From a virus, in the IMG/VR virus record IMGVR_UViG_3300034101_003081, positions 1 through 64,000 of that record: DNA of 64,000 bases, one strand, 5' to 3'. The position numbers and the translations under genes were made by a program. The notes under the pieces were generated by a model that was given only the letters and a program-made list of their open reading frames with translations, was not told where the DNA came from and made no database searches. Positions within the stretch are counted from its first letter, which is position 1, and every line of letters begins with the position of its first letter. Of this stretch, positions 1 through 64,000 are shown piece after piece.

Positions 1-371
1 CCGTTGTAGGCGGCGCCGCCCGGATACGAGCCGCTGGGCGTAGTGAGCGTGTTGGTGACTGGGTCGTAAATGCGCGCAGTCGTCGCGCCGCGCGGCACGC
101 AAAACACGCGACCATCCGGGAGCAGCACGCCACCGAAGTAGGCGGCGCCGCCCGGATACGAGCCGCTGGGCGTAGTGAGCGTGTCGCGAACCGCCGCAGT
201 CCGCATCGTCCGCAAAATAGACGACCTGTACAGGCTCCATACGCTGCTGCCGACAATTCGCCAGTTCGGCTCGCGGCGAGGATCGACCATCGGCACTGGC
301 TGCGGGACTCCAAGCAACCCGTAGGGCGTCTGTGGCGATGCGTACTCGGTCTTCAGGATGCCGGGATTCAC
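1..371 (-). CDS. Kelch-like repeat tail protein, partial
   Basis: Reading frame runs off the left edge, so only the first ~123 residues are present. It starts with GTG at 371, which overlaps the TGA of the upstream gene (GTGA). After a 55-residue lead-in the protein enters a repeat of 44 residues (DTLTTPSGSYPGGAAY ... RIYDPVTN), one full unit plus the start of the next. The pattern of a turn-rich Gly segment followed by LPDGRVFCVP and ARIYDPVTN resembles kelch-type beta-propeller blades. Its place at the end of the tail fibre genes suggests a receptor-binding or decoration role. Fold and function are inferred. Confidence 0.7.
   Translation of the reverse strand, partial: MNPGILKTEYASPQTPYGLLGVPQPVPMVDPRREPNWRIVGSSVWSLYRSSILRTMRTAAVRDTLTTPSGSYPGGAAYFGGVLLPDGRVFCVPRGATTARIYDPVTNTLTTPSGSYPGGAAYN
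6..184 (-). repeat. 132-bp direct repeat in the kelch-like gene
   Basis: About 46 bp are almost identical at 6-52 and 138-184, an offset of 132 bp, equal to one 44-residue protein repeat. Near identity at the DNA level points to recent duplication or repeat shuffling inside the gene. Confidence 0.8.
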
Positions 372-751
372 AAGTCGGCCCCAAGTGCCGTAACGTCGAT
401 GCTTTCCGCGTTGTGCGTGCAGACGCGAATGCTCCAAGATGCGTTCGGCAGCACAAGGTTGTCGTAGCGAGTCGAAACGCGAATTGACTGCACGCTATTC
501 GACGGCGTTGCCGCCGCGACGATGATTTCATCGAAGATGAAGAAGTTGGTGCCATCATGCAGGAATACTCGCACCTGCCCCGCCGTGGTGGTAACGCGGG
601 CCTTGATGACGATCTCCGCGATGCGCGTCCCGGTGCTGGCTCCGGTGATCAACGCGGCAACGGTCCCAGTCCCGTCGCGGTTGGTATTCGCGGTCGCGAT
701 GTTGACTGACGCGACGCGCGGCGTGACGGCGAAGGCTGGATTGTCGGCCAT
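368..751 (-). CDS. Small tail-associated protein
   Basis: A 127-residue protein starting at ATG 751, preceded by AGGAGC; an in-frame upstream extension to 880 is rejected because it overlaps the fibre gene. It is Thr/Val/Ala-rich, predicted as mostly beta strand (for example DGTNFFIFDEIIVAA), with no signal peptide or membrane segment. It lies between the collagen-like fibre gene and the kelch-like gene, so a virion fibre accessory or cap is likely. No family is recognised. Confidence 0.7.
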   Translation of the reverse strand: MADNPAFAVTPRVASVNIATANTNRDGTGTVAALITGASTGTRIAEIVIKARVTTTAGQVRVFLHDGTNFFIFDEIIVAAATPSNSVQSIRVSTRYDNLVLPNASWSIRVCTHNAESIDVTALGADL

Positions 752-759
752 GATTGCTC

Positions 760-1779
760 CTAGCGAAATGTGGACCAATTGAAGACGTTGACGGCGGCCC
801 TCGCGCGGGCTGTCAGGCGGGCGTTTGAGAGCGTGCCGGTGGTCAGGTCGCTGGCATTTGTGCTGCCCGCCGCGGCCCATGCCCCGTCGCCCCGCAGGAA
901 CGTAGTCGCATCAGCCGTCCCGCTGCCGAGCCTTGCCGTGGCGACGGTGCCGGATGTGATGTCGGCTGCGGAGTGGTTGTGCGAGGCCAACACGAGCGAG
1001 CCGCCCGAGGTCGCCAGGCCCGTGCCGACCGAGATGCCGACCGTCTGCGACGAGTAGGTGATCGGGGCCGTAGCAGACACGACGCCGGGATCGCCCTGCG
1101 GGCCTTGCGGGCCTGTGGCACCAGTGGCCCCCGCAGCCCCGGCCGGGCCTTGGATTCCCTGCTCGCCTGGATCGCCCTTCGCACCTTGCGGGCCAGCGAC
1201 GCCGGCCGGGCCTTGGATTCCCGGTTCACCCTGGTCACCCTTCGCACCTTGCGGGCCAGCGACGCCGGCCGGGCCTTGGACGCCCGGTTCACCCTGGTCG
1301 CCCTTCGCACCTTGCGGGCCAGCGACGCCGGCAGGGCCTTGGATTCCCGGTTCACCCTGGTCACCCTTCGCACCTTGCGGGCCAGCGACGCCGGCCGGGC
1401 CTTGGATCCCCGGTTCACCCTGGTCACCCTTCGCACCTTGCGGGCCAGCGACGCCGGCCGGGCCTTGGACGCCCGGTTCACCCTGGTCGCCCTTCGCCCC
1501 GGCGACGCCCTGAATCCCTTGGATGCCTTGCGGCCCTTGGATGCCTTGCGCCCCAGCCGGGATCGTGAAGTTCAGCACAGCCGCCGATGTCGTGCCAGCG
1601 TTGACCACGCTCGCCGACGAACCCGGCGCACCCGTGGTCACGGTGCCAACCGCCACGGACGCAGCCGCGCCAGCAGTTCCCGTAGGCCCGACGCCACCAG
1701 ACACGCTCACGTCGATCTGCGTCTCGCCGACGCTCGCCGTGATCTGTTGCCCGCCGCTGACGGTTGCGTTGATCGGCAT
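760..1779 (-). CDS. Collagen-like tail fibre protein
   Basis: A 339-residue fibre protein. Residues ~1-75 are an Ala/Ser/Val-rich head domain. Residues ~75-230 are an uninterrupted Gly-X-Y collagen region with a repeated seven-triplet unit containing GAKGDQGEP. The C-terminal ~105 residues carry the phage-fibre signature [13 protein letters not shown] and FLRGDGAWA. The collagen part should trimerise; the C-terminus is the likely exposed, glycan-facing end. The ATG overlaps the TGA of the preceding gene (TGATG). An adjacent glycosyltransferase cassette makes glycosylated collagen triplets conceivable, but that is inference. Confidence 0.9.
1138..1500 (-). repeat. 63-bp tandem repeats coding for collagen triplets
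   Basis: Five to six tandem copies of a 63-bp unit (21 codons, seven Gly-X-Y triplets), differing at a few positions. They cause long open shadow frames on both strands. Copy number is likely variable. Confidence 0.85.
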
Positions 1780-2102
1780 CAGAGTACCTCGACAACCCCG
1801 GTGAGAGCCGTTCGCGTGGCGTTGTTCTCAGTCCATCGCATCTGCCAGCCGTATGTGCCGCGAGCCAGTGCCGCCGTCTGTGCGTCGGTCAGGCTTACGT
1901 TCACCCTCCCGTCTTGAGCAGACACGAAGACCACCGTGAGCGGCTGCACTTCGTTGCCAGTCACGAGACTGTGCATCGAGGCCGAGACGATGTATCCCGC
2001 CATGCTGATGGGCGAGAAGTCCACGAGCGTGCTGAAGTCGTCGCCCCTGCTGAAGACAAAGTTCAGCGTGCCAGGCTGCTGGGAAAATGTGCTGCTCATC
2101 AT
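1779..2102 (-). CDS. Small phage structural protein upstream of the fibre
   Basis: A 107-residue beta-rich protein; the ATG at 2102 sits 5-6 bases after GAAGG. The segment [19 protein letters not shown] followed by alternating hydrophobic residues and ending [11 protein letters not shown] suggests an immunoglobulin-like domain of the kind that anchors fibres to the tail tip. It is coupled to the collagen-like fibre gene by a TGATG overlap. Function is inferred from position only. Confidence 0.65.
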
Positions 2103-2149
2103 CAAGCCTTCAGTATCGCGCCAAAACGCCGTCAGACTTTCGGTGAGGT

Positions 2150-2458
2150 CTATTCTAAAGTTGCGCGGGTGCCCGACCGTAAGACGGCCTGCTTGATTTC
2201 GATCTGCGAAATCGCCAGTTCCTTGAGCGTCTCGGCTTGCTGAGACTGCGTCTTGCCGATCTCTTTGAGAGTGTCCCGAGTCGATTCGAGAAACTCCGTG
2301 TGCGACGACACGATGGGGATGACAACCGTGCCGTGCAGGGTCGTGGCTGCTTCGCGGGCCATCCAGATGAACGCAGCCAAGATGACCACGGGGACGCCAA
2401 AGTCTCCGGCTACTTTGATCGCCGTGTCGACGATTGTTTGCTTGGTCGCATCGGTCAT
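2150..2458 (-). CDS. Small membrane protein, possible holin component
   Basis: A 102-residue protein with one hydrophobic segment (VPVVILAAFIWMA, residues ~20-32) and a charged coiled-coil-like C-terminus rich in Glu, Gln and Lys. The ATG at 2458 overlaps the upstream stop (ATGA). One membrane span plus a helical tail, next to a second small membrane protein and a protease, fits a holin or antiholin. It could instead be an unrelated inner-membrane protein. Confidence 0.6.
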   Translation of the reverse strand: MTDATKQTIVDTAIKVAGDFGVPVVILAAFIWMAREAATTLHGTVVIPIVSSHTEFLESTRDTLKEIGKTQSQQAETLKELAISQIEIKQAVLRSGTRATLE

Positions 2459-2817
2459 TTCGTCAACTCCCTTCTCCATCCGGCCATTTTCACGCGATTA
2501 GCCCGTGACTCGAACCACCACTCCAAGAGCCGCTTGAGCAGGTACTGGATCAGGGGGCTGATCAGAATCCAGAACAGCGGCCCGAACTGGGCCTCTTCGC
2601 CGTAGAGCAGGCCGTAGCCGCGTTTCACAGACTGCCCCCAGGCTGCAAGGGCCACTTCCTGCTCGTTCGAGCCCTGCGAGATATGCTGAAAAAACTCCAG
2701 CGGGCACTGCTCGATGGCGATCGTAATGACGTCATCAATCCGCTCGCGTCCGACGAGATTTCGCCGCAAGACGGGCAGTTCCTGCCACAGTTTGTCCCGC
2801 AACTCTTGCTGCGTCAT
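2455..2817 (-). CDS. Small membrane protein, possible holin partner
   Basis: A 120-residue protein whose start at 2817 overlaps the lipoprotein stop (ATGA). The N-terminal ~75 residues are soluble and helical; a membrane span follows at ~85-105 (FGPLFWILISPLIQYLL), then a Trp/Arg-rich basic tail, a common end for phage membrane proteins. It could form a two-component holin with the downstream gene. No family is recognised. Confidence 0.6.
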   Translation of the reverse strand: MTQQELRDKLWQELPVLRRNLVGRERIDDVITIAIEQCPLEFFQHISQGSNEQEVALAAWGQSVKRGYGLLYGEEAQFGPLFWILISPLIQYLLKRLLEWWFESRANRVKMAGWRRELTK

Positions 2818-3113
2818 GGAAGCGTCTTCGGCGGAATGAGAAACTGCCTGTTTGTCTTGCACGGGCACGAGTCATCGCACGGGCAGGACACCCACTCCAG
2901 GCCGTCTCCCGAGCGAACCAGGCCGCCTTTGCACTTGCCGCAGCATTTCTGAGGAGGCTGCGGGGCCAGAGAAGCGGCCGATTCAGCCCGAATTACCTCA
3001 TAGGCGGCGCACGAGAAGCATTCGCCGAGCAGTTCCACCTGATTCGGCGTCAGGCTTGGCTGGCATCCAGCCAGCGTCACCAAGGCGAGAAGCAGGAACT
3101 TCTTGCTGTTCAC
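2814..3113 (-). CDS. Cysteine-rich lipoprotein
   Basis: A 99-residue protein. The GTG start at 3113 overlaps the upstream TGA (GTGA). A short signal peptide ends in a lipobox (LVTLAGC), so it is probably lipid-anchored outside the inner membrane. The C-terminal half has eleven more Cys, including CCGKC and CPCDDSCPC, which look like metal-binding or disulfide clusters. Its place between a protease and two small membrane proteins recalls an outer-membrane spanin subunit, but spanins are not usually Cys-rich, so the role is uncertain. Confidence 0.7.
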   Translation of the reverse strand: MNSKKFLLLALVTLAGCQPSLTPNQVELLGECFSCAAYEVIRAESAASLAPQPPQKCCGKCKGGLVRSGDGLEWVSCPCDDSCPCKTNRQFLIPPKTLP

Positions 3114-4081
3114 AGGATGCCCCCGGTCCAAGAGGGAAGTTTCCTGGGAGGGAAACCGTCGTAGGACGAGAGAGCAAACGAGTCTTGCCAAGACTTGAGC
3201 ATCTTGTCCAAGACTTCGGCGTCCACCCAGAACGTCGAGCCCCGAAACTCCGCAGGCATGTCATCCGGACGGTCTGGAATCCCCGAATAGTGCGGTCCCG
3301 TGTGGGCTTTATTTCCCCACGAGTTCCAGATGAGGCCGCCAGGCCTCCTGCCGCCTCTTTTTCCGATTCCAGCCATGCAATGCAGCCACTCGCCCCTGGG
3401 AGTGGCGAAGCCGCGATTGACAATGTCGTCGTCGCTCTTTCCGTTTGAGCGGGACATCGTGAATCCCTGTCCCGAACAAATTGCAACCGAAAATCCGCTG
3501 GATATGGCTTTGCAGTAGGAGTCAAAGTCTGTGACGAGAGTCGTTGTCTTGATTCGCCTCTGCTTGGCGAACTTCTCCAGTTCGTCGGGCATGCCAGTGT
3601 CGCCCCACTGCTTCTCCCGAATGCCGGAGTAGTCTTTGAAGACCGCGCCTGCGTAGTCAACGCCGTAGTGCAGGACGCCCCACTGCATGACGGCCTTCGC
3701 CGCCCCGGCGCCATAAGAGCCGTCGGCAGTGCCCGCACGAGTCTTGCCTCTGGCCTCGACCCGGCTCACGCCGTAAATCGAGGCTTCGAGGATACGCCCT
3801 TTCCAGTCTTCGGCCTCGCCGTGGACGACGATTTCCGTCGCAGCAAGGGCGTCTCCGCAGCCTGCCCACCCATGGCCGACGCACGAGCCGATGGCCTGGG
3901 CGGTTCGCTTGTAGAGCGGGTCTACGCGAAGAATCGCCGGGTAGAGAACGACGTCTTGGTTGTCGTTGTTGGCGAGTTTTGGCCCGGCTTCAGCCAGCGT
4001 CGGATACTTGAGCGACGAGACGAACTTCTCGGTCGCTGCCCGGTCGGGCACGTACCCCTGGGGCCGCCACGGAGCAGGCAT
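3110..4081 (-). CDS. Papain-like (C1-type) cysteine protease
   Basis: A 323-residue protein with the order of catalytic motifs of papain-like enzymes: Gln62 and Cys67 in QAIGSCVGHGW, His234 in GEWLHCMAGIG and Asn253 in IWNSWG. There is no clear signal peptide. The ATG at 4081 shares one base with the upstream stop and follows AAAGGA. The neighbours are a lipoprotein and two small membrane proteins, suggesting an endolysin or an enzyme acting on a protein-rich host envelope. A virion-associated protease is the main alternative. Family assignment is firm; substrate is inferred. Confidence 0.8.
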   Translation of the reverse strand: MPAPWRPQGYVPDRAATEKFVSSLKYPTLAEAGPKLANNDNQDVVLYPAILRVDPLYKRTAQAIGSCVGHGWAGCGDALAATEIVVHGEAEDWKGRILEASIYGVSRVEARGKTRAGTADGSYGAGAAKAVMQWGVLHYGVDYAGAVFKDYSGIREKQWGDTGMPDELEKFAKQRRIKTTTLVTDFDSYCKAISSGFSVAICSGQGFTMSRSNGKSDDDIVNRGFATPRGEWLHCMAGIGKRGGRRPGGLIWNSWGNKAHTGPHYSGIPDRPDDMPAEFRGSTFWVDAEVLDKMLKSWQDSFALSSYDGFPPRKLPSWTGGIL

Positions 4082-4569
4082 CACTGATCCTTTCCAAGCC
4101 CAGCCCATGCAATGGCATCGAAGACCTCGACGGCCTTCGCTCGCAACTCAGGAGTCAGGGGACGCTGTTTGTCGCTGATAACCTCAGCAATCGCACCGTC
4201 AACGGCCTCGCTCAGGCCTTCGTACTCACCAGGCGGATTCCCGGCCATGCCTCGCCAGATGAACTTGAGGATCGCCACATGGATAGCCCGCAGGCCCTCT
4301 GTCGTGACGATGACCTGCGGTTCCACGACGCCATCTGCGGCCACGACTTTGGCCGCGTTGCTGTAGATCGTCTGGAGCCAGAGCCGATCAATCGGCGACA
4401 TCTTGCTCACGACGCGGATGACAGGCTTGACTGTGCTTTTCATGGCCTCGCTCGGCTCCTTGACGACCGTGGCGGGCTGCGTCCGGACGCTGAAACTCGG
4501 CAGCGACGGCACCCCAAACACGCCGTACGCGGCCAAGAGCAGGGCCACGATCACTTTCACCCGCTTCAC
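4081..4569 (-). CDS. Secreted or membrane-anchored protein
   Basis: A 162-residue protein from a GTG at 4569 that overlaps the upstream TGA (GTGA). An N-terminal hydrophobic stretch after KRVK (VIVALLLAAYGVFGV) acts as signal peptide or anchor. The rest is helical and contains a conserved-looking VVEPQVIVTTEGLRAIHVAIL segment. No family is recognised. It belongs to the translationally coupled series 5119-2150. Confidence 0.65.
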   Translation of the reverse strand: MKRVKVIVALLLAAYGVFGVPSLPSFSVRTQPATVVKEPSEAMKSTVKPVIRVVSKMSPIDRLWLQTIYSNAAKVVAADGVVEPQVIVTTEGLRAIHVAILKFIWRGMAGNPPGEYEGLSEAVDGAIAEVISDKQRPLTPELRAKAVEVFDAIAWAGLGKDQ

Positions 4570-4841
4570 GGCTTCTTCTCCGGCTTGAGCAGCACGTCGA
4601 TGAGGCTCTTGCACAGCCGCACTCCCTCGACGTTGCCTGATTTCTGGAGCCGACGGGCGATCTCCAGCACGACGTGGGCGTCGTCCGTCACCTCTGGCTC
4701 CGGCTTCGAGGCCTTGCTCGCGAACGAGACCGGCCGCCACGCCAGGAGTGCTTGACCTGCTGCCACCAGGGGCGCACCCGCCACAAGAGCAGCCGCCGCC
4801 ACGACGGCAGCGGCGCGAAGCATGAACTCGACATCGGGCAT
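4566..4841 (-). CDS. Small membrane protein
   Basis: A 91-residue protein, ATG at 4841 (TGATG overlap with the upstream gene). A long Ala/Val-rich hydrophobic stretch at residues ~8-35 spans the membrane once or as a hairpin; the C-terminal half (EVTDDAHVVLEIARRLQKSG) is a soluble helix. Function unknown; a lysis or envelope role is possible from context. Confidence 0.6.
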   Translation of the reverse strand: MPDVEFMLRAAAVVAAAALVAGAPLVAAGQALLAWRPVSFASKASKPEPEVTDDAHVVLEIARRLQKSGNVEGVRLCKSLIDVLLKPEKKP

Positions 4842-5119
4842 CACTTGTCTCCGTCAACTTTGGCGACGATCCACCGCAAGAAAGCCTCTCCCTGTGGAGA
4901 CTTGAGGATCGCCGTAACGTGATCGACGAGTTCGTCGTCGACCTTGGTGTTCTTGGATTTAGCCGCCAGCCACTCGCAGGCGTCCGCAACGATCAGGGAC
5001 TTGGCGTGCGGGTCATGCTCGGCCAAAAAAGCCTGCACGTAGGTCACAACCGGCGACCACTCTTGCAGGATGCGAATCTTTTCCCAGATCGAGACTGAGC
5101 CGTAGTTCGGTTCATTCAT
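4841..5119 (-). CDS. Small helical protein of unknown function
   Basis: A 92-residue acidic protein starting at ATG 5119, 10 bases after GGAGG. It begins MNEPNYGSVSIWEKIRILQ and is predicted all-helical with no membrane span. It is the first gene of a coupled series leading into the protease and lysis genes. No family recognised. Confidence 0.6.
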   Translation of the reverse strand: MNEPNYGSVSIWEKIRILQEWSPVVTYVQAFLAEHDPHAKSLIVADACEWLAAKSKNTKVDDELVDHVTAILKSPQGEAFLRWIVAKVDGDK

Positions 5120-5171
5120 GGCTTGAAAACCTCCGTGTGTCAGAGCCATGGTTCAGGCTACACGGAGATTC

Positions 5172-5594
5172 TCAGTCACCCGAAGTTCCGAGATCAGTAA
5201 GTTCTTCGAGACTCCAGCCTGGGCCGCCCTCTTCAGAAAGGTGGGCGTTGCTGGCCCATCCGAAAGCCGACTCTGGGATGACCCGAATCTCGACCGACTT
5301 CGGGGCGGGGGACCAGCCCACACGGCGTCTCGCCCGCTCTTCGTCGCTCCAGCCGGCCTGGAACTCCAGGCATTTTTGCCTTATTTCGGCCTCCGAGGGG
5401 AGGTAGGCTTTTCGGTGCCCCGTCTTGGAGCCGTGCCAACTCTGTCGCCGCGGCAGGCCCATTTTGCGACGAATCGCGTCGCACTTGTCGGCCGAGATTT
5501 TCAGAGTCTCAGCAATCACCCGAGTTGGCGTCCCTGCCAACCACATTTTCGAAAACGTAGCCGTGCAGACGGTTACTGTCGGTCCTCTTGGCAT
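5172..5594 (-). CDS. HTH DNA-binding protein (GcrA-like), copy 1
   Basis: A 140-residue protein. Residues ~10-50 form a helix-turn-helix of the sort IAETLKISADKCDAIRRKMGLP, as in GcrA-like and other small phage regulators. The second half has EIRQKCLEFQAGWSDEERARRRVGW, also found as ERAKVIRDSWSDAECERRWMG in the gene at 10562-10900. It overlaps the end of the glycosyltransferase upstream by 22 bp. A regulator or a recruited methylation-sensing factor is possible. Confidence 0.65.
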   Translation of the reverse strand: MPRGPTVTVCTATFSKMWLAGTPTRVIAETLKISADKCDAIRRKMGLPRRQSWHGSKTGHRKAYLPSEAEIRQKCLEFQAGWSDEERARRRVGWSPAPKSVEIRVIPESAFGWASNAHLSEEGGPGWSLEELTDLGTSGD

Positions 5595-6181
5595 GCAGCC
5601 GTCTTTGCTTTCTCCCCCACCAGCCAGGCGACACGCAGTTCTGGGGTCTCGATCCCGCAGGCGTGCCTAAACTGCGGAACAACCTCCTTGCTCGTCCCTC
5701 TCCAAGAGTTCCATTCCTCCCCTAGCCTGTGGACGGTCTGCTCGCTGGCGAGCCTGTTGATTGCCGCCTGCTCCCACCAGTCGTCGTGTATGCAGTCGTC
5801 TTGCATCGCAGCCATGACGATCGTCTCCAGAAAGTCCCTGCGGGCCAGGAAAATGCCGCAGTTGTAGTGCCCCCTCCCTCGCTCGTCCGTCAGCCAGCAC
5901 GCGGCGGCCTGAAACCCAGGCCGGAAGTCATTGAATATGTTTCGCGTCGCTCGCGACACGTCGACGTCGACGTCGATCCAGAGAACTTCGTCGTGCTTCG
6001 CAAGAGCCCCGGCGACGGCCGCCAACTTCCCCCATGACGGCGGTCTTTTTCCTGACGAGAGTTCAACGCCGTGAAACTCGACCCCGATCGTCCTGGCGTA
6101 CTGCACCATGGCAGGCCACGTTATGTCAGCGAGGTTCTTGTATGTGCTGCCTGAAAAGCCAGAGACGATAGCCCGAGTCAT
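5573..6181 (-). CDS. Glycosyltransferase with DxD motif (GT8/GT34-like)
   Basis: A 202-residue GT-A type transferase. The nucleotide-sugar and metal motif is WIDVDVDV near residue 70, followed by HYNCGIFLARRDFLETI and a conserved WWEQAAINRL segment typical of galactosyl or mannosyl transferases of the GT34 type. The ATG at 6181 overlaps the previous stop (ATGA). It is the last enzyme of the glycan cassette. Donor sugar and acceptor cannot be read from sequence. Confidence 0.75.
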   Translation of the reverse strand: MTRAIVSGFSGSTYKNLADITWPAMVQYARTIGVEFHGVELSSGKRPPSWGKLAAVAGALAKHDEVLWIDVDVDVSRATRNIFNDFRPGFQAAACWLTDERGRGHYNCGIFLARRDFLETIVMAAMQDDCIHDDWWEQAAINRLASEQTVHRLGEEWNSWRGTSKEVVPQFRHACGIETPELRVAWLVGEKAKTAACQEDRQ

Positions 6182-7050
6182 TCGCCTTCCTCTGGAACCC
6201 AGAACGAAACTACCCGCTGCGACGGATTGAGATAGCAGTCCCCGCCCATGGACTTCCAGTGGGCGACATGCTCGCAGTCTCCGCCGGCGTAGGTGCCTGA
6301 GATGTAGTCTCCCATGCGGTACACGCCCAGTTGCCCGAAGCACGAGTTCATCCGCACGGGTGGTGACCCGACGGGTGGGTGCCAGAGGTGGAACCAGAGC
6401 ATGTTCTGTCGCTCTTGCCACCACGTCCACCGGCAAGCCCAGGCGTCGTATTGGCACTCGGTCGGCTGCGGCCACACAGGAGGGCCCCATACCGCCCACG
6501 AGTACGACCCCATCCCCGATGCGTTGCTGTATTCGTCGTCTTCGAGGTGCCCGATCGTGTTGGCGATGCCGTCGATGCTCCAGCCGCCCCAGGCGTCCGT
6601 ATCAAACACGATGGCGTAGTCGTAGCCCCGGCAGTTCGCTTCGCACCAAAGTCGGCAGTTGTTGCGATACTCGGCCAGGGCGATCGTCCGGTCAGACGAC
6701 TTGGTGTAGTTCAGGTGCGGTCGGCCGTTGTCTGTCATCGCCACACTGAGCCGCGAGTCAGCGACCTTGGCTGCCGACAGCACGTCTTTAGTTCCGTCTT
6801 CGCTGTCGTTCTCGAAGACAAAGGCTCTCCAGTCAGCGAATAACTCGCCCGTACGCGATACCAACTCCAGCGTCAGCGGCAGAAACGGCATCGCGTTGCG
6901 GCAGATGGCAACGAAAGCGGCCCTTCTCTTTTTGGCGATCAGGCGTCCACGCTCGACGCGGCCCCAGTAGGCGTCGACGAACTCCGGGTCTGGCGGAAGA
7001 ATCAAGTCAGGGGCGTGTCGGTTAATCTCTGCAAACGTAAGCGACGGCAT
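6178..7050 (-). CDS. CMT1-like mannosyltransferase family protein
   Basis: A 290-residue protein. VFENDSEDGTKDVL near residue 80 and YDYAIVFDTDAWGGWS near 147 match the acidic motifs of the GT69/CMT1-type alpha-mannosyltransferases known mainly from fungi and some bacteria. Trp and Cys are frequent in the C-terminal half. It lies in a coupled cassette with four other transferase-like genes. Donor and acceptor are unknown. Confidence 0.7.
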   Translation of the reverse strand: MPSLTFAEINRHAPDLILPPDPEFVDAYWGRVERGRLIAKKRRAAFVAICRNAMPFLPLTLELVSRTGELFADWRAFVFENDSEDGTKDVLSAAKVADSRLSVAMTDNGRPHLNYTKSSDRTIALAEYRNNCRLWCEANCRGYDYAIVFDTDAWGGWSIDGIANTIGHLEDDEYSNASGMGSYSWAVWGPPVWPQPTECQYDAWACRWTWWQERQNMLWFHLWHPPVGSPPVRMNSCFGQLGVYRMGDYISGTYAGGDCEHVAHWKSMGGDCYLNPSQRVVSFWVPEEGE

Positions 7051-7056
7051 GGCTTC

Positions 7057-7749
7057 TTAGATGTTCGCCTCGGTGAAGTAAAGGTTGCCGCTCTCGGGCG
7101 CGTCGTCTGAAGTGCTGACAGCAGCATGAAAAATCTCGTGCCAGTCTGGGCAGTTTATATGCTCGCCGCCGGATTCGCCGATGTTTTGCACGCGAGACAC
7201 TGCCGGGTAAGCCTCGAACCTAGTTCCTCGCACGTTGTTGGTGACGTGAACGTCCCACGACGTCCCTTCAGCCGGAGGCCACGCTGCTTTGATCTCGTCC
7301 CAGCGATCTCTCCATGTACCCCAACCCCAAGGACAGAAGCCCATCCTTCGGCCGCATTGTGTAATGAGCCCGCACGGCTTTCTTTGCCAGCCACTAACGG
7401 AAAAGATTGACTTATCGTTCCGGTACGTGTCCCTTGCCCACCAGAACCAGTGAATCGCATCACGCGACAGAACCACGTCGTCTTCTACGTGCAAGTTGAA
7501 GTCGGTTCCAGCAAAATCGAATCCGACGCGAAGCGATTTGCATATCGCTTCGTTGCACCCAACTCTTTCCGCAAGCGTCAACGAGTCAAACCCGTGCTGC
7601 CTTACAATTTCCAGGCATTCGTCTGTGCGATCGCTTTTGTCTAGGATCACGAACACTCTGCATGCGCCTATTCCGCGACACCGGGACAGCGACGCAAGAG
7701 ACTTGCTGAGATAGTGCGGGCGGTTGTACGCGCTAACTGTGATCAGCAT
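7057..7749 (-). CDS. Glycosyltransferase, GT2/GNT-I-like
   Basis: A 230-residue GT-A fold protein. N-terminal LITVSAYNRPHYLSKSL is typical of family 2. The DxD equivalent is HVEDDVVLSRDAI near residue 90, then GFCPWGWGTWRDRW, a segment common to GlcNAc-transferase-I-like enzymes. The ATG at 7749 lies inside the end of the upstream gene (17 bp overlap). Confidence 0.8.
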   Translation of the reverse strand: MLITVSAYNRPHYLSKSLASLSRCRGIGACRVFVILDKSDRTDECLEIVRQHGFDSLTLAERVGCNEAICKSLRVGFDFAGTDFNLHVEDDVVLSRDAIHWFWWARDTYRNDKSIFSVSGWQRKPCGLITQCGRRMGFCPWGWGTWRDRWDEIKAAWPPAEGTSWDVHVTNNVRGTRFEAYPAVSRVQNIGESGGEHINCPDWHEIFHAAVSTSDDAPESGNLYFTEANI

Positions 7750-8470
7750 CGCGGCCTTGGCTCCTTGTTACACTCCACTGAATAGGCTTTCCAGCCGACT
7801 CCTTCGTCCATTCATGCGAGCCGACCATCGTCTCGTGGATGCCGTCGATCGTTGTTGCCTGCGGGTAGGCGTAGAGCCCCATGTAAATAAGGTCGCCATC
7901 GCCCGTTTGCCTGGGAGTCTTGTGCCGGTGCCAAGTCTTGACCGACAGGCACGGGTTTACGATCCGAAATGCCTCCGCAATCGCCCACGCTGCGACTCCC
8001 TGGTCGCAGGCTTGGATACCGAGCGGAATATCCGGCGCGCTTCGCACTTTGTCCGTTGCGATGAACGCCCAGACGTCCTGCGATCCTGCGAAGAAACAAA
8101 AGTCGTCGTAGTGCTGCTTCTGCGCGAAAGTCGTCGTTTTCGGGACGTGCAGAACGTGCCCGATCATGCGTGGCGATACAGGACTATCCCATCGCGTGAG
8201 CGCCACGAACGTCGAATCGTCAACGTGCGGCTCTAGCAGGCGAATCGTCTCGTCAAAGATGATGTCCGTGTTGGCGACAACGCAGAGTTGGCCGGGCCAT
8301 TTATCAGCGCAGAGCGAAAACAACTCCTTGTATGTCTTCGTCTTGTCGCGTGCATCAACGTAGTGGACGTCTCGAAACAAGCCGCTCGACTCATTCGCTT
8401 CTCGGCATTCCAGAATCTCAACTCGCCGCTCTTTGCTGCTGGGGTTCCACCACTGGGATAAGAGATTCAT
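7733..8470 (-). CDS. Putative glycosyltransferase-like protein
   Basis: A 245-residue protein, start at ATG 8470 (ATGA overlap). CVVANTDIIFDETI near residue 65 could be the acidic sugar-nucleotide motif, and VKTWHRHKTPRQTG lies near the C-terminus. The overall pattern resembles small transferases found beside GT2 enzymes. Assignment rests on the motif and on the neighbours. Confidence 0.55.
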   Translation of the reverse strand: MNLLSQWWNPSSKERRVEILECREANESSGLFRDVHYVDARDKTKTYKELFSLCADKWPGQLCVVANTDIIFDETIRLLEPHVDDSTFVALTRWDSPVSPRMIGHVLHVPKTTTFAQKQHYDDFCFFAGSQDVWAFIATDKVRSAPDIPLGIQACDQGVAAWAIAEAFRIVNPCLSVKTWHRHKTPRQTGDGDLIYMGLYAYPQATTIDGIHETMVGSHEWTKESAGKPIQWSVTRSQGRDADHS

Positions 8471-9381
8471 GCGATCGCGCCTCTCGCTTTTGTGATCATG
8501 GCCGCCCACGCGGCGCGACACTCCCTGTACGACTCAAAAAACTCTTTGGCATCCGGCGGCATTGGCTTCCCTGCCCAGAGCCGTTCGTTGAGTCCAATTC
8601 CGTAGGCCTCTGCTCGAAGGTTCGCATACACATTAGACAGCCGAGTATGCACGCAGGACGAGAAGCCTGTGACCATCGCAGCGTTGATTTTTGACAAGTC
8701 CTTGACGAGTTCGACACCCATCCAGATGTCGTCAAACCGTTCTGCCCCTGGGAGCCACTTGGCTGGGCACCAGAGCATGTACGGCATTGCTTCCACACGA
8801 AACGCGAGGTTCATGCCGCAGACGGGAAAGAACACGCCGCGAGGGACTGGCCCGGAGTAGAACGCGACCTCCGGAGAGTTGCCAATCACGAGTTGCGTCG
8901 GCGCGTCAAGGTCTGGAATGTTCTTCCACACGCCGTGGCTAACAAACACTGGCGACTCGTCGCGTACTCCATACGGAAATCCTCGCATGTGAGGGCCACG
9001 CATGACGCTTGACATCCACGACGTGTGCGTACGGCGAGAGAGAGCAGCAATGTGGTCGCCGATCGTGTCGCCGTCTGGTGCGACGTCGTCGTCAAGGGTG
9101 ACGACATACCGCACTTCAGGCAGACTCCTGGCGATGTACGCGAACCCAAGACACCGGCAGGCCGGAGACTTGCGGGCCACGATGCCGCAGTTCTTTCCAA
9201 GCACAGAAGCCTCGTCCCCGACGGCGCCTTTTCCCAGGACGTGAATCTCTCCTGCGTCCGTGTCGTCTCGCACAACCACAACCGTAGCGTCGTGCTGGGA
9301 GAATTGCTCTCGCCACGAGGCGCAGAACGCTTCGAGTTGTTCAGGCCTGCACGTCGGAACGACAACGGCAATTTGGCTCAC
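8467..9381 (-). CDS. Reversibly-glycosylated-polypeptide-like GT (GT75-like)
   Basis: A 304-residue protein starting IAVVVPTCRPEQLEAF. VRYVVTLDDDVAPDGDTIG near residue 95 and the late RFDDIWMGVEL segment are hallmarks of the RGP/UDP-arabinopyranose mutase family, which otherwise acts on UDP-sugars in plants and some bacteria. It is coupled to its neighbours by ATGA overlaps. It may transfer a sugar or rearrange a UDP-sugar; the family is reasonably clear, the activity is not. Confidence 0.7.
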   Translation of the reverse strand: MSQIAVVVPTCRPEQLEAFCASWREQFSQHDATVVVVRDDTDAGEIHVLGKGAVGDEASVLGKNCGIVARKSPACRCLGFAYIARSLPEVRYVVTLDDDVAPDGDTIGDHIAALSRRTHTSWMSSVMRGPHMRGFPYGVRDESPVFVSHGVWKNIPDLDAPTQLVIGNSPEVAFYSGPVPRGVFFPVCGMNLAFRVEAMPYMLWCPAKWLPGAERFDDIWMGVELVKDLSKINAAMVTGFSSCVHTRLSNVYANLRAEAYGIGLNERLWAGKPMPPDAKEFFESYRECRAAWAAMITKARGAIA

Positions 9382-9956
9382 GACGGCTCCCCTTTGCTGT
9401 AGATGGTGGGCCAGAGTCGCTCAAAGCAATGCGCGACCCTCCAGTCTTCGGTCGCCGAGATGTCTGTCGCCATCGCCCACCACGCTGCACTGCGGCTGGA
9501 AACGTACTCTCCGGAGACAACCATTTGGGCTCCAGCAGAAAACGCTAGCGACCGCGGGCATGCCCCTCGCAGCCCAAGTCTCGCCCACACGTTACGCAGG
9601 CCCAAGTCCTCTGGAGTGTGCGGATGACCGTTCCATGACGTGTCGAAGTGAAACCCAAGCCAGCCGACGCGATCTCGCCTGAGCATGACGGCTTCGGCTA
9701 TCTCGACGAGCCCGATGCAGTGGTCGAACGGGTTGCCCTGCAAGTAGATCGTGTAGTCGCACGGCAAAACGGAGGAGTTATGGAAGCAAAACGTCTCTGC
9801 CTCCCTACCGATGTTCGGCCTGTCAACGACCGTTGCGCCAAAGCATTCCTTAATGCTGGAGCCTTTGTTGTAGATCACAACATCCCAGTCTCGTGGCAGC
9901 ATGCGGACCCACCCAATAGGCTCTGCGTGCCTCGCGATGACAACTCTGACGTTCAT
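9378..9956 (-). CDS. DUF3431-family protein
   Basis: A 192-residue protein. VVIARHAEPIGWVRMLP, VVIYNKGSS, RPNIGREAETF and YTIYLQGNPFDH match the DUF3431 pattern, a family that occurs with glycosyltransferases in polysaccharide clusters. It is coupled to both neighbours. It is probably a sugar-transfer or glycan-modifying enzyme of the cassette. Confidence 0.75.
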   Translation of the reverse strand: MNVRVVIARHAEPIGWVRMLPRDWDVVIYNKGSSIKECFGATVVDRPNIGREAETFCFHNSSVLPCDYTIYLQGNPFDHCIGLVEIAEAVMLRRDRVGWLGFHFDTSWNGHPHTPEDLGLRNVWARLGLRGACPRSLAFSAGAQMVVSGEYVSSRSAAWWAMATDISATEDWRVAHCFERLWPTIYSKGEPS

Positions 9957-10558
9957 TCAGTCGGCAGCCCAATCGCCCAGCAGTGACCAGGGTGCGCCGT
10001 GCCAGACGGGTGCGGCACCCGCCGCACAGACTTACCGAGCGACGTCAACTCGGCCTCCACGGCGTCGTACGTGTTGTGGCACTCGACCACAAACACCGTG
10101 CGAGACCAGTTCCCATCACGACTGCACGCCGACAGGATGTCGGCCTCGACTCCTTCGACGTCGATCTTCACAAAGTCAGCCCCGCCTGGGGCGATGCTGT
10201 CCAGTGTCCGACACGGCACGAGCCGCTCCTCAATCGCCGGGGCTGGAGCGCACGCCCCAGCCCCGATCGGATGCGTCTCAAGGAGCGAGTTCTGGTCAGG
10301 GCTCGGCCTCATGTAGAGGGTCACGAAGCCGTCGACCTTCCACGCCGCTGCCGTGACGACCTCGACGCCGTCCGCTGCTTTTTGAGCCAGCGGATTCCGA
10401 TCGTCTGGCTCAACGGCGATCACTTTCGCAAAAGCCAGGGCCAACTCGCAGGCCCAGTCACCACGGTTGGCCCCAATGTCGAGGGCCAGTTGCCGCTCGC
10501 CAAGGCCTGCGATCGCCTGACCAACTGCATCAATCAGCCATGTCTCTTCGATTGGCAC
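9953..10558 (-). CDS. FkbM-family methyltransferase
   Basis: A 201-residue SAM-dependent methyltransferase. ALDIGANRGDWACEL is the SAM-binding motif, VIAVEPDDRN the second strand, and ADFVKIDVEGVEADIL the FkbM signature. FkbM enzymes often O-methylate sugars, which suits its place at the head of the glycan cassette. Start is GTG 10558 after AAGGG. Confidence 0.85.
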   Translation of the reverse strand: MPIEETWLIDAVGQAIAGLGERQLALDIGANRGDWACELALAFAKVIAVEPDDRNPLAQKAADGVEVVTAAAWKVDGFVTLYMRPSPDQNSLLETHPIGAGACAPAPAIEERLVPCRTLDSIAPGGADFVKIDVEGVEADILSACSRDGNWSRTVFVVECHNTYDAVEAELTSLGKSVRRVPHPSGTAHPGHCWAIGLPTE

Positions 10559-10561
10559 TCG

Positions 10562-10900
10562 CTATACCCTTGAGTAAGAAGCAGCCTCGCTCGTACCGAA
10601 GATGGCCGCCGTCTCGATGCGAGGAAACTCGTACCGAATACGACGCTTGCCCATCCACCGTCGCTCGCATTCCGCGTCACTCCAAGAGTCGCGAATGACC
10701 TTGGCTCGCTCTGCGATCTGCTCTGGAGTCGGATCGTCCTCTCCTGGGCCGTCATGCAACTCTGCGAGTTCCATCTTTCCAGGCAGGCCGCACCGCCTGG
10801 CGAGCGAGTAGACAGCCTGAATCGTCATCGAGTGCTTCGCTGCAATGTCCGTTACCTTCATGGTCGTCCAGACTTGCACCAGTTCGCTTTTCTGGATCAT
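10562..10900 (-). CDS. HTH DNA-binding protein (GcrA-like), copy 2
   Basis: A 112-residue protein from ATG 10900 with a good AAGGAG site. The N-terminal HTH is VTDIAAKHSMTIQAVYSLARRCGLP; the C-terminal half (ERAKVIRDSWSDAECERRWMG) matches copy 1 at 5172-5594. The two copies flank the glycan cassette. Confidence 0.65.
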   Translation of the reverse strand: MIQKSELVQVWTTMKVTDIAAKHSMTIQAVYSLARRCGLPGKMELAELHDGPGEDDPTPEQIAERAKVIRDSWSDAECERRWMGKRRIRYEFPRIETAAIFGTSEAASYSRV

Positions 10901-10944
10901 CGTCGGCTCTCCTTTTGGTGTGATTGGTTCTGTCGAATGGCCCA

Positions 10945-10978
10945 CCCCGCGAGTTCGGCCGATCCGATGCTCGCGGGG
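10945..10978 (-). other. Strong stem-loop after the CAP gene
   Basis: Perfect 9-bp stem CCCCGCGAG/CTCGCGGGG with a 16-base loop. It lies between the CAP-domain gene and the HTH gene. There is no T tract after it on the coding strand, so a classic intrinsic terminator is not shown; an RNA end or a processing site is possible. Confidence 0.5.
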
Positions 10979-10999
10979 CGGGACCACCGGAGGGGCTTG

Positions 11000-11413
11000 T
11001 CACGGAGCGAACTGCTGCACCCAGTACGCTCGACCGTCTGGACCGATGAACCCAGCCACGCCGATGCGGCGATAGCCACGGTTCAGGATGTTGGCGCGAT
11101 GCCCAGGAGACGCCAGCCACACTTCGACGGCTTCGGCTGCCGTCGGCTGGCCAGTGGCGACGTTCTCAGCAACGCGATCTGCGCTGTGCCGCAGCGACAT
11201 TTCGCGAGCCATCCTGCGGGCGTGCCGCCTCGCCGACGACATGAGTCCGCAGTCGACGACGAGAACAGGAGCGCCGTTGCTTGCGCGTGCTTCGTTTGTC
11301 TTGGACACGACCTGGGCTTCACCTGGCGTGAGGACGCTGCACGTCCCGTCGTTTGCGACAGCCGTCGCAGCGAACATGGTCAAGAGCAGAAAGATCGCGG
11401 TGCGTGTATCCAT
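11000..11413 (-). CDS. Secreted CAP-domain (SCP/PR1, YkwD-like) protein
   Basis: A 137-residue protein with a signal peptide (TAIFLLLTMFAATAVA) and one CAP domain. The conserved His and Glu are seen in MSLRHSADRVAENVA, and WLASPGHRANILN and YWVQQFAP close the domain. CAP proteins are exported; their role in phages is not settled (adhesion, sterol or envelope binding). Start ATG 11413 follows GAGG. Confidence 0.85.
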   Translation of the reverse strand: MDTRTAIFLLLTMFAATAVANDGTCSVLTPGEAQVVSKTNEARASNGAPVLVVDCGLMSSARRHARRMAREMSLRHSADRVAENVATGQPTAAEAVEVWLASPGHRANILNRGYRRIGVAGFIGPDGRAYWVQQFAP

Positions 11414-11427
11414 ACAACTACCTCGCG

Positions 11428-11835
11428 TTAGGAGTTCTCGAACCAGTCGTCGCCGTGACGCTCGAAGAGACGAACATCCCGACAGCCGACGCTGCGTGCA
11501 ATCGTGACGCAGTACGGTGCAAACACGGCCAGCGGCAGTTGCGGATTGATCGAGCCGTCTGCGACCAGCATCGCAGCGGCCAGGCGAGCGATGCCGCGAC
11601 GCCGATGTGATTCGAGCGTGAACCCTTCGAGGGTCTGCCACGATCGCCACTCGTGCGTTGCTGCCCACGCTACGATCCTCCATGACCCGTCCCGCACAAT
11701 CGCGATCGGTGTCGTCGACCCGAGTCGACTCTGAACCTCTCGCTGGAACTGGCTTCCGTGCTTCGTCAGGCTCGCGACTATCGCCCTTGCGTCGAGGTCA
11801 GAGAGCCTTCCGACGGCCGTGGTTATCGCTTCCAT
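11428..11835 (-). CDS. GNAT-like acetyltransferase
   Basis: A 135-residue protein. FTLESHRRRGIARLAAAMLV looks like the acetyl-CoA binding motif (RxxGxA) with the following helix, preceded by two strands (PIAIVRDGSWRIVAWAA). Start at ATG 11835 after AGAGAGA. Phage GNATs are often small and modify host proteins or toxins; the target here is unknown. Confidence 0.6.
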   Translation of the reverse strand: MEAITTAVGRLSDLDARAIVASLTKHGSQFQREVQSRLGSTTPIAIVRDGSWRIVAWAATHEWRSWQTLEGFTLESHRRRGIARLAAAMLVADGSINPQLPLAVFAPYCVTIARSVGCRDVRLFERHGDDWFENS

Positions 11836-11858
11836 ACTTCTCTCTGTCAATGGCTTTT

Positions 11859-12134
11859 TCAGTTCGTCGTGATCACAAAAATCGGCAGGTCTCGGCCAAC
11901 CAACTCAGGCACCGTGTGTTCGCTGAGGTAGTCCACTGCTTGCTCGTGCGAGAGCCCCTTGTTCGCCATGACGATCTCGACGCATGCCTCGTAGTCGTAG
12001 ACTGCGACTGGCCTGACTCCAGACGAATGGCCGATGTAGGCTTCCGAAAGACCCTTGGCAACGAGGGCTTTTGGGTTGACCGCCAGCAACTCTTGATACA
12101 CTTCACGCTCTTCCGGCCTTCTGGCGGCGATCAT
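11859..12134 (-). CDS. Conserved phage protein, paralogue of 13903-14391
   Basis: A 91-residue protein. NPKALVAKGLSEAYIGHSS, AVYDYEACVEIVMANKGLS and a final VGRDLPIFV are matched position by position in the C-terminal half of the gene at 13903-14391. Such a domain is frequent in GC-rich phages; its function is unknown. It has its own AAGGAAGG site. Confidence 0.65.
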   Translation of the reverse strand: MIAARRPEEREVYQELLAVNPKALVAKGLSEAYIGHSSGVRPVAVYDYEACVEIVMANKGLSHEQAVDYLSEHTVPELVGRDLPIFVITTN

Positions 12135-12261
12135 GCTGCCTTCCTTTTGGTCTAATGACTTTCCGCCAGACTCCGTCGACGAGAACCAACTCGTAGACCG
12201 GCTTCCGAGACGGCTTTTCTGGCTCTGGCGGCCAGTTTTTTCTCGAAGTTATGCTTCCCAT
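12103..12261 (-). CDS. Very small protein (52 aa), tentative
   Basis: ATG at 12261 lies within the last codons of the VRR-NUC gene, and the frame stays open for 52 residues (GSITSRKNWPPEPEKP, YELVLVDGVWRKVIRP). It fills a gap that otherwise has no gene and overlaps the next gene by 32 bp. It is basic. Coding status rests on fit and composition only. Confidence 0.4.
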   Translation of the reverse strand: MGSITSRKNWPPEPEKPSRKPVYELVLVDGVWRKVIRPKGRQHDRRQKAGRA

Positions 12262-12539
12262 ACTGAGTCGAGAACCTTCTGGGCTTCTTCTTTACTCGTG
12301 ACGACCTCGGCAACGGCGCCGGCTTGTTCACGAATCTCTTGCATGACGTGCTGCTGGAGCGGCGTCGGCTTCTTGCCGGGCTGTTTGACCTCAAGAAACA
12401 CGGCCCGGCCAGCCTTGACGCAGAGCAAGTCTGGGATGCCGGCTCGCTGAAACGCGCCACCGGCGATCTTGAACGTCCACCAGCCATGAGACTTGGCAGA
12501 CTTGACGATAGACTTGGTGATCGCAGTCTCAAGGGGCAT
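12249..12539 (-). CDS. VRR-NUC domain nuclease
   Basis: A 96-residue minimal VRR-NUC protein: GIPDLLCVKAGRAVFLEVK is the PD...ExK core, with TPLQQHVMQEI after it. Such single-domain proteins are seen in phages as Holliday-junction or structure-specific nucleases. Start ATG 12539 after GGGAGG; the C-terminus ends at SVWEA. Confidence 0.85.
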   Translation of the reverse strand: MPLETAITKSIVKSAKSHGWWTFKIAGGAFQRAGIPDLLCVKAGRAVFLEVKQPGKKPTPLQQHVMQEIREQAGAVAEVVTSKEEAQKVLDSVWEA

Positions 12540-13044
12540 TTCTTTTAGCCTCCCAGGCGCGAGCCACCCCTTTGCTGATCTTTTCTCGGATTTCAGGAGA
12601 ATGAGTCCTGCCGAGCATTGTCTGCCGTAACTTCTCTCTCGCACTTAACGAAAGAGGCTTGCCAGTCCTGGCTTGCCGAATCTTCTCCCTGGTCTGCTCA
12701 GAGTGAGGCTGCCCTGTGCGGTATTCTCTGATCTTCTGGCGAGACTCTTCGCTTTGGCGATAGCCAGTTCCGCCAAGCCCGCCGTGCTTGATGTTGTAGG
12801 TCGCCGTAGAAGAGACCCACAACTCCGACACGAGTTCCTTCTCTTTGGCGTAGGCCTTCTCGGCAGTCCTGAAAACAAAGAGCGTGCGTCTCTCGAACGC
12901 ATCTCGGCCGTGCTTGGCAACTGCGGCCTCAAGAATCGCGCCGCTGCCTAAGTATCCGTCGAACTCAGTTCCACTCTGACGGTGGACGCCGATGTACTTC
13001 TTGCCGTTGACCTTGTTGATGGTCTCGTAGACGATCCAGGGCAC
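12529..13044 (-). CDS. GIY-YIG endonuclease with NUMOD3-type repeats
   Basis: A 171-residue protein. IVYETINKVNGKKYIGVH is the GIY-YIG core, with the catalytic Arg and Glu regions following. Residues ~95-160 hold three SxExREKIR-type NUMOD3 modules that contact DNA. The architecture is that of a free-standing homing endonuclease, and no intron is visible. The GTG start at 13044 follows AGGA. It overlaps the VRR-NUC gene by 11 bp. Confidence 0.85.
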   Translation of the reverse strand: MPWIVYETINKVNGKKYIGVHRQSGTEFDGYLGSGAILEAAVAKHGRDAFERRTLFVFRTAEKAYAKEKELVSELWVSSTATYNIKHGGLGGTGYRQSEESRQKIREYRTGQPHSEQTREKIRQARTGKPLSLSAREKLRQTMLGRTHSPEIREKISKGVARAWEAKRNAP

Positions 13045-13092
13045 GAATCAGTCCTCGCGGGTTCCCCTCCGCGAATGACGATGCGACGCTTT

Positions 13093-13887
13093 TTACGTTC
13101 CAATCCTGTATTGAGGCGCACACCACTCGTGATACCAGTCAAGCGGTTCGCTCATCGCAAACATCTTCGCCCACTCTTTTAGGTAGAAGTTTGCAGTAGA
13201 CTCTGACTCGATAATTACGGCATTTTCTCTACTGCGAGTTCCGTTGGAGGTCGGGTTGAACGATCCGGTCCATACGGAGTACGGCTCAAAGCAGTGCGAC
13301 ATCGACCGATCGTCGAAGTGGCACTTGCAGGCTACGGCAAACTTGTGGTGCATTCGAGGCACCGCCACCTTGCGACTTGCGATTGAGAGCCCCGCACAGC
13401 GAACAGCGTCCACTGCGTCGTCCCATGATGTTGACAGACTGCTTGCAATTGAAGGGAGACTGTGTCGATATACTCCGCATCGCAGTCGACCGTACGCAGC
13501 GCGAAGTTCTGCGTTCGACTGTGGCGAATGGCCGCTGTCCGGTCGCAGAAAGTCTTCTTTTTGGACAATGACTTGGCACCCTTTTTCGAGGCCAGCAAGG
13601 GCGTCAAGAACATTGCGGTTTGTCAGCCACGCAAAGCAGCAAAATACAAAGTCAGCCTTGCGAATCCAATCTGCCATTTCATGCTCAAGGTTTCCCGTCA
13701 AAGTCGAGAAACTCTTGATGTCTTCATGGCGTTGAACTTGACAGCCATCGCCGCTCGCGTTGATCGGGACATCGTCGCCGTCTGCGTTGTGTATCGAGGC
13801 TGCGTTCCAGTTGAAAGCCCCCCCAAGCGACTCGTGTTTCTTGTAATACTCAAACCCGACGGACAGCCAAGGCGGTTGGTTTCTCAT
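13093..13887 (-). CDS. PLD-like (HKD) nuclease
   Basis: A 264-residue protein. RMHHKFAVACKCHFDD carries the HxK part of the phospholipase-D motif, and VWTGSFNPTSNGTRSRENA is the strand and loop that follow it. Only one HKD motif is present, as in Nuc-type nucleases that dimerise. Residues ~70-115 form a Rossmann-like part with KGCQVIVQKEDF. Cys-rich. A DNA-degrading or anti-host nuclease is likely. Confidence 0.7.
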   Translation of the reverse strand: MRNQPPWLSVGFEYYKKHESLGGAFNWNAASIHNADGDDVPINASGDGCQVQRHEDIKSFSTLTGNLEHEMADWIRKADFVFCCFAWLTNRNVLDALAGLEKGCQVIVQKEDFLRPDSGHSPQSNAELRAAYGRLRCGVYRHSLPSIASSLSTSWDDAVDAVRCAGLSIASRKVAVPRMHHKFAVACKCHFDDRSMSHCFEPYSVWTGSFNPTSNGTRSRENAVIIESESTANFYLKEWAKMFAMSEPLDWYHEWCAPQYRIGT

Positions 13888-13902
13888 TGCTTACACTCCG
13901 TT

Positions 13903-14391
13903 TCAGATAAATAGAGGTCCGTTCTCTCCCACATACGCCCCGAGCGTATTGAGCGAGAAGAACTCTTCAGCCTCGTCCTCGGTCATGCCGTCACGCCTGA
14001 CGAGGATCGCGATGCACTTCTTCACGCTGTACACGGCGACGTGCGGGCGGTGATGGTTGCTCGTGTGCCCGATCAGGGCCCGCTCGAAGCCGTCGGCGAG
14101 GAGGGCGTCTGGATTGATCTCTGACAGGGCCTCGACGATCTCGTCGTATCGAGCAGCGTCTTCCGATAGAGGAGTCCAGCGGTCGTCGCCGTGGACGTCG
14201 CCCATCTCGGCCACGAACCCGTCTTCGCCGGGCATGGCTGGGGACGGGTTTGGAAGGAACATGTACCAAGTGCCGTCTTCGATCCAGCCTGCAAACACAC
14301 GGCTGCCGCCTTCTCGCAATCGCTGTGAGACGACCACGACTGCCTTTTCTGCCGGGACCTGCACGGACGCTGTAGTCCATGAGATGCTCAT
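13903..14391 (-). CDS. Conserved phage protein with the domain of 11859-12134
   Basis: A 162-residue protein. The N-terminal half has a short beta-rich segment (SRVFAGWIEDGTWYMFLP). The C-terminal half repeats the small domain of the gene at 11859-12134 (NPDALLADGFERALIGHTS, LGAYVGENGPLFI). Start at ATG 14391 overlaps the upstream stop (ATGA). Function unknown. Confidence 0.65.
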   Translation of the reverse strand: MSISWTTASVQVPAEKAVVVVSQRLREGGSRVFAGWIEDGTWYMFLPNPSPAMPGEDGFVAEMGDVHGDDRWTPLSEDAARYDEIVEALSEINPDALLADGFERALIGHTSNHHRPHVAVYSVKKCIAILVRRDGMTEDEAEEFFSLNTLGAYVGENGPLFI

Positions 14392-14870
14392 GCAATCACC
14401 CACGGCCGATGCAGCGATTCGAGTTCCACGTACTTCTCTGACTGATACGTGCCGACGAGAGACTTGATGACCTCTTCGGCTGAGATGAATCCGAGAATCT
14501 CGACCGTTCTGTACTCGGGATCAGCCGTCCTGGCGGCCCACACGATTTTTCCAGCGTCCTTGCATCGGACCTTGACCGCATTTCGCGTCCGGACTCTCCG
14601 GACCTCGATGTCGTCGCCAACGTCAGCCAGGTGCTTGTACTTGGCGTGATCGCGTCGAGCCCAGATACCAGCGTGCCAGTACTTGCCGGTGTATTTAGCA
14701 ACGGCAAGTTCGCAGATCGCCGCGGCAGGCTGGGCGTTGCGGTCTTCTTCCATGAGACTGCGGTCGTAGTAGTCCGCGTCGCCGACGCCCCAGTTAGCCG
14801 TGAAGCGGCCGATGCCTACGGCGAAGGCTCGCTCGTATTCCCAGGGCGTGAGAGTGATGGTGGGGTTCAT
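14388..14870 (-). CDS. Putative PD-(D/E)xK-like phage protein
   Basis: A 160-residue protein. AAICELAVAKYTGKYW, VGDDIEVRRVRTRNAVKVR and PEYRTVEILGFISAEE recall the layout of small restriction-like nuclease folds (helix with Glu, then acidic strand and ExR). The catalytic Lys is not certain. It is coupled to both neighbours (ATGA). Confidence 0.45.
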   Translation of the reverse strand: MNPTITLTPWEYERAFAVGIGRFTANWGVGDADYYDRSLMEEDRNAQPAAAICELAVAKYTGKYWHAGIWARRDHAKYKHLADVGDDIEVRRVRTRNAVKVRCKDAGKIVWAARTADPEYRTVEILGFISAEEVIKSLVGTYQSEKYVELESLHRPWVIA

Positions 14871-15388
14871 TTACCCATCGCGATCTTGAAAGATTCGGCC
14901 GCTCTCATCATCGCAAGAAGTTGCTTACTTGCTCGCGTAGGAATCCGATTCGTATCGCATCGCTCTTTGATCAAAGCAATAACTGCCAGTATCTCTTCTG
15001 CAAAGTCGCAGCACAGCATTGCGTCGCTGGCTGGAAATAGGTCGCTTCTCGTGATCTTTCCGGCTGGCTTATTTACGAGGCGACACCCGCCTTCTGCTCT
15101 GGCTCTGCACCAGAACTGCTCTCGCTCTCGCAGTTCCAGCATTGCGACGTCTTCTTCGATGACTTTGAACACTGGAACCAGTCGGCACTCGTAGAGTTCC
15201 TGCCTCCAGCGGTCGTATTCGACATTTGTTCCGAACGCCCACCCGAGAGTGGTGTGGTACTTTTTGCGATCCTCAACCCGCGTCGTGCATCCAACGTAGC
15301 GGCACTGCCCATTCCTTGGGTCGATGAGTTCGTACACCAGCCCGACCTTTGAGCCTTCTGCGTTTCTCTTGAATGGAGCGGTTGCCAT
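14867..15388 (-). CDS. GIY-YIG family nuclease
   Basis: A 173-residue protein. GLVYELIDPRNGQCRYVGCT is a GIY-YIG core, RVEDRKKYHTT and YRLVP-type strands follow, then a helix with Glu (ELREREQFWCRA). The C-terminal 60 residues are helical. It differs from the NUMOD3 protein at 12529, so two distinct GIY-YIG types occur within 3 kb. Start ATG 15388 after AAGGAG. Confidence 0.75.
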   Translation of the reverse strand: MATAPFKRNAEGSKVGLVYELIDPRNGQCRYVGCTTRVEDRKKYHTTLGWAFGTNVEYDRWRQELYECRLVPVFKVIEEDVAMLELREREQFWCRARAEGGCRLVNKPAGKITRSDLFPASDAMLCCDFAEEILAVIALIKERCDTNRIPTRASKQLLAMMRAAESFKIAMGK

Positions 15389-15401
15389 GCTTCTTCTCCT
15401 T

Positions 15402-16328
15402 CTATGCGCCAACCTGGGAGACCCTCTTCCTCGCCAACTCCACGTACTCAGCGTTGAGTTCGATGCCCATGCCGTCGCGGCCTAGAGCCTTGGCGACGGC
15501 CAGCGTCGTGCCGCTTCCGGCGAACGGGTCCAGCACGACACACGGAGAGACGGACGCATTGCACTGACACGCCGGGCTCCAGCCGATGGTCTTGGTCTCG
15601 ACGCCGGCCACCGTGTTGGCACACGAGTTTCCCGTGCCCCTCTCGCCCGTTCGCTTCACGTACTGGTTGGGCCGCTTGCGGGCGATCTTCCGCTTCTCGA
15701 TCTGACGCTCGTGCGGAGCCCCGCAGGCCGAGCAGGCTCCGTACTCGCTCGTTCCAGCCTGGATGCAGAGTTCCGCCAGGGCCGTCGGCATCGTGGCGAA
15801 GTGAGCCCCGGCGTACGGCGTCGAAGCGATCCGCCAGACGCTGCGGCGGTTCTTGCCAGTCGGCGACGAGTCGGACTCTTCCTTGATCGCCTCGGCGTCG
15901 TAGAAGTAGTCGCGAGACTTGGTGAACATGAACACGTACTCGTGGGCCCGCGTGCAGCGGTCAGAGACGCTCTCGGGCATCGGGGAGGGCTTGGCCCACA
16001 CGATGTCCTGGCGAAGCATCCAGCCGTCTGACTGGAGCGAGCGGGCGACCATCCACGGGAGGCCGAGCAGTTCGCCGTTCTCGTAGACGTCACCGAGATT
16101 CAGCCACAGCGTGCCGTCGTCGCGAAGCACCCGCTTGACTTCGTGGAACACTGCCACGAGGTCCGCGATGTACTCGCCGCCTTTGAGTCCGATCTCCTGC
16201 GGCTTGAGCGGGTCGGCCTCGCCCAGGTACGACCGCTGGGCGTAGTACGGCGGGCTCGTGACAACGCAATGGACGCTTGCGTCGTCCATGCTGCGGAGAA
16301 CCGTCGTGGCGTCGCCGTGGAGAATCAT
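15402..16328 (-). CDS. DNA methyltransferase (N4-cytosine/N6-adenine type)
   Basis: A 308-residue SAM-dependent DNA methyltransferase of the class with motif IV first: TSPPYY at residues 24-29, then LNLGDVYENG, and motif I DPFAGSGTT near residue 267. An insert at ~165-245 has four Cys (CSACGAPH ... PACQC) that may bind zinc. The SPPY motif slightly favours N4-cytosine. I chose ATG 16328 because a hairpin with a T tract lies at 16357-16392, inside the longer in-frame version. No restriction enzyme is adjacent, so protection from host restriction is the likely role. Confidence 0.85.
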   Translation of the reverse strand: MILHGDATTVLRSMDDASVHCVVTSPPYYAQRSYLGEADPLKPQEIGLKGGEYIADLVAVFHEVKRVLRDDGTLWLNLGDVYENGELLGLPWMVARSLQSDGWMLRQDIVWAKPSPMPESVSDRCTRAHEYVFMFTKSRDYFYDAEAIKEESDSSPTGKNRRSVWRIASTPYAGAHFATMPTALAELCIQAGTSEYGACSACGAPHERQIEKRKIARKRPNQYVKRTGERGTGNSCANTVAGVETKTIGWSPACQCNASVSPCVVLDPFAGSGTTLAVAKALGRDGMGIELNAEYVELARKRVSQVGA

Positions 16329-16349
16329 GCTTCGATTCGATCCGTCGAT

Positions 16350-16392
16350 GTCAAAACGTCGCGGGGCGGCTCGCACAACCAGCCCCGCGACG
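16350..16392 (-). terminator. Intrinsic terminator before the methyltransferase
   Basis: Perfect 11-bp stem CGTCGCGGGGC/GCCCCGCGACG (16357-16367 with 16382-16392) followed on the coding strand by TTTTGAC. It should reduce read-through from 16441-16929 into the methyltransferase. Confidence 0.6.
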
Positions 16393-16440
16393 CTCGGAGT
16401 CGCCATCCAATGGCGTGCGTAGCGTATCCGTACAACCCGA

Positions 16441-16929
16441 TCAGTCAATCTTTTTTTTCGACAGCCACTCGGCGGCTGCCTCGGCCACGACCGTCCGCTT
16501 CGCCATCTTCACAAGATCGCGAACGTACCACTCATTGCCAGAGTTCCAGACTTCGTCGAACGTCTTGCCAGCGAATCGTCCCTCGCGAAGTACGAACTGC
16601 CTGGCAGACTTGTCCGCCTCGTCGAGCAGGCCAGGGATGGGATTAATGAGCCAGGTCGTCATACACCACCACCCGCACATGACTTTCCACTTGGGCTCGC
16701 CGTCGATCTTCAAGACTTCGACGAGGTCGACGACTTGCAGGCCGCACGTCTCGCACGAGACGTGGCCCTCGATCGAGAGCATGAACCCAACAGGCGGCGA
16801 CGGCGGCGGCTCCCATGCCTTCGGCTGCGGGTGTTCTTCCGCCTGCTTCTTGCGGCTGGCCTTCTTTTTCTTGCCGTCCTCGTCCTGCGTGGGAGCGATC
16901 TCGAACAGCAGGCTATTTTTTGCGGTCAT
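16441..16929 (-). CDS. Phage protein with ExoX-like C-terminus
   Basis: A 162-residue protein: a Lys-rich start, a zinc-ribbon-like part (CETCG ... CGWWC) and a C-terminal FAGKTFDEVWNSGNEWYVRDLV segment similar to the small C-terminal domain of exodeoxyribonuclease X. There is no nuclease domain, so it may be a DNA-binding helper. It overlaps the protease gene by 17 bp. Confidence 0.6.
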   Translation of the reverse strand: MTAKNSLLFEIAPTQDEDGKKKKASRKKQAEEHPQPKAWEPPPSPPVGFMLSIEGHVSCETCGLQVVDLVEVLKIDGEPKWKVMCGWWCMTTWLINPIPGLLDEADKSARQFVLREGRFAGKTFDEVWNSGNEWYVRDLVKMAKRTVVAEAAAEWLSKKKID

Positions 16930-17674
16930 TGAGAACCCCTTCGATCCACTCTTTGTAGTGACTGATTCGCGCGTGGGCAGACTCTTCCCCCATTTTTGCC
17001 CTTGGGCTGCGGCCCTCGACCATCAGGAACGAATTGATGCCAGCCAGTTCGTTTCCGAGAAACAGTCCGCCGCCTGAGTCGCCTGGGGAAATTAAGAACT
17101 CAAGTTCTGTCCTGCGATGCGAGCCAACGGAGCAGATCAGCAGGTCTCGCTCGGCGCGGTCGATGACGTTGCTGCCGGCCCGCTTCTTGCCGTCAAAGTC
17201 TGCGGCCCCCGTGTGGAACGTGCCGTTCATTCCGTACCCGGCAATGCTTGCGACGCGGCCTGGTTCATCCTTGAGCCCGTGCAGAGGAGGGTAGAAGTCC
17301 AGCGAGAAAGGCTTCTCGACCTTGCCGACTGCCAGGTCTCCCTCGCTGCGTGCTTTCTGGCCGAAGTCAGGATGCGAGACAATCTCGGCGATCTCGTGCT
17401 TCGATCCGTCGTCGCACAACACGAAACAGTCAACGCATCCATCCACGACGTGAGCGGACGTGATTACGAATCTCGGCGAAACAATCACGCAACTGGCCGT
17501 CTGCTCGTTTCCAGTTTTGGCATTGCGGCACACGAGTTTGGCGACGCACTTGAACTTTTCACCGTACTCGCGGTGCCGCTCGTCGTCTTTGCGGGGGTCG
17601 ATCGTTCCGGCGATCGCGGCAATTGCAACGACGACCATGGAAACGGCAACGAGTTTTAGGCGGGCAAGTTTCAC
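16913..17674 (-). CDS. Exported trypsin-like serine protease
   Basis: A 253-residue protein. Residues 6-24 are hydrophobic (signal or anchor). The catalytic triad is visible: His75 in ITSAHVVDGC, Asp113 in SEGDLAVGKVE and Ser200 in ISPGDSGGGLF. Cys pairs near 43/49 and 80/83 may form disulfides. The GTG start at 17674 overlaps the helicase stop (GTGA). It lies in the replication operon, so it is expressed with replication genes; an envelope or superinfection role is possible. Confidence 0.85.
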   Translation of the reverse strand: MKLARLKLVAVSMVVVAIAAIAGTIDPRKDDERHREYGEKFKCVAKLVCRNAKTGNEQTASCVIVSPRFVITSAHVVDGCVDCFVLCDDGSKHEIAEIVSHPDFGQKARSEGDLAVGKVEKPFSLDFYPPLHGLKDEPGRVASIAGYGMNGTFHTGAADFDGKKRAGSNVIDRAERDLLICSVGSHRRTELEFLISPGDSGGGLFLGNELAGINSFLMVEGRSPRAKMGEESAHARISHYKEWIEGVLNDRKK

Positions 17675-19338
17675 AGCGGCAACTCCATTCGGTAGCGATA
17701 TCCGTCGTCGACGAACATGAAGTCTTTCTTGGCCCTGGTGACTGCCACGTAAGCCACGCGGCACTCTTCGTCGTGCAGGTCAGACAGGGCGTTGCGAGAC
17801 CGCTCGACGCTCGGGCTCGTGATCGACGACAGGATCACCGTGTCGGCCTCTAGCCCCTTCGCGCCGTGGATCGTCGAGAGACGGATCGGAGGGTTTGAGG
17901 CAACTTCTTCGCCGTAGCGAGTTGCCGTATCCAGCCAAGTCTTCGCTCGATCAGAGGACTTCGGCTCAATCGCGAGATGCCACCGCCCCTGCGAGATCAG
18001 CGACGCCAGGGCAGGCGTGACGCCGATCAGTTCGTAGTCGTCTGGAGTGGGACGAATCAGGTCAATGTGCGACATCTTTCCGGACTTCCACGCTGTCTTG
18101 ATGCCGCGAGCGAGCAGTTCGCCGTAGTCGCCACTCTTCACGGCGATCGCCTGGACGGCATTCGCCCAGTCGTCGCCCGAGATCGTGCGGCCGTGCTGGA
18201 GCCCCCACAGGGCAGCGTATCCAGACAATGCCGAAGAGCCTGAAGACTTGTCGATCCACAGGTACGGCATGCCTTTGGCTTGGAGGATCGACTCGTACTC
18301 TTCGAGGGAGTAGGCGCAGCGGCCCAGAATGAGGGCCGACGTGTTGGCAGACAGGCGAGACAGGGCCTCTTCGGCACTGCCGACGCGACTTACGGAGCCG
18401 TCGTGGCCTGCGTGCTGGATTTGCCGATCCCGGTATCCCTTCGTCATCTGCCGCAGGCAGGCCTCCCCCAGGGCCAGCACCTGCCGCGGGCAGCGGTACG
18501 ACCGTTGCATGGTCGACTCGGTGGCCTCCCAGGACATGAAATGCGTGTAGTCGCCGCCGGCGAAACTGTGGATGGACTGGTACGGATCGCCACACAGCCA
18601 GATTCGCTCGATCGACGGGCTGGCAGCGAGCCGCTTGCAGACCATGTCGACGAGAGTCGACGAGTCCTGAGCCTCGTCGATCGCCAGAACACGAAGCCCC
18701 TCTGGCACGTCTCCTTCTGGCTCGGCCTTGTACGGCCCGTCCACCGTGTAGCGGACGCCTGCGAACTTGGCGATCACGTCCGTGAAGTCGAGCCTGCCCT
18801 GCATCTTCTTGGCGTTCTCGTACTTCTCGATCGTCCGACGGGCGTCGGCGAGCGTCGGCGTCTCCTCGCCGCACAAATCCCAGCGAGCCAGAATCGCCTG
18901 GACGCTCGTCATCTTGCTCCGGGCCAGTTCCCAGGCTTTCAGGGCCTGCGGGATCGCCCTGTCGTCTCCTTCGCCGGAGATGTACTGCCTCTCCCCTCGA
19001 CCGTCGATCCTCGTGCTGATCACGCCCCCAACGGCGTCCGAGACGAACTCGTCGCCGTCGCGGCCCTGGATCAGTTGGCCGTCGGCCACGCTGATCTGCC
19101 GGTACGCGATCGCGTGAGCCGTCCGGAACCATCCGTGGCTCGTCAGGGCATCGACGCCGACGTTCCACTCGGCGGCGGCCCTCGCCGCGATCTCGGCCCT
19201 GCCGGCCCTGGTGAACGTGCAGAAGCCGATCTCGTGGACGCCCAGGCCCAGTTCCCGCTTGGCCTGGGAGAGCCGATCGAGGATCAGCCTCGTCTTCCCG
19301 GTGCCAGCCCCGCCAATCGCCCGCTCTACCATTGCCAT
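17671..19338 (-). CDS. UvrD/Rep-like superfamily 1 DNA helicase
   Basis: A 555-residue helicase. Motifs in order: Walker A GGAGTGKT (9-16), TFTRAGRAE, DEAQD, GDPYQSIHSFAGG, YRCPRQV, STIHGAKGLEAD and VAVTRAKKDF. It is shorter than UvrD and lacks the full 1B/2B insertions, as is common in phage versions. It probably unwinds DNA at the fork or in recombination. ATG 19338 follows GGAGGG. Confidence 0.9.
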   Translation of the reverse strand: MAMVERAIGGAGTGKTRLILDRLSQAKRELGLGVHEIGFCTFTRAGRAEIAARAAAEWNVGVDALTSHGWFRTAHAIAYRQISVADGQLIQGRDGDEFVSDAVGGVISTRIDGRGERQYISGEGDDRAIPQALKAWELARSKMTSVQAILARWDLCGEETPTLADARRTIEKYENAKKMQGRLDFTDVIAKFAGVRYTVDGPYKAEPEGDVPEGLRVLAIDEAQDSSTLVDMVCKRLAASPSIERIWLCGDPYQSIHSFAGGDYTHFMSWEATESTMQRSYRCPRQVLALGEACLRQMTKGYRDRQIQHAGHDGSVSRVGSAEEALSRLSANTSALILGRCAYSLEEYESILQAKGMPYLWIDKSSGSSALSGYAALWGLQHGRTISGDDWANAVQAIAVKSGDYGELLARGIKTAWKSGKMSHIDLIRPTPDDYELIGVTPALASLISQGRWHLAIEPKSSDRAKTWLDTATRYGEEVASNPPIRLSTIHGAKGLEADTVILSSITSPSVERSRNALSDLHDEECRVAYVAVTRAKKDFMFVDDGYRYRMELPL

Positions 19339-19495
19339 GCTCTTTCCCTCCGTGGATGAATGAGACCCAGAAACCGCTCAAGTACCGTCCAAGTTCTTGT
19401 CTATATAGGAGTCAAAAGCCATTACCATATAAGGACTTACTCCCGTTTTTGACTTGTAGACTTAGACTTTTACTTTCATAGTCCTAATTATTTCC
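19339..19495 (-). other. AT-rich intergenic region with inverted repeats; candidate origin
   Basis: The only markedly AT-rich stretch of the replication region. It has inverted pairs CTATATAGG (19401-19409)/CCTATATAG (19495-19503) and AGTCAAAA (19410-19417)/TTTTGACT (19447-19454). It lies between a primase-polymerase and a helicase gene. It could be a replication origin or a regulated leader for the helicase; no protein is encoded. Confidence 0.4.
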
Positions 19496-21115
19496 CTATA
19501 TAGACCCAGAAAGACGTTCGAGGGCCGCCAGATGATGGTCGCGAAGGATGAACCATCGCGACGAACCGCCGTCGAACCGCTTCGCGTCGGTCTCGAAATC
19601 CATCTCGTTGACCTCTTCCAGCACCATCCGCTTCAGGGCGCGGGTGATCTTCTGCCCAGGCTGCGGGAGGCCCCTCTTACGCCACGCGGCGTATACGGCC
19701 TCGTTCCATTTGAGCCAGAGGCCCCACTTGTCCTTCTTCTTGTCGTAAATCCACTTCGGCACTCCGGAGTGGTTCGGGAGCCTGTCGCTCTCGCTCTCGC
19801 CGCCCTCGGTCTTGGCGAACCCAAATCGGAGGTACTGGTGAAGAATCTGCGCGTGGTTGACCGCTTCGTTGGCCTCGATCGGCGGGATTTCACGATCCGC
19901 GTCGTCGAACAGTTTGCATTTCAGCCCGCGAATCGTCCGCCAGCCTCCGTCCTCGTTCCGGAGGTTCTCTCCGTCCCAGGTCTTCGACCAGCGGGCCGGG
20001 TTCGGATCAAGCACGTCGACGCTCTTCGTGGCCTCCAGAATCGCCACGGCGACGTCTCGCGACCTCGTGATCTCATCAGCGTCGAGCAGGACTGTCACGC
20101 TCCTCTTCTGATTGCTGGGCGACGGGACGTGGAGTTTGTACTCCGGCGGATCGCTCTCGACGATCGTGAGCCGCCACGACCCAGGCTCCCAGCACCCGTC
20201 CTCGTGGTTCCACGCGAGGCCGTATCGCTCGAACGGCCGCTTGGACTTCCGCTCGATCTGCTTCTGCTGGTAGTGGAGGAACTGGTCTTTCGCGATCTTC
20301 ACGACCTCGTCCTGGCTCTTCGGCGGCTGACACCTCGCGGCGTTCGCCCCTTCGAGCAGGGTAGCGACCATCTTGAGGTTGGCCGTCGTGTATTCACCGA
20401 CGCGAGCGCACAGCCAACTGGCCGCCCCGACCAAGAACGCATGCCGCCCGCCCTCTTTGACTGCCTCGTCTCCTCCGAGAGTCTCGCGGGCTTGGGCCAC
20501 AAGGCCAGAGCCCTTGCGTTTCGACGAATCGAGGATCGCAGCCATGAAGGCGTCCGGCAGCACGGCTGGATTGCAATCGTCTGGAGACTTGCCAGGCAGC
20601 CACTGGTACTGCTTGCCACTTTTGTGCCACGACGGCGGAATCACCGACTGGCTGGCGGCATCCCCGCCGCCGATGCGGACCTCCAGGCCCTCGACCTTGA
20701 CTACACCCGCGTCAGGCAGGCCAGGCGAGTACTGAAAAATCCGATGCTCGCCACGTCCGCTGGAGTACGTGGGCGTGTCGATCGTGTCCAGGCCGAACCG
20801 TTTCAGGACTTGCTCGGCCTCCGGTGAGTCGAACTCGACGTCGATCACGCCCGAAGAGGCTCCGAGCCTGACGCCAAAGTTCGAGCGGGTGTGTTCCTCG
20901 ACGTCTTCGAGCCATGACCAGATTTGCGACTCGTCGTCGGTGGCTCGATCCGGCCAGCCGCTGCCACCGTGCGGATGCTTGCCGGGCGTCGGGCATTCAG
21001 GGCGGCCACAAGTGCAGGTGAAGTTGTCACGCACGCCCCACAGTCGAACGATCTTCCAGCCCCTAGCAGCGAGCGACGAGACTTCTGAAAAAATACGATC
21101 AGCGTTGTAGTTCAC
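19496..21115 (-). CDS. Primase-polymerase (Prim-Pol, AEP type)
   Basis: A 539-residue protein. The first ~190 residues match the bifunctional primase/polymerase fold: CTCGRPECPTPGKHPHG, TRSNFGVRLGASSGVIDVEFD (metal ligand) and TYSSGRGEHRIF. The C-terminal third may be a winged-helix or DNA-binding region ending in WFILRDHHLAALERLSG. A classic SF3 helicase motif is not seen, so unwinding must come from the neighbours. It starts at GTG 21115 after GGAGGG. Confidence 0.8.
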   Translation of the reverse strand: MNYNADRIFSEVSSLAARGWKIVRLWGVRDNFTCTCGRPECPTPGKHPHGGSGWPDRATDDESQIWSWLEDVEEHTRSNFGVRLGASSGVIDVEFDSPEAEQVLKRFGLDTIDTPTYSSGRGEHRIFQYSPGLPDAGVVKVEGLEVRIGGGDAASQSVIPPSWHKSGKQYQWLPGKSPDDCNPAVLPDAFMAAILDSSKRKGSGLVAQARETLGGDEAVKEGGRHAFLVGAASWLCARVGEYTTANLKMVATLLEGANAARCQPPKSQDEVVKIAKDQFLHYQQKQIERKSKRPFERYGLAWNHEDGCWEPGSWRLTIVESDPPEYKLHVPSPSNQKRSVTVLLDADEITRSRDVAVAILEATKSVDVLDPNPARWSKTWDGENLRNEDGGWRTIRGLKCKLFDDADREIPPIEANEAVNHAQILHQYLRFGFAKTEGGESESDRLPNHSGVPKWIYDKKKDKWGLWLKWNEAVYAAWRKRGLPQPGQKITRALKRMVLEEVNEMDFETDAKRFDGGSSRWFILRDHHLAALERLSGSI

Positions 21116-21138
21116 GATAGAACCCTCCGTGGTTGGAA

Positions 21139-21210
21139 TGAAAAAATGAAAAAACGAAGAAGCGGCCCCCTCGCCGTGTCGCTTTTTGACGGCGTATGCA
21201 CGGCGAGGGG
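21139..21210 (-). terminator. Terminator-like hairpin before the primase gene
   Basis: Perfect 12-bp stem CCCCTCGCCGTG/CACGGCGAGGGG (21167-21178 with 21199-21210) followed on the coding strand by a T-rich run (CTTCTTCGTTTTTTC). A second small stem CGCGGG/CCCGCG lies just upstream. It may limit primase expression. Confidence 0.65.
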
Positions 21211-21246
21211 TTCGCGGGGAAAGGAGAAAAACCCGCGCCGCCTAGA

Positions 21247-22053
21247 TCAGAAGGGGACTTCGCTCGCCTCGTCCGCAGACAAGACGCTCGACTGAGCCCG
21301 CGAGACGCGGTCCTCAATCGGTGGACACACGATGTTGGTCATCGTGTCCGTGAACCGCCCCTTGGCGAGCATGCCGGTCTGCTCGTCGACGGAGCCAATG
21401 GACTTGGCGACGAGGACGGCGTAGTCCGCCCTCGCTCCCTTCCGCTTCTCCAGGGTCAGTTCCACGATCGCTCGGAAGTGGAACAGGCCCTCGGCCGTGA
21501 TGCCACGCAGGAGATCGTCGACGGCCCGCAGGCTCGTCGAACTCACTCGCACGAACACCGGCTGATTGTCCTCCTCGCGGAGAACACCCAGCACGCGACT
21601 GCTCTTGGCGCGGGGCGGCTTGGCGCCCTTGCCCTGGCCCTGCCACTGGCAGTACGGAATCTTCTTCCAGTCGTAGGTGCCGTCGGCACGCTTGGCCGCC
21701 TCGATCACGTTCGGATCGAGGTCGCCGTAGTCGCTGCCGATCTTGTGGCCAGTCACGCCGTCGAGCGAAACGAGCAGAGGCCTGCTGCCGCTCGCGGCGT
21801 CAACGTGCGGCCACAAGACTTGCTCAGTCTTGGAGACGACGACGAGCAAGCCCGTGATCGCCTTCTCGCTGAACTCAGCCCCGGCCTTGTTCGACCACGA
21901 CCATCGAGTCGCGCCGCCAGTGGGGATTTTCACCCACGTCAGGTCGCTACTGCGAAGAGCCGCGCCGCCGAGATTGGCTTCGAGAAGGGCCGCCGCGGCG
22001 TTTCCTTCTTCGAGGGCACGGAAAGAACCCACAACTGCCAGATCGTTGCTCAT
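21247..22053 (-). CDS. SSB-like replication protein with acidic PF tail
   Basis: A 268-residue protein of no clear family. It ends ADEASEVPF, like the acidic tip ending in PF by which bacterial SSB proteins recruit partners. The body mixes beta strands and Lys/Arg-rich loops (VLGVLREEDNQPVFVRVSS). It sits between the RecE-like exonuclease and the primase, the usual place for a phage SSB or annealing protein. Start ATG 22053 with CAAGGAGG. The function is inferred from tail and context. Confidence 0.6.
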   Translation of the reverse strand: MSNDLAVVGSFRALEEGNAAAALLEANLGGAALRSSDLTWVKIPTGGATRWSWSNKAGAEFSEKAITGLLVVVSKTEQVLWPHVDAASGSRPLLVSLDGVTGHKIGSDYGDLDPNVIEAAKRADGTYDWKKIPYCQWQGQGKGAKPPRAKSSRVLGVLREEDNQPVFVRVSSTSLRAVDDLLRGITAEGLFHFRAIVELTLEKRKGARADYAVLVAKSIGSVDEQTGMLAKGRFTDTMTNIVCPPIEDRVSRAQSSVLSADEASEVPF

Positions 22054-22087
22054 TTTTGAGCCTCCTTGGGGAATCGTATCCAGACAA

Positions 22088-22936
22088 CTAAAACACCAAC
22101 TCTTGCACGGCGTGATACGAAGCGGGCACGTACGAGCCCGTTTCGCGTCGGGTGCGGATCGCATTGAGCGTCCGCGTGATTTCGTCGGCCGCCCTCGCCA
22201 TGGCATCGCCCGGCAGCGTCACGACCTTGACGTTGAACGGCGCGAAGGTCTGCACGACGATGAACTTGAAGTCGAACGGCTCGAAGCCAGCCACGCGGGC
22301 AGCGTCGGCATACCAGACAGCCTGCCAGTCGTAGCCGAATCTCCGGAACGAGAACTTCAAGTCTCGCCAGTCGCTGCTCGTGGTCTTGAGATCGAACCAC
22401 TCTCGCGGCGTGACGCCGTCAGCGCGGGCTTTTCGAGCGTGTCCTTCCGCGTCCGTCCAGAACACGCTGTACTGCGAGTGCCTCGCGGCTTCGACGAGCA
22501 ACCTCGCGGCGTCATGCTCACGGATCGCGTCGATGATTTCCTGCACCTTCGCGTAGTCCGTGGCGTTACACTCGCAGAAGCCGGAGGGCAGGGTGGATTT
22601 CCATTCTTGGTAGGCCTTGCCTCGACGGGAGCCGTCCGATGCCAGGACGCTATCTGGCGGCACGGCGACTTGCGATCGCCAGTCCATGCCGCGAATCTCA
22701 GCGCCGCAAGCCACGTCCACGAGCGTGCCGAAGCCCGTGCTGGCATTGCCCCCGAAGAGCGTGCCGCCGCGCTCGGCGTACTGCTGCGACCGTCCGCCCA
22801 TCTCGTCGTCGGCGTAACGGTGCGCCGTCGAGCGGCTGATGTGGTTCTTCTCGGCGTGGTAGACCTCGTTCGGCATGTCCACGTCAATGAACGGCCCGCT
22901 CTTCGTGTCGATTACCGTGTCCGTACTAACAGTCAT
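22088..22936 (-). CDS. RecE/RecB-like PD-(D/E)xK exonuclease
   Basis: A 282-residue protein. HISRSTAHRYADDEMGG, FGTLVDVACG and ADGVTPREWFDLKTTSSDW give the core of DUF3799/RecE-type exonucleases, in which D-x-K metal residues occur in FDLKTT, and then YDWQAVWYADAA. It should degrade double-stranded DNA ends for recombination. Start ATG 22936 overlaps the helicase stop (ATGA). Confidence 0.8.
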   Translation of the reverse strand: MTVSTDTVIDTKSGPFIDVDMPNEVYHAEKNHISRSTAHRYADDEMGGRSQQYAERGGTLFGGNASTGFGTLVDVACGAEIRGMDWRSQVAVPPDSVLASDGSRRGKAYQEWKSTLPSGFCECNATDYAKVQEIIDAIREHDAARLLVEAARHSQYSVFWTDAEGHARKARADGVTPREWFDLKTTSSDWRDLKFSFRRFGYDWQAVWYADAARVAGFEPFDFKFIVVQTFAPFNVKVVTLPGDAMARAADEITRTLNAIRTRRETGSYVPASYHAVQELVF

Positions 22937-24294
22937 GCGGGAACCCTCCGTGTGAGACGCGAGTACACAGACTCGGCGACGTCCTTTTTGTCTTGCAATG
23001 CCCGGTAGATCGCCTCGTCGACCGTGTTCTCGGCGACAAGGTGATAGAACCGGCACGGCCGAGTTTGGCCCGGCCGCCGGATTCGTGCCGTCGACTGCTC
23101 GAAGTCACCGAGCGAATGCGACAGCGAGTAGTACAGGCAGTAGCAAGACCTCGTCATGTCAACGCCGACTCCTCCGGCCTGCTGCTGCACTACCAGGGCA
23201 GTTGTATCGCCACGCTGCCATTGGTCAAGAGATTTTTCTCGGCCTGAAAGTTCCGACGACGAGCGGCCCAGTTCTCGTAGCACGTCGCGGCACGCATCGA
23301 GGTCAGAGACGAACTTGCAGAAGATGACGACGGGCTCGTTCGCCGGCAGGCACTCCAGCCACTCTCGCAGTGCTTCTCGCTTGGGATTCTTCGACGAGAC
23401 GGGCACAAGTTGCCCTTCGCTTGTCACGGCGAAGCCGCTCGTGGCCTGCTGGAGTTTGCCAACGACGACAAGTTTGTTTGCCGCCGTCACTGTCTCGCCC
23501 GTGTCCAGCGTGGCGACCATCTCGTCTTCGATGGCTTCGTAGTATTTTCTCGCGTCTACAGGCAAAGAGACGACGATGTCTGTGTGAATAGACTCTGGGA
23601 GCGTCAAGACTTGATCAGACGTGACTCGGTAGACATGCGGATCAAGTCTCTTGCTCAGGGCCTGGATGGCCTCGGGCTTGAAGTCAATAACCCAGGCAGG
23701 ATGACGGGGGTGTGTGTTCGCGATTCGCGACCGGAACGCTGTATACGAGCCACCGAGAATCTCGGGGTCCAGAAAACGGAACTGAGCCCACCAGTCCAGC
23801 GGCGAGTTTGGGCATGGCGTCCCAGACATGCAGATACGTTTCGCGTTCTTGTGCCTGGCAGCAAGTTTCGCCAGCCACCGCGACCGCTTTCCAGACGGGC
23901 TCTTCACAAGATGCGACTCGTCAAGAACGATGGCGTCCCACTTCACAGCCTCGATCTGCTTGCCGAGTTCGCCTCGCCAGACGGCGTCGTAGTTGGCGAC
24001 CACGACGAACCGATTGTCTCGGGCCGCAACCTTCTCGACGGCCTTCGCCCTTGCCTTCGACGAGCCGTCGACGACGAGGCACGTCTCGCGGTTCGAGTCC
24101 CACAGTCCGATCTGCTTGACCCAGGCCGGCCCAACGGCGATCGGGCAGCAGACCAGCACTCGCTGGCAGGCCCGAAGGGCGATCAAGCACGCGCCGGTTT
24201 TGCCGGTGCCCATGTCACCGTTCAGGTACGCCGCAAGTCGCTGGCTAATCCAGTCGGCTTCGTCGAGTTGATGCTGCCACGGCTCAATCGGCAT
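22933..24294 (-). CDS. SNF2-family DNA helicase/translocase
   Basis: A 453-residue superfamily 2 protein. Walker A GDMGTGKT (26-33), DESH box at 124-128, MSGTPCPNSPLD motif III, and late QQQAGGVGVDMTRS and QSTARIRRPGQ (motifs V/VI). It looks like the phage version of SNF2 helicases found near RecE/annealing genes. ATG 24294 with GGGAGG at 9 bases. Confidence 0.9.
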   Translation of the reverse strand: MPIEPWQHQLDEADWISQRLAAYLNGDMGTGKTGACLIALRACQRVLVCCPIAVGPAWVKQIGLWDSNRETCLVVDGSSKARAKAVEKVAARDNRFVVVANYDAVWRGELGKQIEAVKWDAIVLDESHLVKSPSGKRSRWLAKLAARHKNAKRICMSGTPCPNSPLDWWAQFRFLDPEILGGSYTAFRSRIANTHPRHPAWVIDFKPEAIQALSKRLDPHVYRVTSDQVLTLPESIHTDIVVSLPVDARKYYEAIEDEMVATLDTGETVTAANKLVVVGKLQQATSGFAVTSEGQLVPVSSKNPKREALREWLECLPANEPVVIFCKFVSDLDACRDVLRELGRSSSELSGREKSLDQWQRGDTTALVVQQQAGGVGVDMTRSCYCLYYSLSHSLGDFEQSTARIRRPGQTRPCRFYHLVAENTVDEAIYRALQDKKDVAESVYSRLTRRVPA

Positions 24295-24625
24295 CGTAGA
24301 CATCCTCCCAGTACACGTCGATCGCCAGTTCTTCCTGCTGGCACTTCTCAAACTCTTTGGCGTCGCCGATGGTGGCCCAGCACTCGGCGGCGTCCTGCCA
24401 CGAAGCGGCAGCCATGGCGCCGAGCCCAGCCTTGCGGTAGTAGTTCGCCGATCGCTCGTAGTTGCGAGCCGCGCGGCGGTGCTGCCGGAAATGCTTGGGG
24501 GTCAACGGAAGACCGCCGCCGCTGTCTTCGAGATCGTCGGCTGCCTCGCTGATCAGTCGATCTGCCGTCGCGATCCACGACTGCCGATGCTTCGCGAACG
24601 GCCAGGAAAACTTGTTCTTGTCCAT
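24284..24625 (-). CDS. Small helical protein
   Basis: A 113-residue protein, all-helical and rich in Ala, Asp and Glu (AARNYERSANYYRKAGLGAMA). It overlaps the helicase gene start by 11 bp. Start ATG 24625 after AGGAGC. No family is recognised. Confidence 0.6.
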   Translation of the reverse strand: MDKNKFSWPFAKHRQSWIATADRLISEAADDLEDSGGGLPLTPKHFRQHRRAARNYERSANYYRKAGLGAMAAASWQDAAECWATIGDAKEFEKCQQEELAIDVYWEDVYDAD

Positions 24626-24636
24626 GAGTGCGGCTC

Positions 24637-24918
24637 CTAGTTGAGTTCCGCGTTTACCAAGAAAAGCACACGCGCCGCGGCTTTCCAGTCGACGCCGTCG
24701 AGGGCTCTGATCAAGAGTTCGTGGGCAAAGCCAGGCGCGCGAACGCGCGCCAAGGAGAGCAGGCACGATGTCTCCATAATCTTGGCGAGGTAGCGCTCTC
24801 GCTCAGATTCCGAGCGCCTTTTTGCGTCGCTGCCTGCCAGCCACTTCTGGGCTTCCTCCAAGAAGTCTTTATGCTTGCGAAACTCGTCGACGATGATCTG
24901 CGTGTATGCGTCTATCAC
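24637..24918 (-). CDS. Small helical protein
   Basis: A 93-residue helical protein from a GTG start at 24918 after GAAGGAAGGA. No motif is recognised. It follows a copy of the dispersed 14-bp element at 24946-24959. Confidence 0.55.
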   Translation of the reverse strand: MIDAYTQIIVDEFRKHKDFLEEAQKWLAGSDAKRRSESERERYLAKIMETSCLLSLARVRAPGFAHELLIRALDGVDWKAAARVLFLVNAELN

Positions 24919-24962
24919 TGAGAGAGTCCTTCCTTCTAGGAGAGTGCGTGTCCGTACAAAAA

Positions 24963-25220
24963 CTACCGATACCGACTGGCGATCGACTGAAGTTCAGAAG
25001 CGTAGGCGTCGAGTGTTGATGCGATGTGCGCCTTCGCCTCGGTCTCGGTCTCGAATACCTTCTCGTAGTACAGAACCCGCATGCGTCCGTCGTCCTTCCG
25101 CCGCACCAACTTGTCAGCAGCGCTCACGACCTCGGCCTGGTACATTTCCACGGATGTTTCTGGGCGGCCAAAGCCGAGACCGGCCCACGCGACCCACACT
25201 GAATGTCCGTCAGCGAGCAT
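24963..25220 (-). CDS. Hypothetical protein
   Basis: An 85-residue protein from ATG 25220 after AGGGAAAG. SVWVAWAGLGFGRPET and EVFETETEAKAHIASTL suggest an alpha/beta fold. It overlaps the upstream gene by 11 bp. Function unknown. Confidence 0.55.
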   Translation of the reverse strand: MLADGHSVWVAWAGLGFGRPETSVEMYQAEVVSAADKLVRRKDDGRMRVLYYEKVFETETEAKAHIASTLDAYASELQSIASRYR

Positions 25221-25524
25221 TTTTCTTTCCCTTTCGTTTCTTGCCGAGAATCTTGTATGGCCTCGGCACCAACCCTGCCGGACTCTTGCGCCGCCCGGCG
25301 ATGTGCAAGACTGCGTACTGACCGTCTCGATCTGTGGCATTGATCCACTCGCAAGCCCCCCTCGCGCAGTGCGAGTGGAACGTGTACGGACCCTTGGCCT
25401 TCATGGCGACCTTCTCGCCGTTGGGGCCTTTCCAGTACGGCCCCCCCGACGCCCGGAACGTATCGCCGCGAGCCAGTTCCACTCGCTCGCTGACACGATA
25501 CGTTCCGGAGACGACAACCTTCAT
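25210..25524 (-). CDS. Hypothetical beta-rich protein
   Basis: A 104-residue protein, starting MKVVVSGTYRVSERVELARG and ending in a Lys/Arg tail. The middle has two Cys (HSHCARGACEW). Start overlaps the upstream stop (ATGA). Function unknown. Confidence 0.55.
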   Translation of the reverse strand: MKVVVSGTYRVSERVELARGDTFRASGGPYWKGPNGEKVAMKAKGPYTFHSHCARGACEWINATDRDGQYAVLHIAGRRKSPAGLVPRPYKILGKKRKGKKNAR

Positions 25525-25874
25525 GCGTCCCGCTCCTTGATCTGGATGTAGAGATTGTCCGGCGCTTCATCGAAGTACTTGAAGAGCGCCGGGCAGAGCC
25601 ATCCATGAACTCCACCCAGGTCATCGCACGCATACCAGTTGCCGCCGTATTCCGGCCCGACGAGCCGGAACGACGTCTGATGCTCAGGGAACTTCTGGTC
25701 CGAGAACACCAGCGTGAACTTCTCTGAACATCCTGGCACTTGCGATGCCAGGGAGCCCAGCACTGAATCCGCACCGGCGACAAACGGCTCCTTGACGAGC
25801 CCCACAGCGGGGTCGTCGAACACGAGGGAACCGTTGTCCCAGTAGGGATGAATCACACGAATCGAGTTCTTCAT
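25521..25874 (-). CDS. DUF6717-like protein
   Basis: A 117-residue protein: NSIRVIHPYWDNGSLVFDDP, GLVKEPFVAGADSVL and YGGNWYACDDLGGVHGWLCP. This pattern matches a small family (DUF6717-like) seen in bacteria and phages with no known function. Start ATG 25874 overlaps the upstream stop. Confidence 0.65.
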   Translation of the reverse strand: MKNSIRVIHPYWDNGSLVFDDPAVGLVKEPFVAGADSVLGSLASQVPGCSEKFTLVFSDQKFPEHQTSFRLVGPEYGGNWYACDDLGGVHGWLCPALFKYFDEAPDNLYIQIKERDA

Positions 25875-26266
25875 TTTTCGTCTCCTTCTTTTTCTGCGGA
25901 CTCGTCGAACACTTCTTGGGCGTGGCTGTGATACCACTCGGCCACCTTCTGCTCGATGTAGCAGTAGATAGCCGTCATGCCATGGTTCTCGCGAGGATTC
26001 GTTCCGATGCCGACAGTCTCGTACGCCTCCTCCAAGTCTCGGCCGTGCAAGTACCACGTCGCCTCGATTTCGCTCGTCCGGATCGGCACCGATCCGTCGA
26101 TGATCGAGTGGACGTCCCCCGAGTAGTCGAGGTCGTTGTGCAGGCACGGCAGGTCTTCGGGCTCCTCTCGCTCAACGTAAGACTTGAGCAAGTCTCGAAC
26201 TTCGTCGATCGCCGAGTCGACACGATCTTGCAGCGTGTCTTCGATCTCGATGGTGATCTTGGGCAT
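25871..26266 (-). CDS. Hypothetical acidic protein
   Basis: A 131-residue acidic protein from ATG 26266 with AAGGAG. It begins PKITIEIEDTLQDRVDSAI and ends with an acidic tail. No family recognised. Confidence 0.6.
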   Translation of the reverse strand: MPKITIEIEDTLQDRVDSAIDEVRDLLKSYVEREEPEDLPCLHNDLDYSGDVHSIIDGSVPIRTSEIEATWYLHGRDLEEAYETVGIGTNPRENHGMTAIYCYIEQKVAEWYHSHAQEVFDESAEKEGDEK

Positions 26267-26286
26267 GGTCAGGACTCCTTTTTCTT

Positions 26287-26754
26287 TTAGACAGGCCACA
26301 CGTACGGAAGATCAGCCGGCTCGGACCATCCGAACCGCGAGTAATGCTCCGGAAACTTCCGGAGAAGGTTGGAGCGATGACTGGCATGGAACTCTGGCCG
26401 ACCAATCCAGCCTGGGAGCCCAGAGACGCTGCTCGGTGCGATGTCGGCGTAGGTCAGGCGAATCCACTCGCTGGCCTCGACGAACTGCTGAGTTAGCGTG
26501 TCCTTAAAACCCCTGGCGACCCACTCGTCGCAGACGGCGATCGCGTAGTGGGCCAGGGCCCGCTCGAAGCCGTACCACGCCTTGACGGCGGGGTGGTTCT
26601 TCCAGCGGCTCGCCGAGTTGCCATCGTGCTGGCCGACAGGCACACCGAGAGCGATGAGGATTTGCTTGGCCTCGACTCGCTGCTTGCCGAGACGACGGTC
26701 GTCGAGGCAGCGGGCCGAGTCGCGAAACGATGGCAGGGGCAGGAATGTTTGCAT
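26287..26754 (-). CDS. Pyrimidine-dimer DNA glycosylase-like protein (MSMEG_6728-type)
   Basis: A 155-residue protein. MQTFLPLPSFRDSARCLDDRRLGKQRVEAKQ-type start, KNHPAVKAWYGFERAL and the ending RSNLLRKFPEHYSRFGW are the signature of the MSMEG_6728/pyrimidine-dimer-glycosylase-like family. DNA repair is a family-level guess. Start ATG 26754 with AAGGAG. Confidence 0.75.
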   Translation of the reverse strand: MQTFLPLPSFRDSARCLDDRRLGKQRVEAKQILIALGVPVGQHDGNSASRWKNHPAVKAWYGFERALAHYAIAVCDEWVARGFKDTLTQQFVEASEWIRLTYADIAPSSVSGLPGWIGRPEFHASHRSNLLRKFPEHYSRFGWSEPADLPYVWPV

Positions 26755-26822
26755 TGCTTTGCGTCTCCTTGTGTTGCGTATCCGTACAACTGTGCGAACT
26801 ATCGGGAATGGTTGCGAGATCG

Positions 26823-27071
26823 TCAAGGGGTCGTTCGTGCGTATGACAGAACTGCGAGAGCCTCGCGAACGAGACGCTCGGTTTGCTCGTGCCTCTGCTG
26901 CCGCATCTCTGCGAAGCCGGTGTACTTTCCGCTCAGGTCGCAGTACGCGATGCTCTCGTTCGCCTTGTCGACGAGGCGGCGAACCTTGATCGCCTCGTTG
27001 GCGAGCAACTTCGCGACGAGGTCGGCCTGGGCTGGCGTAAGCGTGATTGTGACTGGCTGGCGATCGTTCAT
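26823..27071 (-). CDS. Small helical protein
   Basis: An 82-residue helical protein, ITLTPAQADLVAKLLANEA, from ATG 27071 with GGAGGAG. It looks like a small dimeric coiled coil. It follows the dispersed element at 27099-27112. Function unknown. Confidence 0.6.
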   Translation of the reverse strand: MNDRQPVTITLTPAQADLVAKLLANEAIKVRRLVDKANESIAYCDLSGKYTGFAEMRQQRHEQTERLVREALAVLSYARTTP

Positions 27072-27098
27072 GGCTCCTCCGTAGCGTGGCAAGTGGTA

Positions 27099-27112
27099 GC
27101 GTGTCCGTACAA
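27099..27112 (-). promoter_or_regulatory. Representative copy of the dispersed 14-bp element
   Basis: On the coding strand this reads TTGTACGGACACGC. The other fifteen copies are at 16422, 22074, 24946, 26776, 28215, 28830, 31194, 33470, 36140, 37824, 40817, 41565, 44022, 53368 and 62986 (each start +13). Most lie just after the stop of the upstream gene and before the site or start of the next one. Confidence 0.75.
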
Positions 27113-27126
27113 AATCTGTCAAGCCG

Positions 27127-27405
27127 TTATTTTTGAGATTCTTCTTCGAGTTTCTTCCTGAGCCAGTTCGCATCGTCGACGAGCCCGCGCTCAACGAACT
27201 CTTCGATACGGCGTTCGAGCGAGCAGAGCCTGCACCCAGGCGTGTTGTTTCCGCACAGAAACTTGTTTCCGCGATCGCACTGTCTCCCGTGCGGGCACTT
27301 GTGCGGACGCATGCCCTTTCCGGTGTGTATTTTCGGGTTCGACATGATCTCTCGCCCGCAGTGTCCGCACCGCTTTCGCTTTGGAGCAAGCGGCGACCGT
27401 CTCAT
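27127..27405 (-). CDS. Cysteine-rich zinc-finger-like protein
   Basis: A 92-residue basic protein with Cys/His clusters: CGHCG, HKCPHGRQC, FLCG and CRLC, probably binding two zinc ions. A C-terminal helix EERRIEEFVERG-type follows. It overlaps the next gene upstream (ATGA). Probably binds nucleic acid. Confidence 0.6.
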   Translation of the reverse strand: MRRSPLAPKRKRCGHCGREIMSNPKIHTGKGMRPHKCPHGRQCDRGNKFLCGNNTPGCRLCSLERRIEEFVERGLVDDANWLRKKLEEESQK

Positions 27406-27623
27406 GCCTTGTCTCCCAGCGATGCCAGCACGTCTTCCAACTTGTCCCGCAGTTCTTCAGCCGCTGCGAGTCTTGCATTGAACTCGTCTCGACGCTCTGG
27501 TTCGAGGTCGTAGATCGCGTCGTTGCCGTTGTCGATGTACTGCTGGATCGCCTCCAGCACGGCCCAGAACTTGGCGTGCGTCGTGAGGCCCAGGTACACG
27601 CCTGAGTAGTCGCGGGGGGTCAT
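27402..27623 (-). CDS. Small helical protein
   Basis: A 73-residue protein from ATG 27623, with HAKFWAVLEAIQQYID and AAAEELRDKLEDVLASL helices. The start overlaps the TGA of the frameshifted gene before it (ATGA), which supports this start over the longer in-frame version at 27731. Confidence 0.6.
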   Translation of the reverse strand: MTPRDYSGVYLGLTTHAKFWAVLEAIQQYIDNGNDAIYDLEPERRDEFNARLAAAEELRDKLEDVLASLGDKA

Positions 27624-27731
27624 GGGTAGGTGTCTCCGTTGATGTTCACCAACTGGTCGTCCAGCACGTACCACTCCTGGCCGGGGTAGTTCTCCTGCGG
27701 CAGTCACGAACGCGATTCTGTACTCTTTCAT
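27620..27731 (-). pseudogene. Frameshifted small gene
   Basis: ATG 27731 has a ribosome site and begins MKEYRIAFVT, after which that frame becomes Arg/Pro-rich. The +1 frame reads PQENYPGQEWYVLDDQLV and ends with TGA inside the next ATG, a typical coupled ending. One base inserted or a +1 slip near 27703 would join them. It could be a sequencing error, a real mutation or recoding. Confidence 0.5.
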
Positions 27732-27773
27732 GGCTCAAGTCTCCAAATGATGGGTGCAAGTCTAGGTCAAGTC

Positions 27774-28193
27774 TCACGAAACTCGAACGGCATCTCCGCT
27801 GGCGAGCAGCGACTCGGCGTCGCCGTACTCGCTCTTCGTCCAGTGCGTGTTGCGGCCCTGGTTGTAGGTGATCTCCTCGCGAATCTCGCACCACAGGCCG
27901 TGGCCTGGGAAGTCGATCCACTGCACGACGCACGTATTGCGGCTCGCCGGGCCGTAGCACGGCAGCGAGGCAATGTAGTCGATACTGTCCTTGATGCCCT
28001 TCGCAGTGGTGTCGAACTCGACGATGCACTGCGACTCCGCGCGGCGAACGGGCTGCTGGCTTTCCGTGAGCCGAACCCTCCACAGCCGCCGGCGTCCGTT
28101 CTTCTGGCGGGACACCACTTCCGCATTCACGTAGCGGTTCTGCCAGCAATGCGGGTACGTGGTGCCGATCTCGATTTTGGGCTTGGTCTTCAT
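27774..28193 (-). CDS. Hypothetical protein
   Basis: A 139-residue protein starting MKTKPKIEIGTTYPH; beta-rich with a central RRRLWRVRLT strand and several Trp. ATG 28193 follows GGGACC. No family recognised. Confidence 0.55.
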   Translation of the reverse strand: MKTKPKIEIGTTYPHCWQNRYVNAEVVSRQKNGRRRLWRVRLTESQQPVRRAESQCIVEFDTTAKGIKDSIDYIASLPCYGPASRNTCVVQWIDFPGHGLWCEIREEITYNQGRNTHWTKSEYGDAESLLASGDAVRVS

Positions 28194-28264
28194 TGGCGGT
28201 CCCTTTCTGCGTGTGTGTGTCCGAACAAGTCTGCAAGCCTCTGCCAGGCGATGAAACATGACAG

Positions 28265-28768
28265 TCATTTCCTCGCATGCTCGATGGCCTTGGCCGTCGC
28301 AGCCGCCGACCGGCACAAGCCGCGGTTCTCGGAACCCCACTCGCCGAACTGGTCTTCGTCCGAATAGTGCCGGGCGTCGTCGAGCAATTCGTCGATGCCG
28401 GGATCGTCGGGCCGCAGCCAGACGAACCGGCTCGACCGCTTGACCGGCGTGCAGTACGGTTCGCAATCACGCTCCTCGTGGTCATCGAAGAACTTGGCAG
28501 GCACGCGGATGGTCGCCTCCGCGCCATGCTCATTCGGCACCGACGACAGCCAGCCCCGGCCGTGAGACCCGACTCGTACCAGCGGCGTGGTGCCGTCGCG
28601 GCCAGCGGTCTCGATGTAGCCAAACTCGTAACACTTCCACCACGTTCTGTCTGCAATACCGTCCGGCCGCTTGCAGCACGCAGAGCCGAGCCGCTTGCAC
28701 TCCGCGTCAATCTTGCCGATCGCTGCCACCTGCGACGGACTCGGCCTGCGTTTCTTCTTGTGTCGCAT
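28265..28768 (-). CDS. Hypothetical protein
   Basis: A 167-residue protein from ATG 28768 (GGAGG at 9 bases). Basic start, then Cys-containing middle (CKRLGSACCKRP) and a C-terminal helix. Function unknown. Confidence 0.5.
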   Translation of the reverse strand: MRHKKKRRPSPSQVAAIGKIDAECKRLGSACCKRPDGIADRTWWKCYEFGYIETAGRDGTTPLVRVGSHGRGWLSSVPNEHGAEATIRVPAKFFDDHEERDCEPYCTPVKRSSRFVWLRPDDPGIDELLDDARHYSDEDQFGEWGSENRGLCRSAAATAKAIEHARK

Positions 28769-28843
28769 TGTCCCGTCCTCCGTTTGTAGTCCCATCGTCC
28801 CGACCCGTGCTGCGGAACGCCCGCAGTACGGGTGTCCGAACAA

Positions 28844-29107
28844 TCAGCCAGCCGAGACCTCTCGCCACTCCGTAGCGTGCCTGCTGCCGCCGTATTCTCC
28901 GCCATTGAAGCCGCCGGGGAGCGCGTCGGGGAAGTGGGCATTCGGCTCGCTCGTCAGCACGAATGACTTGACCACGACGCCTTCGCTCGTGGCACTGAAT
29001 CGGCACTGGCTGGCGCGGCAGCGGTGGCCGTACTTGATGATGACGTCGCCGTCCTGCACGTCCAAGGCGCTGATCCGCTCGGCCTGGGTCTTGTTGATCG
29101 TTTCCAT
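28844..29107 (-). CDS. Hypothetical protein
   Basis: An 87-residue protein from ATG 29107 (AAAGGAG). DVQDGDVIIKYGHRCRASQ is a beta-hairpin-like pattern; the end is GGEYGGSRHATEWREV. It has its own promoter at 29150-29178, so it is a single-gene unit. Function unknown. Confidence 0.55.
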   Translation of the reverse strand: METINKTQAERISALDVQDGDVIIKYGHRCRASQCRFSATSEGVVVKSFVLTSEPNAHFPDALPGGFNGGEYGGSRHATEWREVSAG

Positions 29108-29149
29108 TGTCGCGTCTCCTTTGGGCATGTCGTTCACTCGTCTACGACA

Positions 29150-29204
29150 AGTATTGCAGATGTCGGGAGTGCTGTCAAGCGAAAAAAAGGGGGCTATGAC
29201 ACAA
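29150..29204 (-). promoter_or_regulatory. Sigma70-type promoter with upstream TTGTGTCATAG box
   Basis: -35 TTGACA at 29178-29173, 17-base spacer, -10 AATACT at 29155-29150; TTGTGTCATAG box at 29204-29194. It precedes the gene ending at 28844. Nearly identical to the copy at 29738-29792. Confidence 0.8.
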
Positions 29205-29217
29205 GTCAAAAACCCGG

Positions 29218-29667
29218 TCAGCCGTCGAACTCCGAAGTCTCGTACGCCTCAATCACGTCGTCGATGGTCAACTTGCCGGCAGCGATCAGAGACTTGACCG
29301 TGTACCGGCAGAGCGTCTCGACAGAAACCCCGCACTCAGCAGCGGCCTCGCGAAGAGTCGATGGCCCGCGGTCTTCGTGCGTGTCCAACTTGGCGAAGAC
29401 ATCGTGAACGTCTTGCGGCACGTTGTGGGCCAGAATCCGGCCGTCAGCGAAGGTGTACTCGACGTCCTTGTGAAGGACCGTGCTGCCGTTGGTCGTGACT
29501 TCCTGCTCGTAGTCCGTCGCGCGGATCGTCGTCCCGGCCTTGAAGGCCGCGACGCCGCGGACGCCGTACTTGCACCGCTTGTCGTAATGCGGATTCGGCA
29601 CGTCCTGCGAGAGCGTGAAGTACCGGCTCGACACGGGCTTGCGGGGTCCGATATTGACGTTGCTCAC
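29218..29667 (-). CDS. Hypothetical protein with C-terminal HTH-like part
   Basis: A 149-residue protein from GTG 29667 (AAGGAG). The N-terminal half is beta-rich (RYFTLSQDV, RGVAAFKAGTTIRA). Residues ~100-140 (LREAAAECGVSVETLCRYTV) look like a helix-turn-helix. It may regulate genes near it. Confidence 0.55.
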   Translation of the reverse strand: MSNVNIGPRKPVSSRYFTLSQDVPNPHYDKRCKYGVRGVAAFKAGTTIRATDYEQEVTTNGSTVLHKDVEYTFADGRILAHNVPQDVHDVFAKLDTHEDRGPSTLREAAAECGVSVETLCRYTVKSLIAAGKLTIDDVIEAYETSEFDG

Positions 29668-29737
29668 GGGATGGTCTCCTTGGTCTTGCGTCTCTCGATC
29701 AGCCAGCCACGCGGCTGTCGTTCACTCGTCTACGACA

Positions 29738-29792
29738 AGTATTGCAGATGTCGGGAGTGCTGTCAAGCGAAAAAATGGGGGCTATGACACAA
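29738..29792 (-). promoter_or_regulatory. Sigma70-type promoter, second copy
   Basis: -35 TTGACA at 29766-29761, 17-base spacer, -10 AATACT at 29743-29738; upstream TTGTGTCATAG at 29792-29782. It serves the gene ending at 29218. Confidence 0.8.
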
Positions 29793-29811
29793 GTCAAAAA
29801 CCCCCTGTTTT

Positions 29812-30096
29812 TCAGCCGTAATGCTTATCCGGCGTGAACCCCTGCGGCGGCTTGCCTCGTCCTCGACGTCCTTCCCTGGCGGCCTGGGCCCGCTGGGCGG
29901 CCTGCTCCTTCTTGTAGGCCTTGCACTCGTCGAGGTCGAACGCCAGAGATCGCGGGCCAAGTCTCCACGAACTCAGTCGCCCGGTTCGAGCCAGCCACCG
30001 CAGGTTGCTCATCGAGCAGCCGATGACTTTCGCCGCTTCTCTGGTCAGCACGAGTTGTCGCTTGTCCGCCGGTGTCGCCGCTACCTTCTCAGCCAT
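29812..30096 (-). CDS. Excisionase-like HTH protein
   Basis: A 94-residue protein. LTREAAKVIGCSMSNLRWLA ... RSLAFDLDECKAYKKE is the HTH_17/excisionase-type winged helix; the C-terminus is basic. It may act as a recombination directionality factor or a regulator. ATG 30096 follows GAGGAG. Confidence 0.7.
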   Translation of the reverse strand: MAEKVAATPADKRQLVLTREAAKVIGCSMSNLRWLARTGRLSSWRLGPRSLAFDLDECKAYKKEQAAQRAQAAREGRRGRGKPPQGFTPDKHYG

Positions 30097-30352
30097 GGTT
30101 CTCGTCTCCTCGGGGTGAAAGTCTGAATCGCAGGGCACTCTCAATAATCCAGATATCTCGGTCCACGTACGGGTCGCCAGCATGCTTCTTGATCGCCTCC
30201 AGCACTTGCTTGGCAAACCGAAGGTTCTTCACGTAGCAGACTCGACCAGTCTCGCCTGGGCGAGGCATGACATCGGGCTTTGGCAAGTCTGCCCGTGCCT
30301 TCTCCCATGTTTGGAGCGACAGTTCAGTCTTGTGGTGGGCGTCGTCGTTCAC
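30089..30352 (-). CDS. Hypothetical protein
   Basis: An 87-residue protein from GTG 30352 (GTGA overlap). MNDDAHHKTELSLQTWEKA then KHAGDPYVDRDIWIIESA. No family recognised. Confidence 0.5.
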   Translation of the reverse strand: MNDDAHHKTELSLQTWEKARADLPKPDVMPRPGETGRVCYVKNLRFAKQVLEAIKKHAGDPYVDRDIWIIESALRFRLSPRGDENHG

Positions 30353-30570
30353 GAGATGACCTCCCAGCCGATGCAGGAAAACACCCGGCCCGTCTCTGCG
30401 ACGTCAGGATCGTCGGCATCTCCAGAGACGAGCGTTAGGGTTCTCGCTGTCTTGTCGATGCGAAACACGACGCCAGACCGCGGGATTGCCCACACGCCGC
30501 CGTCCTTGAGCATGTCGACGACCTGCTGGCACCAGTCTAGCGTTGATTGCGGATATGAAAAAGTGACCAT
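30349..30570 (-). CDS. Hypothetical protein
   Basis: A 73-residue protein from ATG 30570 with GAGGAG. It ends RVFSCIGWEVIS. Coupled to the next gene by GTGA. Function unknown. Confidence 0.5.
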   Translation of the reverse strand: MVTFSYPQSTLDWCQQVVDMLKDGGVWAIPRSGVVFRIDKTARTLTLVSGDADDPDVAETGRVFSCIGWEVIS

Positions 30571-30574
30571 AGGT

Positions 30575-30784
30575 CTAGTTGCTCCTCTCTTGTTGAAACT
30601 GGATCGCCATGTCCTCGGCCGTTGCTGGCTTGAGGAGCCTGACGAGGTGATGCTCGCCGCAGCCGCAGAAGGCCTTGTCGTCCCCCTTCGCAGAGAACAC
30701 GACGCGGGCTGTCGTCGGGCAGTACCCGAACGCTTCGCAGACTGCACGGAAGTAGTTGGTCAATTGCTGCAAGTCATGGGCCAT
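30575..30784 (-). CDS. Hypothetical protein
   Basis: A 69-residue protein with KAFCGCGEHHLVRLL (possible metal site). The start overlaps the upstream gene by 25 bp. Function unknown. Confidence 0.45.
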   Translation of the reverse strand: MAHDLQQLTNYFRAVCEAFGYCPTTARVVFSAKGDDKAFCGCGEHHLVRLLKPATAEDMAIQFQQERSN

Positions 30785-31173
30785 GGGCGGTTACTCCAGA
30801 AGAATCGGGCTCGGTCCTCGGTCTCGAACGGCCCGCAGGCGATCGAGCCGTTGACGCAGACGTACCAGCCGTCGTCGCTGAAGACGAGGACAGGCTGATC
30901 GTGCTGCGCCTCAAGCAGTTTTTTCCAGGCCGACTCGATGACGTCTCGCAGTTCGCACGGCATGGACTCGACGTCAGCCTTCTTGAGAAACTCCCACGCC
31001 GCCGCGCACAGCCCAGCCGCATCCGACGCTGTGAGTTCGTTCTGGGACTCAAGTTTCGCCCTCGCGGAACGGATGTGCGGCTCGAACATCTTGGGAATGA
31101 GGCTGTGTTCGTCGAGCAAGTCGACGACGGCTCGCAGACTGCTCTTTTCTTTTCCGGTGAATGTGCTGCTCAT
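30760..31173 (-). CDS. Hypothetical protein
   Basis: A 137-residue protein: helical first half, beta-rich second half (PVLVFSDDGWYVCVNGSIA). ATG 31173 after AAAGGAGAG, preceded by a copy of the dispersed element. Function unknown. Confidence 0.55.
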   Translation of the reverse strand: MSSTFTGKEKSSLRAVVDLLDEHSLIPKMFEPHIRSARAKLESQNELTASDAAGLCAAAWEFLKKADVESMPCELRDVIESAWKKLLEAQHDQPVLVFSDDGWYVCVNGSIACGPFETEDRARFFWSNRPWPMTCSN

Positions 31174-31219
31174 TGGCGTCTCTCCTTTGGGTTCCGTGTC
31201 CAGACAAGCCTCGCGACAG

Positions 31220-31630
31220 TCACTCTGTGACGGGCTCGTGAGTGCCGCCGAAGAAACTCGACGGCGGCCGTGGCAGTTGCCGCAGGAACTCCCAGAGCCC
31301 TGTCAGCGTTGTGGTGTAGATGTCCTCGATCTCGATGCGTCCGTCGTCGGGCTGCTCGACCAGGGTCCGGATCACGACGGACTTCGCCGTGACGTGGGCC
31401 TCGATCGTGCATCGCTCGTAGACCGGGTCTTGCACGACGATCGCGAAGAACGGCTCCTCGTCGGGGTCGTAGTCTCCGGCGTCGGGTTGCGGCCCGGCCC
31501 GCTCCTCCATGATCGTGTCGTTGAACGGCAGCAGACTCGCACGGGCCACGACGAGCCCTGGAGCAAACTCACGCACGTACTGAAGGCTGTCGTTGATCGA
31601 GTCGGCGACGGACTTCTTTTTCTTGCTCAC
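31220..31630 (-). CDS. Hypothetical protein
   Basis: A 136-residue protein starting MSKKKKSVADSINDSLQYV; beta-rich in the middle (FFAIVVQDPVYERC). GTG 31630 overlaps the upstream stop (GTGA). Function unknown. Confidence 0.5.
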   Translation of the reverse strand: MSKKKKSVADSINDSLQYVREFAPGLVVARASLLPFNDTIMEERAGPQPDAGDYDPDEEPFFAIVVQDPVYERCTIEAHVTAKSVVIRTLVEQPDDGRIEIEDIYTTTLTGLWEFLRQLPRPPSSFFGGTHEPVTE

Positions 31631-31998
31631 GATTGCGCTCCTTTCGGTGCCAGTTGCGATGCCAGTTTAATGCACTCGTCGCGAACGTAGTCGACGTCGC
31701 GGAAGATGCCGGTTGTCTCAATGCCAATGCTACTGAGCCCAGGCACGGCGTCGCCGGCGTGGGACGTGTCGAAGCCCAACCACCAGCGTTCGCCGTCTTC
31801 TTCTTCCCATGGCAGTCTCCAGTCCGACCACGTCACGCCGCCGTGAACGTCGAACGACTCGTCGCTTCCATTGGCGCCGGCCGGAGCCTCCACGTAGCCG
31901 TTGTAGTTCCGGAGCAGTGGCCCGCCGAGTGCAATGACGCACCGAAGCCCGTGGGCCTCGAACACGTCGACGACACGGTCGTGATTTAGCGATGTCAT
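31627..31998 (-). CDS. Conserved phage protein
   Basis: A 123-residue protein. RNYNGYVEAPAGANG, FDVHGGVTWSDW and WWLGFDTSHAGDAVPG form a pattern I know as a recurring small phage/plasmid protein without known role. ATG 31998 after AAAAGGAG. Confidence 0.65.
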   Translation of the reverse strand: MTSLNHDRVVDVFEAHGLRCVIALGGPLLRNYNGYVEAPAGANGSDESFDVHGGVTWSDWRLPWEEEDGERWWLGFDTSHAGDAVPGLSSIGIETTGIFRDVDYVRDECIKLASQLAPKGAQS

Positions 31999-32014
31999 GT
32001 CTTGGTCTCCTTTT

Positions 32015-32704
32015 CTATAGAGAAACAACCTCGATCCCGTCCCGGTTCTCCCAGACACGTCGCACGTTGTCCGAGTAGCCGGGCTGCAACTGCTCGATCA
32101 TCGGCAGATACTGCTCGTTGGGCATGCCGCTGCCGACGTCGAAGTCATGGCGGTCGCCAAAAATCCACGCGATGATCGAACGGTACTTGTTGCCGCAGAT
32201 GCGGTAGTTGATCAGCGAGATCGACGGGTCCATGCAAGCCCAGGCCAAGTCTATCTGTTTGCCCAAGTCTATGGTCGCGTATCGCGTGATCGACTCGACG
32301 GGCACGCCGCCACAGTGCGCGACGTTGCCGAGATGCTCGATGCTCGCCTGAGCCAGGTCTCCGTAGTACAGGATCGTGTCGCGGACCTTGGGATGTACCT
32401 CGTCGAGCGGGCGGCCCTCGGTCTTCGCGATCGCCTGGGCGACGAAGTCCTCGTCTGGAAACAGCCGCGTCTCGGCAAGCAGCCGCGAGTTGACCTCGAC
32501 GACGAGCGCCTTCTCGCCCTTATTGTCGTCGGCCGCGTGCCAGGCAAAGTACGGCGCGTACGCTGTGGTCAGGTACACGAAGTCCGGATGACTCGGGTAC
32601 GAGTCCCAGTTCCCCTTGCGTCGCTTGCCTCGCGGCTTGAGGCCCTGAGACAAGATGCGGTCGAGGTACTTGTCCGTCGTGCCGTGGTAGAGCAGTGCGT
32701 TCAT
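32015..32704 (-). CDS. Putative ADP-ribosyltransferase-like protein
   Basis: A 229-residue protein. LYHGTTDKYLDRILSQGLKP and FVYLTTAYAPYFAWHAA match the H...Y pattern of ART-like folds (KptA/PARP/phage Alt type), followed by a strand with LVVEVN. A third conserved acidic residue is not certain. It may modify a host protein or RNA. ATG 32704 after GGAGGG. Confidence 0.55.
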   Translation of the reverse strand: MNALLYHGTTDKYLDRILSQGLKPRGKRRKGNWDSYPSHPDFVYLTTAYAPYFAWHAADDNKGEKALVVEVNSRLLAETRLFPDEDFVAQAIAKTEGRPLDEVHPKVRDTILYYGDLAQASIEHLGNVAHCGGVPVESITRYATIDLGKQIDLAWACMDPSISLINYRICGNKYRSIIAWIFGDRHDFDVGSGMPNEQYLPMIEQLQPGYSDNVRRVWENRDGIEVVSL

Positions 32705-32710
32705 CGTGAG

Positions 32711-32845
32711 TCACCCTCCCAGCGTGCTAATCAACGTGTCTATCAAGTCTCGGACAAGTCTCGCAAGTCTTGAGTCTGTGCCGAGTTCCTGCCCTGCTCG
32801 CACGAGCAGGAGAGAATACAGGAGTTTGTCCAGGGTCTGCTTCAT
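32711..32845 (-). CDS. Very small Leu-rich protein (44 aa), tentative
   Basis: ATG 32845 to TGA 32713, Leu/Arg-rich (DKLLYSLLLVRAGQELG). It fills the gap between two genes exactly and its end carries the GGAGGG site of the next gene. Its own ribosome site is weak. Confidence 0.45.
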   Translation of the reverse strand: MKQTLDKLLYSLLLVRAGQELGTDSRLARLVRDLIDTLISTLGG

Positions 32846-32848
32846 GGG

Positions 32849-33136
32849 TCAGTACTCTCTCGGAAACAGGATCGTGGTCACGCTCCTGTCCCGCTCAGTG
32901 ATCACCCAGACCTTCTCGCCGTCAATCGTGTAGGCCGACAGGACGCGGCCCTCGCCGTCGACGGCCTCGTCGTTGAGTTGCTTGTCCTCGTCGCAGACCT
33001 CACCCCAGTCACCCGTGCGGTGCCGCAGGACGGCCGCGACGATGCCTGGCGTGCGAGACTCCGGCTTCTCCTTGACCCACGAGTCGATGCCTGCTGTGGC
33101 GACGACCAGGCCGAGTGGTAGTTGCGTGGCGTTCAC
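32849..33136 (-). CDS. Conserved plasmid/phage protein
   Basis: A 95-residue protein. TPGIVAAVLRHRTGDWGEVC, VLSAYTIDGEKVWVITERD and a final SVTTILFPREY are a well-known pattern of a small protein common on plasmids and phages. Its GTG at 33136 overlaps the upstream TGA. Function unknown. Confidence 0.75.
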   Translation of the reverse strand: MNATQLPLGLVVATAGIDSWVKEKPESRTPGIVAAVLRHRTGDWGEVCDEDKQLNDEAVDGEGRVLSAYTIDGEKVWVITERDRSVTTILFPREY

Positions 33137-33465
33137 TTGGATGCTCCTTGTTGGCACTCTTTGATACACCGATCGTACTCGCCGCCTGCCCCGTCGAGGC
33201 TCGACGTGTTGAACAGGTAGGCGAGTTGGTGGGCGATCAGACGCAGGGCAGAGTCGTTCCGGATCGACTGCCAGTCGGCGCCGTCGTGGAACATTGCCTG
33301 GACGTGATCGTGCAGCCGCTTCGTGACGGCGACGGGGTTGCAGGCCCCTTGCTGGATTACCACTGCATCGTGATGTCGGTTCATGCGTGCGGCCTCTCTT
33401 TTTTTGAAGAACTCGATCGCTGCCTGCTGCTCCTCGCGGAGCCGCTGTTCGTTGTTCATGTTCAT
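33133..33465 (-). CDS. Conserved plasmid/phage protein (DUF6900-like)
   Basis: A 110-residue protein. VVIQQGACNPVAVTKRLHDH and SALRLIAHQLAYLFNT are a recurring pattern (DUF6900-like) often beside the 32849 gene type. The ATG at 33465 lies 4 bases after the dispersed element, with no ribosome site. Confidence 0.65.
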   Translation of the reverse strand: MNMNNEQRLREEQQAAIEFFKKREAARMNRHHDAVVIQQGACNPVAVTKRLHDHVQAMFHDGADWQSIRNDSALRLIAHQLAYLFNTSSLDGAGGEYDRCIKECQQGASK

Positions 33466-33481
33466 GTTGGCGTGTCCAGAC

Positions 33482-34303
33482 TTAGCAAGACTCAAGACTC
33501 GGGAGGGAGACCCCGCACTGCTCGCAGAGTTTGGCGACCTCGGCGGCAAGTTCTGCCCTGGTGTGCGATCCAGCGCGGCGTGCCTCGCTCGTCGTGACGC
33601 AGCCCTCGTCGACCTCCAGGGCCGCCGGGTAGCAGTGACTTGGCAGGAACCCGAACCGCTCTTGGTGCGACCAGCACAGCCGACGCAGGCTCGCGTTGTG
33701 GCACAGGGCAAACGCGAGACGGTCGACGTCGACCGGCTGGTTCGCTGCCTTGACCAGCACCTCGACTTGGTGCTGGGCACGGCCGCCAGACGTCCGCGAC
33801 GTGGCCTTCGCGGCCCATAGTTCGACTCGCAGTCCCAGGCTTTCCAGAACGTCGACGGCGGCCAGGACAACGGCACCGCGAGCGAAGATCGCCTCGGCCG
33901 TCACGCCCGCACTGACGCCCAGGTTGGCGTACAGCCGGACGACCCGCTGCGACCCGAACCGGCCGGTCTCGTACTCGTTGTAAGAGCCGCAGGATTCCGG
34001 CTCGCCCGACAAGACGCGGCCGACGTCCACGAAGTCGCCGACGGCGTCCCAGGCGAACTGCTGGCAGGCGGCGACCTTCGAGGCCTCCACGTACTGATCG
34101 AGACTAGCCCGAATCTCGGCGACGCGAGCCGCACCCTCGTGCCAGCCAGCGTGCGCCAACTCGACGGCCTGCTCGAACGTGCGAGTGCCGAAGTGGCCTT
34201 CGCGGCCGACGTCGCGGCTGCTGATGCCCTTGACCTGCGGCACCTGGCGGACGTCCTCGACGAAGGCCTCGTACGAGTCAAAAGCGTGGCGGATGTGGCT
34301 CAT
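33482..34303 (-). CDS. CobT/vWA-like paralogue A (degenerate metal site)
   Basis: A 273-residue protein, first of three tandem relatives. Conserved blocks are a TFEQAVELAHAGWHEGAARV helix near 45, GDFVDVGRVLSGEPESCG near 90 and a vWA-like core RVVRLYANLGVSAG then AVVLAAVDVLESLGLRVELW near 120-160. In ordinary vWA domains the first strand ends in DxSxS; here it is NLGVS, so the metal site looks lost. The end is Cys-rich. It has its own promoter at 34329-34383. I infer a partner or adaptor of the AAA+ ATPase at 36159-37424. Confidence 0.65.
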   Translation of the reverse strand: MSHIRHAFDSYEAFVEDVRQVPQVKGISSRDVGREGHFGTRTFEQAVELAHAGWHEGAARVAEIRASLDQYVEASKVAACQQFAWDAVGDFVDVGRVLSGEPESCGSYNEYETGRFGSQRVVRLYANLGVSAGVTAEAIFARGAVVLAAVDVLESLGLRVELWAAKATSRTSGGRAQHQVEVLVKAANQPVDVDRLAFALCHNASLRRLCWSHQERFGFLPSHCYPAALEVDEGCVTTSEARRAGSHTRAELAAEVAKLCEQCGVSLPSLESC

Positions 34304-34328
34304 GTTCGATGTCTCCTGGGGATGTCGG

Positions 34329-34383
34329 ATTATTGCCGACGTCCTGAATGAAGTCAAGCGGCCGGTTTGGCTCTATGACACAA
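34329..34383 (-). promoter_or_regulatory. Sigma70-type promoter with upstream TTGTGTCATAG box
   Basis: -35 TTGACT at 34357-34352, 17-base spacer, -10 AATAAT at 34334-34329; box at 34383-34373 overlaps the stop codon of paralogue B. It serves paralogue A. Confidence 0.75.
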
Positions 34384-35212
34384 CAATGGATTCCCGCTCT
34401 TCGGCCGAGAAAGACACGCCGCACGACTCGCAGACTTGCAAGACTCGGGCCGCCCTGGCCGCCGCCGTTGTGTCACTCTGTCTAACCTCGGGCGTCGCGA
34501 TCGCGCCCTCCTCGACGAGCAGCGGGCACGTCCCCGTGCAGTTGGGGCTGAATCCCAAGTCTTCCTCGACGCTGAAGAACAGCCGACGCAGGCTGGCGTT
34601 GTGGGCCAAAAAGAACGCGATCCGGTCAGGCTCGAACGGCTGGCTGGCATCTTTGGCCTTGACCAGCACGGTCAACTTGTCGCCTCTGATGCGACTGTGC
34701 GAGCCAGAGCCGAGCCACAACTCGACACGGTGGCCGAGCGTCTCCAGCACGTCGACAGCCGCAAACACGGCGGCTCCAGCACTGAAAATGCTCTCCTTCT
34801 TGACGCCGGCAATCGCGGACAGGTTCGCAACTAACTTGATCACTCTCGTCGACGGCTGCGAGTCTTGCCCCTCGCGGAACGATCCGCAGCACTCAGGCTC
34901 GCCAGACAATACGCGGCCAATGTCGATGAAGTCGCCTGTAGTGTCCCACTCCAGTTTGCACGACTTGGCCGCGACAGCCTTGTCGACGACGCTCTCCAAC
35001 TCGGCGCGGAGTTTGGTCAGCCGCTCGGCGCCTGCGGGCCAGCCCTTCGTGGCGAGTTCGACAGCCTCGCCGAACGTCGCCGTGCCATGAAACCCAGCCT
35101 CGACGCCGCAGTGCGAGACCTTGGAGTTCTCGCCCTTGGTGTCGGCGGCGGCAATGAAGTCGCCGATGGTCTCGAACGTCACGACCCGATGATCATCGTT
35201 CTTCTTCTTCAC
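34373..35212 (-). CDS. CobT/vWA-like paralogue B (degenerate metal site)
   Basis: A 279-residue relative of the flanking genes: ATFGEAVELATKGWPAGAER, GDFIDIGRVLSGEPECCGS, RVIKLVANLSAIAG and AAVFAAVDVLETLGHRVELW. It also has HNASLRRLFF, shared with paralogue A. The DxSxS metal site is replaced by NLSAI. GTG start at 35212 after AAGGAG. Same inferred role as paralogue A. Confidence 0.65.
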   Translation of the reverse strand: MKKKNDDHRVVTFETIGDFIAAADTKGENSKVSHCGVEAGFHGTATFGEAVELATKGWPAGAERLTKLRAELESVVDKAVAAKSCKLEWDTTGDFIDIGRVLSGEPECCGSFREGQDSQPSTRVIKLVANLSAIAGVKKESIFSAGAAVFAAVDVLETLGHRVELWLGSGSHSRIRGDKLTVLVKAKDASQPFEPDRIAFFLAHNASLRRLFFSVEEDLGFSPNCTGTCPLLVEEGAIATPEVRQSDTTAAARAARVLQVCESCGVSFSAEERESIVVS

Positions 35213-35238
35213 GGTCTAGTCTCCTTGTCTTGGATTGC

Positions 35239-36069
35239 TCAGGCCTTGACCAGTTCTGCGATCTGCTCTTCGTCGAACGTGAGGCCGCACTTCTCGGCGA
35301 TCTTGATCACGTTCTCTTTCAGGCTCTTCGCCGACAGGTTGACCGCCGACAGAATCTCGTCGATCTCGACCGTGCCCTGACGCTTGCCGTAATCGGCGAC
35401 CGACGCTGGGTGGCAGTTCGACGGGCAGTGCCCGTACAACTCCATCCAGCGAAAACCGAACCGCCGGAAGAACGACGGGTGTGCGACGGTGAACGCGAGG
35501 CGGTCAGGGTCGACGATCTCGCCAGGCCGCTTGGCGACGACGTTCGCCGTGAGGTGAAGGCCGTGACCGCTCGTCGCCGTCGAGCAGATGACTTCGCAGC
35601 GAATGCCGCACGACTCAAGCAAGTCGACCGCCACCAGCACGGCCACGCCGCGGGCCGCGATCGCGTCGGCGCTGACGGCCCCGCTCACGCACTGATTGAG
35701 CCGTATCGACACGACCTTGGACGACACCGTCTCGCCGTTCTCAAACTCCTGGCCGCAGCACTCAGGCTCGCCCGACAGGACACGGCCAACGTCGATGAAG
35801 TCGCCAGTGACGTCCCAGCCGAACGTCCGAGACTTGGCAGTCTTGGCGGCGGAAATAAACGCCGAGAGTCCATCGCGGTGCTTGTTCACGCGGGCGACGC
35901 CGTCTGCCCAGCCCCTCGCGAACAACTCGCCAGCCTCGGCGTAGGTGTCCGTCCAGAAAAACTCCTTCCGGCCTGTGGCCTGGCTGTTCTGGCTCACGCC
36001 CTTGTCGTCGCGGGCGAGGTCTGCCAGGTAGTCGCTCACGGTCTCGTAGTCTTTGACGATCGTCTTCAC
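35239..36069 (-). CDS. CobT/vWA-like paralogue C (degenerate metal site)
   Basis: A 276-residue third relative, the most diverged: TYAEAGELFARGWADGVARV, GDFIDVGRVLSGEPECCGQ, KVVSIRLNQCVSG and VAVLVAVDLLESCGIRCEV. Tandem duplication and divergence explain the series A-B-C. Start GTG 36069 after AGGAGAA. It is the copy next to the AAA+ gene. Confidence 0.65.
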   Translation of the reverse strand: MKTIVKDYETVSDYLADLARDDKGVSQNSQATGRKEFFWTDTYAEAGELFARGWADGVARVNKHRDGLSAFISAAKTAKSRTFGWDVTGDFIDVGRVLSGEPECCGQEFENGETVSSKVVSIRLNQCVSGAVSADAIAARGVAVLVAVDLLESCGIRCEVICSTATSGHGLHLTANVVAKRPGEIVDPDRLAFTVAHPSFFRRFGFRWMELYGHCPSNCHPASVADYGKRQGTVEIDEILSAVNLSAKSLKENVIKIAEKCGLTFDEEQIAELVKA

Positions 36070-36158
36070 TGGGATGGTTCTCCTGGGCGTTGGCTTGTGT
36101 CCCCGCTCCCCGGCCGGCAAGCCCATAGCCAGCCGGGGAGCGTATCCAGACAACTCGA

Positions 36159-37424
36159 CTAGAGGTTCGCCTCGATCTTGCTGCGGGTGTCCTTGTCGAG
36201 CCCCTTCCAGACGCAGGCGTCGAGAGTGGCATCGACGGGCCAGCCAGCCCGAAGCAGGGCGACGCCGTTGATGTTCGCACGCGGCGAGACGATCACCCGC
36301 ACGCCCTTGCCGAGCGAGGCAATGGCATTACGGACGGCGACGACCTTCTTCACGTACTCGGCGACCCGCTCCTCGGCGACGGCCTTCTCGACGTCGGTCT
36401 TCACCGAATGCACCTTGATCCCCTTGGCCTGCGGGGCCTCGGCGAACAACTCCAGGGACAGGCCGCAGGCCGCCGCCTCGATCCGGGGATCGTACTGCCA
36501 GTCGACCAGCACGAACCGATCGAGCGTCGCCGCGTCGATCTGCTGCCGTCCCACGTACTGCCGATCGGCACCCTGCCCGATCGTGTTGGCACCGGCGATC
36601 AGCACGAAGTCGGCATGCTTCGCGACGACGGCGTCGGGGAACGAGGCGTGCCCGTTGGCGAGCAACTGATTGATCACGACCAGCACGGCCGGATTGGCCG
36701 CGTCGACCTCGTCGAGCAGGAACACGCCACCATGCTCGTAGGCGTCGCGGAGTTGCGTCCGCACCACCTTGCCGTTGGCGTCGTGGTAGCCGAGCAGGCT
36801 CGACTCGGACGTCTGCGGGCCGACCGACTTGGCGTAGAACGGCAGGCCGAGCGAGTCCGCGACGGCATGCGCCGACGACGTCTTGCCAGAGCCGGCAGGC
36901 CCGACGAGCCAGCAATTCCTGCGGGCAGCAACGGCGGCGAGCAAGGCCTCAAACTGGACGTGCTGGACGCCCACGTCGTTGGCGACGCCCTCGACGGTCA
37001 CGACCTCGATCCGCTGCGGCACCAGGGCCGCGATCCGCTGATCGACGATCGCCGTGACCTCGTCGATATCGACGCCGCCCTTGCCGCCCTCGGAGGTCAC
37101 GAGCCCGGTGTCGCGGACGGCCTCGGCGATGATCTCGGCGAGGGAACGATTGCCGCGACCGCCGTCGATCTCCGAGTCAGACTCGACCTCGCCGTTACCG
37201 TGTCCAGACTTCTCGGCACCGCTCGCCCACAGGCTCAGGCCCCGGCTCGTCTTGACGACCTGCTCGCCGTTGGGTCCGACGAGATGGAAGAGACGGGACT
37301 GGCGACCCTTCTCGGTCTCGCGGGTCTCGACCCGCTCGATCGTGAACTCCCTGCCGTCCGCGACGGTGATGACGGCGCCGACCTTGTACGACTGCCACGA
37401 GTTGTTGATGACGTTGTTGTTCAC
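36159..37424 (-). CDS. CobS/MoxR-type AAA+ ATPase
   Basis: A 421-residue protein. The first ~155 residues hold a small beta-rich domain (GAVITVADGREFTIERVE) and a linker. The AAA+ module has Walker A GPAGSGKT (175-182), Walker B FLLDEVDA (~235-242) and the CobS-like sensor GANTIGQGADRQYVGRQQ. MoxR-family ATPases act with vWA proteins as remodelling chaperones; CobS pairs with CobT. The vWA-like neighbours on both sides fit. GTG start at 37424 (AAGGAG); own promoter at 37495-37548. Confidence 0.85.
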   Translation of the reverse strand: MNNNVINNSWQSYKVGAVITVADGREFTIERVETRETEKGRQSRLFHLVGPNGEQVVKTSRGLSLWASGAEKSGHGNGEVESDSEIDGGRGNRSLAEIIAEAVRDTGLVTSEGGKGGVDIDEVTAIVDQRIAALVPQRIEVVTVEGVANDVGVQHVQFEALLAAVAARRNCWLVGPAGSGKTSSAHAVADSLGLPFYAKSVGPQTSESSLLGYHDANGKVVRTQLRDAYEHGGVFLLDEVDAANPAVLVVINQLLANGHASFPDAVVAKHADFVLIAGANTIGQGADRQYVGRQQIDAATLDRFVLVDWQYDPRIEAAACGLSLELFAEAPQAKGIKVHSVKTDVEKAVAEERVAEYVKKVVAVRNAIASLGKGVRVIVSPRANINGVALLRAGWPVDATLDACVWKGLDKDTRSKIEANL

Positions 37425-37494
37425 TGGGCTTCTCCTTTTGAAAACCAAATCGACCGGGCTGTGTGATCGAGTGACGTCCACTCGTCATGCGACA

Positions 37495-37548
37495 AGTATC
37501 TCCGCTGTCGGGGATGCTGTCAAGCGGATTCTTTTGACTATGACACAA
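37495..37548 (-). promoter_or_regulatory. Sigma70-type promoter with upstream TTGTGTCATAG box
   Basis: -35 TTGACA at 37523-37518, 17-base spacer, -10 GATACT at 37500-37495; box at 37548-37538. It serves the AAA+ ATPase, with a ~64-base leader. Confidence 0.8.
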
Positions 37549-37573
37549 GACGCAAAAACCCCTGTTTTTCGGC

Positions 37574-37798
37574 CTAAAACGAGGTTTTTCGGCCGGAGGG
37601 CTGTTCCGCCAGCCTGGCGGACAGGTGGGCGACGGCCTCGGATTCGGCGTGGTGCTGGGCGTACCAGGCCACCGCAGGCAGGAGCCATTCGACGTCGATC
37701 GGCCTGCCATTCGATGCCGCGACTGCGGCATCGAAGACCCGCAGATAGAGGTCTCGCTGTGGAGACGTCAGAAACTCCAGCACGTCGCAGTCACGCAT
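37574..37798 (-). CDS. Small helical protein
   Basis: A 74-residue protein (VEWLLPAVAWYAQHHAES) from ATG 37798 after GGAGGG. It lies between the Ro60-like gene and the AAA+ promoter. Function unknown; it may belong to the same system. Confidence 0.55.
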   Translation of the reverse strand: MRDCDVLEFLTSPQRDLYLRVFDAAVAASNGRPIDVEWLLPAVAWYAQHHAESEAVAHLSARLAEQPSGRKTSF

Positions 37799-37868
37799 GG
37801 CCAGTCCCTCCGCGACGAGAGTAGCGTGTCCAAACTACTCTCGCCGTGCGGGATCATACGTCGCGTGC

Positions 37869-39182
37869 TTAGGCCTGTGCAAGAGCCTCGCACTCGACGA
37901 TGTAGCGAATCACGTTTTCAGCGAAGCCGTCAACGTGAGTCCAACCGTCGTGATAGCCGACGCCATGCTGATACGGCGCGACGTTGATCATGTACGCCGC
38001 ATCTGCCTTCGGGCGCACAACACGGTCATGCGATTGTTCGTCCGTGACCACGATCAGGCGATCGTGGTCGAACTTCTCGACAGCCCGAATCGCTTCGCCG
38101 AGCAGCGTCCCGCCTCGCGGCTGCGAGAGTTGCACGGCCTCGACGCCAGACAGGCCACGACGAGGAGGCACCTCGACCACTCTGTCGGAGAATGAAAAGA
38201 CACGAAGGTCGTCGCAGTTGAGTATTGCCGCGAGCGACGCCGCTGCGTCAAGTCTCGTCAAGTCTGCGCGGCTCGACAGAGGCACGTCCATCGAGCCCGA
38301 GACGTCGACCAGCACGATCGTCTTGCCTGAGAGCCTCGGCAGTTCGTGGATCGACGCGAGCATCGCGATGTCGAGCGTCGGCTCCAGCGACGGCGCGGCC
38401 TTGGCCGCAGCGACGAAACGAAACGGAAGCACTCGCTCGGCGCCGAGCCTGCCCAAGATCGCGTTCTTGATCAGCGACGTCTCGACGCCAGCCTCGACCA
38501 TGTTCCGTAGGTTGCGGAGCAGGGCGAGGTAGCCGATCTTCTGCTCGCGGATCAGTCGCTCGAACGTGGACTTCTTGTCAGCGCCGCCTGAGAGCGAGAC
38601 TTCCCACGTATCGGGAGCAACGAGCGTTCCCTCGACGAGCGATCGCCACAGGCTTGCCTGCTCAGGTGTGTCGGGCTTGGCATGGCACAGAAATAAGACG
38701 TCGCGAAGTTTGATAGCCGACGGCTTGTTGTACTTGGCAAGTTGGTAGGCGTTGAACTTCTTGAACGCCGCCGCGAGGCCTTTCTTCATCGGGTTCGAGA
38801 GCGGCTTCTTGCCGTCGGCCCAGTAGATGGCGACGAGTTCTGCGAGTTCGTCCGCTCGCTGGATCGTGTCGACGATCGCCTGCGAGACGAGTTTGCCGGA
38901 GCCGTGCTTGATCAGCCCCTTGAGCAGGAGCAGCGGAACGTGCCGCAAATGAAACTTTGAGCGAGCCTCGACGGCGAGAGATGCGATCTCGTCGGGCGTG
39001 ACCTTCTCGCACAACGAGAGAATGCGATCCGCAACATCGACGCCATCCTCGTAGTGCGTCGACTCCCACAGCAGGCACGTCAGGACGGTGCGTCGCAGTT
39101 CCTGGCTGGGCGTGATCCGCACAGCCGGAGCGCCCTCGTGCGTGACTGCGGCATTCGAGGCGGGAGCGGTGTTGAGTCGCAC
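37869..39182 (-). CDS. rsr: Ro60-like TROVE/vWA RNA-binding protein
   Basis: A 437-residue protein. Residues ~20-285 match the TROVE ring of Ro60 (RTVLTCLLWESTHYEDGVD, VEARSKFHLRHVPLLLLKGL, LAAAFKKFNAYQLAKYNKP). The C-terminal vWA domain has an intact metal site, VDVSGSMDVP near 292-301, with later VFSFSDRVVEVP and LIVVTDEQSHD. Ro60 proteins bind Y RNAs and damaged RNAs; bacteria and a few phages have them. GTG start at 39182 (CAGGAG). Long 188-base leader with tandem repeats. The symbol follows the Deinococcus orthologue. Confidence 0.9.
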   Translation of the reverse strand: MRLNTAPASNAAVTHEGAPAVRITPSQELRRTVLTCLLWESTHYEDGVDVADRILSLCEKVTPDEIASLAVEARSKFHLRHVPLLLLKGLIKHGSGKLVSQAIVDTIQRADELAELVAIYWADGKKPLSNPMKKGLAAAFKKFNAYQLAKYNKPSAIKLRDVLFLCHAKPDTPEQASLWRSLVEGTLVAPDTWEVSLSGGADKKSTFERLIREQKIGYLALLRNLRNMVEAGVETSLIKNAILGRLGAERVLPFRFVAAAKAAPSLEPTLDIAMLASIHELPRLSGKTIVLVDVSGSMDVPLSSRADLTRLDAAASLAAILNCDDLRVFSFSDRVVEVPPRRGLSGVEAVQLSQPRGGTLLGEAIRAVEKFDHDRLIVVTDEQSHDRVVRPKADAAYMINVAPYQHGVGYHDGWTHVDGFAENVIRYIVECEALAQA

Positions 39183-39201
39183 GGCTGGGCTCCTGGCTGA
39201 T

Positions 39202-39365
39202 GAGGAAGAGAAATGCTGGCGAGAACAGCGAGGCCGGGGGATCAAACAGCCTTAGTGTGAAGTAACCGGACTCTGCACTACGCCAGCAAGGCGACAAGAG
39301 CCGCGAGAACAAACGGACACGGCGTGGTTTCTATCGCAAAGAAGTAGCCGTGGCCTGCACTACGC
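39202..39365 (-). ncRNA. Tandem ~82-nt repeat leader; candidate Y RNA-like element
   Basis: Two imperfect units, 39365-39284 and 39283-39202. Each starts GCGTAGTGCAG, then five variable bases, GG(C/T)TACTTC, and has TGTTCTCGC ~55 bases from the start. GTAG pairs with CTAC in unit 1 and with TTAC (a G-U pair) in unit 2, a small sign of RNA structure. It lies between a promoter and a Ro60-like gene. Y RNA is inferred from context; no tRNA-like fold was recognised. Confidence 0.45.
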
Positions 39366-39376
39366 GGCCGAGAGGC

Positions 39377-39404
39377 AGTGTACGGATACGCACACTGCGT
39401 GCAA
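39377..39404 (-). promoter_or_regulatory. Promoter of the Ro60-like gene and leader
   Basis: -35 TTGCAC at 39404-39399, 16-base spacer, -10 TACACT at 39382-39377. The spacer ends GCGTATCCG, the inverted form of the dispersed element, as in the promoter at 41089-41116. Confidence 0.65.
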
Positions 39405-39412
39405 GAAAGTTT

Positions 39413-39787
39413 TCAGCCCACGCCGGCGGGCAGAGGCTGCCAGTGCGTGGGCTGCGGCTTGAACGTCGCGAGCGAATCAGTCCTGACGAACACGCCGTCC
39501 TCGCCGCAGCAGCCGACTGAGACGGCGTCTTTGACGCAGACTAGCACGGGTTCGTCGACGTCAGGGAGCCGAGACTTGGCCGCGACCCACGGAGACTTGG
39601 ACTTCTTTGGCTTTCGCTTCGGCGAATCGGACTCGACGAGCGTCATGCTCAGTTCAAGCCGCGACGTGCCTGAGTATTCCTGAGTCACGGATACGCCCGT
39701 GATCCACCCCGTGACGTTGTTGGGCAACGCCCCGCCGTACTGAGACGCGACATAGTCGAGGATCGCGGACGAGAGTTCTTCGTTCAT
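39413..39787 (-). CDS. Phage protein with DUF551-like C-terminus
   Basis: A 124-residue protein. The first half is alpha/beta (SSAILDYVASQYGGALPNN), and the end PVLVCVKDAVSVG ... THWQPLPAGVG has the DUF551 pattern. The start overlaps the upstream stop (ATGA). Function unknown. Confidence 0.6.
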   Translation of the reverse strand: MNEELSSAILDYVASQYGGALPNNVTGWITGVSVTQEYSGTSRLELSMTLVESDSPKRKPKKSKSPWVAAKSRLPDVDEPVLVCVKDAVSVGCCGEDGVFVRTDSLATFKPQPTHWQPLPAGVG

Positions 39788-40173
39788 GCGATCTCTGCCT
39801 CGAATCTCGCCGCCGCCGTCATCACGTCTTCGACCCGCTGAGACCGGACGCCAGACGCTCGCCACGCTCGCCTGGCGGCAATCGCGAGGGCGGCACCTGC
39901 GGCGACTGTCCTGCGAAGTCTCGTCATCTCGGCCAGCACGACGGCCAAGAAGTGCGGATCAGCCGAGACGCAGTCTTGGCGACCACACGGATCGCAGTCG
40001 GCGACCGCCGCCGCCAGTGACCGCATCACGTCGTCCGACGAGTGCGAGCCGAGCATGCCCTGGTCGGCCAGGTAGCCTCGCAGCCGCTCGATCTCTGACG
40101 CCGCTTCTTCGGCGATTCCGTTGCACATCAAGCACAGAGCGTCGGCGCGGAGTTTCTCGACGACGTCGCTCAT
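39784..40173 (-). CDS. Helical protein
   Basis: A 129-residue helical protein with CDPCGRQDCVSADPHF (possible zinc loop). ATG 40173 overlaps the upstream stop (ATGA). Function unknown. Confidence 0.55.
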   Translation of the reverse strand: MSDVVEKLRADALCLMCNGIAEEAASEIERLRGYLADQGMLGSHSSDDVMRSLAAAVADCDPCGRQDCVSADPHFLAVVLAEMTRLRRTVAAGAALAIAARRAWRASGVRSQRVEDVMTAAARFEAEIA

Positions 40174-40370
40174 GTGTCGTCCTCCAGCCACTTCGCTGCC
40201 TTGATGAGCCAGGCGGCGTACCGTCGCAGGAAGTCCGCCGACTCCCTGCCGTCGTACACGTCGAGCCTGGCGTCAACGACCCTCTCGCCGTCGGCAGTCA
40301 CGCACTCCGCACGGCTCGTCGCAGTCGAAATCTTCCTCGGCCTCGTCGTCGCAGCAGCCTTCGTCTTCAT
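40170..40370 (-). CDS. Small protein, start uncertain
   Basis: A 66-residue protein from ATG 40370, or 43 residues from GTG 40301. The end ESADFLRRYAAWLIKAAKWL is clearly protein-like. The longer version overlaps the next gene upstream by 98 bp, so the shorter start may be right. Function unknown. Confidence 0.45.
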   Translation of the reverse strand: MKTKAAATTRPRKISTATSRAECVTADGERVVDARLDVYDGRESADFLRRYAAWLIKAAKWLEDDT

Positions 40371-40575
40371 CGTCGGCAAACCCCTCCGCGTTGACGTTGA
40401 ACACCCAATGGACACCGCTGGCGTAGATCGACAGGTCGCACTCTTCCGCGAGAAGGGCTGGAGACAGTCGTCGCGAGCCACCGTCAAGGCGGGCGGACTC
40501 GTTCTCGAAGTACTGCTGCTCGGACTCCAGATACACGAACACGTCGTCATCCAGTTTTTCGACGATGAGCCTCAT
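40273..40575 (-). CDS. Hypothetical acidic protein
   Basis: A 100-residue protein: RLIVEKLDDDVFVYLESEQ, a Trp-containing strand SGVHWVFNVNAEG and an acidic Cys tail. ATG 40575 shares a base with the upstream stop (TAATG). Function unknown. Confidence 0.5.
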   Translation of the reverse strand: MRLIVEKLDDDVFVYLESEQQYFENESARLDGGSRRLSPALLAEECDLSIYASGVHWVFNVNAEGFADDEDEGCCDDEAEEDFDCDEPCGVRDCRRREGR

Positions 40576-40811
40576 TATTTCGCCTCCATGACAAAGCGGG
40601 GAACGGCCAGCCGAGAGAGAATCCACACGCACGAGAGCAGGCAGAGAGATTCCAGCGGCTTGATCGTTTGCATGCCGAACATAGACGGCAGGCACCCGTT
40701 CCAGGCGGCGGTGAACGCGAGCGATGCCGCCATAAGGACGACTGCCCACACCAGCACGGCCGCAGCAAAGCGGCCAATAACCTCGGCTGCGGAAACAGAA
40801 TCACTTCCCAC
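40575..40811 (-). CDS. Small membrane protein
   Basis: A 78-residue protein from GTG 40811 with two hydrophobic spans (RFAAAVLVWAVVLMAASLAF and SLCLLSCVWILSRL). A dispersed element ends 5 bases before the start and no ribosome site is seen. Function unknown. Confidence 0.6.
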   Translation of the reverse strand: MGSDSVSAAEVIGRFAAAVLVWAVVLMAASLAFTAAWNGCLPSMFGMQTIKPLESLCLLSCVWILSRLAVPRFVMEAK

Positions 40812-41082
40812 GGTAAGCGTCTCCGTACAAACGAACCTCTTCCTTGAGTCTCTCCACGTACACGGCGGCGTCGAGCAACTCTTCTTGAAGATGCTGAAGC
40901 CATCCGGCGAGGTCGATGTCAGTACGATCCGTGGTCGTGCCGTACTTTCTGTACCCAGACTCGGAGCGAGCAAGCAGGGCTGCTCGAACTCGCATCACGT
41001 TCGTGTCTGGCAACTGGCAGTCGCCGCAAGCGTCTCTCTGAGGCTGCGACGGGCGCGCGAAGAGTTTCTTGAGCAGCGACAT
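40801..41082 (-). CDS. Conserved phage protein from a leaderless promoter
   Basis: A 93-residue protein. ESGYRKYGTTTDRTDIDLAG and LQHLQEELLDAAVYVERLKE form a common pattern of small phage proteins of unknown role. The ATG at 41082 is six bases after the -10 of the promoter at 41089-41116, so the mRNA probably begins at the start codon. Confidence 0.7.
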   Translation of the reverse strand: MSLLKKLFARPSQPQRDACGDCQLPDTNVMRVRAALLARSESGYRKYGTTTDRTDIDLAGWLQHLQEELLDAAVYVERLKEEVRLYGDAYRGK

Positions 41083-41088
41083 GCCCGG

Positions 41089-41116
41089 AGTGTACGGACA
41101 CGCCAACTGTGGTCAA
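41089..41116 (-). promoter_or_regulatory. Leaderless promoter with inverted element
   Basis: -35 TTGACC at 41116-41111, 16-base spacer, -10 TACACT at 41094-41089; the spacer ends GCGTGTCCG. ATG at 41082 follows six bases after the -10. The -35 overlaps the stop of the regulator upstream. Confidence 0.7.
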
Positions 41117-41559
41117 GATTTTTTTCGCCGCCCCGGTGAGCGTCCGGACGCTCGCTTCTTTGGCGATCGTCGCTCGCCGACGAGACGAGGCCTGCCGTAC
41201 TGCGGCGGATTGGCGAGGTACTCGCGGATGTTTCGTTCGCACGACTCGCGGTCGACCGCCCAGCATTTGTCGTTGAGCCGAAACCCCTTCAGGCGACCGT
41301 CCACGAGCATGCGGCCGATCATGGCGTCCGTGACGCAGACAATGTCACAGGCCTCGGGCACGCTGATCCACCGCCGGCAGGCCTTTTGGAACGCCTCTAG
41401 ATTGCAATCCTGTGCAAGCACCGACTCGTGGCAGACCAGCAGACCCTTGCCGCTCAGAGGGACAGCCAGAATCTGTCCCTTGGCGATCCGCTTGAGGACG
41501 CCGACTTGGGAGATTTTGAGAATTGCAGCCGCTTCGGCCACGGAAATGGGCTGTTTCAT
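41113..41559 (-). CDS. Tandem HTH regulator
   Basis: A 148-residue protein with two MerR/excisionase-like HTH parts: ISVAEAAAILKISQVGVLKR (~5-25) and ISVPEACDIVCVTDAMIGRM (~65-85). The end is very basic (SPKKRASGRSPGRRKKS). It lies beside the + strand integrase and between two copies of the dispersed element, so it is a candidate for the lysogeny switch or for binding the element. No ribosome site is seen. Confidence 0.7.
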   Translation of the reverse strand: MKQPISVAEAAAILKISQVGVLKRIAKGQILAVPLSGKGLLVCHESVLAQDCNLEAFQKACRRWISVPEACDIVCVTDAMIGRMLVDGRLKGFRLNDKCWAVDRESCERNIREYLANPPQYGRPRLVGERRSPKKRASGRSPGRRKKS

Positions 41560-41584
41560 GGTTTGCCTCTCCGTACAAGTTGCC

Positions 41585-41609
41585 CAAAAAACCGACCCCC
41601 GCAGGGGTC
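41585..41609 (-). terminator. Intrinsic terminator, reads leftwards
   Basis: Stem GACCCC/GGGGTC (41594-41599 with 41604-41609), four-base loop, then TTTTTT on the coding strand. It insulates the regulator from antisense transcription of the integrase. Confidence 0.7.
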
Positions 41610-41613
41610 AGTC

Positions 41614-41643
41614 TTGACAGTGCAATGGCGGGGGTAGGATTAT
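41614..41643 (+). promoter_or_regulatory. Rightward promoter for the + strand genes
   Basis: -35 TTGACA (41614-41619), 18-base spacer, -10 GATTAT (41638-41643). It precedes the small gene at 41701 and the integrase. Confidence 0.65.
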
Positions 41644-41700
41644 TCGTCAAGAAGCAGCGGCAACGGAATCGCTGCAATGCTCGCGCACGGAGGATTGGAA

Positions 41701-41865
41701 ATGATCGTCAGGCTTTCACACGTCGACCAGAAGTACGTGCTGCTCGAAGCGATCGAGGACTTCATTGCGAAGTGCAACAAGCAGAAGCAGTGGCGCGCAG
41801 TTGACGCCGCGAGAGACCTGTACGAGCAGGTGAACAAGGCGACACGAAAGACAAAGACGGAATAA
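41701..41865 (+). CDS. Small protein before the integrase
   Basis: A 54-residue helical protein starting MIVRLSHVDQKYVLLEAI after GGAGG. It is one of two rightward genes. It could be a recombination helper. No family recognised. Confidence 0.55.
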   Translation: MIVRLSHVDQKYVLLEAIEDFIAKCNKQKQWRAVDAARDLYEQVNKATRKTKTE

Positions 41866-41955
41866 AGCGATCGGCACCGTTGGTCACACCCTGCCCATGA
41901 AGGGTAGGCAACCCTGAAAGGACTCGCACACTCCACCCAAGAAGGAGATGCGACA

Positions 41956-42822
41956 ATGACTCTCAGCAAGTTCTTCGATGACTTCTACAGGCCTCTCAAG
42001 TTGCGAGGCCGTTCAGAAAACACGACAAGGCTCTACGCCAATACGCTGAAGCAGTTCGGCAAGTACCTCGGCCGGGCCGCCACGATCGAAGACGATCTCA
42101 ATGACCTCGCAATCTCGCGATACCTCTCGCATCGAGCGAGAGAGCGAAGCGTGTTCACAGCGGAGAAGGAGCGGTCGCAGTTGCTGGCCCTCTGGAGGTG
42201 TGCGGCGGATCGGCGGCTCATCGACATGCGGCCGTGCGTGCCTCCGACACCGATCCCGATTCGCGTGCCAACGGCCTGGAGCATCGACCAACTCAAGGCC
42301 CTGCTCGCGACGGCCAAAGTGATGAAGGGCAAAGTCGGCGACGTACCGGCGCACGTCTGGTGGACGGCGCTCATTCAAGTTCTCTGGCAGAGCGCAGAGA
42401 GAATTGGCGCGATCATGTCCGTGATGAAAGAGGACTACACGCGGCCTATCGTTCTCGTCCGCGCAGAGTGCCGCAAGGGAGGCAAGCGGGACAAACTCTA
42501 CACGTTCACTGACCCCGTCTGCGACCTGCTCGACGTCTTGAAGAAGTCTGGCAACGGCCCGCAACTCTTTGCGTGGCCGAGAGGATACGAATACCTGTGG
42601 AACAGGTTTGGCAAGATCGTCAAGGCAGCGGGACTCGAAGGCGGGCGTCGCAGCAAGTTTCATCAACTGCGGCGAAGTGCGGCGACGCACTTCGCTGCCC
42701 GTGGTGGCGATCCGACTGCCCTGCTAGATCACAGTTCGCCTCGCGTCACGAAGGCGTACCTCGATCCGCGATTTATCGACACGGGGCCGAAGCCGTGCGA
42801 AGTCTTGCCTGGACTTGACTAG
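41956..42822 (+). CDS. int: Tyrosine recombinase (integrase)
   Basis: A 288-residue recombinase with an N-terminal SAM-like core-binding domain (NTTRLYANTLKQFGKYLGR) and a catalytic domain. Catalytic residues: Arg149 (SAERIG), Lys177 (KGGKRDK), His236 and Arg239 (HQLRR), His259 (LLDHSS) and Tyr268 (TKAYLD). AAGGAG precedes the ATG. It stands opposite to almost all other genes. Its stop codon shares CTAG with the stop of the next gene. It should integrate or resolve the phage genome; attP is not identified. Confidence 0.9.
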   Translation: MTLSKFFDDFYRPLKLRGRSENTTRLYANTLKQFGKYLGRAATIEDDLNDLAISRYLSHRARERSVFTAEKERSQLLALWRCAADRRLIDMRPCVPPTPIPIRVPTAWSIDQLKALLATAKVMKGKVGDVPAHVWWTALIQVLWQSAERIGAIMSVMKEDYTRPIVLVRAECRKGGKRDKLYTFTDPVCDLLDVLKKSGNGPQLFAWPRGYEYLWNRFGKIVKAAGLEGGRRSKFHQLRRSAATHFAARGGDPTALLDHSSPRVTKAYLDPRFIDTGPKPCEVLPGLD

Positions 42823-43013
42823 CCAAGAGGCGGCTCTGGAATGGCGTGCCAGTGCGTCGGCGGAATCAATTCAGCGACGTCGTCATCTGACTCCCAGTAC
42901 TTGCCGCCGTTGTCTTCCATCAGCCTGGCAATCGTCACGACGCTGCCGCTCCAGACAAGCACGGCGTCGCCGAGTTGCGGCAATTTCTCTTCGCAGGGAA
43001 ACCATCCAAGCAT
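42819..43013 (-). CDS. DUF551-type small protein
   Basis: A 64-residue protein. GWFPCEEKLPQLGDAVLVW and ending PPTHWHAIPEPPLG give the DUF551 pattern. ATG 43013 after AAGGAGGAG. It converges with the integrase. Function unknown. Confidence 0.75.
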   Translation of the reverse strand: MLGWFPCEEKLPQLGDAVLVWSGSVVTIARLMEDNGGKYWESDDDVAELIPPTHWHAIPEPPLG

Positions 43014-43038
43014 GGGCTCCTCCTTGCTTTTGGGCATC

Positions 43039-43374
43039 CTACAGGATGGCTACAGGAGACGCCAAATAGACGACTTCCAGGCCCAGATGCGTCGCGAGAG
43101 CCCACTCGACCCTGGCCCCGCCAGACTTCTCCCAGCCTGGCAGCATGGCGATCGCATCTGCGTCGCACAGTGCAGAAAGGTCGCGACGCAGTGCGTCTCT
43201 CAGGAAGGCCTTCGAGACGACCGTCGTCGCCGGATCGAACCCAACGTCGCGATCGAGTTGGGCTGGATTGATGACGTCGTGCCCGAGCAGCCTCAGTTTC
43301 GCCTCGGCTTCGTCGAACGCCGGGAAGTTAAACAGCGGCAGGCCTGTCATGGGGCCGGCGAGATAGATTTTCAT
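43039..43374 (-). CDS. DUF4406 protein
   Basis: A 111-residue protein. MKIYLAGPMTGLPLFNFPAF and SALCDADAIAMLPGWEKSGG are the DUF4406 pattern, a relative of nucleoside 2-deoxyribosyltransferases. It may act on deoxynucleosides. Coupled to the next gene (ATGA). Confidence 0.8.
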   Translation of the reverse strand: MKIYLAGPMTGLPLFNFPAFDEAEAKLRLLGHDVINPAQLDRDVGFDPATTVVSKAFLRDALRRDLSALCDADAIAMLPGWEKSGGARVEWALATHLGLEVVYLASPVAIL

Positions 43375-43991
43375 GCGTTGTCTCCGATTGTGTAGTGCTT
43401 CGGAGACTTGTTCGCATGCAAGGCTCGCAGTCGTTCGACGTGCGGCGTGAGCCGCTTGACGATCTCCGCGTGGCCGCCACTTACCTGGCGGTCGTCCTTG
43501 AGTTTTCCGGCCGCCTCGGCGTCCACGAGGATTGCGAGACATGCGAGGGCCGAAGACAAGTGCGGAACCCCCTCCTCGTCGCACTCGCGACCCTCGAACC
43601 ACGCGGCGAGATGCCGCTGGCAGGCGTCCACGTAGATCGACGCACGCACGCCGACGACCCGCCAGTTAGAACGGCCGTACTTGAGAGCGCCGTTGAGCAG
43701 GGCAATGCAGCCCATGGCAGTGGCCGTCGTCGGCCAGAGATGCAGCGGCAGTTTGCCGGTGCCCACGAGGTCTTTCGGATTCTCGTCGAAAGCCCCAGGA
43801 AGCGGCGTCGCGCCGTCCATGTTGGCGGCACTGCGGACGTCGGCTTCGAGGTCTCCGTCATCGTCGTCGGCGAGAATCGACTCGCTGTGAGCCCTGGATG
43901 CGTTTCTCGCCTCGACGATCTCGCGAATAACTCGATTGGAGTCGTCGATGCTCTCGACGTGCCCGCCGTCGACTGCCGTCACCGTTGCCAT
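43371..43991 (-). CDS. dATP/dGTP diphosphohydrolase-like protein (DUF5664)
   Basis: A 206-residue protein. NPKDLVGTGKLPLHLWP, CIALLNGALKYGRSNWR, YVDACQRHLAAWFEG and PHLSSALACLAILVDAEAAG match the dATP/dGTP diphosphohydrolase family (DUF5664), which changes the nucleotide pool in some phages. No PurZ is in this window, so modified-base DNA is not shown. ATG 43991 after AGGAGG. Confidence 0.75.
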   Translation of the reverse strand: MATVTAVDGGHVESIDDSNRVIREIVEARNASRAHSESILADDDDGDLEADVRSAANMDGATPLPGAFDENPKDLVGTGKLPLHLWPTTATAMGCIALLNGALKYGRSNWRVVGVRASIYVDACQRHLAAWFEGRECDEEGVPHLSSALACLAILVDAEAAGKLKDDRQVSGGHAEIVKRLTPHVERLRALHANKSPKHYTIGDNA

Positions 43992-44032
43992 GCCTGGCCT
44001 CCTGTGTCCTGGGGCCAGTGAGCGTATCCAGA

Positions 44033-44332
44033 CTAAGGCCGGCGGCAAGCAGATTTTCCAGGGTCGAGCCTGTACCCCAGCGAGTACAGAATCTTGGCGA
44101 TGTCGCTCGCGGCTTGCGTGACGGCTTCCTCGCTCACGACGAACGTACCCATGCTGGCGTGCAAGCCCTCGTGAATCTCGCACTCTAGTCTTGAGCGGTG
44201 CTTGAGACTTGAGTTGATCAAGACTTTGCGCTTTGCGGGCTCTGTCCAGCCGTCGGCGTCGCCTTTGAGCGGCGAGTATCTCCAGAGCCAGCGGTGGCCT
44301 TCGGGGCCTAGTTGGAAGCGATGGTCTTCCAC
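44033..44332 (-). CDS. Small HExxH metalloprotein
   Basis: A 99-residue protein with KVLINSSLKHRSRLECEIHEGLHA; the HEGLH is an HExxH zinc motif, as in small phage metallopeptidase-like proteins. GTG 44332 after AGGAG overlaps the upstream gene by 25 bp. Activity is not shown. Confidence 0.65.
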   Translation of the reverse strand: MEDHRFQLGPEGHRWLWRYSPLKGDADGWTEPAKRKVLINSSLKHRSRLECEIHEGLHASMGTFVVSEEAVTQAASDIAKILYSLGYRLDPGKSACRRP

Positions 44333-44562
44333 AGCCTTCTCCTGACGAAGCGCAGCCGGGCCCGCCAGGTCATCTTTGCTGGGCCGCCGAGATACATGAT
44401 TATCCGATATTGAACCCGATTCCCCCAAGCGTCGAGCGATGCCATTCTTTGGCCGCAGCCGCAATTTTTTGCTCCGAACAGCCTGGCGATGCGGGTCTCT
44501 GATATGCCGCAGGCGGCCAAAGCCCTGCCGAGGACAGTTCCGATCGGGACGGGGCGGATCAT
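44308..44562 (-). CDS. Small basic protein at the end of the late operon
   Basis: An 84-residue basic protein: VLGRALAACGISETRIARL looks like a helix-turn-helix, followed by NCGCGQRMASLDAWGNR. ATG 44562 overlaps the stop of the giant tail gene (ATGA). Function unknown. Confidence 0.6.
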   Translation of the reverse strand: MIRPVPIGTVLGRALAACGISETRIARLFGAKNCGCGQRMASLDAWGNRVQYRIIMYLGGPAKMTWRARLRFVRRRLWKTIASN

Positions 44563-47500
44563 TGAGTCGTGTCCCGAACGGCGAGGGTGACTGACGGCTG
44601 GGACTGTGGCGCCGAGAATCTGTCGTGCGTAGCCCAGCCGTGCATCTCATTAGACCACTTCGGCCGAATCACGCTGACGCTGACTGGGCTCAGGCATTTA
44701 CCAAATACTTGAACGGCCACACCAGGCGGGAGCCTCTTCAGGTTGGCTGGGTGCCTGTCGCCTTGCACGAACGTCGGGTGGGAGTGCGACGCATCAAGCG
44801 TTGCTTCAGTCACGAAGCCGTCGTCGAAGAACAGTTCAACGCGAGTAAAGGGCTTGTTTGGGTCAGGCTCTAAGTTCTCGTCCGCTCCGTAAGAACTCCT
44901 AGTAACCCCGAAAGGCGGAATTGACGTCAAAGCAATGCGGCGACTTTTCTCCCCAGCCGGCAACTCGAAGTATTCGTGTGTTGCATTTTCGATGCGGACA
45001 TACTGGCTTTTATTTCCGTCGTAAAAGTCTGCGTAGTCTTTATCTGTTTCGACGAACGACACGGCTGGCGGAGACGTGTAGCCAGAGCCAGGCGACGTCA
45101 CGGTGACAGAGACAACCTTTCTGCGGAGAGTGGTTTGCTCTTCGTATCCCATTACGGCGACAGCCGTCGCGCCGCTGCCGCCTCCGCCATGCAAGACCAC
45201 GGTCGGCGTCGACGTGTATCCGCCGCCCTGAGACGACACTGATACCGACGTGACTGCGCCGTTGACTACAGTCGACGACGCTGACGCTGGAGTGATGAGA
45301 GGTCTGCCTCCGGAGACGACCGCTCTCGCAAGAGAGCCATATCCGGCACCGCCGGAGCCGACTAAGGCAGAGCCATATCCGTCGCTGCCGACAGCCACAG
45401 ACAGCGACGCGCCGCTGCCGACGTCGCACTCGACTTTCACGGTGGGCGGAACCGAGAACTTGTAGGCAGACACGGGTTGAGATAGGCCAAGATTAATCCC
45501 ATCAAAAAACGCGCCAGTTATAGTCCCGCCGGACAGGAACTGAAACACCAACTCGCGAGCGCCTTCTGGAAGAAAGCCTTCGCCGCGCGCCTGGTAGAGT
45601 CGCGTGGTTAAGTCTCCGATCTGGTCTCCAAGTTCGGCTCGCGAAGATTCGAGCAGCGAATTGAGTTCCTGCATGGACTTGGCCCACGAGTTGATAGACA
45701 CCGGCTGCGGAGGCACGCCTGTCTTTTTGCCTACAGCATCAACTCGGAGCGACGTTGAAGAGCGAATGACATGCGTATTCCAGAAAGAAACGAGTGGCTT
45801 TTGCCGAAACCATGTTGGCACTTCAATTGGAGGAACGCCGGGAGGGGAAGTAAGCGAATCAATCGGGCCGCCTGGAGTGTCAAACACATTGACGTTCGCG
45901 ATTCGCTGCTTGAGGTCCGCAAAGCGGGCCAGGTCCGGAGCGTAAAGCATCCCAGATAGGTGGCCGCCGTAAGGGTCGAACACGACTTGATCGACTCGCC
46001 CCTCTGCGTGGTGAATCCAGTACCGAGACTGAATCATGTCGCCGTCTCTGAAATACGGAATGTTGTTGCCCCAAGTCTGCCCTGGTGGAATGCGAGGATA
46101 CCAAAGGCCTAGCGGTGGCATGCCTGTGAGCGGGTCGTATGGCCCTACAAGTGCCGGATCAAGCCGATAGGCATATCCAGAGCCGCCGCTTTCGATAGAC
46201 AGAGATGTGTTTCCCTGTATTCGGGCCTGCGCTGCTGCCCTGTAGGGCTTGACTGACTCGGAAAACTCTTCTTCCGTGATCTCGCCGGCTGAGAGTTGCT
46301 CTTGAAGAGACTGGATAGCCTCGTTGCCTCCTCCTGAAAACGTGATATCAGGAGGAGTCGAATACCCGGAGCCGCCGCTGGTGACATTGCAGTAGATGAC
46401 AGAGCCGTTGATTTTGCACGTCGCCGCCGCGCCCGATCCGACGGCTGCCGTCGTGGCCGTCGCTGCAGCGCCGGTCCCGCCTCCGCCTTGGAAGAAGACC
46501 TGCGGCGGCCTGTAGTACCCAGAGCCGCGACTTGTGATCTTCATGTCCTCAACAGGGCCCGCAATGAAGGCCGTCGCAGACGCGCCGCCGCCAGGTTTGC
46601 CGGGATGGACGTCGAAACGGACTGCTGGCGCGTGTTGATATCCTCCGCCTTGCGACCCGACGGACACAGCAGAAACGGCGCCGGTGGTTGGGTCAATCGC
46701 CGCAGTAGCAGTGGCCGGAGACGGAGGCCCGATAAAAGCCGTGGCGGACGCGCCTGTGCCGCCGCCGCCGGTGAGGAAAACAGTCGGCGGCAATGTGTAT
46801 CCAGAGCCTCTCCCCGAGATCGTGACGCCAAGCACTTCTCCTGTGAACTGGTCTATCGTTGCGGAGGCCGATGCCCCGCTGCCCCCGCCGCCTGCAAACG
46901 AAACGGCTGGAGCAGACGTGTACCCGAACCCAGGAGTGTCAAGTTTGATGTACACGACAGAGCCATTTCCGGCTTTGTGGCCTCCAGAAAAAAAGACCTT
47001 CGGCGGTTCGCTGTAGTTGGCGCCGCCAAAGTCCGTGCGAACGCTCACGACCTTCCCGTCAATCGTGCAGGTTGCGGCCGCGCCACTGCCGCTGCCGCCG
47101 GTAATCAAGACCGAAGGAGGCAGTGAGTAGCCGCTGCCTCCGGAGCCTAATTCAAGCGATTCAATGTCTGGAACCGGCTCGAACGTCACGGACGGCGCTG
47201 CCCTGTACCTCCCCCCCTCGGAGACAGAAACAGCCGTCACCTTGCCGTCCACGATTCGCGACTCCGCAACAGCGGAGATGCCTGGCTGCGAAAAGACTAC
47301 CTTTGGAGCGACGCGGTATCCTGATCCGCCCTGCGTGACGGCTACGGATTCGACTGGACCGGCGATCGCGGCCTGGCAGGAAGCACCTCCTGAAATACTA
47401 ACCGTCGGGACCGTCCTGTACCCAGACCCCTTGTTCGTGATTCCGACACTGACAACTGCTCCATCGAGCGATGCCTCGGCAACCGCGACGCCGTCGGGCT

Positions 47501-50500
47501 GCTCGCTGAACTTCAGAATTGCCGGTTCTGTGTACCGCTCTCCGGCGTTTTCGATCTTCAGTTCGACGTCACCCTTGGACACTGGAGGGCCAAACGTAGG
47601 ATGCCCAAGCAGCCAGAGCGACTGATCTTGCTCACGAACTCCGCAGGCTCCTCCAATTCGTAACTGCTCTATCTGCTGCGACTCTGGAAAACGCGGCGGC
47701 GGGATGTCCAGATGCCCCGCGCTCTCGAAACCGTAAAACAATCCGCCGGCTTCCTGCCTTGCGAAACCAGCCTGCGTAATCTCTGCCCACGGCTCTGCCC
47801 CGCCGATTTTGGCCGGCCCAACCCCGCCGTGGCGGAGTTGGCTTGGAACAAGTTCGTACACAGCGCCGCTGCCGGCGGTGTCCACAACCTCAAGGGTGCC
47901 GTACGAAAGCGGAAACACCTCTCTTGTGTATCCTTTCTTCGTCTGCACGAGGCCCTCGGTGACGTCCGTGCTTGGAGGAATAGGCGGAACATGCCCAGCA
48001 GTCCACGAGTGAAGATTGAACCCGCCATACGCAGTATCGTTGTGCGGGTAGAAAGTGTGGGGGACGACCGAGCCGCACCATGTGTCGAATCCTCGGAGGC
48101 TAGCAAGCGGTTCATTGGGGCTGTCAGGGACGCCGACTAGGTAATTTGCCCCCCACGGGCCGCCAAGCCCTTCCCAGGCCGGAGCCGCAAACTCGCCCGA
48201 TGAATGCACAGATGTCTGCACCGAAACAGACTGCAAGGTTGGGTGGTTATTGAAGCCAGTGCCAGCGCAGTCTATTTTTGTATAAGTTTCCGTTCTTTCG
48301 ATTATCCGCCAAGCAAACTTTTGGCCTGAGTACCTGAGTTTCGCCTGTCGCGTGTACCCCGAGCCTCCGCTCTTGAGAACAAAGACTCCGCTTGTGCCTT
48401 GCGGGCCGTCGAAATGATCGCCGGGAGCCTCGATGATATTAAGAGTCTTTGTATAAGCGGGAATCGCAGGAGTCCTCGCGATTGCTGCGAAAGGCCAAGA
48501 AGCCGATGAAACCTTCTGGTAAGTAAGCGAGTAGTCGCCGCTGGTAGCGGCTGTGTTGCGATTCTTGTTTGGCAAGCGACTTCCATGCACGGCGGCTGTA
48601 GCGTTGAGGTGCCACGCCACGCCGGCTGCGTCAATCGCCATCGCCCGAGAGCCGACGGCGACAACCTGCTCGCACGAGTCTGGGCCAACGAGACTTGCGG
48701 AGGCAGACAAGACAGGCTCCCCGCGGGGCTCAAAGTAGACCTCCGGCAACTCTATGTATCCGCACCCGCCGGTTACGGAGATTTCGTAGTCTCCTTCGTA
48801 TTTGATATTGGCGAAATAGTCTCCGGAAAACTCTCTGAAGCCAGCGCCATCGGATGAAACTGCGGAACTCCCCCGAGACTTCTCCTGACGATTGCAGGAA
48901 GCCACCGCCGCATGGATTCCCTCGTACGCCGGTGGAGAAATGAAGATTCTTTCTGGCGAGACTGGGCATGAGTCGTCCCCCATCGCGGGCGTCGCCGTTA
49001 TGTAGACCCGCTTGCCGACTGGGCTAGGCTTTAATATTGCATCCGAAAGGCCAGGAACGCTTCCCCACCAATAAACCCGCCCGTCAGACTTTATTGCAAG
49101 TGAGTATCCGCCTTGACCGGCCGCAACAGACTTCCATGTGTCAGTTCCGACTTGTCGCCATCGCTGCCTGAAAGATTCGATCTTCACGATTGGCTCGGAA
49201 GAGTATCCGTACCCGCCATCAGTTAAAACTGGCTGCTGGATAACTCCCTCCGGAGAGGCTGTCGCCGTTCCGGCTGCGTCTGCTCCGGAGTGCGAGAGGA
49301 ATTGAAGGTTGTACATTACGGATTCGATTGGCGGGCCATCCCACCCAGAAGCCGGCACTCGGCCTGCTACCCACTTCTTGATATGCGGAGCAACTTGACC
49401 AGAGATCGTCACTTGCGGAGCGGGGGTGCCGGGCGGCGGATTCTCTCGAATGCCGACCTTTCGCTGGACAGCGTAAAGGCCTCCATCGACAATCTTTGCC
49501 TCAACTTCGGCGTCACTTTCCGAAAACGAAACAGACGCTGACGTCCAATAATTGCCAAAGATACCAATCCCACCAATGCCCACAGCCTGCTTAACAACAC
49601 TTGGGTTCGGCGACTGAGCAGGAAAAGGCGGAAACGCCTGCTCCCACGGAGCGCATGTTGGAAACACGTTCCCCGTCGCAGCGATGTATGTGTACGGAGG
49701 GCTGTCTGTAGGCTGAACTGTCCCCGTGACAACAATCCACGGCCTGCACGGCCATCCGTCCGAATTGGACGTGACAGTGACAGTCCCGCTTTCGTCTGCG
49801 GCGATTGTCTCTGATCGCCCTCCAACAACGAGAGAGACTTGATACTCGCCTGCTGGATAGTATCCAAGCACAGTTCCGCTTTTGACTCTCCCGAAAGTCT
49901 GCTTCGGAAACGCAACCTGGCTCGCATTTGGCCCAAGAGTAAGCGACTGGACTGGGCCGGGCTCAATTTTGCACACAAACGCTGCTGCGTTTGATGGAAC
50001 GCCGAGGCCTATGCCGTCCAAATAGGACAGCGTAGGCGAGTCTTGAAACTCGTCGCTTGGGTCTCTAGAGAACACGACAAATGGCGAACGCCTAAGTTCA
50101 CCGTCACTTGTCGAGTGCGAAAACCTGGCAGTCGTGTAGCCGTTTCCAGGCGACTTGATTACAACCGACTCGACAACGCCTTCTGACTTCGCCGCTGCCT
50201 CGGCGCCGCTGCCTCCCCCCCCCGAGAAGACAATCTTTGGCTTCTCTTTGTAGCCGTCATAGCGGGCAGGGCTTGCCGACGAGTTCACCGTCACCGAGTG
50301 AACGTAGCCATTCCCAAAGGTCGCGGTGGCCGTCGCGCCGGAGCCTGGCCCGGAAAAAGTTATCGGGTAGCCCGATCCTCCTTGGCCGCCGTACAGGCCT
50401 GGGGTGCCTACTGTGACTTCGAGGACGTGATTCAAGACAAGGCTGGCAGTGGCCGACGCCCCGCTCCCGCCTCCGCCGGTAAAACGAATCTGCGCCGACT

Positions 50501-52010
50501 CGGCGTCGACTTTTAGCCCAGGCTCAACCTGAACGGACGAAACAAAGCCGTTGGTAAGGATCGCAGTGAGGCCAGCCAGCGGCCTTCCGTTTACCGTAAC
50601 AGTTGGCGGAAAAGAGTATCCGCCCCCTGGGTGCGTCACGGAAATGCCCTGGATGATCGAGCCCATCCTTGATACCGTTGCCGTTGCCTGCGAGCCGTAC
50701 CCAGACCCAGGAGTAATCACGCTCGGCCTTGTCGTGTACCCAGAACCTCCGTTGGTGACATTTATCGCCACGATCCCGTACCGCATGTTTGCAGTAAGGA
50801 CGGCGTTCCCGCTGCCGACGGAGTCGAGCGACACAGTGCTTGCTTCCGCAGTCGCTCCAGAGCCGCCGTTAGTTGGCTCGAAAGACACAGAGGGGGGGTC
50901 TTTGTAGCCTTCCCCGCCTCGCGTGACAGAAACAGTCTGAACCTGATCGCCTTCGAGCGTAACAAATCCAGTTGCGGTCGCTCCTCCTGAAGTGCGGAAA
51001 ATAAGCGGATACGACCCAGGCATCGTCCGGGCCAATGAGGAGGCCGGGGTAACGCCAACAACGGCTCCGGAAGGAGAAAGGACAGAATAACCAACATGGC
51101 CTTCGCGGCCATCTGGCATTATGTACCGGACATCCGATGCGTACGAGTAGCCTGAACCGCCGTTTGTGATGGTCACCGAGGCCACCTTGCAGTACATTTC
51201 CGTAACAGTCGCAGTGGCCTCGCTTGTGTTCAGTCCGGAAAACACAACACGAGGAGGGGACTTGTAACCAGACCCTCGCTCGCGGACGACAACTGCGGAG
51301 ACGGCGAGATTTCTCTCGGCCGGTCCAAGCGAGAGGCCGTCCTCTTCGAGTGTGACTCTCGGAGGAGACGAGTACCCGCTTCCGCCGTTCGTGACCTCAA
51401 CGGAAGTGATCGAGTAGTTCATCACTGCTTCCGCGACGGCCGGCTCTACAACTGAGTCCTCTGTCCAGTTTCGATCGTTAGGCCATTGGTTCGACTGCCT
51501 GGACATTTGCTTGACGATGGCCGTGGGCCTTTCTGAGTACTTGCCTCTCAGGCCAGTCGGCTCCGCTGATGCGATCGGCCGGGACAGGATGGCGCGAATG
51601 GTTTCAGCCCTGTCGTCGAGGTATGGCGGTTCAGTGAGCCCGACGGCAGCACTCCCCCTACCCCACAGTGTTCCGTCTTCACGAATTGCGATCTCATGCC
51701 CAGACGACGCCGAAACGTCTTCCCACTTGTGTTCTCCACCGACAAGAGTCGGACTGGAGCCAACCTGCCCACCCCACTCCCACAGGCTACCGTCAGAAAG
51801 TATTCCGAACCCGCGACCTCCGTCAGCAGACACCGCGACTTTCAGCCAATCGCCTTGCTTTTCAATTGTCGGAGGTGCGGTGCCAACGAGCGGGAAGTCA
51901 GGCCTGGACGAGCCCTCGACCCCCAACTGACCAGAGTCGTTCTGCCCCCAGCCATAAACTTTCGGGAAGCAGCAGAAGAGTTTCTTGAAGCACTCGAATC
52001 CGAAGTTCAT
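44559..52010 (-). CDS. Giant RCC1/GSGY-repeat tail protein
   Basis: A 2483-residue protein. It begins with ECFKKLFCC and RCC1-like repeats (KVYGWGQNDSGQLGVEG, LSDGSLWEWGG). From about residue 200 it has some 28 copies of a repeat of the form GGSGYTSPPTVTFSGGGGSG with intervening VxSVTVTNxG segments. An RCC1-like part recurs near 1000 (LAIKSDGRVYWWG). Beta-rich, low Lys, no signal peptide. Its place after the tape measure gene suggests a tail tip or side-fibre adhesin; the Gly-rich strands may form a long beta structure. Confidence 0.75.
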   Translation of the reverse strand: MNFGFECFKKLFCCFPKVYGWGQNDSGQLGVEGSSRPDFPLVGTAPPTIEKQGDWLKVAVSADGGRGFGILSDGSLWEWGGQVGSSPTLVGGEHKWEDVSASSGHEIAIREDGTLWGRGSAAVGLTEPPYLDDRAETIRAILSRPIASAEPTGLRGKYSERPTAIVKQMSRQSNQWPNDRNWTEDSVVEPAVAEAVMNYSITSVEVTNGGSGYSSPPRVTLEEDGLSLGPAERNLAVSAVVVRERGSGYKSPPRVVFSGLNTSEATATVTEMYCKVASVTITNGGSGYSYASDVRYIMPDGREGHVGYSVLSPSGAVVGVTPASSLARTMPGSYPLIFRTSGGATATGFVTLEGDQVQTVSVTRGGEGYKDPPSVSFEPTNGGSGATAEASTVSLDSVGSGNAVLTANMRYGIVAINVTNGGSGYTTRPSVITPGSGYGSQATATVSRMGSIIQGISVTHPGGGYSFPPTVTVNGRPLAGLTAILTNGFVSSVQVEPGLKVDAESAQIRFTGGGGSGASATASLVLNHVLEVTVGTPGLYGGQGGSGYPITFSGPGSGATATATFGNGYVHSVTVNSSASPARYDGYKEKPKIVFSGGGGSGAEAAAKSEGVVESVVIKSPGNGYTTARFSHSTSDGELRRSPFVVFSRDPSDEFQDSPTLSYLDGIGLGVPSNAAAFVCKIEPGPVQSLTLGPNASQVAFPKQTFGRVKSGTVLGYYPAGEYQVSLVVGGRSETIAADESGTVTVTSNSDGWPCRPWIVVTGTVQPTDSPPYTYIAATGNVFPTCAPWEQAFPPFPAQSPNPSVVKQAVGIGGIGIFGNYWTSASVSFSESDAEVEAKIVDGGLYAVQRKVGIRENPPPGTPAPQVTISGQVAPHIKKWVAGRVPASGWDGPPIESVMYNLQFLSHSGADAAGTATASPEGVIQQPVLTDGGYGYSSEPIVKIESFRQRWRQVGTDTWKSVAAGQGGYSLAIKSDGRVYWWGSVPGLSDAILKPSPVGKRVYITATPAMGDDSCPVSPERIFISPPAYEGIHAAVASCNRQEKSRGSSAVSSDGAGFREFSGDYFANIKYEGDYEISVTGGCGYIELPEVYFEPRGEPVLSASASLVGPDSCEQVVAVGSRAMAIDAAGVAWHLNATAAVHGSRLPNKNRNTAATSGDYSLTYQKVSSASWPFAAIARTPAIPAYTKTLNIIEAPGDHFDGPQGTSGVFVLKSGGSGYTRQAKLRYSGQKFAWRIIERTETYTKIDCAGTGFNNHPTLQSVSVQTSVHSSGEFAAPAWEGLGGPWGANYLVGVPDSPNEPLASLRGFDTWCGSVVPHTFYPHNDTAYGGFNLHSWTAGHVPPIPPSTDVTEGLVQTKKGYTREVFPLSYGTLEVVDTAGSGAVYELVPSQLRHGGVGPAKIGGAEPWAEITQAGFARQEAGGLFYGFESAGHLDIPPPRFPESQQIEQLRIGGACGVREQDQSLWLLGHPTFGPPVSKGDVELKIENAGERYTEPAILKFSEQPDGVAVAEASLDGAVVSVGITNKGSGYRTVPTVSISGGASCQAAIAGPVESVAVTQGGSGYRVAPKVVFSQPGISAVAESRIVDGKVTAVSVSEGGRYRAAPSVTFEPVPDIESLELGSGGSGYSLPPSVLITGGSGSGAAATCTIDGKVVSVRTDFGGANYSEPPKVFFSGGHKAGNGSVVYIKLDTPGFGYTSAPAVSFAGGGGSGASASATIDQFTGEVLGVTISGRGSGYTLPPTVFLTGGGGTGASATAFIGPPSPATATAAIDPTTGAVSAVSVGSQGGGYQHAPAVRFDVHPGKPGGGASATAFIAGPVEDMKITSRGSGYYRPPQVFFQGGGGTGAAATATTAAVGSGAAATCKINGSVIYCNVTSGGSGYSTPPDITFSGGGNEAIQSLQEQLSAGEITEEEFSESVKPYRAAAQARIQGNTSLSIESGGSGYAYRLDPALVGPYDPLTGMPPLGLWYPRIPPGQTWGNNIPYFRDGDMIQSRYWIHHAEGRVDQVVFDPYGGHLSGMLYAPDLARFADLKQRIANVNVFDTPGGPIDSLTSPPGVPPIEVPTWFRQKPLVSFWNTHVIRSSTSLRVDAVGKKTGVPPQPVSINSWAKSMQELNSLLESSRAELGDQIGDLTTRLYQARGEGFLPEGARELVFQFLSGGTITGAFFDGINLGLSQPVSAYKFSVPPTVKVECDVGSGASLSVAVGSDGYGSALVGSGGAGYGSLARAVVSGGRPLITPASASSTVVNGAVTSVSVSSQGGGYTSTPTVVLHGGGGSGATAVAVMGYEEQTTLRRKVVSVTVTSPGSGYTSPPAVSFVETDKDYADFYDGNKSQYVRIENATHEYFELPAGEKSRRIALTSIPPFGVTRSSYGADENLEPDPNKPFTRVELFFDDGFVTEATLDASHSHPTFVQGDRHPANLKRLPPGVAVQVFGKCLSPVSVSVIRPKWSNEMHGWATHDRFSAPQSQPSVTLAVRDTTQ

Positions 52011-52381
52011 CACGAACACTCAGCAGCAACAAGAATCCACGTTGTGCCCTCAAGGGCAACCGCGCAGCGACGTGTTTGTCCAGAAGGCGGCGCCGCAATG
52101 TGCGAAAAGATGTTGCTCGCAATCGCCGTAGCCGCCGTGTCCCTAATAAAAGTGATCGTCTTGAGCGTGTCCTTGCTCCATGAGCCAGTAAACCTGGCTG
52201 TTGCAAAAGAGCCGCCGCCGCCGACAGCGCGAGGTAATGAACTCGGATTACGGTCTCTCCTTGCGGTCTCGACCGTATGGACAACGCTGGCGATCCGCTG
52301 GGCGTCTCGCTGCCGAAACTGAACAGGCTGCTCGCCTTTGTTTGCGGAGGCCTTCTTCTTGAATTGGCTGATATTCAACAT
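52010..52381 (-). CDS. Small tail tip protein
   Basis: A 123-residue protein, mixed alpha/beta, with Gly-rich loop AVGGGGSFATARFTG and a final RRCAVALEGTTWILVAAE. TGATG overlap with the giant tail gene. Function is inferred from position. Confidence 0.6.
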   Translation of the reverse strand: MLNISQFKKKASANKGEQPVQFRQRDAQRIASVVHTVETARRDRNPSSLPRAVGGGGSFATARFTGSWSKDTLKTITFIRDTAATAIASNIFSHIAAPPSGQTRRCAVALEGTTWILVAAECS

Positions 52382-52385
52382 GGAA

Positions 52386-53363
52386 TCACGTCGCAGGGAT
52401 AGGCGGCTCGCTGTACGGATAGCCAGAGAACACGTCATTCGGAATCTGGTGGAACGTCCCAACAAACGGAAGCGTCCTGTAGATTCGAAACGTCAGCATG
52501 TCAGGGGGGAGGCCTGGGGCTTTCTGTGACCCGTTTGGGTTGAGAGCCATCGGCTCACTTGCAGGCTCGCTGCCGACAAGAATCTTTTCCTTTCTGCCTG
52601 CCTTGAGTTCATTAAAGCCGACATTCCAAGTCTGCAAGTCCCAGCCTGTGTTCCTGTACGCGCACGTGATCGACGTCTCGTAGTAGATAACTTTTACCGG
52701 CGGCAGGTCGGGCGTCGTATTAGGGAGCGTCTCGATTTTGCGGTTCGCCGTGATGCTCTGGCACTTCCACGTCTTCGGCTGGCCGCCGCTCCAGACGTCA
52801 GAATTGATCGCGCCTACGTAAGCCTGGGCTTTTGCGTAGTCGAACGGTGGCTTCTGGTTGTAGGAGATAGTGACGTTGAACTCGCCTTCATCGCGGTCCA
52901 GGCCAGAGAGCGGGTCTTTCGCCGTGTTGACAATAATCTCCTTGGTGTTGTTGTCTCCGGCGTTTTTGTAATACCAGAAACAAGGAGCAGAGGCGAGCGA
53001 CCCAGAAAACGAGAAAACTGGCGGCCTCTGCCACGGAATCTTTTCAGACTCGTCGAGATACCTGTACTGGTATGTGACCTTGTAGTGAAACGCCGATTCG
53101 CCGTCTTGCTGCGTGCTGGACTCAACGAGAAACGCATTGGCGTCGGTCGGAAACGCATCTCTCCATGCAATCCCAGGTGCGGCTGCAACCTGCGACAGGC
53201 TTGGGTTTATTGTGTTGACGCGAACAAGAAAGATGCGAGTGTAGGTCGGATTTCCGTCAACGCTCGCCTGGCGAGACTTGCCGCGGTACAGTTCCCGGCA
53301 GTCTGTGACGTGCGGGAGCAGCGGGTTCGACCACGGCGCTCCTGTAGAGTTCGGTTCGGGCAT
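52386..53363 (-). CDS. Probable distal tail protein
   Basis: A 325-residue protein rich in Tyr/Trp and beta strands (FHYKVTYQYRYLDESEKIP, WDLQTWNVGFNELKAG). It follows the tape measure gene and precedes the adhesin, the usual place of the distal tail protein. ATG 53363 is four bases after a copy of the dispersed element, with no ribosome site. Assignment rests on position. Confidence 0.55.
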   Translation of the reverse strand: MPEPNSTGAPWSNPLLPHVTDCRELYRGKSRQASVDGNPTYTRIFLVRVNTINPSLSQVAAAPGIAWRDAFPTDANAFLVESSTQQDGESAFHYKVTYQYRYLDESEKIPWQRPPVFSFSGSLASAPCFWYYKNAGDNNTKEIIVNTAKDPLSGLDRDEGEFNVTISYNQKPPFDYAKAQAYVGAINSDVWSGGQPKTWKCQSITANRKIETLPNTTPDLPPVKVIYYETSITCAYRNTGWDLQTWNVGFNELKAGRKEKILVGSEPASEPMALNPNGSQKAPGLPPDMLTFRIYRTLPFVGTFHQIPNDVFSGYPYSEPPIPAT

Positions 53364-53378
53364 GTGTGCGTGTCCGTA

Positions 53379-56300
53379 CTATCGGGCTGAGAGTTGGGCG
53401 ATGACTTCGGCAGCCTCCGGCTGGGCTGCTGCTTCGGCGAGGATGCGGGTGTTTCTCGCGACCTCCAACTGAGCCTTGAGGCCTGGATTGTCGTTGCCAC
53501 GAAGAATCCGGAAGAACGTGTCCACGCCCGCCTTGCTGCGGACGTCCGATGACTCGATGGCTCGGCGATCGGGAGCGACCTTGTCGAGGGCGGGCTTGAG
53601 GTCTTCTTGGAGTTGGGCTTGGAGGACTTTTTTCCGCTGGGTGCCGTCTTCGTCGGTAATCAGCCCCTCCTCGACCGCCCTGTTGACGGCGTCGAGGTCT
53701 CGCTCGAACTTCTTCACGGGGCTCTCCGCTTCGCCGCCTGGGAGCATCGCCCGGCGGGCCTCGTCTTGGCCGCGAGTGAACTCCTCTTGCGAAATGAGGC
53801 CCTTGTCGAACGCTTCGCGAAGGTCGCCAAGCCGCTCGCCGAGTTGTGTCACTGGGTCAAGAGGAATGCCGAGCGACTGGAGCAGCGAATCCTTCGCCTT
53901 TTGCGACCCCTTGGCGAACTCCTCGGCGCTGATCTGTCCCTTGTTGAACGCCTCGTCGAGTTTCTTCAGCGACTCCTCGGCGGCCTGGGCCGGGCTCTTG
54001 TCGATTCCAAGCGACTGAAGCAGTTTGTCCTTGGCTTCCTTGAGCCCCTTCTGCAACTCCTCTGGCGTCAGTTCGGCGGCATTCTCTTTGATCTTCGCGA
54101 TTGCATCCTCGAAGTCCTGTGCGGGCGTTTTTGAGATTCCAAGCGAAGACAGCAAGGCGTCCTTCTGTTCTTTGACGGCCTTGTTCATCTCCTGCTCGGA
54201 GATGACTTTGTCGTTGAACGCCTTCTCAAGTTTTGCCCGAGACTCTGCGAGTTTCTGGGCGCCGCTTTTTTCGACGCCCAGATTTGCCTTCACGGCCTCA
54301 GAGTTCTTCTTGATCGCCTCTTGGTACTCCGCGAACTTTTCGGGGCCGAGTTCCTTCTGAATCTCCGTGAGAGACTTGCCAGCAACGCCGAACACGTCAT
54401 TGATGTTGTCAACGCCTGCTTTGAGTTGCTGAGCAGGGCTAGCGTCGAGGCCAGCAGCCTTGCGTCGCTCGATGTCCAGTTTTGTCCTCTCGGTCGACGC
54501 CCTGACTTCGCCGGCCGCGCGAGAGCCTTCCGAAGACATGAACGCCGTTCTGCCGTACTGGTCGACGGCGGTCGCATTTGCGAACATACCTTCCTTGTCT
54601 CTCAGCGAATCTCCGGCAGACTTGCCGAACGTCGACTCCACCATCTGCTTCTGCTCCGCGATGGTGGCAAGAGACTTCTCTTGGGGAGTGAGAGACTTGT
54701 TGTTGGCAATCTCCTTGAGTTTCTTCTCGTACTTTTGGACTGGGGACAAAAATGCGTCTTCGAGAGCCTTGCGAATATCGTTCGCAAAAGACACGTCGGC
54801 TTCGATCTTCTTGTTGTTGCGGTCGAGATTCGCCTTTGCCTGCTCTCTCGCCTGTGCTGCCGCACGAAGGGCCTTCTGTCCCTGGCCGAAGTCTCCTCTC
54901 TGGAGAGCCTCTTCGATGCGAATCAGTTCGTCTTGGTATGCCATCGCGAACTTCTCTGCCGACTGCTTGACTTCGTCAGACGTCGGAAAGAAGCGGTCTG
55001 TATTCAGGTCGCTGCCGATGTCGCTGCCCCGCATCAGGGATCGCGTTTGGGCAAATGCTTCTTCGACAGACTTCCGCATCTCTTCTGCCGATTGCTGGAA
55101 CTGCTCCGGCGAGATCACGTCCGCAAGATTCAAGTTTTCTTGCAGGCGGCCTCGTATTTCCCGCGTGCGGCGCTCAAAAGCCTCGACTGCCGTCTCAGTC
55201 CGCTTCGTGCCGTCCTCGTTGACAATGACCTTGAGTTCAAGGGTTCCGTCGGCGAGTTGCTGCTGGAGTTTGTCGAAGTCAGCCTTGGCGGCCAAGAACG
55301 ACTTGCGGCCAGCCTCGCCGAACCGCGAAGCGTTCAGCGAAAGCCCGATCATGTTTTCCCTGGCGACGCCGACTGACCTCGCAAGCGCGTCGTAGTCTTC
55401 AGTCGGCATCTCTGGCGTCTTGCCAGTGAATCCAGCCACTGCGGCCTCGGCCTGAAACTTCGCCGTTTCTTGCCCGCGACGCGACTGAACGACGTCGCCG
55501 ACAGATGCAGTCGCCGCGTTGATTTTCTCTGGTGTTTTAATTCCGCTAATGGACTTAATGATGCCGCCGATGATGCCACCGAAGAAACCCGTTACGGTTT
55601 CGGCCACCGTCTTGAACGCGCCGAAGATGGCGTCTGCAATCGCGGTGCCTACCTCGGCGAGCCCATCGAGCGTGAACAACTTTCCAATATTGTCGCCAAA
55701 ATTGGAAAAGTAGGCGTAGAGTTTGTCAAAGTTCTGAATGAGGGCGATGATCGCCACTGCGACCGCCGCGAGGCCCAGCGTGCCAATAATCCAGGCAGCA
55801 GCCATGGCGTATCCGGTAGCCGTTGCGGACACCGCGATCGCCGAGTTTCCAGTAATAACCATCGCCACTGACGTCATAAACGGCGTGAGCAGTTGGGCGA
55901 GCGTAGACGTTCCGGCGACAATCATGCTCGCCACCCACTTCGACGACATCGCGACGACGTCGATGGTGAGCATGCGGACCAACTTGATGATTCCGCCGAA
56001 GATGGTCGCGAAATTGAGGCCCGACAGGCCTGCGGCAAACTTCGCAAGTGCTGCGCCTGCTTGGATTCCAAACGACTGCATGACAGCAGACGCCACGCCG
56101 GCCGACACGACCACAGTGGCGAACGTCTTGACGATGAAAACCAGTCTGTCAAAAAGGCTTGCAGACTCTTCGATTACTGGATTGAGTTCAGAAGAGAACG
56201 CAGATGCGATTTGCTGCACATAGTCAACGCTCTTTTCGATCTCTGCGAGCGCGTCCTTGATGATTGTCCCGAGCGCCGTCCACGCGGGGGCGATTGCGGT

Positions 56301-58142
56301 CGCGTTCGCAAGCGCAGCCGCGAACGTGCCGATGACGCCGATGACTCGCAGGAGAATGTTCAAAACCCTCCCCGTGACTTCCAAGAACACCTGAATCGGC
56401 ACCGTGGCTTGTGCCATCAGCGTGCGGACAGGCCCCAAGGCGGCAACGAGACCGCCCTTGAAGTCGGCAAGAAAATTGTTGATGCCAGTCTGGAGCGGAG
56501 CAAAAGCAACCAGCATCGTCGCCGCCAGGTTGCCGCTCGCTTGCTTGAGCCTGTCAAACGAGGCATCGACTCCCTCAAACATCTTGAAGTCGATGTCCTT
56601 CGTGACAGTACCCAGTCGCCCTGCGTCTGCCGCAGCCTCCTTGAGGCCCTTCAGAGCCGGGAGGATGTTGACCGCCTGCTTGCCAAACAAGTCAAAGGCG
56701 ATCGCGGCCCGGTCGGCTGGGTCTTTAACGGCAAGCAGTTTGTCGGAGACAAGCCCAAAGACTTCCTGCGGGTTCTTGTTCCTGAGTTCGTCGATCGAGA
56801 CGCCAAGCCTGTCGAATGCAAACTTGGCCTCTTGGACAGAATCGACGTTGAGTTGTCCGATCTTGACCTTGCTGATGTTCGTAAAGAAAGTCTGCGTCGC
56901 CTTTGCGAGTTGCGACATGCTGACGCTGGCTGCGTCGGCTGCGAACGTGAGAATCTCCATCTCGCCGGTGGTTGCCCCGAAGCGATCGGCCATATTGCGG
57001 ATGGACTCAGCCTTGGCGCCAATGCCTTCGAGGGCCTTCGAGAACTCCCCCGACGCGACTCTCGCGAGATTGAATACAGCCAGCACGCGAGTGAGGTTTA
57101 TCAACATCGACGCAGATGCGTCGGCAACGCCCTTGCCTGCGGCGGAAAAAATCTTTGTCAGCACTTCTCCCGCTGACGACGAACTCCAGATGGCGTTGGA
57201 AATGAGAGAGAAAGACACAGCCCCGGCCTGCGCTGCCGCAGCCGCAGAGATGAGCGACGCTCCCATTGCGACAAACGTCTGGATGTAGCCGCGAGCCTCC
57301 TCGCTCATTCCGGCCGTGAGAGCCCTAGTGGTCGCCATAATTGCGGCGAACACGCCGACGCCAGTCGCAGCAGAGACGAGCGATGCGCCGAGTGACCCGA
57401 CGACTTTTGCTGCTGCGGCAGCGCTGCCGCCGAACGCAGCAGTTACTGCCGCCGTTCCGCCGATAGTCTCGATGATTACCCTGCCGGTTGCGACCGTTGC
57501 GGAGAACGCCGCGTACGCTGAATTGGCCCGCCCCGCAGCGACGACAATGCCCTCGATCGAGTCGCCTGCTCCGCTCAGGACGCCTTCAACTGACTTGATG
57601 GCGTTTCCTGTGGCCGTGAACGCGCCGGCGGTTCCGCTCAGGACGCCTTTTGTGTTCGACAGCAGACTTGCGGTTGCCGAGCCACGAGCGAGGAAAATCT
57701 CGTTCTTCTTGACGGCAGAGTCCAGAGACTTGCCCCACTCGCCAAGACCGCCGGCGGCTTTCGCGGATGCGTTTCTGAGAGACTCACCCCAGTCGCTCAG
57801 CGACCCGGCAGCATCTTTTGCCGACTCTCCAAACGTCTTTAGGACGTCCTTGATGCCGGACAGTTTTTTTTCAGTGTCCTCGCTGTCGGCTTCTATCTTG
57901 ACTTTATTCTTCTTGGCCGTTTCCGAGAGGGTCTCGACGTCCTTCGCAGCCTTTGCGACTTCGCTGGTGTCCGCCGTGGCGGTCACCTTAATCTTCCTGT
58001 CAGCGACGCCTTCAAGTTTCTCTGCGAGTTCACTGGCAGACTCCGAGAGATCGTCGAAAAGATCAACGACTTCCTCGATGCCGCTTTCGAGGCCCTTCAG
58101 GTCTGCCGTAAACGCAACAGACAAACTCCCAATCGTTGCCAT
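53379..58142 (-). CDS. Tail tape measure protein
   Basis: A 1587-residue protein. A helical start (TADLKGLESGIEEVVDLFDD), hydrophobic segments at ~165-275 and ~580-810, a TP901-type core (FSKALEGIGAKAESIRNMAD, ITFDLFGKQAVN-type) at ~350-500, and helical C-terminal repeats with SLGI(S/D)KSPAQ and GQISAEEFAKG. At the usual ~1.5 Angstrom per residue this predicts a tail of roughly 240 nm. ATG 58142 with GGAGG. Confidence 0.9.
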   Translation of the reverse strand: MATIGSLSVAFTADLKGLESGIEEVVDLFDDLSESASELAEKLEGVADRKIKVTATADTSEVAKAAKDVETLSETAKKNKVKIEADSEDTEKKLSGIKDVLKTFGESAKDAAGSLSDWGESLRNASAKAAGGLGEWGKSLDSAVKKNEIFLARGSATASLLSNTKGVLSGTAGAFTATGNAIKSVEGVLSGAGDSIEGIVVAAGRANSAYAAFSATVATGRVIIETIGGTAAVTAAFGGSAAAAAKVVGSLGASLVSAATGVGVFAAIMATTRALTAGMSEEARGYIQTFVAMGASLISAAAAAQAGAVSFSLISNAIWSSSSAGEVLTKIFSAAGKGVADASASMLINLTRVLAVFNLARVASGEFSKALEGIGAKAESIRNMADRFGATTGEMEILTFAADAASVSMSQLAKATQTFFTNISKVKIGQLNVDSVQEAKFAFDRLGVSIDELRNKNPQEVFGLVSDKLLAVKDPADRAAIAFDLFGKQAVNILPALKGLKEAAADAGRLGTVTKDIDFKMFEGVDASFDRLKQASGNLAATMLVAFAPLQTGINNFLADFKGGLVAALGPVRTLMAQATVPIQVFLEVTGRVLNILLRVIGVIGTFAAALANATAIAPAWTALGTIIKDALAEIEKSVDYVQQIASAFSSELNPVIEESASLFDRLVFIVKTFATVVVSAGVASAVMQSFGIQAGAALAKFAAGLSGLNFATIFGGIIKLVRMLTIDVVAMSSKWVASMIVAGTSTLAQLLTPFMTSVAMVITGNSAIAVSATATGYAMAAAWIIGTLGLAAVAVAIIALIQNFDKLYAYFSNFGDNIGKLFTLDGLAEVGTAIADAIFGAFKTVAETVTGFFGGIIGGIIKSISGIKTPEKINAATASVGDVVQSRRGQETAKFQAEAAVAGFTGKTPEMPTEDYDALARSVGVARENMIGLSLNASRFGEAGRKSFLAAKADFDKLQQQLADGTLELKVIVNEDGTKRTETAVEAFERRTREIRGRLQENLNLADVISPEQFQQSAEEMRKSVEEAFAQTRSLMRGSDIGSDLNTDRFFPTSDEVKQSAEKFAMAYQDELIRIEEALQRGDFGQGQKALRAAAQAREQAKANLDRNNKKIEADVSFANDIRKALEDAFLSPVQKYEKKLKEIANNKSLTPQEKSLATIAEQKQMVESTFGKSAGDSLRDKEGMFANATAVDQYGRTAFMSSEGSRAAGEVRASTERTKLDIERRKAAGLDASPAQQLKAGVDNINDVFGVAGKSLTEIQKELGPEKFAEYQEAIKKNSEAVKANLGVEKSGAQKLAESRAKLEKAFNDKVISEQEMNKAVKEQKDALLSSLGISKTPAQDFEDAIAKIKENAAELTPEELQKGLKEAKDKLLQSLGIDKSPAQAAEESLKKLDEAFNKGQISAEEFAKGSQKAKDSLLQSLGIPLDPVTQLGERLGDLREAFDKGLISQEEFTRGQDEARRAMLPGGEAESPVKKFERDLDAVNRAVEEGLITDEDGTQRKKVLQAQLQEDLKPALDKVAPDRRAIESSDVRSKAGVDTFFRILRGNDNPGLKAQLEVARNTRILAEAAAQPEAAEVIAQLSAR

Positions 58143-58145
58143 GCG

Positions 58146-58798
58146 TCAACCTCCGGGCCTGTTGGAGTTGGCAGCAGCCAACTTCCACAGTTCGGCGAGC
58201 ATCTCTTCCTTGGTCTGCTGACGCTTGCGGTGGCTGGGCATGAGCATCTCTTCTTCCAGACGCTTGCAGCCCCACGCCGTGCATAGAGCCGTGGCGAGAC
58301 GAGCGGTCTGACGCCACTCGTCTCCCCACGGTTCAATAGACCAGAAGGACTCCCACTCTGCGAGTTCCGCAGCGTCCACCGACGCGAGAAGTTCGGCGTG
58401 AGACCGTCCGAGCGCGAGCGCGAGTCGGAACTCGAAGAGCCGGCGGGGACGGTCTAGGAGTTTTTTGCGAGGTCGTCCACGTCCTCTTTCGAGAACCTGT
58501 TCAACTTCATGCACTCAGCGAAGAGACGGTCAAGAACCGCAGCGGACTTCTCGCCCAACTGGGGAATCTCGGTCTCGGTGAAGAGCCGCTCCCCCTTCTC
58601 GTCGCACAGGCACTTGGCGACCAACTTCGCCCGCACCATATCGACGCTCTTGTTACCGTTGACGAACTCGGACTCGAAGCGATCTCGCTCAGTGCCCGTC
58701 ATCACCCGGAGTTTGACCGCGCCGCCCCACTCGGGGACGTCGTGATCGACCATCTTCTTATCGTCCGCAGCGATGATCGCCGCCTTGCTCAGAGCCAT
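58146..58798 (-). CDS. Tail assembly chaperone, -1 frameshift product (GT-type)
   Basis: About 217 residues if ribosomes slip at 58460-58466. The first 113 residues are those of the shorter product. The downstream frame begins LLDRPRRLFEFRLALALG and ends KLAAANSNRPGG at 58146, 3 bases before the tape measure start. Such G/GT pairs assemble tape measure and tube in siphoviruses. Two proteins from one start is inferred from slippery site and order. Confidence 0.75.
58454..58798 (-). CDS. Tail assembly chaperone, short product (G-type)
   Basis: A 114-residue protein: AKCLCDEKGERLFTETEIPQ and VDDLAKNS at the end. It follows the tail tube genes and precedes the tape measure gene, as gpG does. ATG 58798. 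Confidence 0.8.
   Translation of the reverse strand: MALSKAAIIAADDKKMVDHDVPEWGGAVKLRVMTGTERDRFESEFVNGNKSVDMVRAKLVAKCLCDEKGERLFTETEIPQLGEKSAAVLDRLFAECMKLNRFSKEDVDDLAKNS
58460..58466 (-). promoter_or_regulatory. Programmed -1 frameshift site (A AAA AAC)
   Basis: On the coding strand the frame reads GCA AAA AAC TCC TAG, a canonical A AAA AAC heptamer two codons before the stop of the short chaperone. Slipping back one base continues as LLDRPRR. No strong downstream structure was verified. Confidence 0.8.
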
Positions 58799-58834
58799 TT
58801 ACTTACCTCATCTTCCTGTTGAAAACGACGGGCA

Positions 58835-59263
58835 TTATCTGCCCGTGACACGAAACGTAGCCGAACCCTTCACGTACTCCCCGGTGGTCGCACCTAACTG
58901 CATCTGAGTTAGGATTGCCGTTTTCTGAATAGAAAGACCTACTCCTTGCCCAAGTTCATTCGACGGAAACCGAAGCCAAAAAGCCCGCTTGGACCCCACG
59001 ACGTCGAAGTAATGCGTCGCCGTGAGGTTCGGTGATGCGTAGAACTCGATCGAAAAGTCGCTTCCATATCTCGCCGACACCGACGTGTCGTAGTCGGGCA
59101 CGATCATCTTGCGGTCACTGTTCGACGGATCGCTGACAACCTCGGAAGACATCGACGTGATGTCGATTTCACTTCCGGCGTTGGCAGAAACTTGCAGCGA
59201 TGCAATCTGAAAAGTGAACGTGCCCCACGTAAACGTGGCGCCCTGCGGTGATATGTACGGCAT
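58835..59263 (-). CDS. Tail tube protein, copy 2
   Basis: A 142-residue protein. It shares with its neighbour the start MPY.S.QG..F.., LSIEFY and a final LxxAxGExxKGSATxRxT. A second gene of this kind is unusual. Weak ribosome site. Main or alternative tube subunit cannot be told apart. Confidence 0.7.
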   Translation of the reverse strand: MPYISPQGATFTWGTFTFQIASLQVSANAGSEIDITSMSSEVVSDPSNSDRKMIVPDYDTSVSARYGSDFSIEFYASPNLTATHYFDVVGSKRAFWLRFPSNELGQGVGLSIQKTAILTQMQLGATTGEYVKGSATFRVTGR

Positions 59264-59266
59264 TCA

Positions 59267-59638
59267 TCAAGTCAGCGTGATTCGCAACGTCGCCGAGCCC
59301 TTGATCAGTTCGCCGGCCGCGGCCTGCAACTGAGACGAGGTGCAAAGGGCGATCGTCGGGAGAGACGAGATCAGGGCCGAGTTCGAGCCAGTGCCGTCCA
59401 TCGACCACGCCAGGATGCCCGTCGCGGTCATCTGCGGGAAGTCCATGCCGTAGAACTCGATCGACAGTTCATCGCCGTCGCGGACGGGCGCGGGGCGATA
59501 CGAACGGTACGCGCCGTGCGCTGTCTTCAGGTCAGTCACGTCAACTTCGGCGACCTTCTTGCTGAACGAGATGCTGGTGAGCAGGAACGTCTTGCCGCTG
59601 AACGTGAACGACAAGCCCTGAGCGGATTCGTAAGGCAT
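59267..59638 (-). CDS. Tail tube protein, copy 1
   Basis: A 123-residue protein: FTFSGKTFLLTSISFSKKVAEVD, DELSIEFYGMD and LQAAAGELIKGSATLRI. It precedes copy 2 by four bases. GGAGGG ribosome site. Role from position and repeat. Confidence 0.7.
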   Translation of the reverse strand: MPYESAQGLSFTFSGKTFLLTSISFSKKVAEVDVTDLKTAHGAYRSYRPAPVRDGDELSIEFYGMDFPQMTATGILAWSMDGTGSNSALISSLPTIALCTSSQLQAAAGELIKGSATLRITLT

Positions 59639-59641
59639 TTT

Positions 59642-60049
59642 TTACGTCCCTCCTTGGACGCTTTCGTAGAACCGAACTTCGTACACCTGATCGACACGGT
59701 ACAGTGGCTTCGCCTGGCCCTCGGCTGGACGTTCCATGTTGTCCGCCTCGGATACGAGCGAGGTAAATACAATTGTCAGGCCAGAGTAGTTACCCGTAAA
59801 GTTGTCAATTTTGAGGCGAACCGACTCTGCGATGTCCTTCGCTTCGCTGTAAGTCTCGGCTACGACGGAGACGGAGAACGTGGCAATCGGCCTGCCGACG
59901 TTGCCGATCATGTCCCTCTCTCGGCGAGTGCCCGTCCGCCGGTAGACGACGAGCGGAAAGGGGGCATTTTGCGGGGCGAGAATGGGATGGATTCCGGCCG
60001 TCGTCGCCTCGTCCAACTTGGATCGGAGCCACTTTTCAGGATAAGCCAC
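59642..60049 (-). CDS. Tail terminator-like protein (DUF3168-like)
   Basis: A 135-residue protein: VYRRTGTRRERDMIG, IATFSVSVVAETYSEAKDIAE and YRVDQVYEVRFYE fit the DUF3168 family (tail completion). It overlaps the gp10-like gene by 14 bp. Confidence 0.7.
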   Translation of the reverse strand: MAYPEKWLRSKLDEATTAGIHPILAPQNAPFPLVVYRRTGTRRERDMIGNVGRPIATFSVSVVAETYSEAKDIAESVRLKIDNFTGNYSGLTIVFTSLVSEADNMERPAEGQAKPLYRVDQVYEVRFYESVQGGT

Positions 60050-60449
60050 GGCTCAACTCCTCGGCGAAACGCGACTCCATGAACACCGACCCTTCTGAGG
60101 CGTAGGCGTCAAATGTCTCTTGAAGAACAGATTCGAGTTCTGAAGACTTGACCCAGTTTCGTGCCAAGACGGACTTGCCTCGCCGCTTTGGTTTGGTGAC
60201 GCTGTCCAGGCTGGAGTTCCCGGCGGTCTCTACTCCAGGCTCGTACCCGACTTCGCCTTGCTCGTTGTCTGCCGAGTAGATCACCGAGTCTCTCAGGCGC
60301 CCGCTGTACCCCTTTGGGGTCGCTGCCCGGAGCCTTGCCGAGAACTGCTGGGCGACGTCATCGAAGACAGACTTGCGGTCTATGGACGTCGGGACATTGC
60401 GGATGGACTCCAGAAGTTCGTCCAGGCCTTTTAGTTCGACCGTGATCAC
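60036..60449 (-). CDS. gp10-like tail component
   Basis: A 137-residue protein. VELKGLDELLESIRNVP and FSARLRAATPKGYSGRLRDS are the HK97 gp10-like pattern (minor tail/neck). ATGA overlap with the next gene upstream. Confidence 0.75.
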   Translation of the reverse strand: MITVELKGLDELLESIRNVPTSIDRKSVFDDVAQQFSARLRAATPKGYSGRLRDSVIYSADNEQGEVGYEPGVETAGNSSLDSVTKPKRRGKSVLARNWVKSSELESVLQETFDAYASEGSVFMESRFAEELSRGLS

Positions 60450-60781
60450 GAGACTTGCTCCCTACAGACAAGTCTCTGGCCTTCCCGGTTGGCGTCCTCG
60501 GTAATCTGGGTCACGTCCAGGGTCCTGGCGGGAGCCCGGCTGTTCCAGACAAGCCGCATGCCAGCCTTGAGGCCGGGCACGTACCGAAACTCGACCTCGT
60601 ACGTGGCGACGGTATAGGGCTGCTGGGCGCTCATAACTTCGTCGACTCGCAGGCTGCGAATCGCGGCCCTGCGGGTCGCAAAGTCCGCCCAAGACAGAGT
60701 GGCTTCGCCGTAGTCGTTGGTCTGCTCGGTCGAAACCTGAACCGTGACAGACTCGCGAAGATCGCCAGCACGAATAGGCAT
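60446..60781 (-). CDS. Head-tail joining (head closure) protein
   Basis: A 111-residue protein, ATG 60781 one base after the upstream stop. MPIRAGDLRESVTVQVSTE, VEFRYVPGLKAGMRLVWNS and a final TRQLVCREQV-type end match head closure proteins of SPP1 gp16 type. Confidence 0.8.
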   Translation of the reverse strand: MPIRAGDLRESVTVQVSTEQTNDYGEATLSWADFATRRAAIRSLRVDEVMSAQQPYTVATYEVEFRYVPGLKAGMRLVWNSRAPARTLDVTQITEDANREGQRLVCREQVS

Positions 60782-60782
60782 G

Positions 60783-61409
60783 TCAGCGGTACTGCCCCCA
60801 GTTAATCGCGCCAAGCAGCACCTCGACGGCCATGGGGACTGGGTTCATGCCGCCCTGGACGACGGCCTCCCTGTTTGCGTACCACGAGGCCACGAGCATG
60901 AGAACGCAGTGGCGAGCAGGCGTGGGCACGTCCGTCGAAGACGGGCCGTAGCCGGCCCAGTACGTGATCGTCACGTCGTTCTCGGCCCCTCGGGACGAAG
61001 GCCAGGAGCCGTTCCACTGGGGCCGAATCACGGCCGGCGTGGCGTCGCCGTCGATGCGAAAGTTGGTGAACGATACTGGCAAATAGACGGCGTCCGAAGG
61101 AACGTACGAGACCGTCACGTCGCCAGGAGCGAACGGCGGCCTGGGGAGTTCAATGTCCCATGACGGGAACACGTCCATCTTCATCTGCCACTGCGACCGA
61201 ATGAGAGTCCGGTCGCTCACGGTCTCGACGTGGATGCGGGCTGCCGAGATCAGCGACTGCAAATAGATGTCGTCGTCTGTGAAGCCAGAGTCGATGCGGA
61301 GATGAGCCTTCGCCTCTGCAATAGAGACCGGCTCCACCGTCGGTCCAGTAATTCGCCGAAGAGACCGATACCGGAGATTGCCTCGCTGGACGACCTCGTA
61401 GTACTTCAT
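60783..61409 (-). CDS. gp6-like head-tail connector
   Basis: A 208-residue protein. EPVSIAEAKAHLRIDSGFTD, LISAARIHVETVSDRTLIR and a late CVLMLVASWYANREAV are the gp6-like (phage connector) pattern. ATG 61409 overlaps the upstream stop (ATGA). Confidence 0.85.
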   Translation of the reverse strand: MKYYEVVQRGNLRYRSLRRITGPTVEPVSIAEAKAHLRIDSGFTDDDIYLQSLISAARIHVETVSDRTLIRSQWQMKMDVFPSWDIELPRPPFAPGDVTVSYVPSDAVYLPVSFTNFRIDGDATPAVIRPQWNGSWPSSRGAENDVTITYWAGYGPSSTDVPTPARHCVLMLVASWYANREAVVQGGMNPVPMAVEVLLGAINWGQYR

Positions 61410-61615
61410 GGATGCCTTCTAGGCTTGCGGCCGACGACAGCCCGCTCGACAGCCTCGGCCGTCTGGTCGACAGCCTGCTCGACGTCGATGGACCGAGACT
61501 CGGCGAACTCCTCGGCAATCCCGTTAAGAAGCCAATTGCGAGCCGTTGGCTCGAAGACTTCTGCGACTTCGCCCCGCTTGTGGTACGACCAATCTCTCAG
61601 GAGTCGAACTCTCAT
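61406..61615 (-). CDS. Small head-region protein
   Basis: A 69-residue protein: RVRLLRDWSYHKRGEVAEVF then helix with acidic tail. It sits between the glycosyltransferase and the connector. Small proteins of this kind are common in this place; role unknown. Confidence 0.65.
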   Translation of the reverse strand: MRVRLLRDWSYHKRGEVAEVFEPTARNWLLNGIAEEFAESRSIDVEQAVDQTAEAVERAVVGRKPRRHP

Positions 61616-61617
61616 CG

Positions 61618-62403
61618 CTATCTAGCCTCACACTTCGCTGCATGTTCAGGAGAACCCCACGCCTCCGGTGGTCGCCGCCCGCCTGCCTGCCAGTAGTGAT
61701 TCGGATACTGATGGACTGCCTTGAGTTGCTGGTCAGGCCAGGTAATCACCAGTTCTGCGTGGCCGATCGAGACTTGCGGACAGATCGCCAGCGTGTTGCC
61801 GCACTCCCGCCACTTGCGCCACATGTAGATGTCTGGATCGACTCTCGCGGTCTTGCCGTCGCCAGGCTCGACGTCCGCCCAGTCTCCGTCGGAGTTTGGC
61901 ACGCCCAGGAACCACGGCTTCGGCATGCGGCGAAGGGCAGACGTCCGCAAGACCGTCAGGCCAAAGTGGGCCGAGTCCACAGGCTGAACTGGCTTCTCCC
62001 ACCACTCCAGCGGCAGCGTCACGACGCGATCGTGGTCACCCGACAGCCCCTTCGGCGTGAACATCAACTTCTGATCGTCTCGCTTCGTCTGAAGCGGCGC
62101 GACGGCGTCGTAGCCGGAGATAAGACACGCCGACACGAGCCGCGAGATGCACTCGGGCTCGTACACGCTGTCGTAGTCCATCGTGATAATGAAGTCGTAT
62201 CCGGACTCTTCACGGCTCAAGTCCGTGAGAATCCGAGACATGACCTGATCCCAGAAGGCCCCGGTCCCCTTTGTGAGGGGGATGCCAAACTGAGAGAACG
62301 CCTGAATAGAGCAATAGTAGTTGTCCATAAAGCCTAATCGCGGGACCGAGATGGCGCCCGCGATCTTGACTTCATGCTCAACATTACCGACGACGATTCG
62401 CAT
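61618..62403 (-). CDS. Glycosyltransferase in the capsid operon
   Basis: A 261-residue GT-A type protein: GYDFIITMDYDSVYEPECIS near 70 is the DxD region, and late VDPDIYMWRKWRECGNT completes the GT2-like pattern. Cys and Trp are frequent. It lies between capsid and connector genes, so it probably decorates a virion protein; donor and acceptor unknown. It has a structured leader at 62413-62486. Confidence 0.75.
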   Translation of the reverse strand: MRIVVGNVEHEVKIAGAISVPRLGFMDNYYCSIQAFSQFGIPLTKGTGAFWDQVMSRILTDLSREESGYDFIITMDYDSVYEPECISRLVSACLISGYDAVAPLQTKRDDQKLMFTPKGLSGDHDRVVTLPLEWWEKPVQPVDSAHFGLTVLRTSALRRMPKPWFLGVPNSDGDWADVEPGDGKTARVDPDIYMWRKWRECGNTLAICPQVSIGHAELVITWPDQQLKAVHQYPNHYWQAGGRRPPEAWGSPEHAAKCEAR

Positions 62404-62412
62404 TTATCCCAA

Positions 62413-62486
62413 GCCTCTTGATGGAGTACACGAAGAGGCGGCTTGGGCATCCGTGCCCAGTCAAAACCATCCGTGGTTGAGCCGCC
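62413..62486 (-). promoter_or_regulatory. Structured leader of the glycosyltransferase gene
   Basis: Three-way junction: outer stem 62437-62443 with 62480-62486, inner hairpins 62445-62449/62454-62458 and 62465-62469/62474-62478, both with CGGA loops on the coding strand. An alternative stem 62413-62419/62433-62439 overlaps the outer stem and covers the AAGAGG ribosome site. On the + strand the structure is followed by TGTTTTT. Confidence 0.55.
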
Positions 62487-62514
62487 TGTTTTTGGCTCCC
62501 CCCCGAAACTTGTT

Positions 62515-62949
62515 TCAACCGCTCACGAAAGCGTCGACACCGGCAGCGTTCTTCTCGACGGGCATGTCCTCGATCTTCGAGAGACGAGCCACCGTCGCGA
62601 CCGCGGCGGGATTGCCCGGCGTGGTCACGACCGTGAGATACCGCTTCTTGCCGCGGCAGTCGATGTTGAACCGGGCCAGAGCCCCGGTCACGCCGACGCC
62701 GGTCGTCCGACCAGCACCGGCCACTACCGAGAGACCAGAGACGTCAACCTGGCCGCTGCCAGCCGTGTCGCTCTGCTGCACCTTCAGCACCGTGGCGTAC
62801 GAGGTCGTCGCGGCGGTGAAGTGGCTGTACACCACGTCGACCGACACGTAGTCGGCACCGTAGGTGTCGATCTCGGCGCTGTGCGTCGCGCCGGCGGCCA
62901 CACTCGGCGAAATCCTCGCAACGGTCTTCGTTCCTTCGAGATGATTCAC
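62515..62949 (-). CDS. Probable head decoration protein
   Basis: A 144-residue Val/Thr/Ala-rich beta protein (TYGADYVSVDVVYSHFTAAT) following the capsid gene. Decoration or head-fibre proteins commonly occur here. GTG 62949. Role from position. Confidence 0.6.
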   Translation of the reverse strand: MNHLEGTKTVARISPSVAAGATHSAEIDTYGADYVSVDVVYSHFTAATTSYATVLKVQQSDTAGSGQVDVSGLSVVAGAGRTTGVGVTGALARFNIDCRGKKRYLTVVTTPGNPAAVATVARLSKIEDMPVEKNAAGVDAFVSG

Positions 62950-63000
62950 TGTTCAGAGTCTCCAGTCAGGGATGGGGCAGGGTGAGTGTGTCCGTACTTA

Positions 63001-64000
63001 TCACGACGCAGCGGTCTTGAGGGCCACGATCGGACCAGCCTTCGTGTTGTCGCCGCAGTCAGCGGTGACGCAATCGAAGCGGCTCGTCGCCACGATCAGG
63101 GTCTGATCGAGTTCCGCATAGCGGTCGGTCGAGGTCTTCAGCGTCAGGCCACGACGAGTCGCGTAGTACGAACTCATCGAGAGATCGCCGAAGAGGAACT
63201 TCACGACACCGGGATCGGCGCCCACCGCGCTCGAAAGCGTGTGGACGAAGACCACCGGATAGCCGAGCAGACGCATCTCGGCGGAAGCCGCAAGGTTCGC
63301 AGCGGTGTTGCCGCCGGCGAGGCCCACGTTGTTGACCAGGCCGAGACGCTGCACACTGGCGGCGAACACGGCAGGATTCACGTACCACTTCGCGTTGCCG
63401 CGAGCGTACAGCGGAAGCCGGCCAGCCGTGGCGATCAGATCGTCCACGTCGAGGGTCAGGGCCCCGGTGTTGCCCGTCGCAGCCGTCACGACGCCGCCCG
63501 TGTGGGCGCCGTCGTTGATCTTGGTGGCGACGCCAATCATGCCGCCATGATCACCGCTGCCATTGCCAACGAAGCCAACAACGTCGACCAACTCGGCCAG
63601 CGACCTGGCGATCTCGCCTGTGATGTAGTCCGCCAGATTCAGGACGGAGTCCTCAAGAACCTCGCTCGACATGCGGTTCGCGACCGCGACCTTCTTGCAG
63701 ACGAGTTGCACACGATCCCAACTGGCGTCGGAATCCTGCACTTGGGTATTTTCCCCAATAAAATAAGCCTTCAGGCCGCCAGTCCGACGGGGGATCACGA
63801 GGGTGTCCGACTTCATCTGGAGGTTGCGGGCGTTCGCGGGGAACGCGCCGTACTCTTCGACGAGGACGATCACCTCATTGAGAACCTCCTCGGCCGTAAA
63901 GATTCCGCCGGCCGAATTGACGCCCTCGCTCAGGGCACGGCTGTCGATCACGCCGTGGTCAGCACACCAGCGAGCGGCGTTCTGATCCTTGAGCAGCGTG
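63001..64000 (-). CDS. Major capsid protein, HK97 fold, partial
   Basis: Reading frame open to the right edge; at least 332 residues. QNAARWCADHGVIDSRALSE, GIFTAEEVLNEVIVLVEEYG, RRTGGLKAYFIGEN and NRMSSEVLEDSVLNLADYI are typical of HK97-type capsid proteins. The GTG near 63951 is internal. Portal, protease and terminase are expected upstream. Confidence 0.9.
   Translation of the reverse strand, partial: TLLKDQNAARWCADHGVIDSRALSEGVNSAGGIFTAEEVLNEVIVLVEEYGAFPANARNLQMKSDTLVIPRRTGGLKAYFIGENTQVQDSDASWDRVQLVCKKVAVANRMSSEVLEDSVLNLADYITGEIARSLAELVDVVGFVGNGSGDHGGMIGVATKINDGAHTGGVVTAATGNTGALTLDVDDLIATAGRLPLYARGNAKWYVNPAVFAASVQRLGLVNNVGLAGGNTAANLAASAEMRLLGYPVVFVHTLSSAVGADPGVVKFLFGDLSMSSYYATRRGLTLKTSTDRYAELDQTLIVATSRFDCVTADCGDNTKAGPIVALKTAAS

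Follow-up and report, generated by a model that had tools for sequence, protein, structure and literature searches.

The window, a 64,000-nucleotide stretch taken from a 97,385-base virus record, carries minus-strand genes that are each preceded by a promoter with a short upstream box (Table 1). An earlier note, made from the sequence alone, had proposed that one promoter module is shared by the ATPase gene, paralogue A (a DUF7192 gene) and two genes at 29 kb. All four copies were found on the minus strand, where the positions given in that note mark their low (-10) ends, and each could be paired with a gene, which supports the proposal. The small gene behind module 1 has an ATG start and the Shine-Dalgarno sequence AAAGGAG. 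The pyrimidine dimer glycosylase gene behind a fifth module precedes genes for an SNF2 helicase, a PDDEXK protein, a Prim-Pol and a further helicase. The five-module set combines accessory and replication genes, and we infer that it belongs to an early or middle class.

Several neighboring features were recorded in passing. Three DUF7192 paralogues lie in tandem (33482-36153) and adjoin the MoxR/CobS-like ATPase gene. In two other phages, Silverleaf of Mycobacterium and Tunturi_4 of Tunturiibacter, a DUF7192 gene and such an ATPase gene are likewise adjacent. Upstream of the ATPase gene, a TROVE plus vWA (Ro60-like) protein is encoded at 37869-39245 and is conserved in related contigs G003, G004, G400, G413 and G416. 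Three giant genes (44559-52019, 53379-58142 and record positions 68775-77537; 2486, 1587 and 2920 aa) occupy the half of the genome that appears structural.

Table 1. Promoter modules, their target genes and candidate regulators in the window.
Feature	Position	Strand	Remarks
Module 1 box, TTGTGTCATAG	29194..29204	-	exact match; centre about -56 from expected start
Module 1 promoter, TTGACA-17-AATACT, spacer GCACTCCCGACATCTGC	29150..29178	-	serves gene 28844-29107
Module 2 box	29782..29792	-	exact match; directly behind gene 29812-30096
Module 2 promoter, TTGACA-17-AATACT	29738..29766	-	serves 29218-29667
Module 3 box	34373..34383	-	box TAG is stop codon of DUF7192 gene 34373-35212; same in G003
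Module 3 promoter, TTGACT-17-AATAAT, GGACGTC in spacer	34329..34357	-	serves DUF7192 gene 33482-34303
Module 4 box	37538..37548	-	exact match
Module 4 promoter, TTGACA-17-GATACT	37495..37523	-	serves MoxR/CobS-like AAA ATPase 36159-37424
Module 5 diverged box, TTCTGTCATAC	26841..26851	-	conserved in G003, G004, G398
Module 5 promoter, TTGACG-17-GATAGT	26798..26826	-	serves pyrimidine dimer DNA glycosylase 26287-26754
HTHa, 94-aa MerR/Xis-like winged HTH protein	29812..30096	-	top candidate box-binding factor
HTHb, tandem winged HTH (HTH_17 twice)	41113..41559	-	also in relatives without box
MoxR/CobS-like AAA ATPase	36159..37424	-	module 4 target
DUF7192 paralogue A	33482..34303	-	module 3 target
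Gene 29218-29667	29218..29667	-	module 2 target; C-terminal stretch weakly HTH-like

Exact TTGTGTCATAG occurs four times in the window and the same four times in the whole record, always on the minus strand, against a chance expectation of 0.01 (dinucleotide shuffles; none of 100 reached four copies). When two mismatches were tolerated the count of 8 did not differ significantly from the 7.1 expected, so the signal is carried by the exact copies only. All four lie 15-16 bases from a TTGAC[AT]-17-nATAnT promoter. As the earlier note had claimed, spacing is constant to within one base: the gap between box and CTTGAC is 14, 14, 14 and 13 bases in modules 1-4, and the -35/-10 spacer is 17 bases long in each. 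A search of the whole record for CTTGAC-N-NATANT returned five matches, all on the minus strand, namely modules 1-4 and a site at 26798-26827 that carries the diverged box 15 bases ahead of the TTG. This site is counted as a fifth module because of the like distance of its box and its conservation in three relatives; the original count of four holds for exact copies and had overlooked it. Modules 1 and 2 are near-identical across more than 80 bases and arose by recent duplication. As duplicates they are not independent of each other, while modules 3, 4 and 5 are.

The promoters were compared with the sigma-70 pattern, defined as a TTGACA-like -35 and a TATAAT-like -10 placed 16-18 bp apart. 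Modules 1-4 match 10 of the 12 hexamer positions with a 17-base spacer, and module 5 matches 9. Transcription from promoters of this type starts about 7 bases past the -10 element. The first ~20 bases of the predicted transcripts (TGTCGTAGACGAGTGAACGAC) are conserved among modules 1, 2 and 4 (29130-29170, 29718-29758 and 37475-37510) and in G001, G003, G004 and G398. This degree of conservation goes beyond the needs of a plain leader and might reflect an RNA hairpin or a further operator.

A search for the module in relatives, as suggested in the earlier note, located it in 13 or more contigs of related, uncultivated phages. Relatives G001-G004 and G398-G403 were found when viral contigs were scanned for the module and for the ATPase; G419, G420, G426, G427, G441 and G442 were added through searches with the HTH proteins. 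Gene comparison places the relatives in one lineage of mostly co-linear genomes. The box stands ahead of the ATPase promoter in the window and in G001-G004, G399, G400 and G403; contig G402 (L128) has its first bases within it. Contigs G414, G416 and G418 carry HTHb and do not extend over the early region, so the absence of the module there is uninformative. By the proteins tried, none of 50,697 phage records is closely related to the lineage. In tblastn searches of phage records, the capsid protein, ATPase, helicase, DUF7192 protein and HTHa gave remote relatives or none. The first scan of the viral collection with the module gave 62 matches, mostly in unrelated coding or AT-rich sequence. 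In another, collection-wide scan, chance matches in low-GC DNA had distances spread over the full range of 3-31 bases.

The placement of the box follows a simple rule. At 161 promoter-like sites from ten contigs, the core GTGTCATA (at most one mismatch) gave 38 forward matches where 2.35 were expected, at 4-7 (9 matches), 14-17 (27) or 36-38 (2) bases from the -35, while the reversed core gave 5 matches at scattered distances. Five hold-out contigs gave distances of 4 (five times), 5, 6 (twice), 15 (twice), 16 (three times), 17, 28, 36, 37 and 38, with no reversed match; the site at 28 is a stray with one mismatch. A non-redundant set comprised 38 modules, 30 of them exact in the core, and all occupy the same three ranges in a single orientation except the one stray at 28. 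With a period of 10.5 bases the vector length was 0.86 for these 38 modules and 0.87 for 16 lineage-by-class means, a value never reached in 100,000 uniform draws; these figures apply to modules of common ancestry and to distance classes that had been seen before testing, except in the hold-out. The class means are about 5, 15.4 and 37 bases, with steps between them of roughly one and then two more turns of the helix, and put the centre of the box at about -45, -56 or -77. Since the distances step by whole helical turns, the boxes lie on one face of the helix. The modules show both positional traits of class I/II activator-dependent promoters, a directional site upstream of or beside the -35 and displacement by whole turns, and an activator that touches RNA polymerase would require such a site. 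Every exact box in the record precedes a promoter and is oriented with transcription.

Upstream reading frames of at least 80 codons use the TAG of the box as their stop in more than a dozen of the 38 modules. This would agree with the box being a translation or mRNA-end feature (GTG TCA TAG, closing the upstream gene) that lies near promoters through compactness only. Such an origin is highly improbable: the box is intergenic in most of the remaining modules, its distance to the -35 is kept whereas that to the upstream stop is not, and TAC takes the place of the TAG in module 5 and its relatives.

The second element, overlooked in the earlier description of the upstream box, is a palindrome in the spacer between -35 and -10, roughly CNGACGTCNG (a consensus drawn by eye), which is also present at promoters without a box. 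It is similar within one phage and different between phages, reading GCACCG-N4-CGGTGC in G400, G402, G426 and G427, ACNGANNTCNGT in G001, CCTANNTAGG-like in G002 and G419, CNGRCRTCNG-like in the window's group, CGCGACGTCGCG in G411 and ACCGACGTCGGT in G413. Its place between the -35 and -10 suggests that it serves as a repressor operator; that HTHb binds it is a guess. The two elements, their spacing rules, their orientation and their conservation are established by these comparisons.

Box and palindrome could also work together in repression, with the box protein meeting the palindrome factor so that the promoter is shut by a loop whose formation requires correct phase. Conserved phase would be expected here as well, and, judged by eye, box-to-palindrome distances seem no more variable than those between box and -35. 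The palindrome, however, occurs without the box at many promoters, and box centres near -45, -56 and -77 are usual activator positions; we regard looping as unlikely. The helical phasing seen in many relatives favors a site for a factor that contacts RNA polymerase. Of the two roles first offered for the box, activator or repressor site, the phasing thus leans toward the former, and the more general claim of a regulator site is supported.

Which protein might bind the box was considered for the three HTH candidates named in the earlier note. The product of 29218-29667 was rejected as a regulator; it is itself a module target, and of the relatives compared, G003 and G398 alone have homologues. 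HTHa was retained. It is present in every box-bearing contig except G399 and G403, both of which stop next to the ATPase gene and do not reach the HTHa locus. In most box contigs a box promoter immediately follows the HTHa gene; in G402 the box forms the end of the HTHa gene. An AF2 model of HTHa predicts a single winged HTH (H-H-E-E-H) with a helical tail (pLDDT 75 overall, 80-90 in the domain). The nearest folds are mycobacteriophage Pukovnik Xis and BldC, in weak matches with a best E value of 0.038. In a sequence comparison with the HTH_17 and excisionase families, the Pfam match is below cut-off (E 0.022), and PHROG 66, an excisionase/regulator family, is matched with E 2.4e-7.

HTHb, whose single chain is predicted to hold a pair of winged HTH domains, would suit an asymmetric site much as RamA does with two HTHs per chain, and is kept at 45-86% identity in all box contigs that cover its locus. 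We nevertheless consider HTHb a distinctly unlikely binder and disfavor this part of the original proposal: its identity to the window's protein is 60-61% in G411 and G413, which have no canonical box, versus 45-46% in box-bearing G001, G399, G400 and G403. G411, a 90-kb member of the family (HTHb 61%, ATPase 50%, capsid protein 77%), has only a remote homologue of HTHa and no box. In G413, HTHa is 40% identical and a changed element, AAGTGTCCA[AG], accompanies four of the five promoters that have a palindrome; its distance is 29-30 bases or more, out of phase with the canonical boxes. The box is thus gone or altered where HTHa diverges, and this comparison, two contrasts in one lineage, favors HTHa as the likeliest candidate. 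G413 also has a long conserved upstream element, TTTCTCAnnnnCCnAAGTGTCCAnTCAG, ahead of its palindrome promoters (L251 1-8000, L263:3050-3145), which is perhaps the counterpart of the box.

Alternatively, the box might be the site of a host activator or nucleoid protein common to the hosts of these phages, the phage itself encoding only the spacer repressor. The -35 and -10 elements are of host type, and the box is near-constant though phage proteins differ by half. Yet the box is lost or altered in G411 and G413, otherwise near relatives, and in 392 Planctomycetota genomes, which may not represent the phylum of the host, box plus -35 was found twice versus once for the reversed control. We consider a host factor fairly unlikely, and a host-wide element was rejected on the genome counts. 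A search of 294 Planctomycetota genomes gave no HTHa. One strict module lies on the Limnoglobus roseus chromosome (L112:2970-3022), where a prophage remnant with Gp157/RecT follows it and a divergently oriented HTH_17 gene has its start within the module's span. That locus has no convincing phage genes in common with the window's lineage, and the match may be due to chance.

The string aGGGGTTTTTT, which precedes several boxes, is absent from module 3 and from others and was for that reason not counted as belonging to the module; it forms the right arm of a hairpin, resembling a terminator, that belongs to the upstream gene, clearly so in G003. A search of Rfam found nothing.

Taken together, we tentatively favor sigma-70-type promoters of one regulon, with HTHa as a predicted activator on the box and a separate factor on the palindrome. 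Each of the four (five) promoters would carry two control elements. The asymmetric box, the core followed by a purine, would be the site of a factor that the phage encodes, HTHa being the likeliest, which would contact RNA polymerase from one helical face and activate transcription in the class I/II manner. The palindrome would serve as operator for a second protein, presumably a repressor made by the phage, and would mark a wider set of promoters. That the box is bound by protein, that HTHa is this protein and that binding activates are three points that we infer. The -35 and -10 elements may be good enough for the promoters to do without activation, and HTHa-type proteins may instead bend DNA or serve as excision factors.

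The arrangement resembles class I/II activator-dependent sigma-70 promoters, such as those of CAP and RamA, in having an upstream or -35-adjacent site at positions one or two turns apart and a small activator, which in the case of RamA acts as a monomer (PMC8811837). It differs from them in its 11-bp phage box, its presumed activator with a single MerR/Xis-like winged HTH and its palindrome-filled spacer. The predicted HTHa fold is that of BldC and phage Xis/RdfS proteins, which are small, MerR-like and lack an effector domain (PDB 6ama, 4j2n, 8dgl); BldC forms multimers on direct repeats, whereas a single conserved box is present per promoter here (PMC5859096, PMC11963761). The L5-type operators/stoperators of cluster A mycobacteriophages, bound by a monomeric two-domain repressor, are short asymmetric sites that are repeated in one genome and oriented with transcription, as here; stoperators also occur outside promoters, in intergenic spaces, while all exact boxes here stand at promoters at a phased distance (PMC9283540). 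With scattered, non-promoter sites absent among the exact boxes of the record, assignment to the stoperators was rejected. The late promoters of P2-family phages are activated by Ogr/Delta at about -55, through a TGT-N12-ACA dyad and an activator with zinc-finger cysteines. Their phage activator site is centred near -55, as in the modules here, and a near-consensus -35 sets the present promoters apart. The dyad was found in none of the five modules and a CxxC zinc-finger motif in neither HTHa nor HTHb, and assignment to the P2 Ogr type was rejected on these grounds.

Among the papers listed as containing the string TTGTGTCATA, no title concerned a phage promoter. The general principle is already known; the novelty lies in how the parts are combined and in the phage lineage. 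It is possible, if doubtful, that a new control scheme is at work in this family of ~90-100 kb uncultivated phages, in which a 94-residue Xis/BldC-like winged-helix protein would recognize one asymmetric box, centred near -45, -56 or -77, and activate transcription in a sequence-specific way, box and activator co-evolving, and would be joined by a palindromic spacer operator of common design that diversifies between lineages. The sites, the spacing rule, the candidate activator and the candidate operator make this a directly testable regulon, and the many natural spacing variants offer a ready-made test of activator phasing. If HTHa is an activator, a role in phage transcription would be added for small proteins of the excisionase-like kind, whose usual annotation is that of recombination factors.

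Follow-up and report, generated by a model that had tools for sequence, protein, structure and literature searches.

Three diverged DUF7192 proteins as probable vWA-like partners of one MoxR/CobS-type ATPase in a phage genome

Our results point to a MoxR/CobS-type remodelling ATPase that is probably served by three diverged, vWA-like partners of the family DUF7192, all of which have lost the canonical metal site. We put the probability of this reading at roughly 70%. The evidence that bears on it directly consists of the linkage between the genes, the predicted vWA fold, profile similarity to CobT and NorD, the absence of DxSxS, and an old triplication. The genes are located on the minus strand of the window, by which we mean the whole 64,000-nucleotide stretch that was analyzed; it belongs to a virus record of 97,385 bases that contains capsid, portal, terminase, and helicase genes. 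If the reading holds, a phage family that is present in hundreds of genomes, and that has been without a function until now, gains a testable MoxR/vWA role. Furthermore, natural partners without a MIDAS, the metal site of vWA domains, would separate ring docking from metal-dependent substrate grip, two properties that NorD and CobT combine.

Three DUF7192 genes behind one ATPase gene

In the order of transcription, the ATPase gene (37424-36159) is followed by copy 3 (36069-35239; 276 aa), copy 2 (35212-34373; 279 aa), and copy 1 (34303-33482; 273 aa), with an AGGAG-type ribosome site preceding the start of each of the three copies. The first-pass annotation had described these minus-strand open reading frames as tandem paralogues, and they do share 35-50% pairwise identity over 230-275 residues. 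Long open reading frames on the plus strand lie opposite the copies, and orthologue comparisons indicate that these are antisense to genes whose minus frame is under purifying selection. All three copies are members of Pfam DUF7192 (PF23822), or phrog_1909 (E values of 1e-33 to 1e-38), with DUF7192 scores of 132.7, 120.4, and 115.2 bits against a curated cut-off of 27 bits. The family has no described function, and DUF7192 was not named in any paper in the literature that we searched.

The upstream gene (36159-37424, minus strand) encodes a CobS-like AAA+ ATPase of the phrog_249 type, the only one of its kind in the entire 97 kb record. It has the features of a MoxR-type AAA+ protein, namely, a Walker A motif (GPAGSGKT), a Walker B motif (FLLDEVD), and a helix-2 insert (LLGYHDANGKVVRT). 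We set its start at the GTG at 37424, which is preceded by AGGAG, in a reading frame that is open to 37481. Its best NCBIfam match was the CobS model TIGR01650 (E = 3.7e-10), at 39.5 bits, which falls short of the equivalog cut-off of 558.55 bits.

Linkage between the two kinds of genes extends across the family. A single-sequence tblastn search recovered relatives in 334 phage records, and a profile search found 51 IMG/VR loci with DUF7192. Phages that bear the family include those of Staphylococcus (Kayvirus), Mycobacterium, Gordonia, and Rhizobium, as well as an acidobacterial phage and others. A phrog_249-type ATPase gene was found upstream on the same strand in all 57 of the 57 DUF7192 loci, usually directly adjoining (median gap, 47 bp), which is the adjacency to a MoxR/CobS-like AAA+ gene that characterizes NorD- and CobT-type partners. 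The pair also occurs on contigs of Spirosoma, Runella, Trebonia, and a Planctomycetaceae metagenome-assembled genome (MAG), and a search with PF11775 in four DUF7192-bearing bacterial genomes returned no CobT. Likewise, phage CobT profiles detected no CobT proper in the 97 kb record. A CobT-like protein with an intact MIDAS (phrog_1576) adjoins the phrog_249 ATPase in phages SSU5 and nickie. The main text of papers on transcription in Kayvirus and Listeria phages gives no timing for these genes.

The family may be broader than its current annotation. In Listeria and crAss-like phages, the open reading frame that follows the ATPase is annotated otherwise yet matches the family profile (E values of 1e-11 to 1e-16). 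The Listeria phrog_7005 proteins and the crAss-like "transcriptional regulator" (L067, L068, and L069) appear to be divergent DUF7192 relatives, and the families could be merged. At another locus (L029), a second phrog_249-like ATPase gene (11277-12416, plus strand) lies about 4.5 kb past the ATPase-DUF7192 pair.

Upstream of the ATPase, the window encodes a Ro60/TROVE-like protein (37869-39245, minus strand) whose vWA metal site (DVSGSMD) appears to be intact. This gene is retained in loci L004 and L005 and is found near the module in the Planctomycetaceae contig (L072), where a Ro-like gene, the ATPase, and two DUF7192 genes occupy 2230-3159 (minus strand) and 4405-6720 (plus strand). We considered the Ro60-like neighbor as a part of the module and rejected it; the gene looks lineage-specific because the window, L004, L005, and L072 are the only loci where it accompanies DUF7192. 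Searches for Y RNA or other known RNA near the module gave no Rfam match at the gathering level. The Planctomycetaceae contig is the nearest relative among the bacterial contigs and may be a clue to which group the host of the window's phage belongs to. Elsewhere in the window, a 229-aa protein that starts with MNALLYHGT (32015-32704, minus strand) has only weak matches, to KptA and PARP (both with E of about 0.07) and to phrog_11974, and is possibly ADP-ribosyltransferase-like. A further phage gene (8467-9381, minus strand) matches "reversibly glycosylated polypeptide" (PF03214, E = 1e-28).

Predicted fold and the missing metal site

A vWA-like pattern had been suggested for the three copies from their sequences, and structure prediction agrees with it. 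AlphaFold2 models of copy 1 (50-row alignment) and copy 3 (52-row alignment), which draw on largely one common alignment, reached pLDDT values of 88.8 and 89.3. The modelled topology runs beta-1, helix, beta-2, beta-3, and helices, that is, a vWA-type Rossmann fold. For both models, the top five Foldseek matches in the PDB were NorD vWA domains in NorQ-NorD complexes, with E values of 3.4e-3 to 0.19 for copy 1 and 1.9e-4 to 4.8e-3 for copy 3, for which the next unrelated match stood at 0.17. VIA-align gave Z scores of 8.2 and 9.1 for NorD and of 7.7 and 8.0 for the MIDAS domain of Rea1. Among predicted viral proteins, the next structural matches after DUF7192 itself were phage CobT-like proteins. 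A search of the DUF7192 profile against PDB sequences yielded nothing significant, and comparison with Thermus phage vWA proteins (two sequences) produced no profile match. Because the Foldseek TM-scores are low (0.27-0.29) and Z scores of 8-9 are modest, near the level at which common arrangements occur, our assignment of the copies to a degenerate vWA fold rests on several lines that agree, and it is a prediction.

The metal site itself is degenerate. At the end of strand beta-1 in the model, copy 3 reads NQCVS (35683-35697, minus strand); copy 1 has NLGVS (33911-33925, minus strand), as judged by its model and by comparison of family motifs, and copy 2 has NLSAI (34811-34825, minus strand) from the family comparison. 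The first-pass annotation had quoted these strings correctly, but its proposal that each copy lost DxSxS separately must be rejected, as the motif is missing family-wide (0 of 68 members). Position 1 of the motif is N in 44 of the 68, and only the later positions vary. Since DxSxS is found in none of the members and N predominates at position 1, the first Asp of the metal site was most likely lost in the ancestor of the family. The later MIDAS loops (pattern [TSN]x0-2DG after beta-3) are also absent in 66 of 68 members, including all three copies in the window. The claim of a vWA fold stands despite the missing MIDAS, because many vWA domains lack DxSxS.

The shared block and the age of the triplication

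The motif GDF(V/I)D(V/I)GRVLSGEPE(S/C)CG, which had been singled out as a mark of the three copies, is present in each of them, but it turns out to be a signature of the whole family: a relaxed G...D..R...GEPE block occurs in 65 of 67 sequences. In the window, the block spans GDFIDVGRVLSGEPECCG in copy 3 (residues 89-106; 35752-35805), GDFIDIGRVLSGEPECCG in copy 2 (residues 93-110; 34883-34936), and GDFVDVGRVLSGEPESCG in copy 1 (residues 89-106; 33986-34039), all on the minus strand. The best 21-residue segment among the copies has an identity of 0.83, a value reached by 0 of 2000 shuffles. Because its codons differ synonymously among the copies, the block is conserved at the level of the protein. 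In both models, a short helix (residues 94-98) lies inside the block, between two strands and directly before beta-1, although in copy 1 this region has a pLDDT of about 60 and its shape is uncertain.

A comparison with CobT had been recommended, and it revealed kinship at the level of profiles. Against a profile built from collected phage CobT sequences plus NorD, DUF7192 aligned with an hhalign E value of 1.7e-6 over 203 columns (score, 34.7), at an identity to CobT of about 11%. No score above 9.9 was obtained with thirty column-shuffled targets, and the E values for two unrelated profiles were 0.06 and 0.08. In this alignment, the DUF7192 segment GxxVDVGRxLxGEPECM sits on GRLxxxxLxRxxxGDDRIF of CobT, just before beta-1; the degenerate motif sits on DxSGS, and K-x-x-x-Q-P sits on K-x-x-x-E-P. 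At the position of the block, Paracoccus NorD reads DGEELDLDAALR, which resembles GDFVDVGRVL. In the NorQD complex, the vWA domain of NorD extends a finger into the pore of the AAA+ hexamer; the finger helix and the loop that follows contact the helix-2 inserts, and the finger is essential for remodelling (PMC13036017). Judged by sequence and models, the block shared by the DUF7192 copies looks like a pore-inserting finger of the NorD type. Alternatively, because it is conserved in the whole family, the block may serve other roles, such as folding, catalysis, or contact with nucleic acid.

A finger-like motif could also be turned against the host. DUF7192 might plug or poison MoxR-type rings of the host, the phage ATPase would then serve as its own regulator, and the absence of a MIDAS would leave an inactive plug. 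Yet a cognate phage ATPase is always encoded alongside, and in the defense-system library PADLOC the three copies had no match and the ATPase only weak AAA-type matches to IetA. We regard this explanation as very improbable.

The triplication is old, and its copies are under purifying selection. A maximum-likelihood tree places each copy with its orthologous counterpart from L004 or L005, where the three copies occur in the same order. For copies 2 and 3, it also shows orthologues in a more distantly related phage (L018), whose third copy is truncated at the contig end and whose gene order differs. Values of dN/dS between the window and L004/L005 were 0.17-0.24 for each copy, similar to those of the ATPase (0.19-0.23). 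We rejected recent duplication or gene conversion, given that the orthologues of a given copy cluster together across phages and that synonymous codon differences separate the copies within the shared block; the earlier description of the copies as diverged is thus borne out. Identity among the copies falls from 0.83 in the proposed finger tip to 0.28-0.45 in segments outside the finger, and of 31 positions fixed differently between copies, none is in the finger (the copy-1 group consists of two sequences). Separate duplications have occurred in mycobacteriophages (two dispersed copies) and in Spirosoma and Trebonia (two in tandem).

Taken together, these observations suggest how such a machine might work. 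The ATPase would be expected to form a hexameric ring, and each DUF7192 partner would insert its finger, with the GxxxDxGRxLxGEPE block as its tip, into the pore of that ring, as NorD does in NorQ. The diverged outer surface of the partner would be presented to a substrate protein, which ATP hydrolysis would then twist or remodel. Because the MIDAS is missing throughout the family, contact with the substrate would have to be independent of it. In NorD, the MIDAS is needed for function and not for ring binding, as MIDAS mutants still bind NorQ but fail to activate the target (PMC9976466). If the same division of labor holds, DUF7192 would still dock to the ring but would no longer grip its substrate through a metal. 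We further infer that all copies use one ring: because the tip is near-identical while the rest differs, the three copies probably share one ATPase and most likely differ in substrate or in position.

The copies could be alternative adaptors or parts of a mixed complex, and either would be compatible with copies that diverge outside a constant docking block. One possibility is an obligate hetero-oligomer (e.g., one or two of each copy per ring) in which all three are needed simultaneously. L004 and L005 preserve all three genes in an unchanged order, purifying selection acts on each of them, and all lie behind the sole ATPase gene of its type in 97 kb; in addition, the cobaltochelatase CobST is described as forming multi-subunit rings of both proteins. 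However, most members of the family stand alone next to one ATPase, so that one kind is generally enough; copy order differs in L018, and NorQ6:NorD1 has one partner only (PMC9976466). An obligate hetero-oligomer therefore seems unlikely. We favor action one at a time over joint action, and it is quite possible, if short of probable, that the copies deliver different substrates, each its own, to a common ATPase. The constant finger tip amid diverged parts and the repeated, independent duplication beside one ATPase (mycobacteriophages, Spirosoma, and Trebonia) speak for such adaptors, although simple subfunctionalization would give the same picture. Our fuller proposal, put forward tentatively, is a modular chaperone of one AAA+ ring and three long-diverged, metal-site-less vWA adaptors with a near-identical finger, which phages would have expanded several times independently.

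Comparison with known systems

Viral cobST has been proposed to boost cobalamin supply (PMC8651126), and the module could in principle be a true cobaltochelatase helper, in which phage CobS/CobT work with host CobN. The ATPase is CobS-like, phrog_249 ATPases pair with CobT elsewhere, and DUF7192 resembles CobT in its vWA part, where the profile alignment spans the finger and the vWA region, the K..EP segment included. Nevertheless, the CobS match lies far below its cut-off, and the copies lack both the DxSxS metal site and the N-terminal region of CobT. CobT carries the motifs DxSGS, NxDG, and DG, and its length is roughly double that of DUF7192 (about 570-860 aa versus 273-279 aa). A role in cobalt chelation is thus improbable. 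Because the copies have neither an intact MIDAS nor the length of CobT, we consider the module to be like NorQD and CobST in outline and do not file DUF7192 as CobT.

The module also bears a close likeness to NorQ/NorD, which activates nitric oxide reductase. There too, an AAA+ gene adjoins that of a vWA partner, and a finger like the one proposed for DUF7192 precedes the metal-site strand; NorD also provides the best structural matches. Unlike NorD, DUF7192 has no large N-terminal domain and no MIDAS, is phage-borne, and occurs here in three copies. The second-best structural match, the MIDAS domain of Rea1/Midasin, is likewise of the vWA type and works together with an AAA+ ring, but it is fused to the ring protein, is eukaryotic, and binds UBL domains. 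Finally, jumbo phages and the Acidianus two-tailed virus encode MoxR-vWA chaperone pairs that have been proposed to function in virion assembly (PMC7824862). These resemble our module in joining a virus-borne ATPase to a vWA partner, whereas their partners are described as vWA proteins, one kind being fused to a peptidase, and that report states no link to DUF7192. MoxR AAA+/vWA pairs are thus already known, and three MIDAS-less phage partners behind one ATPase would represent a variant of them.
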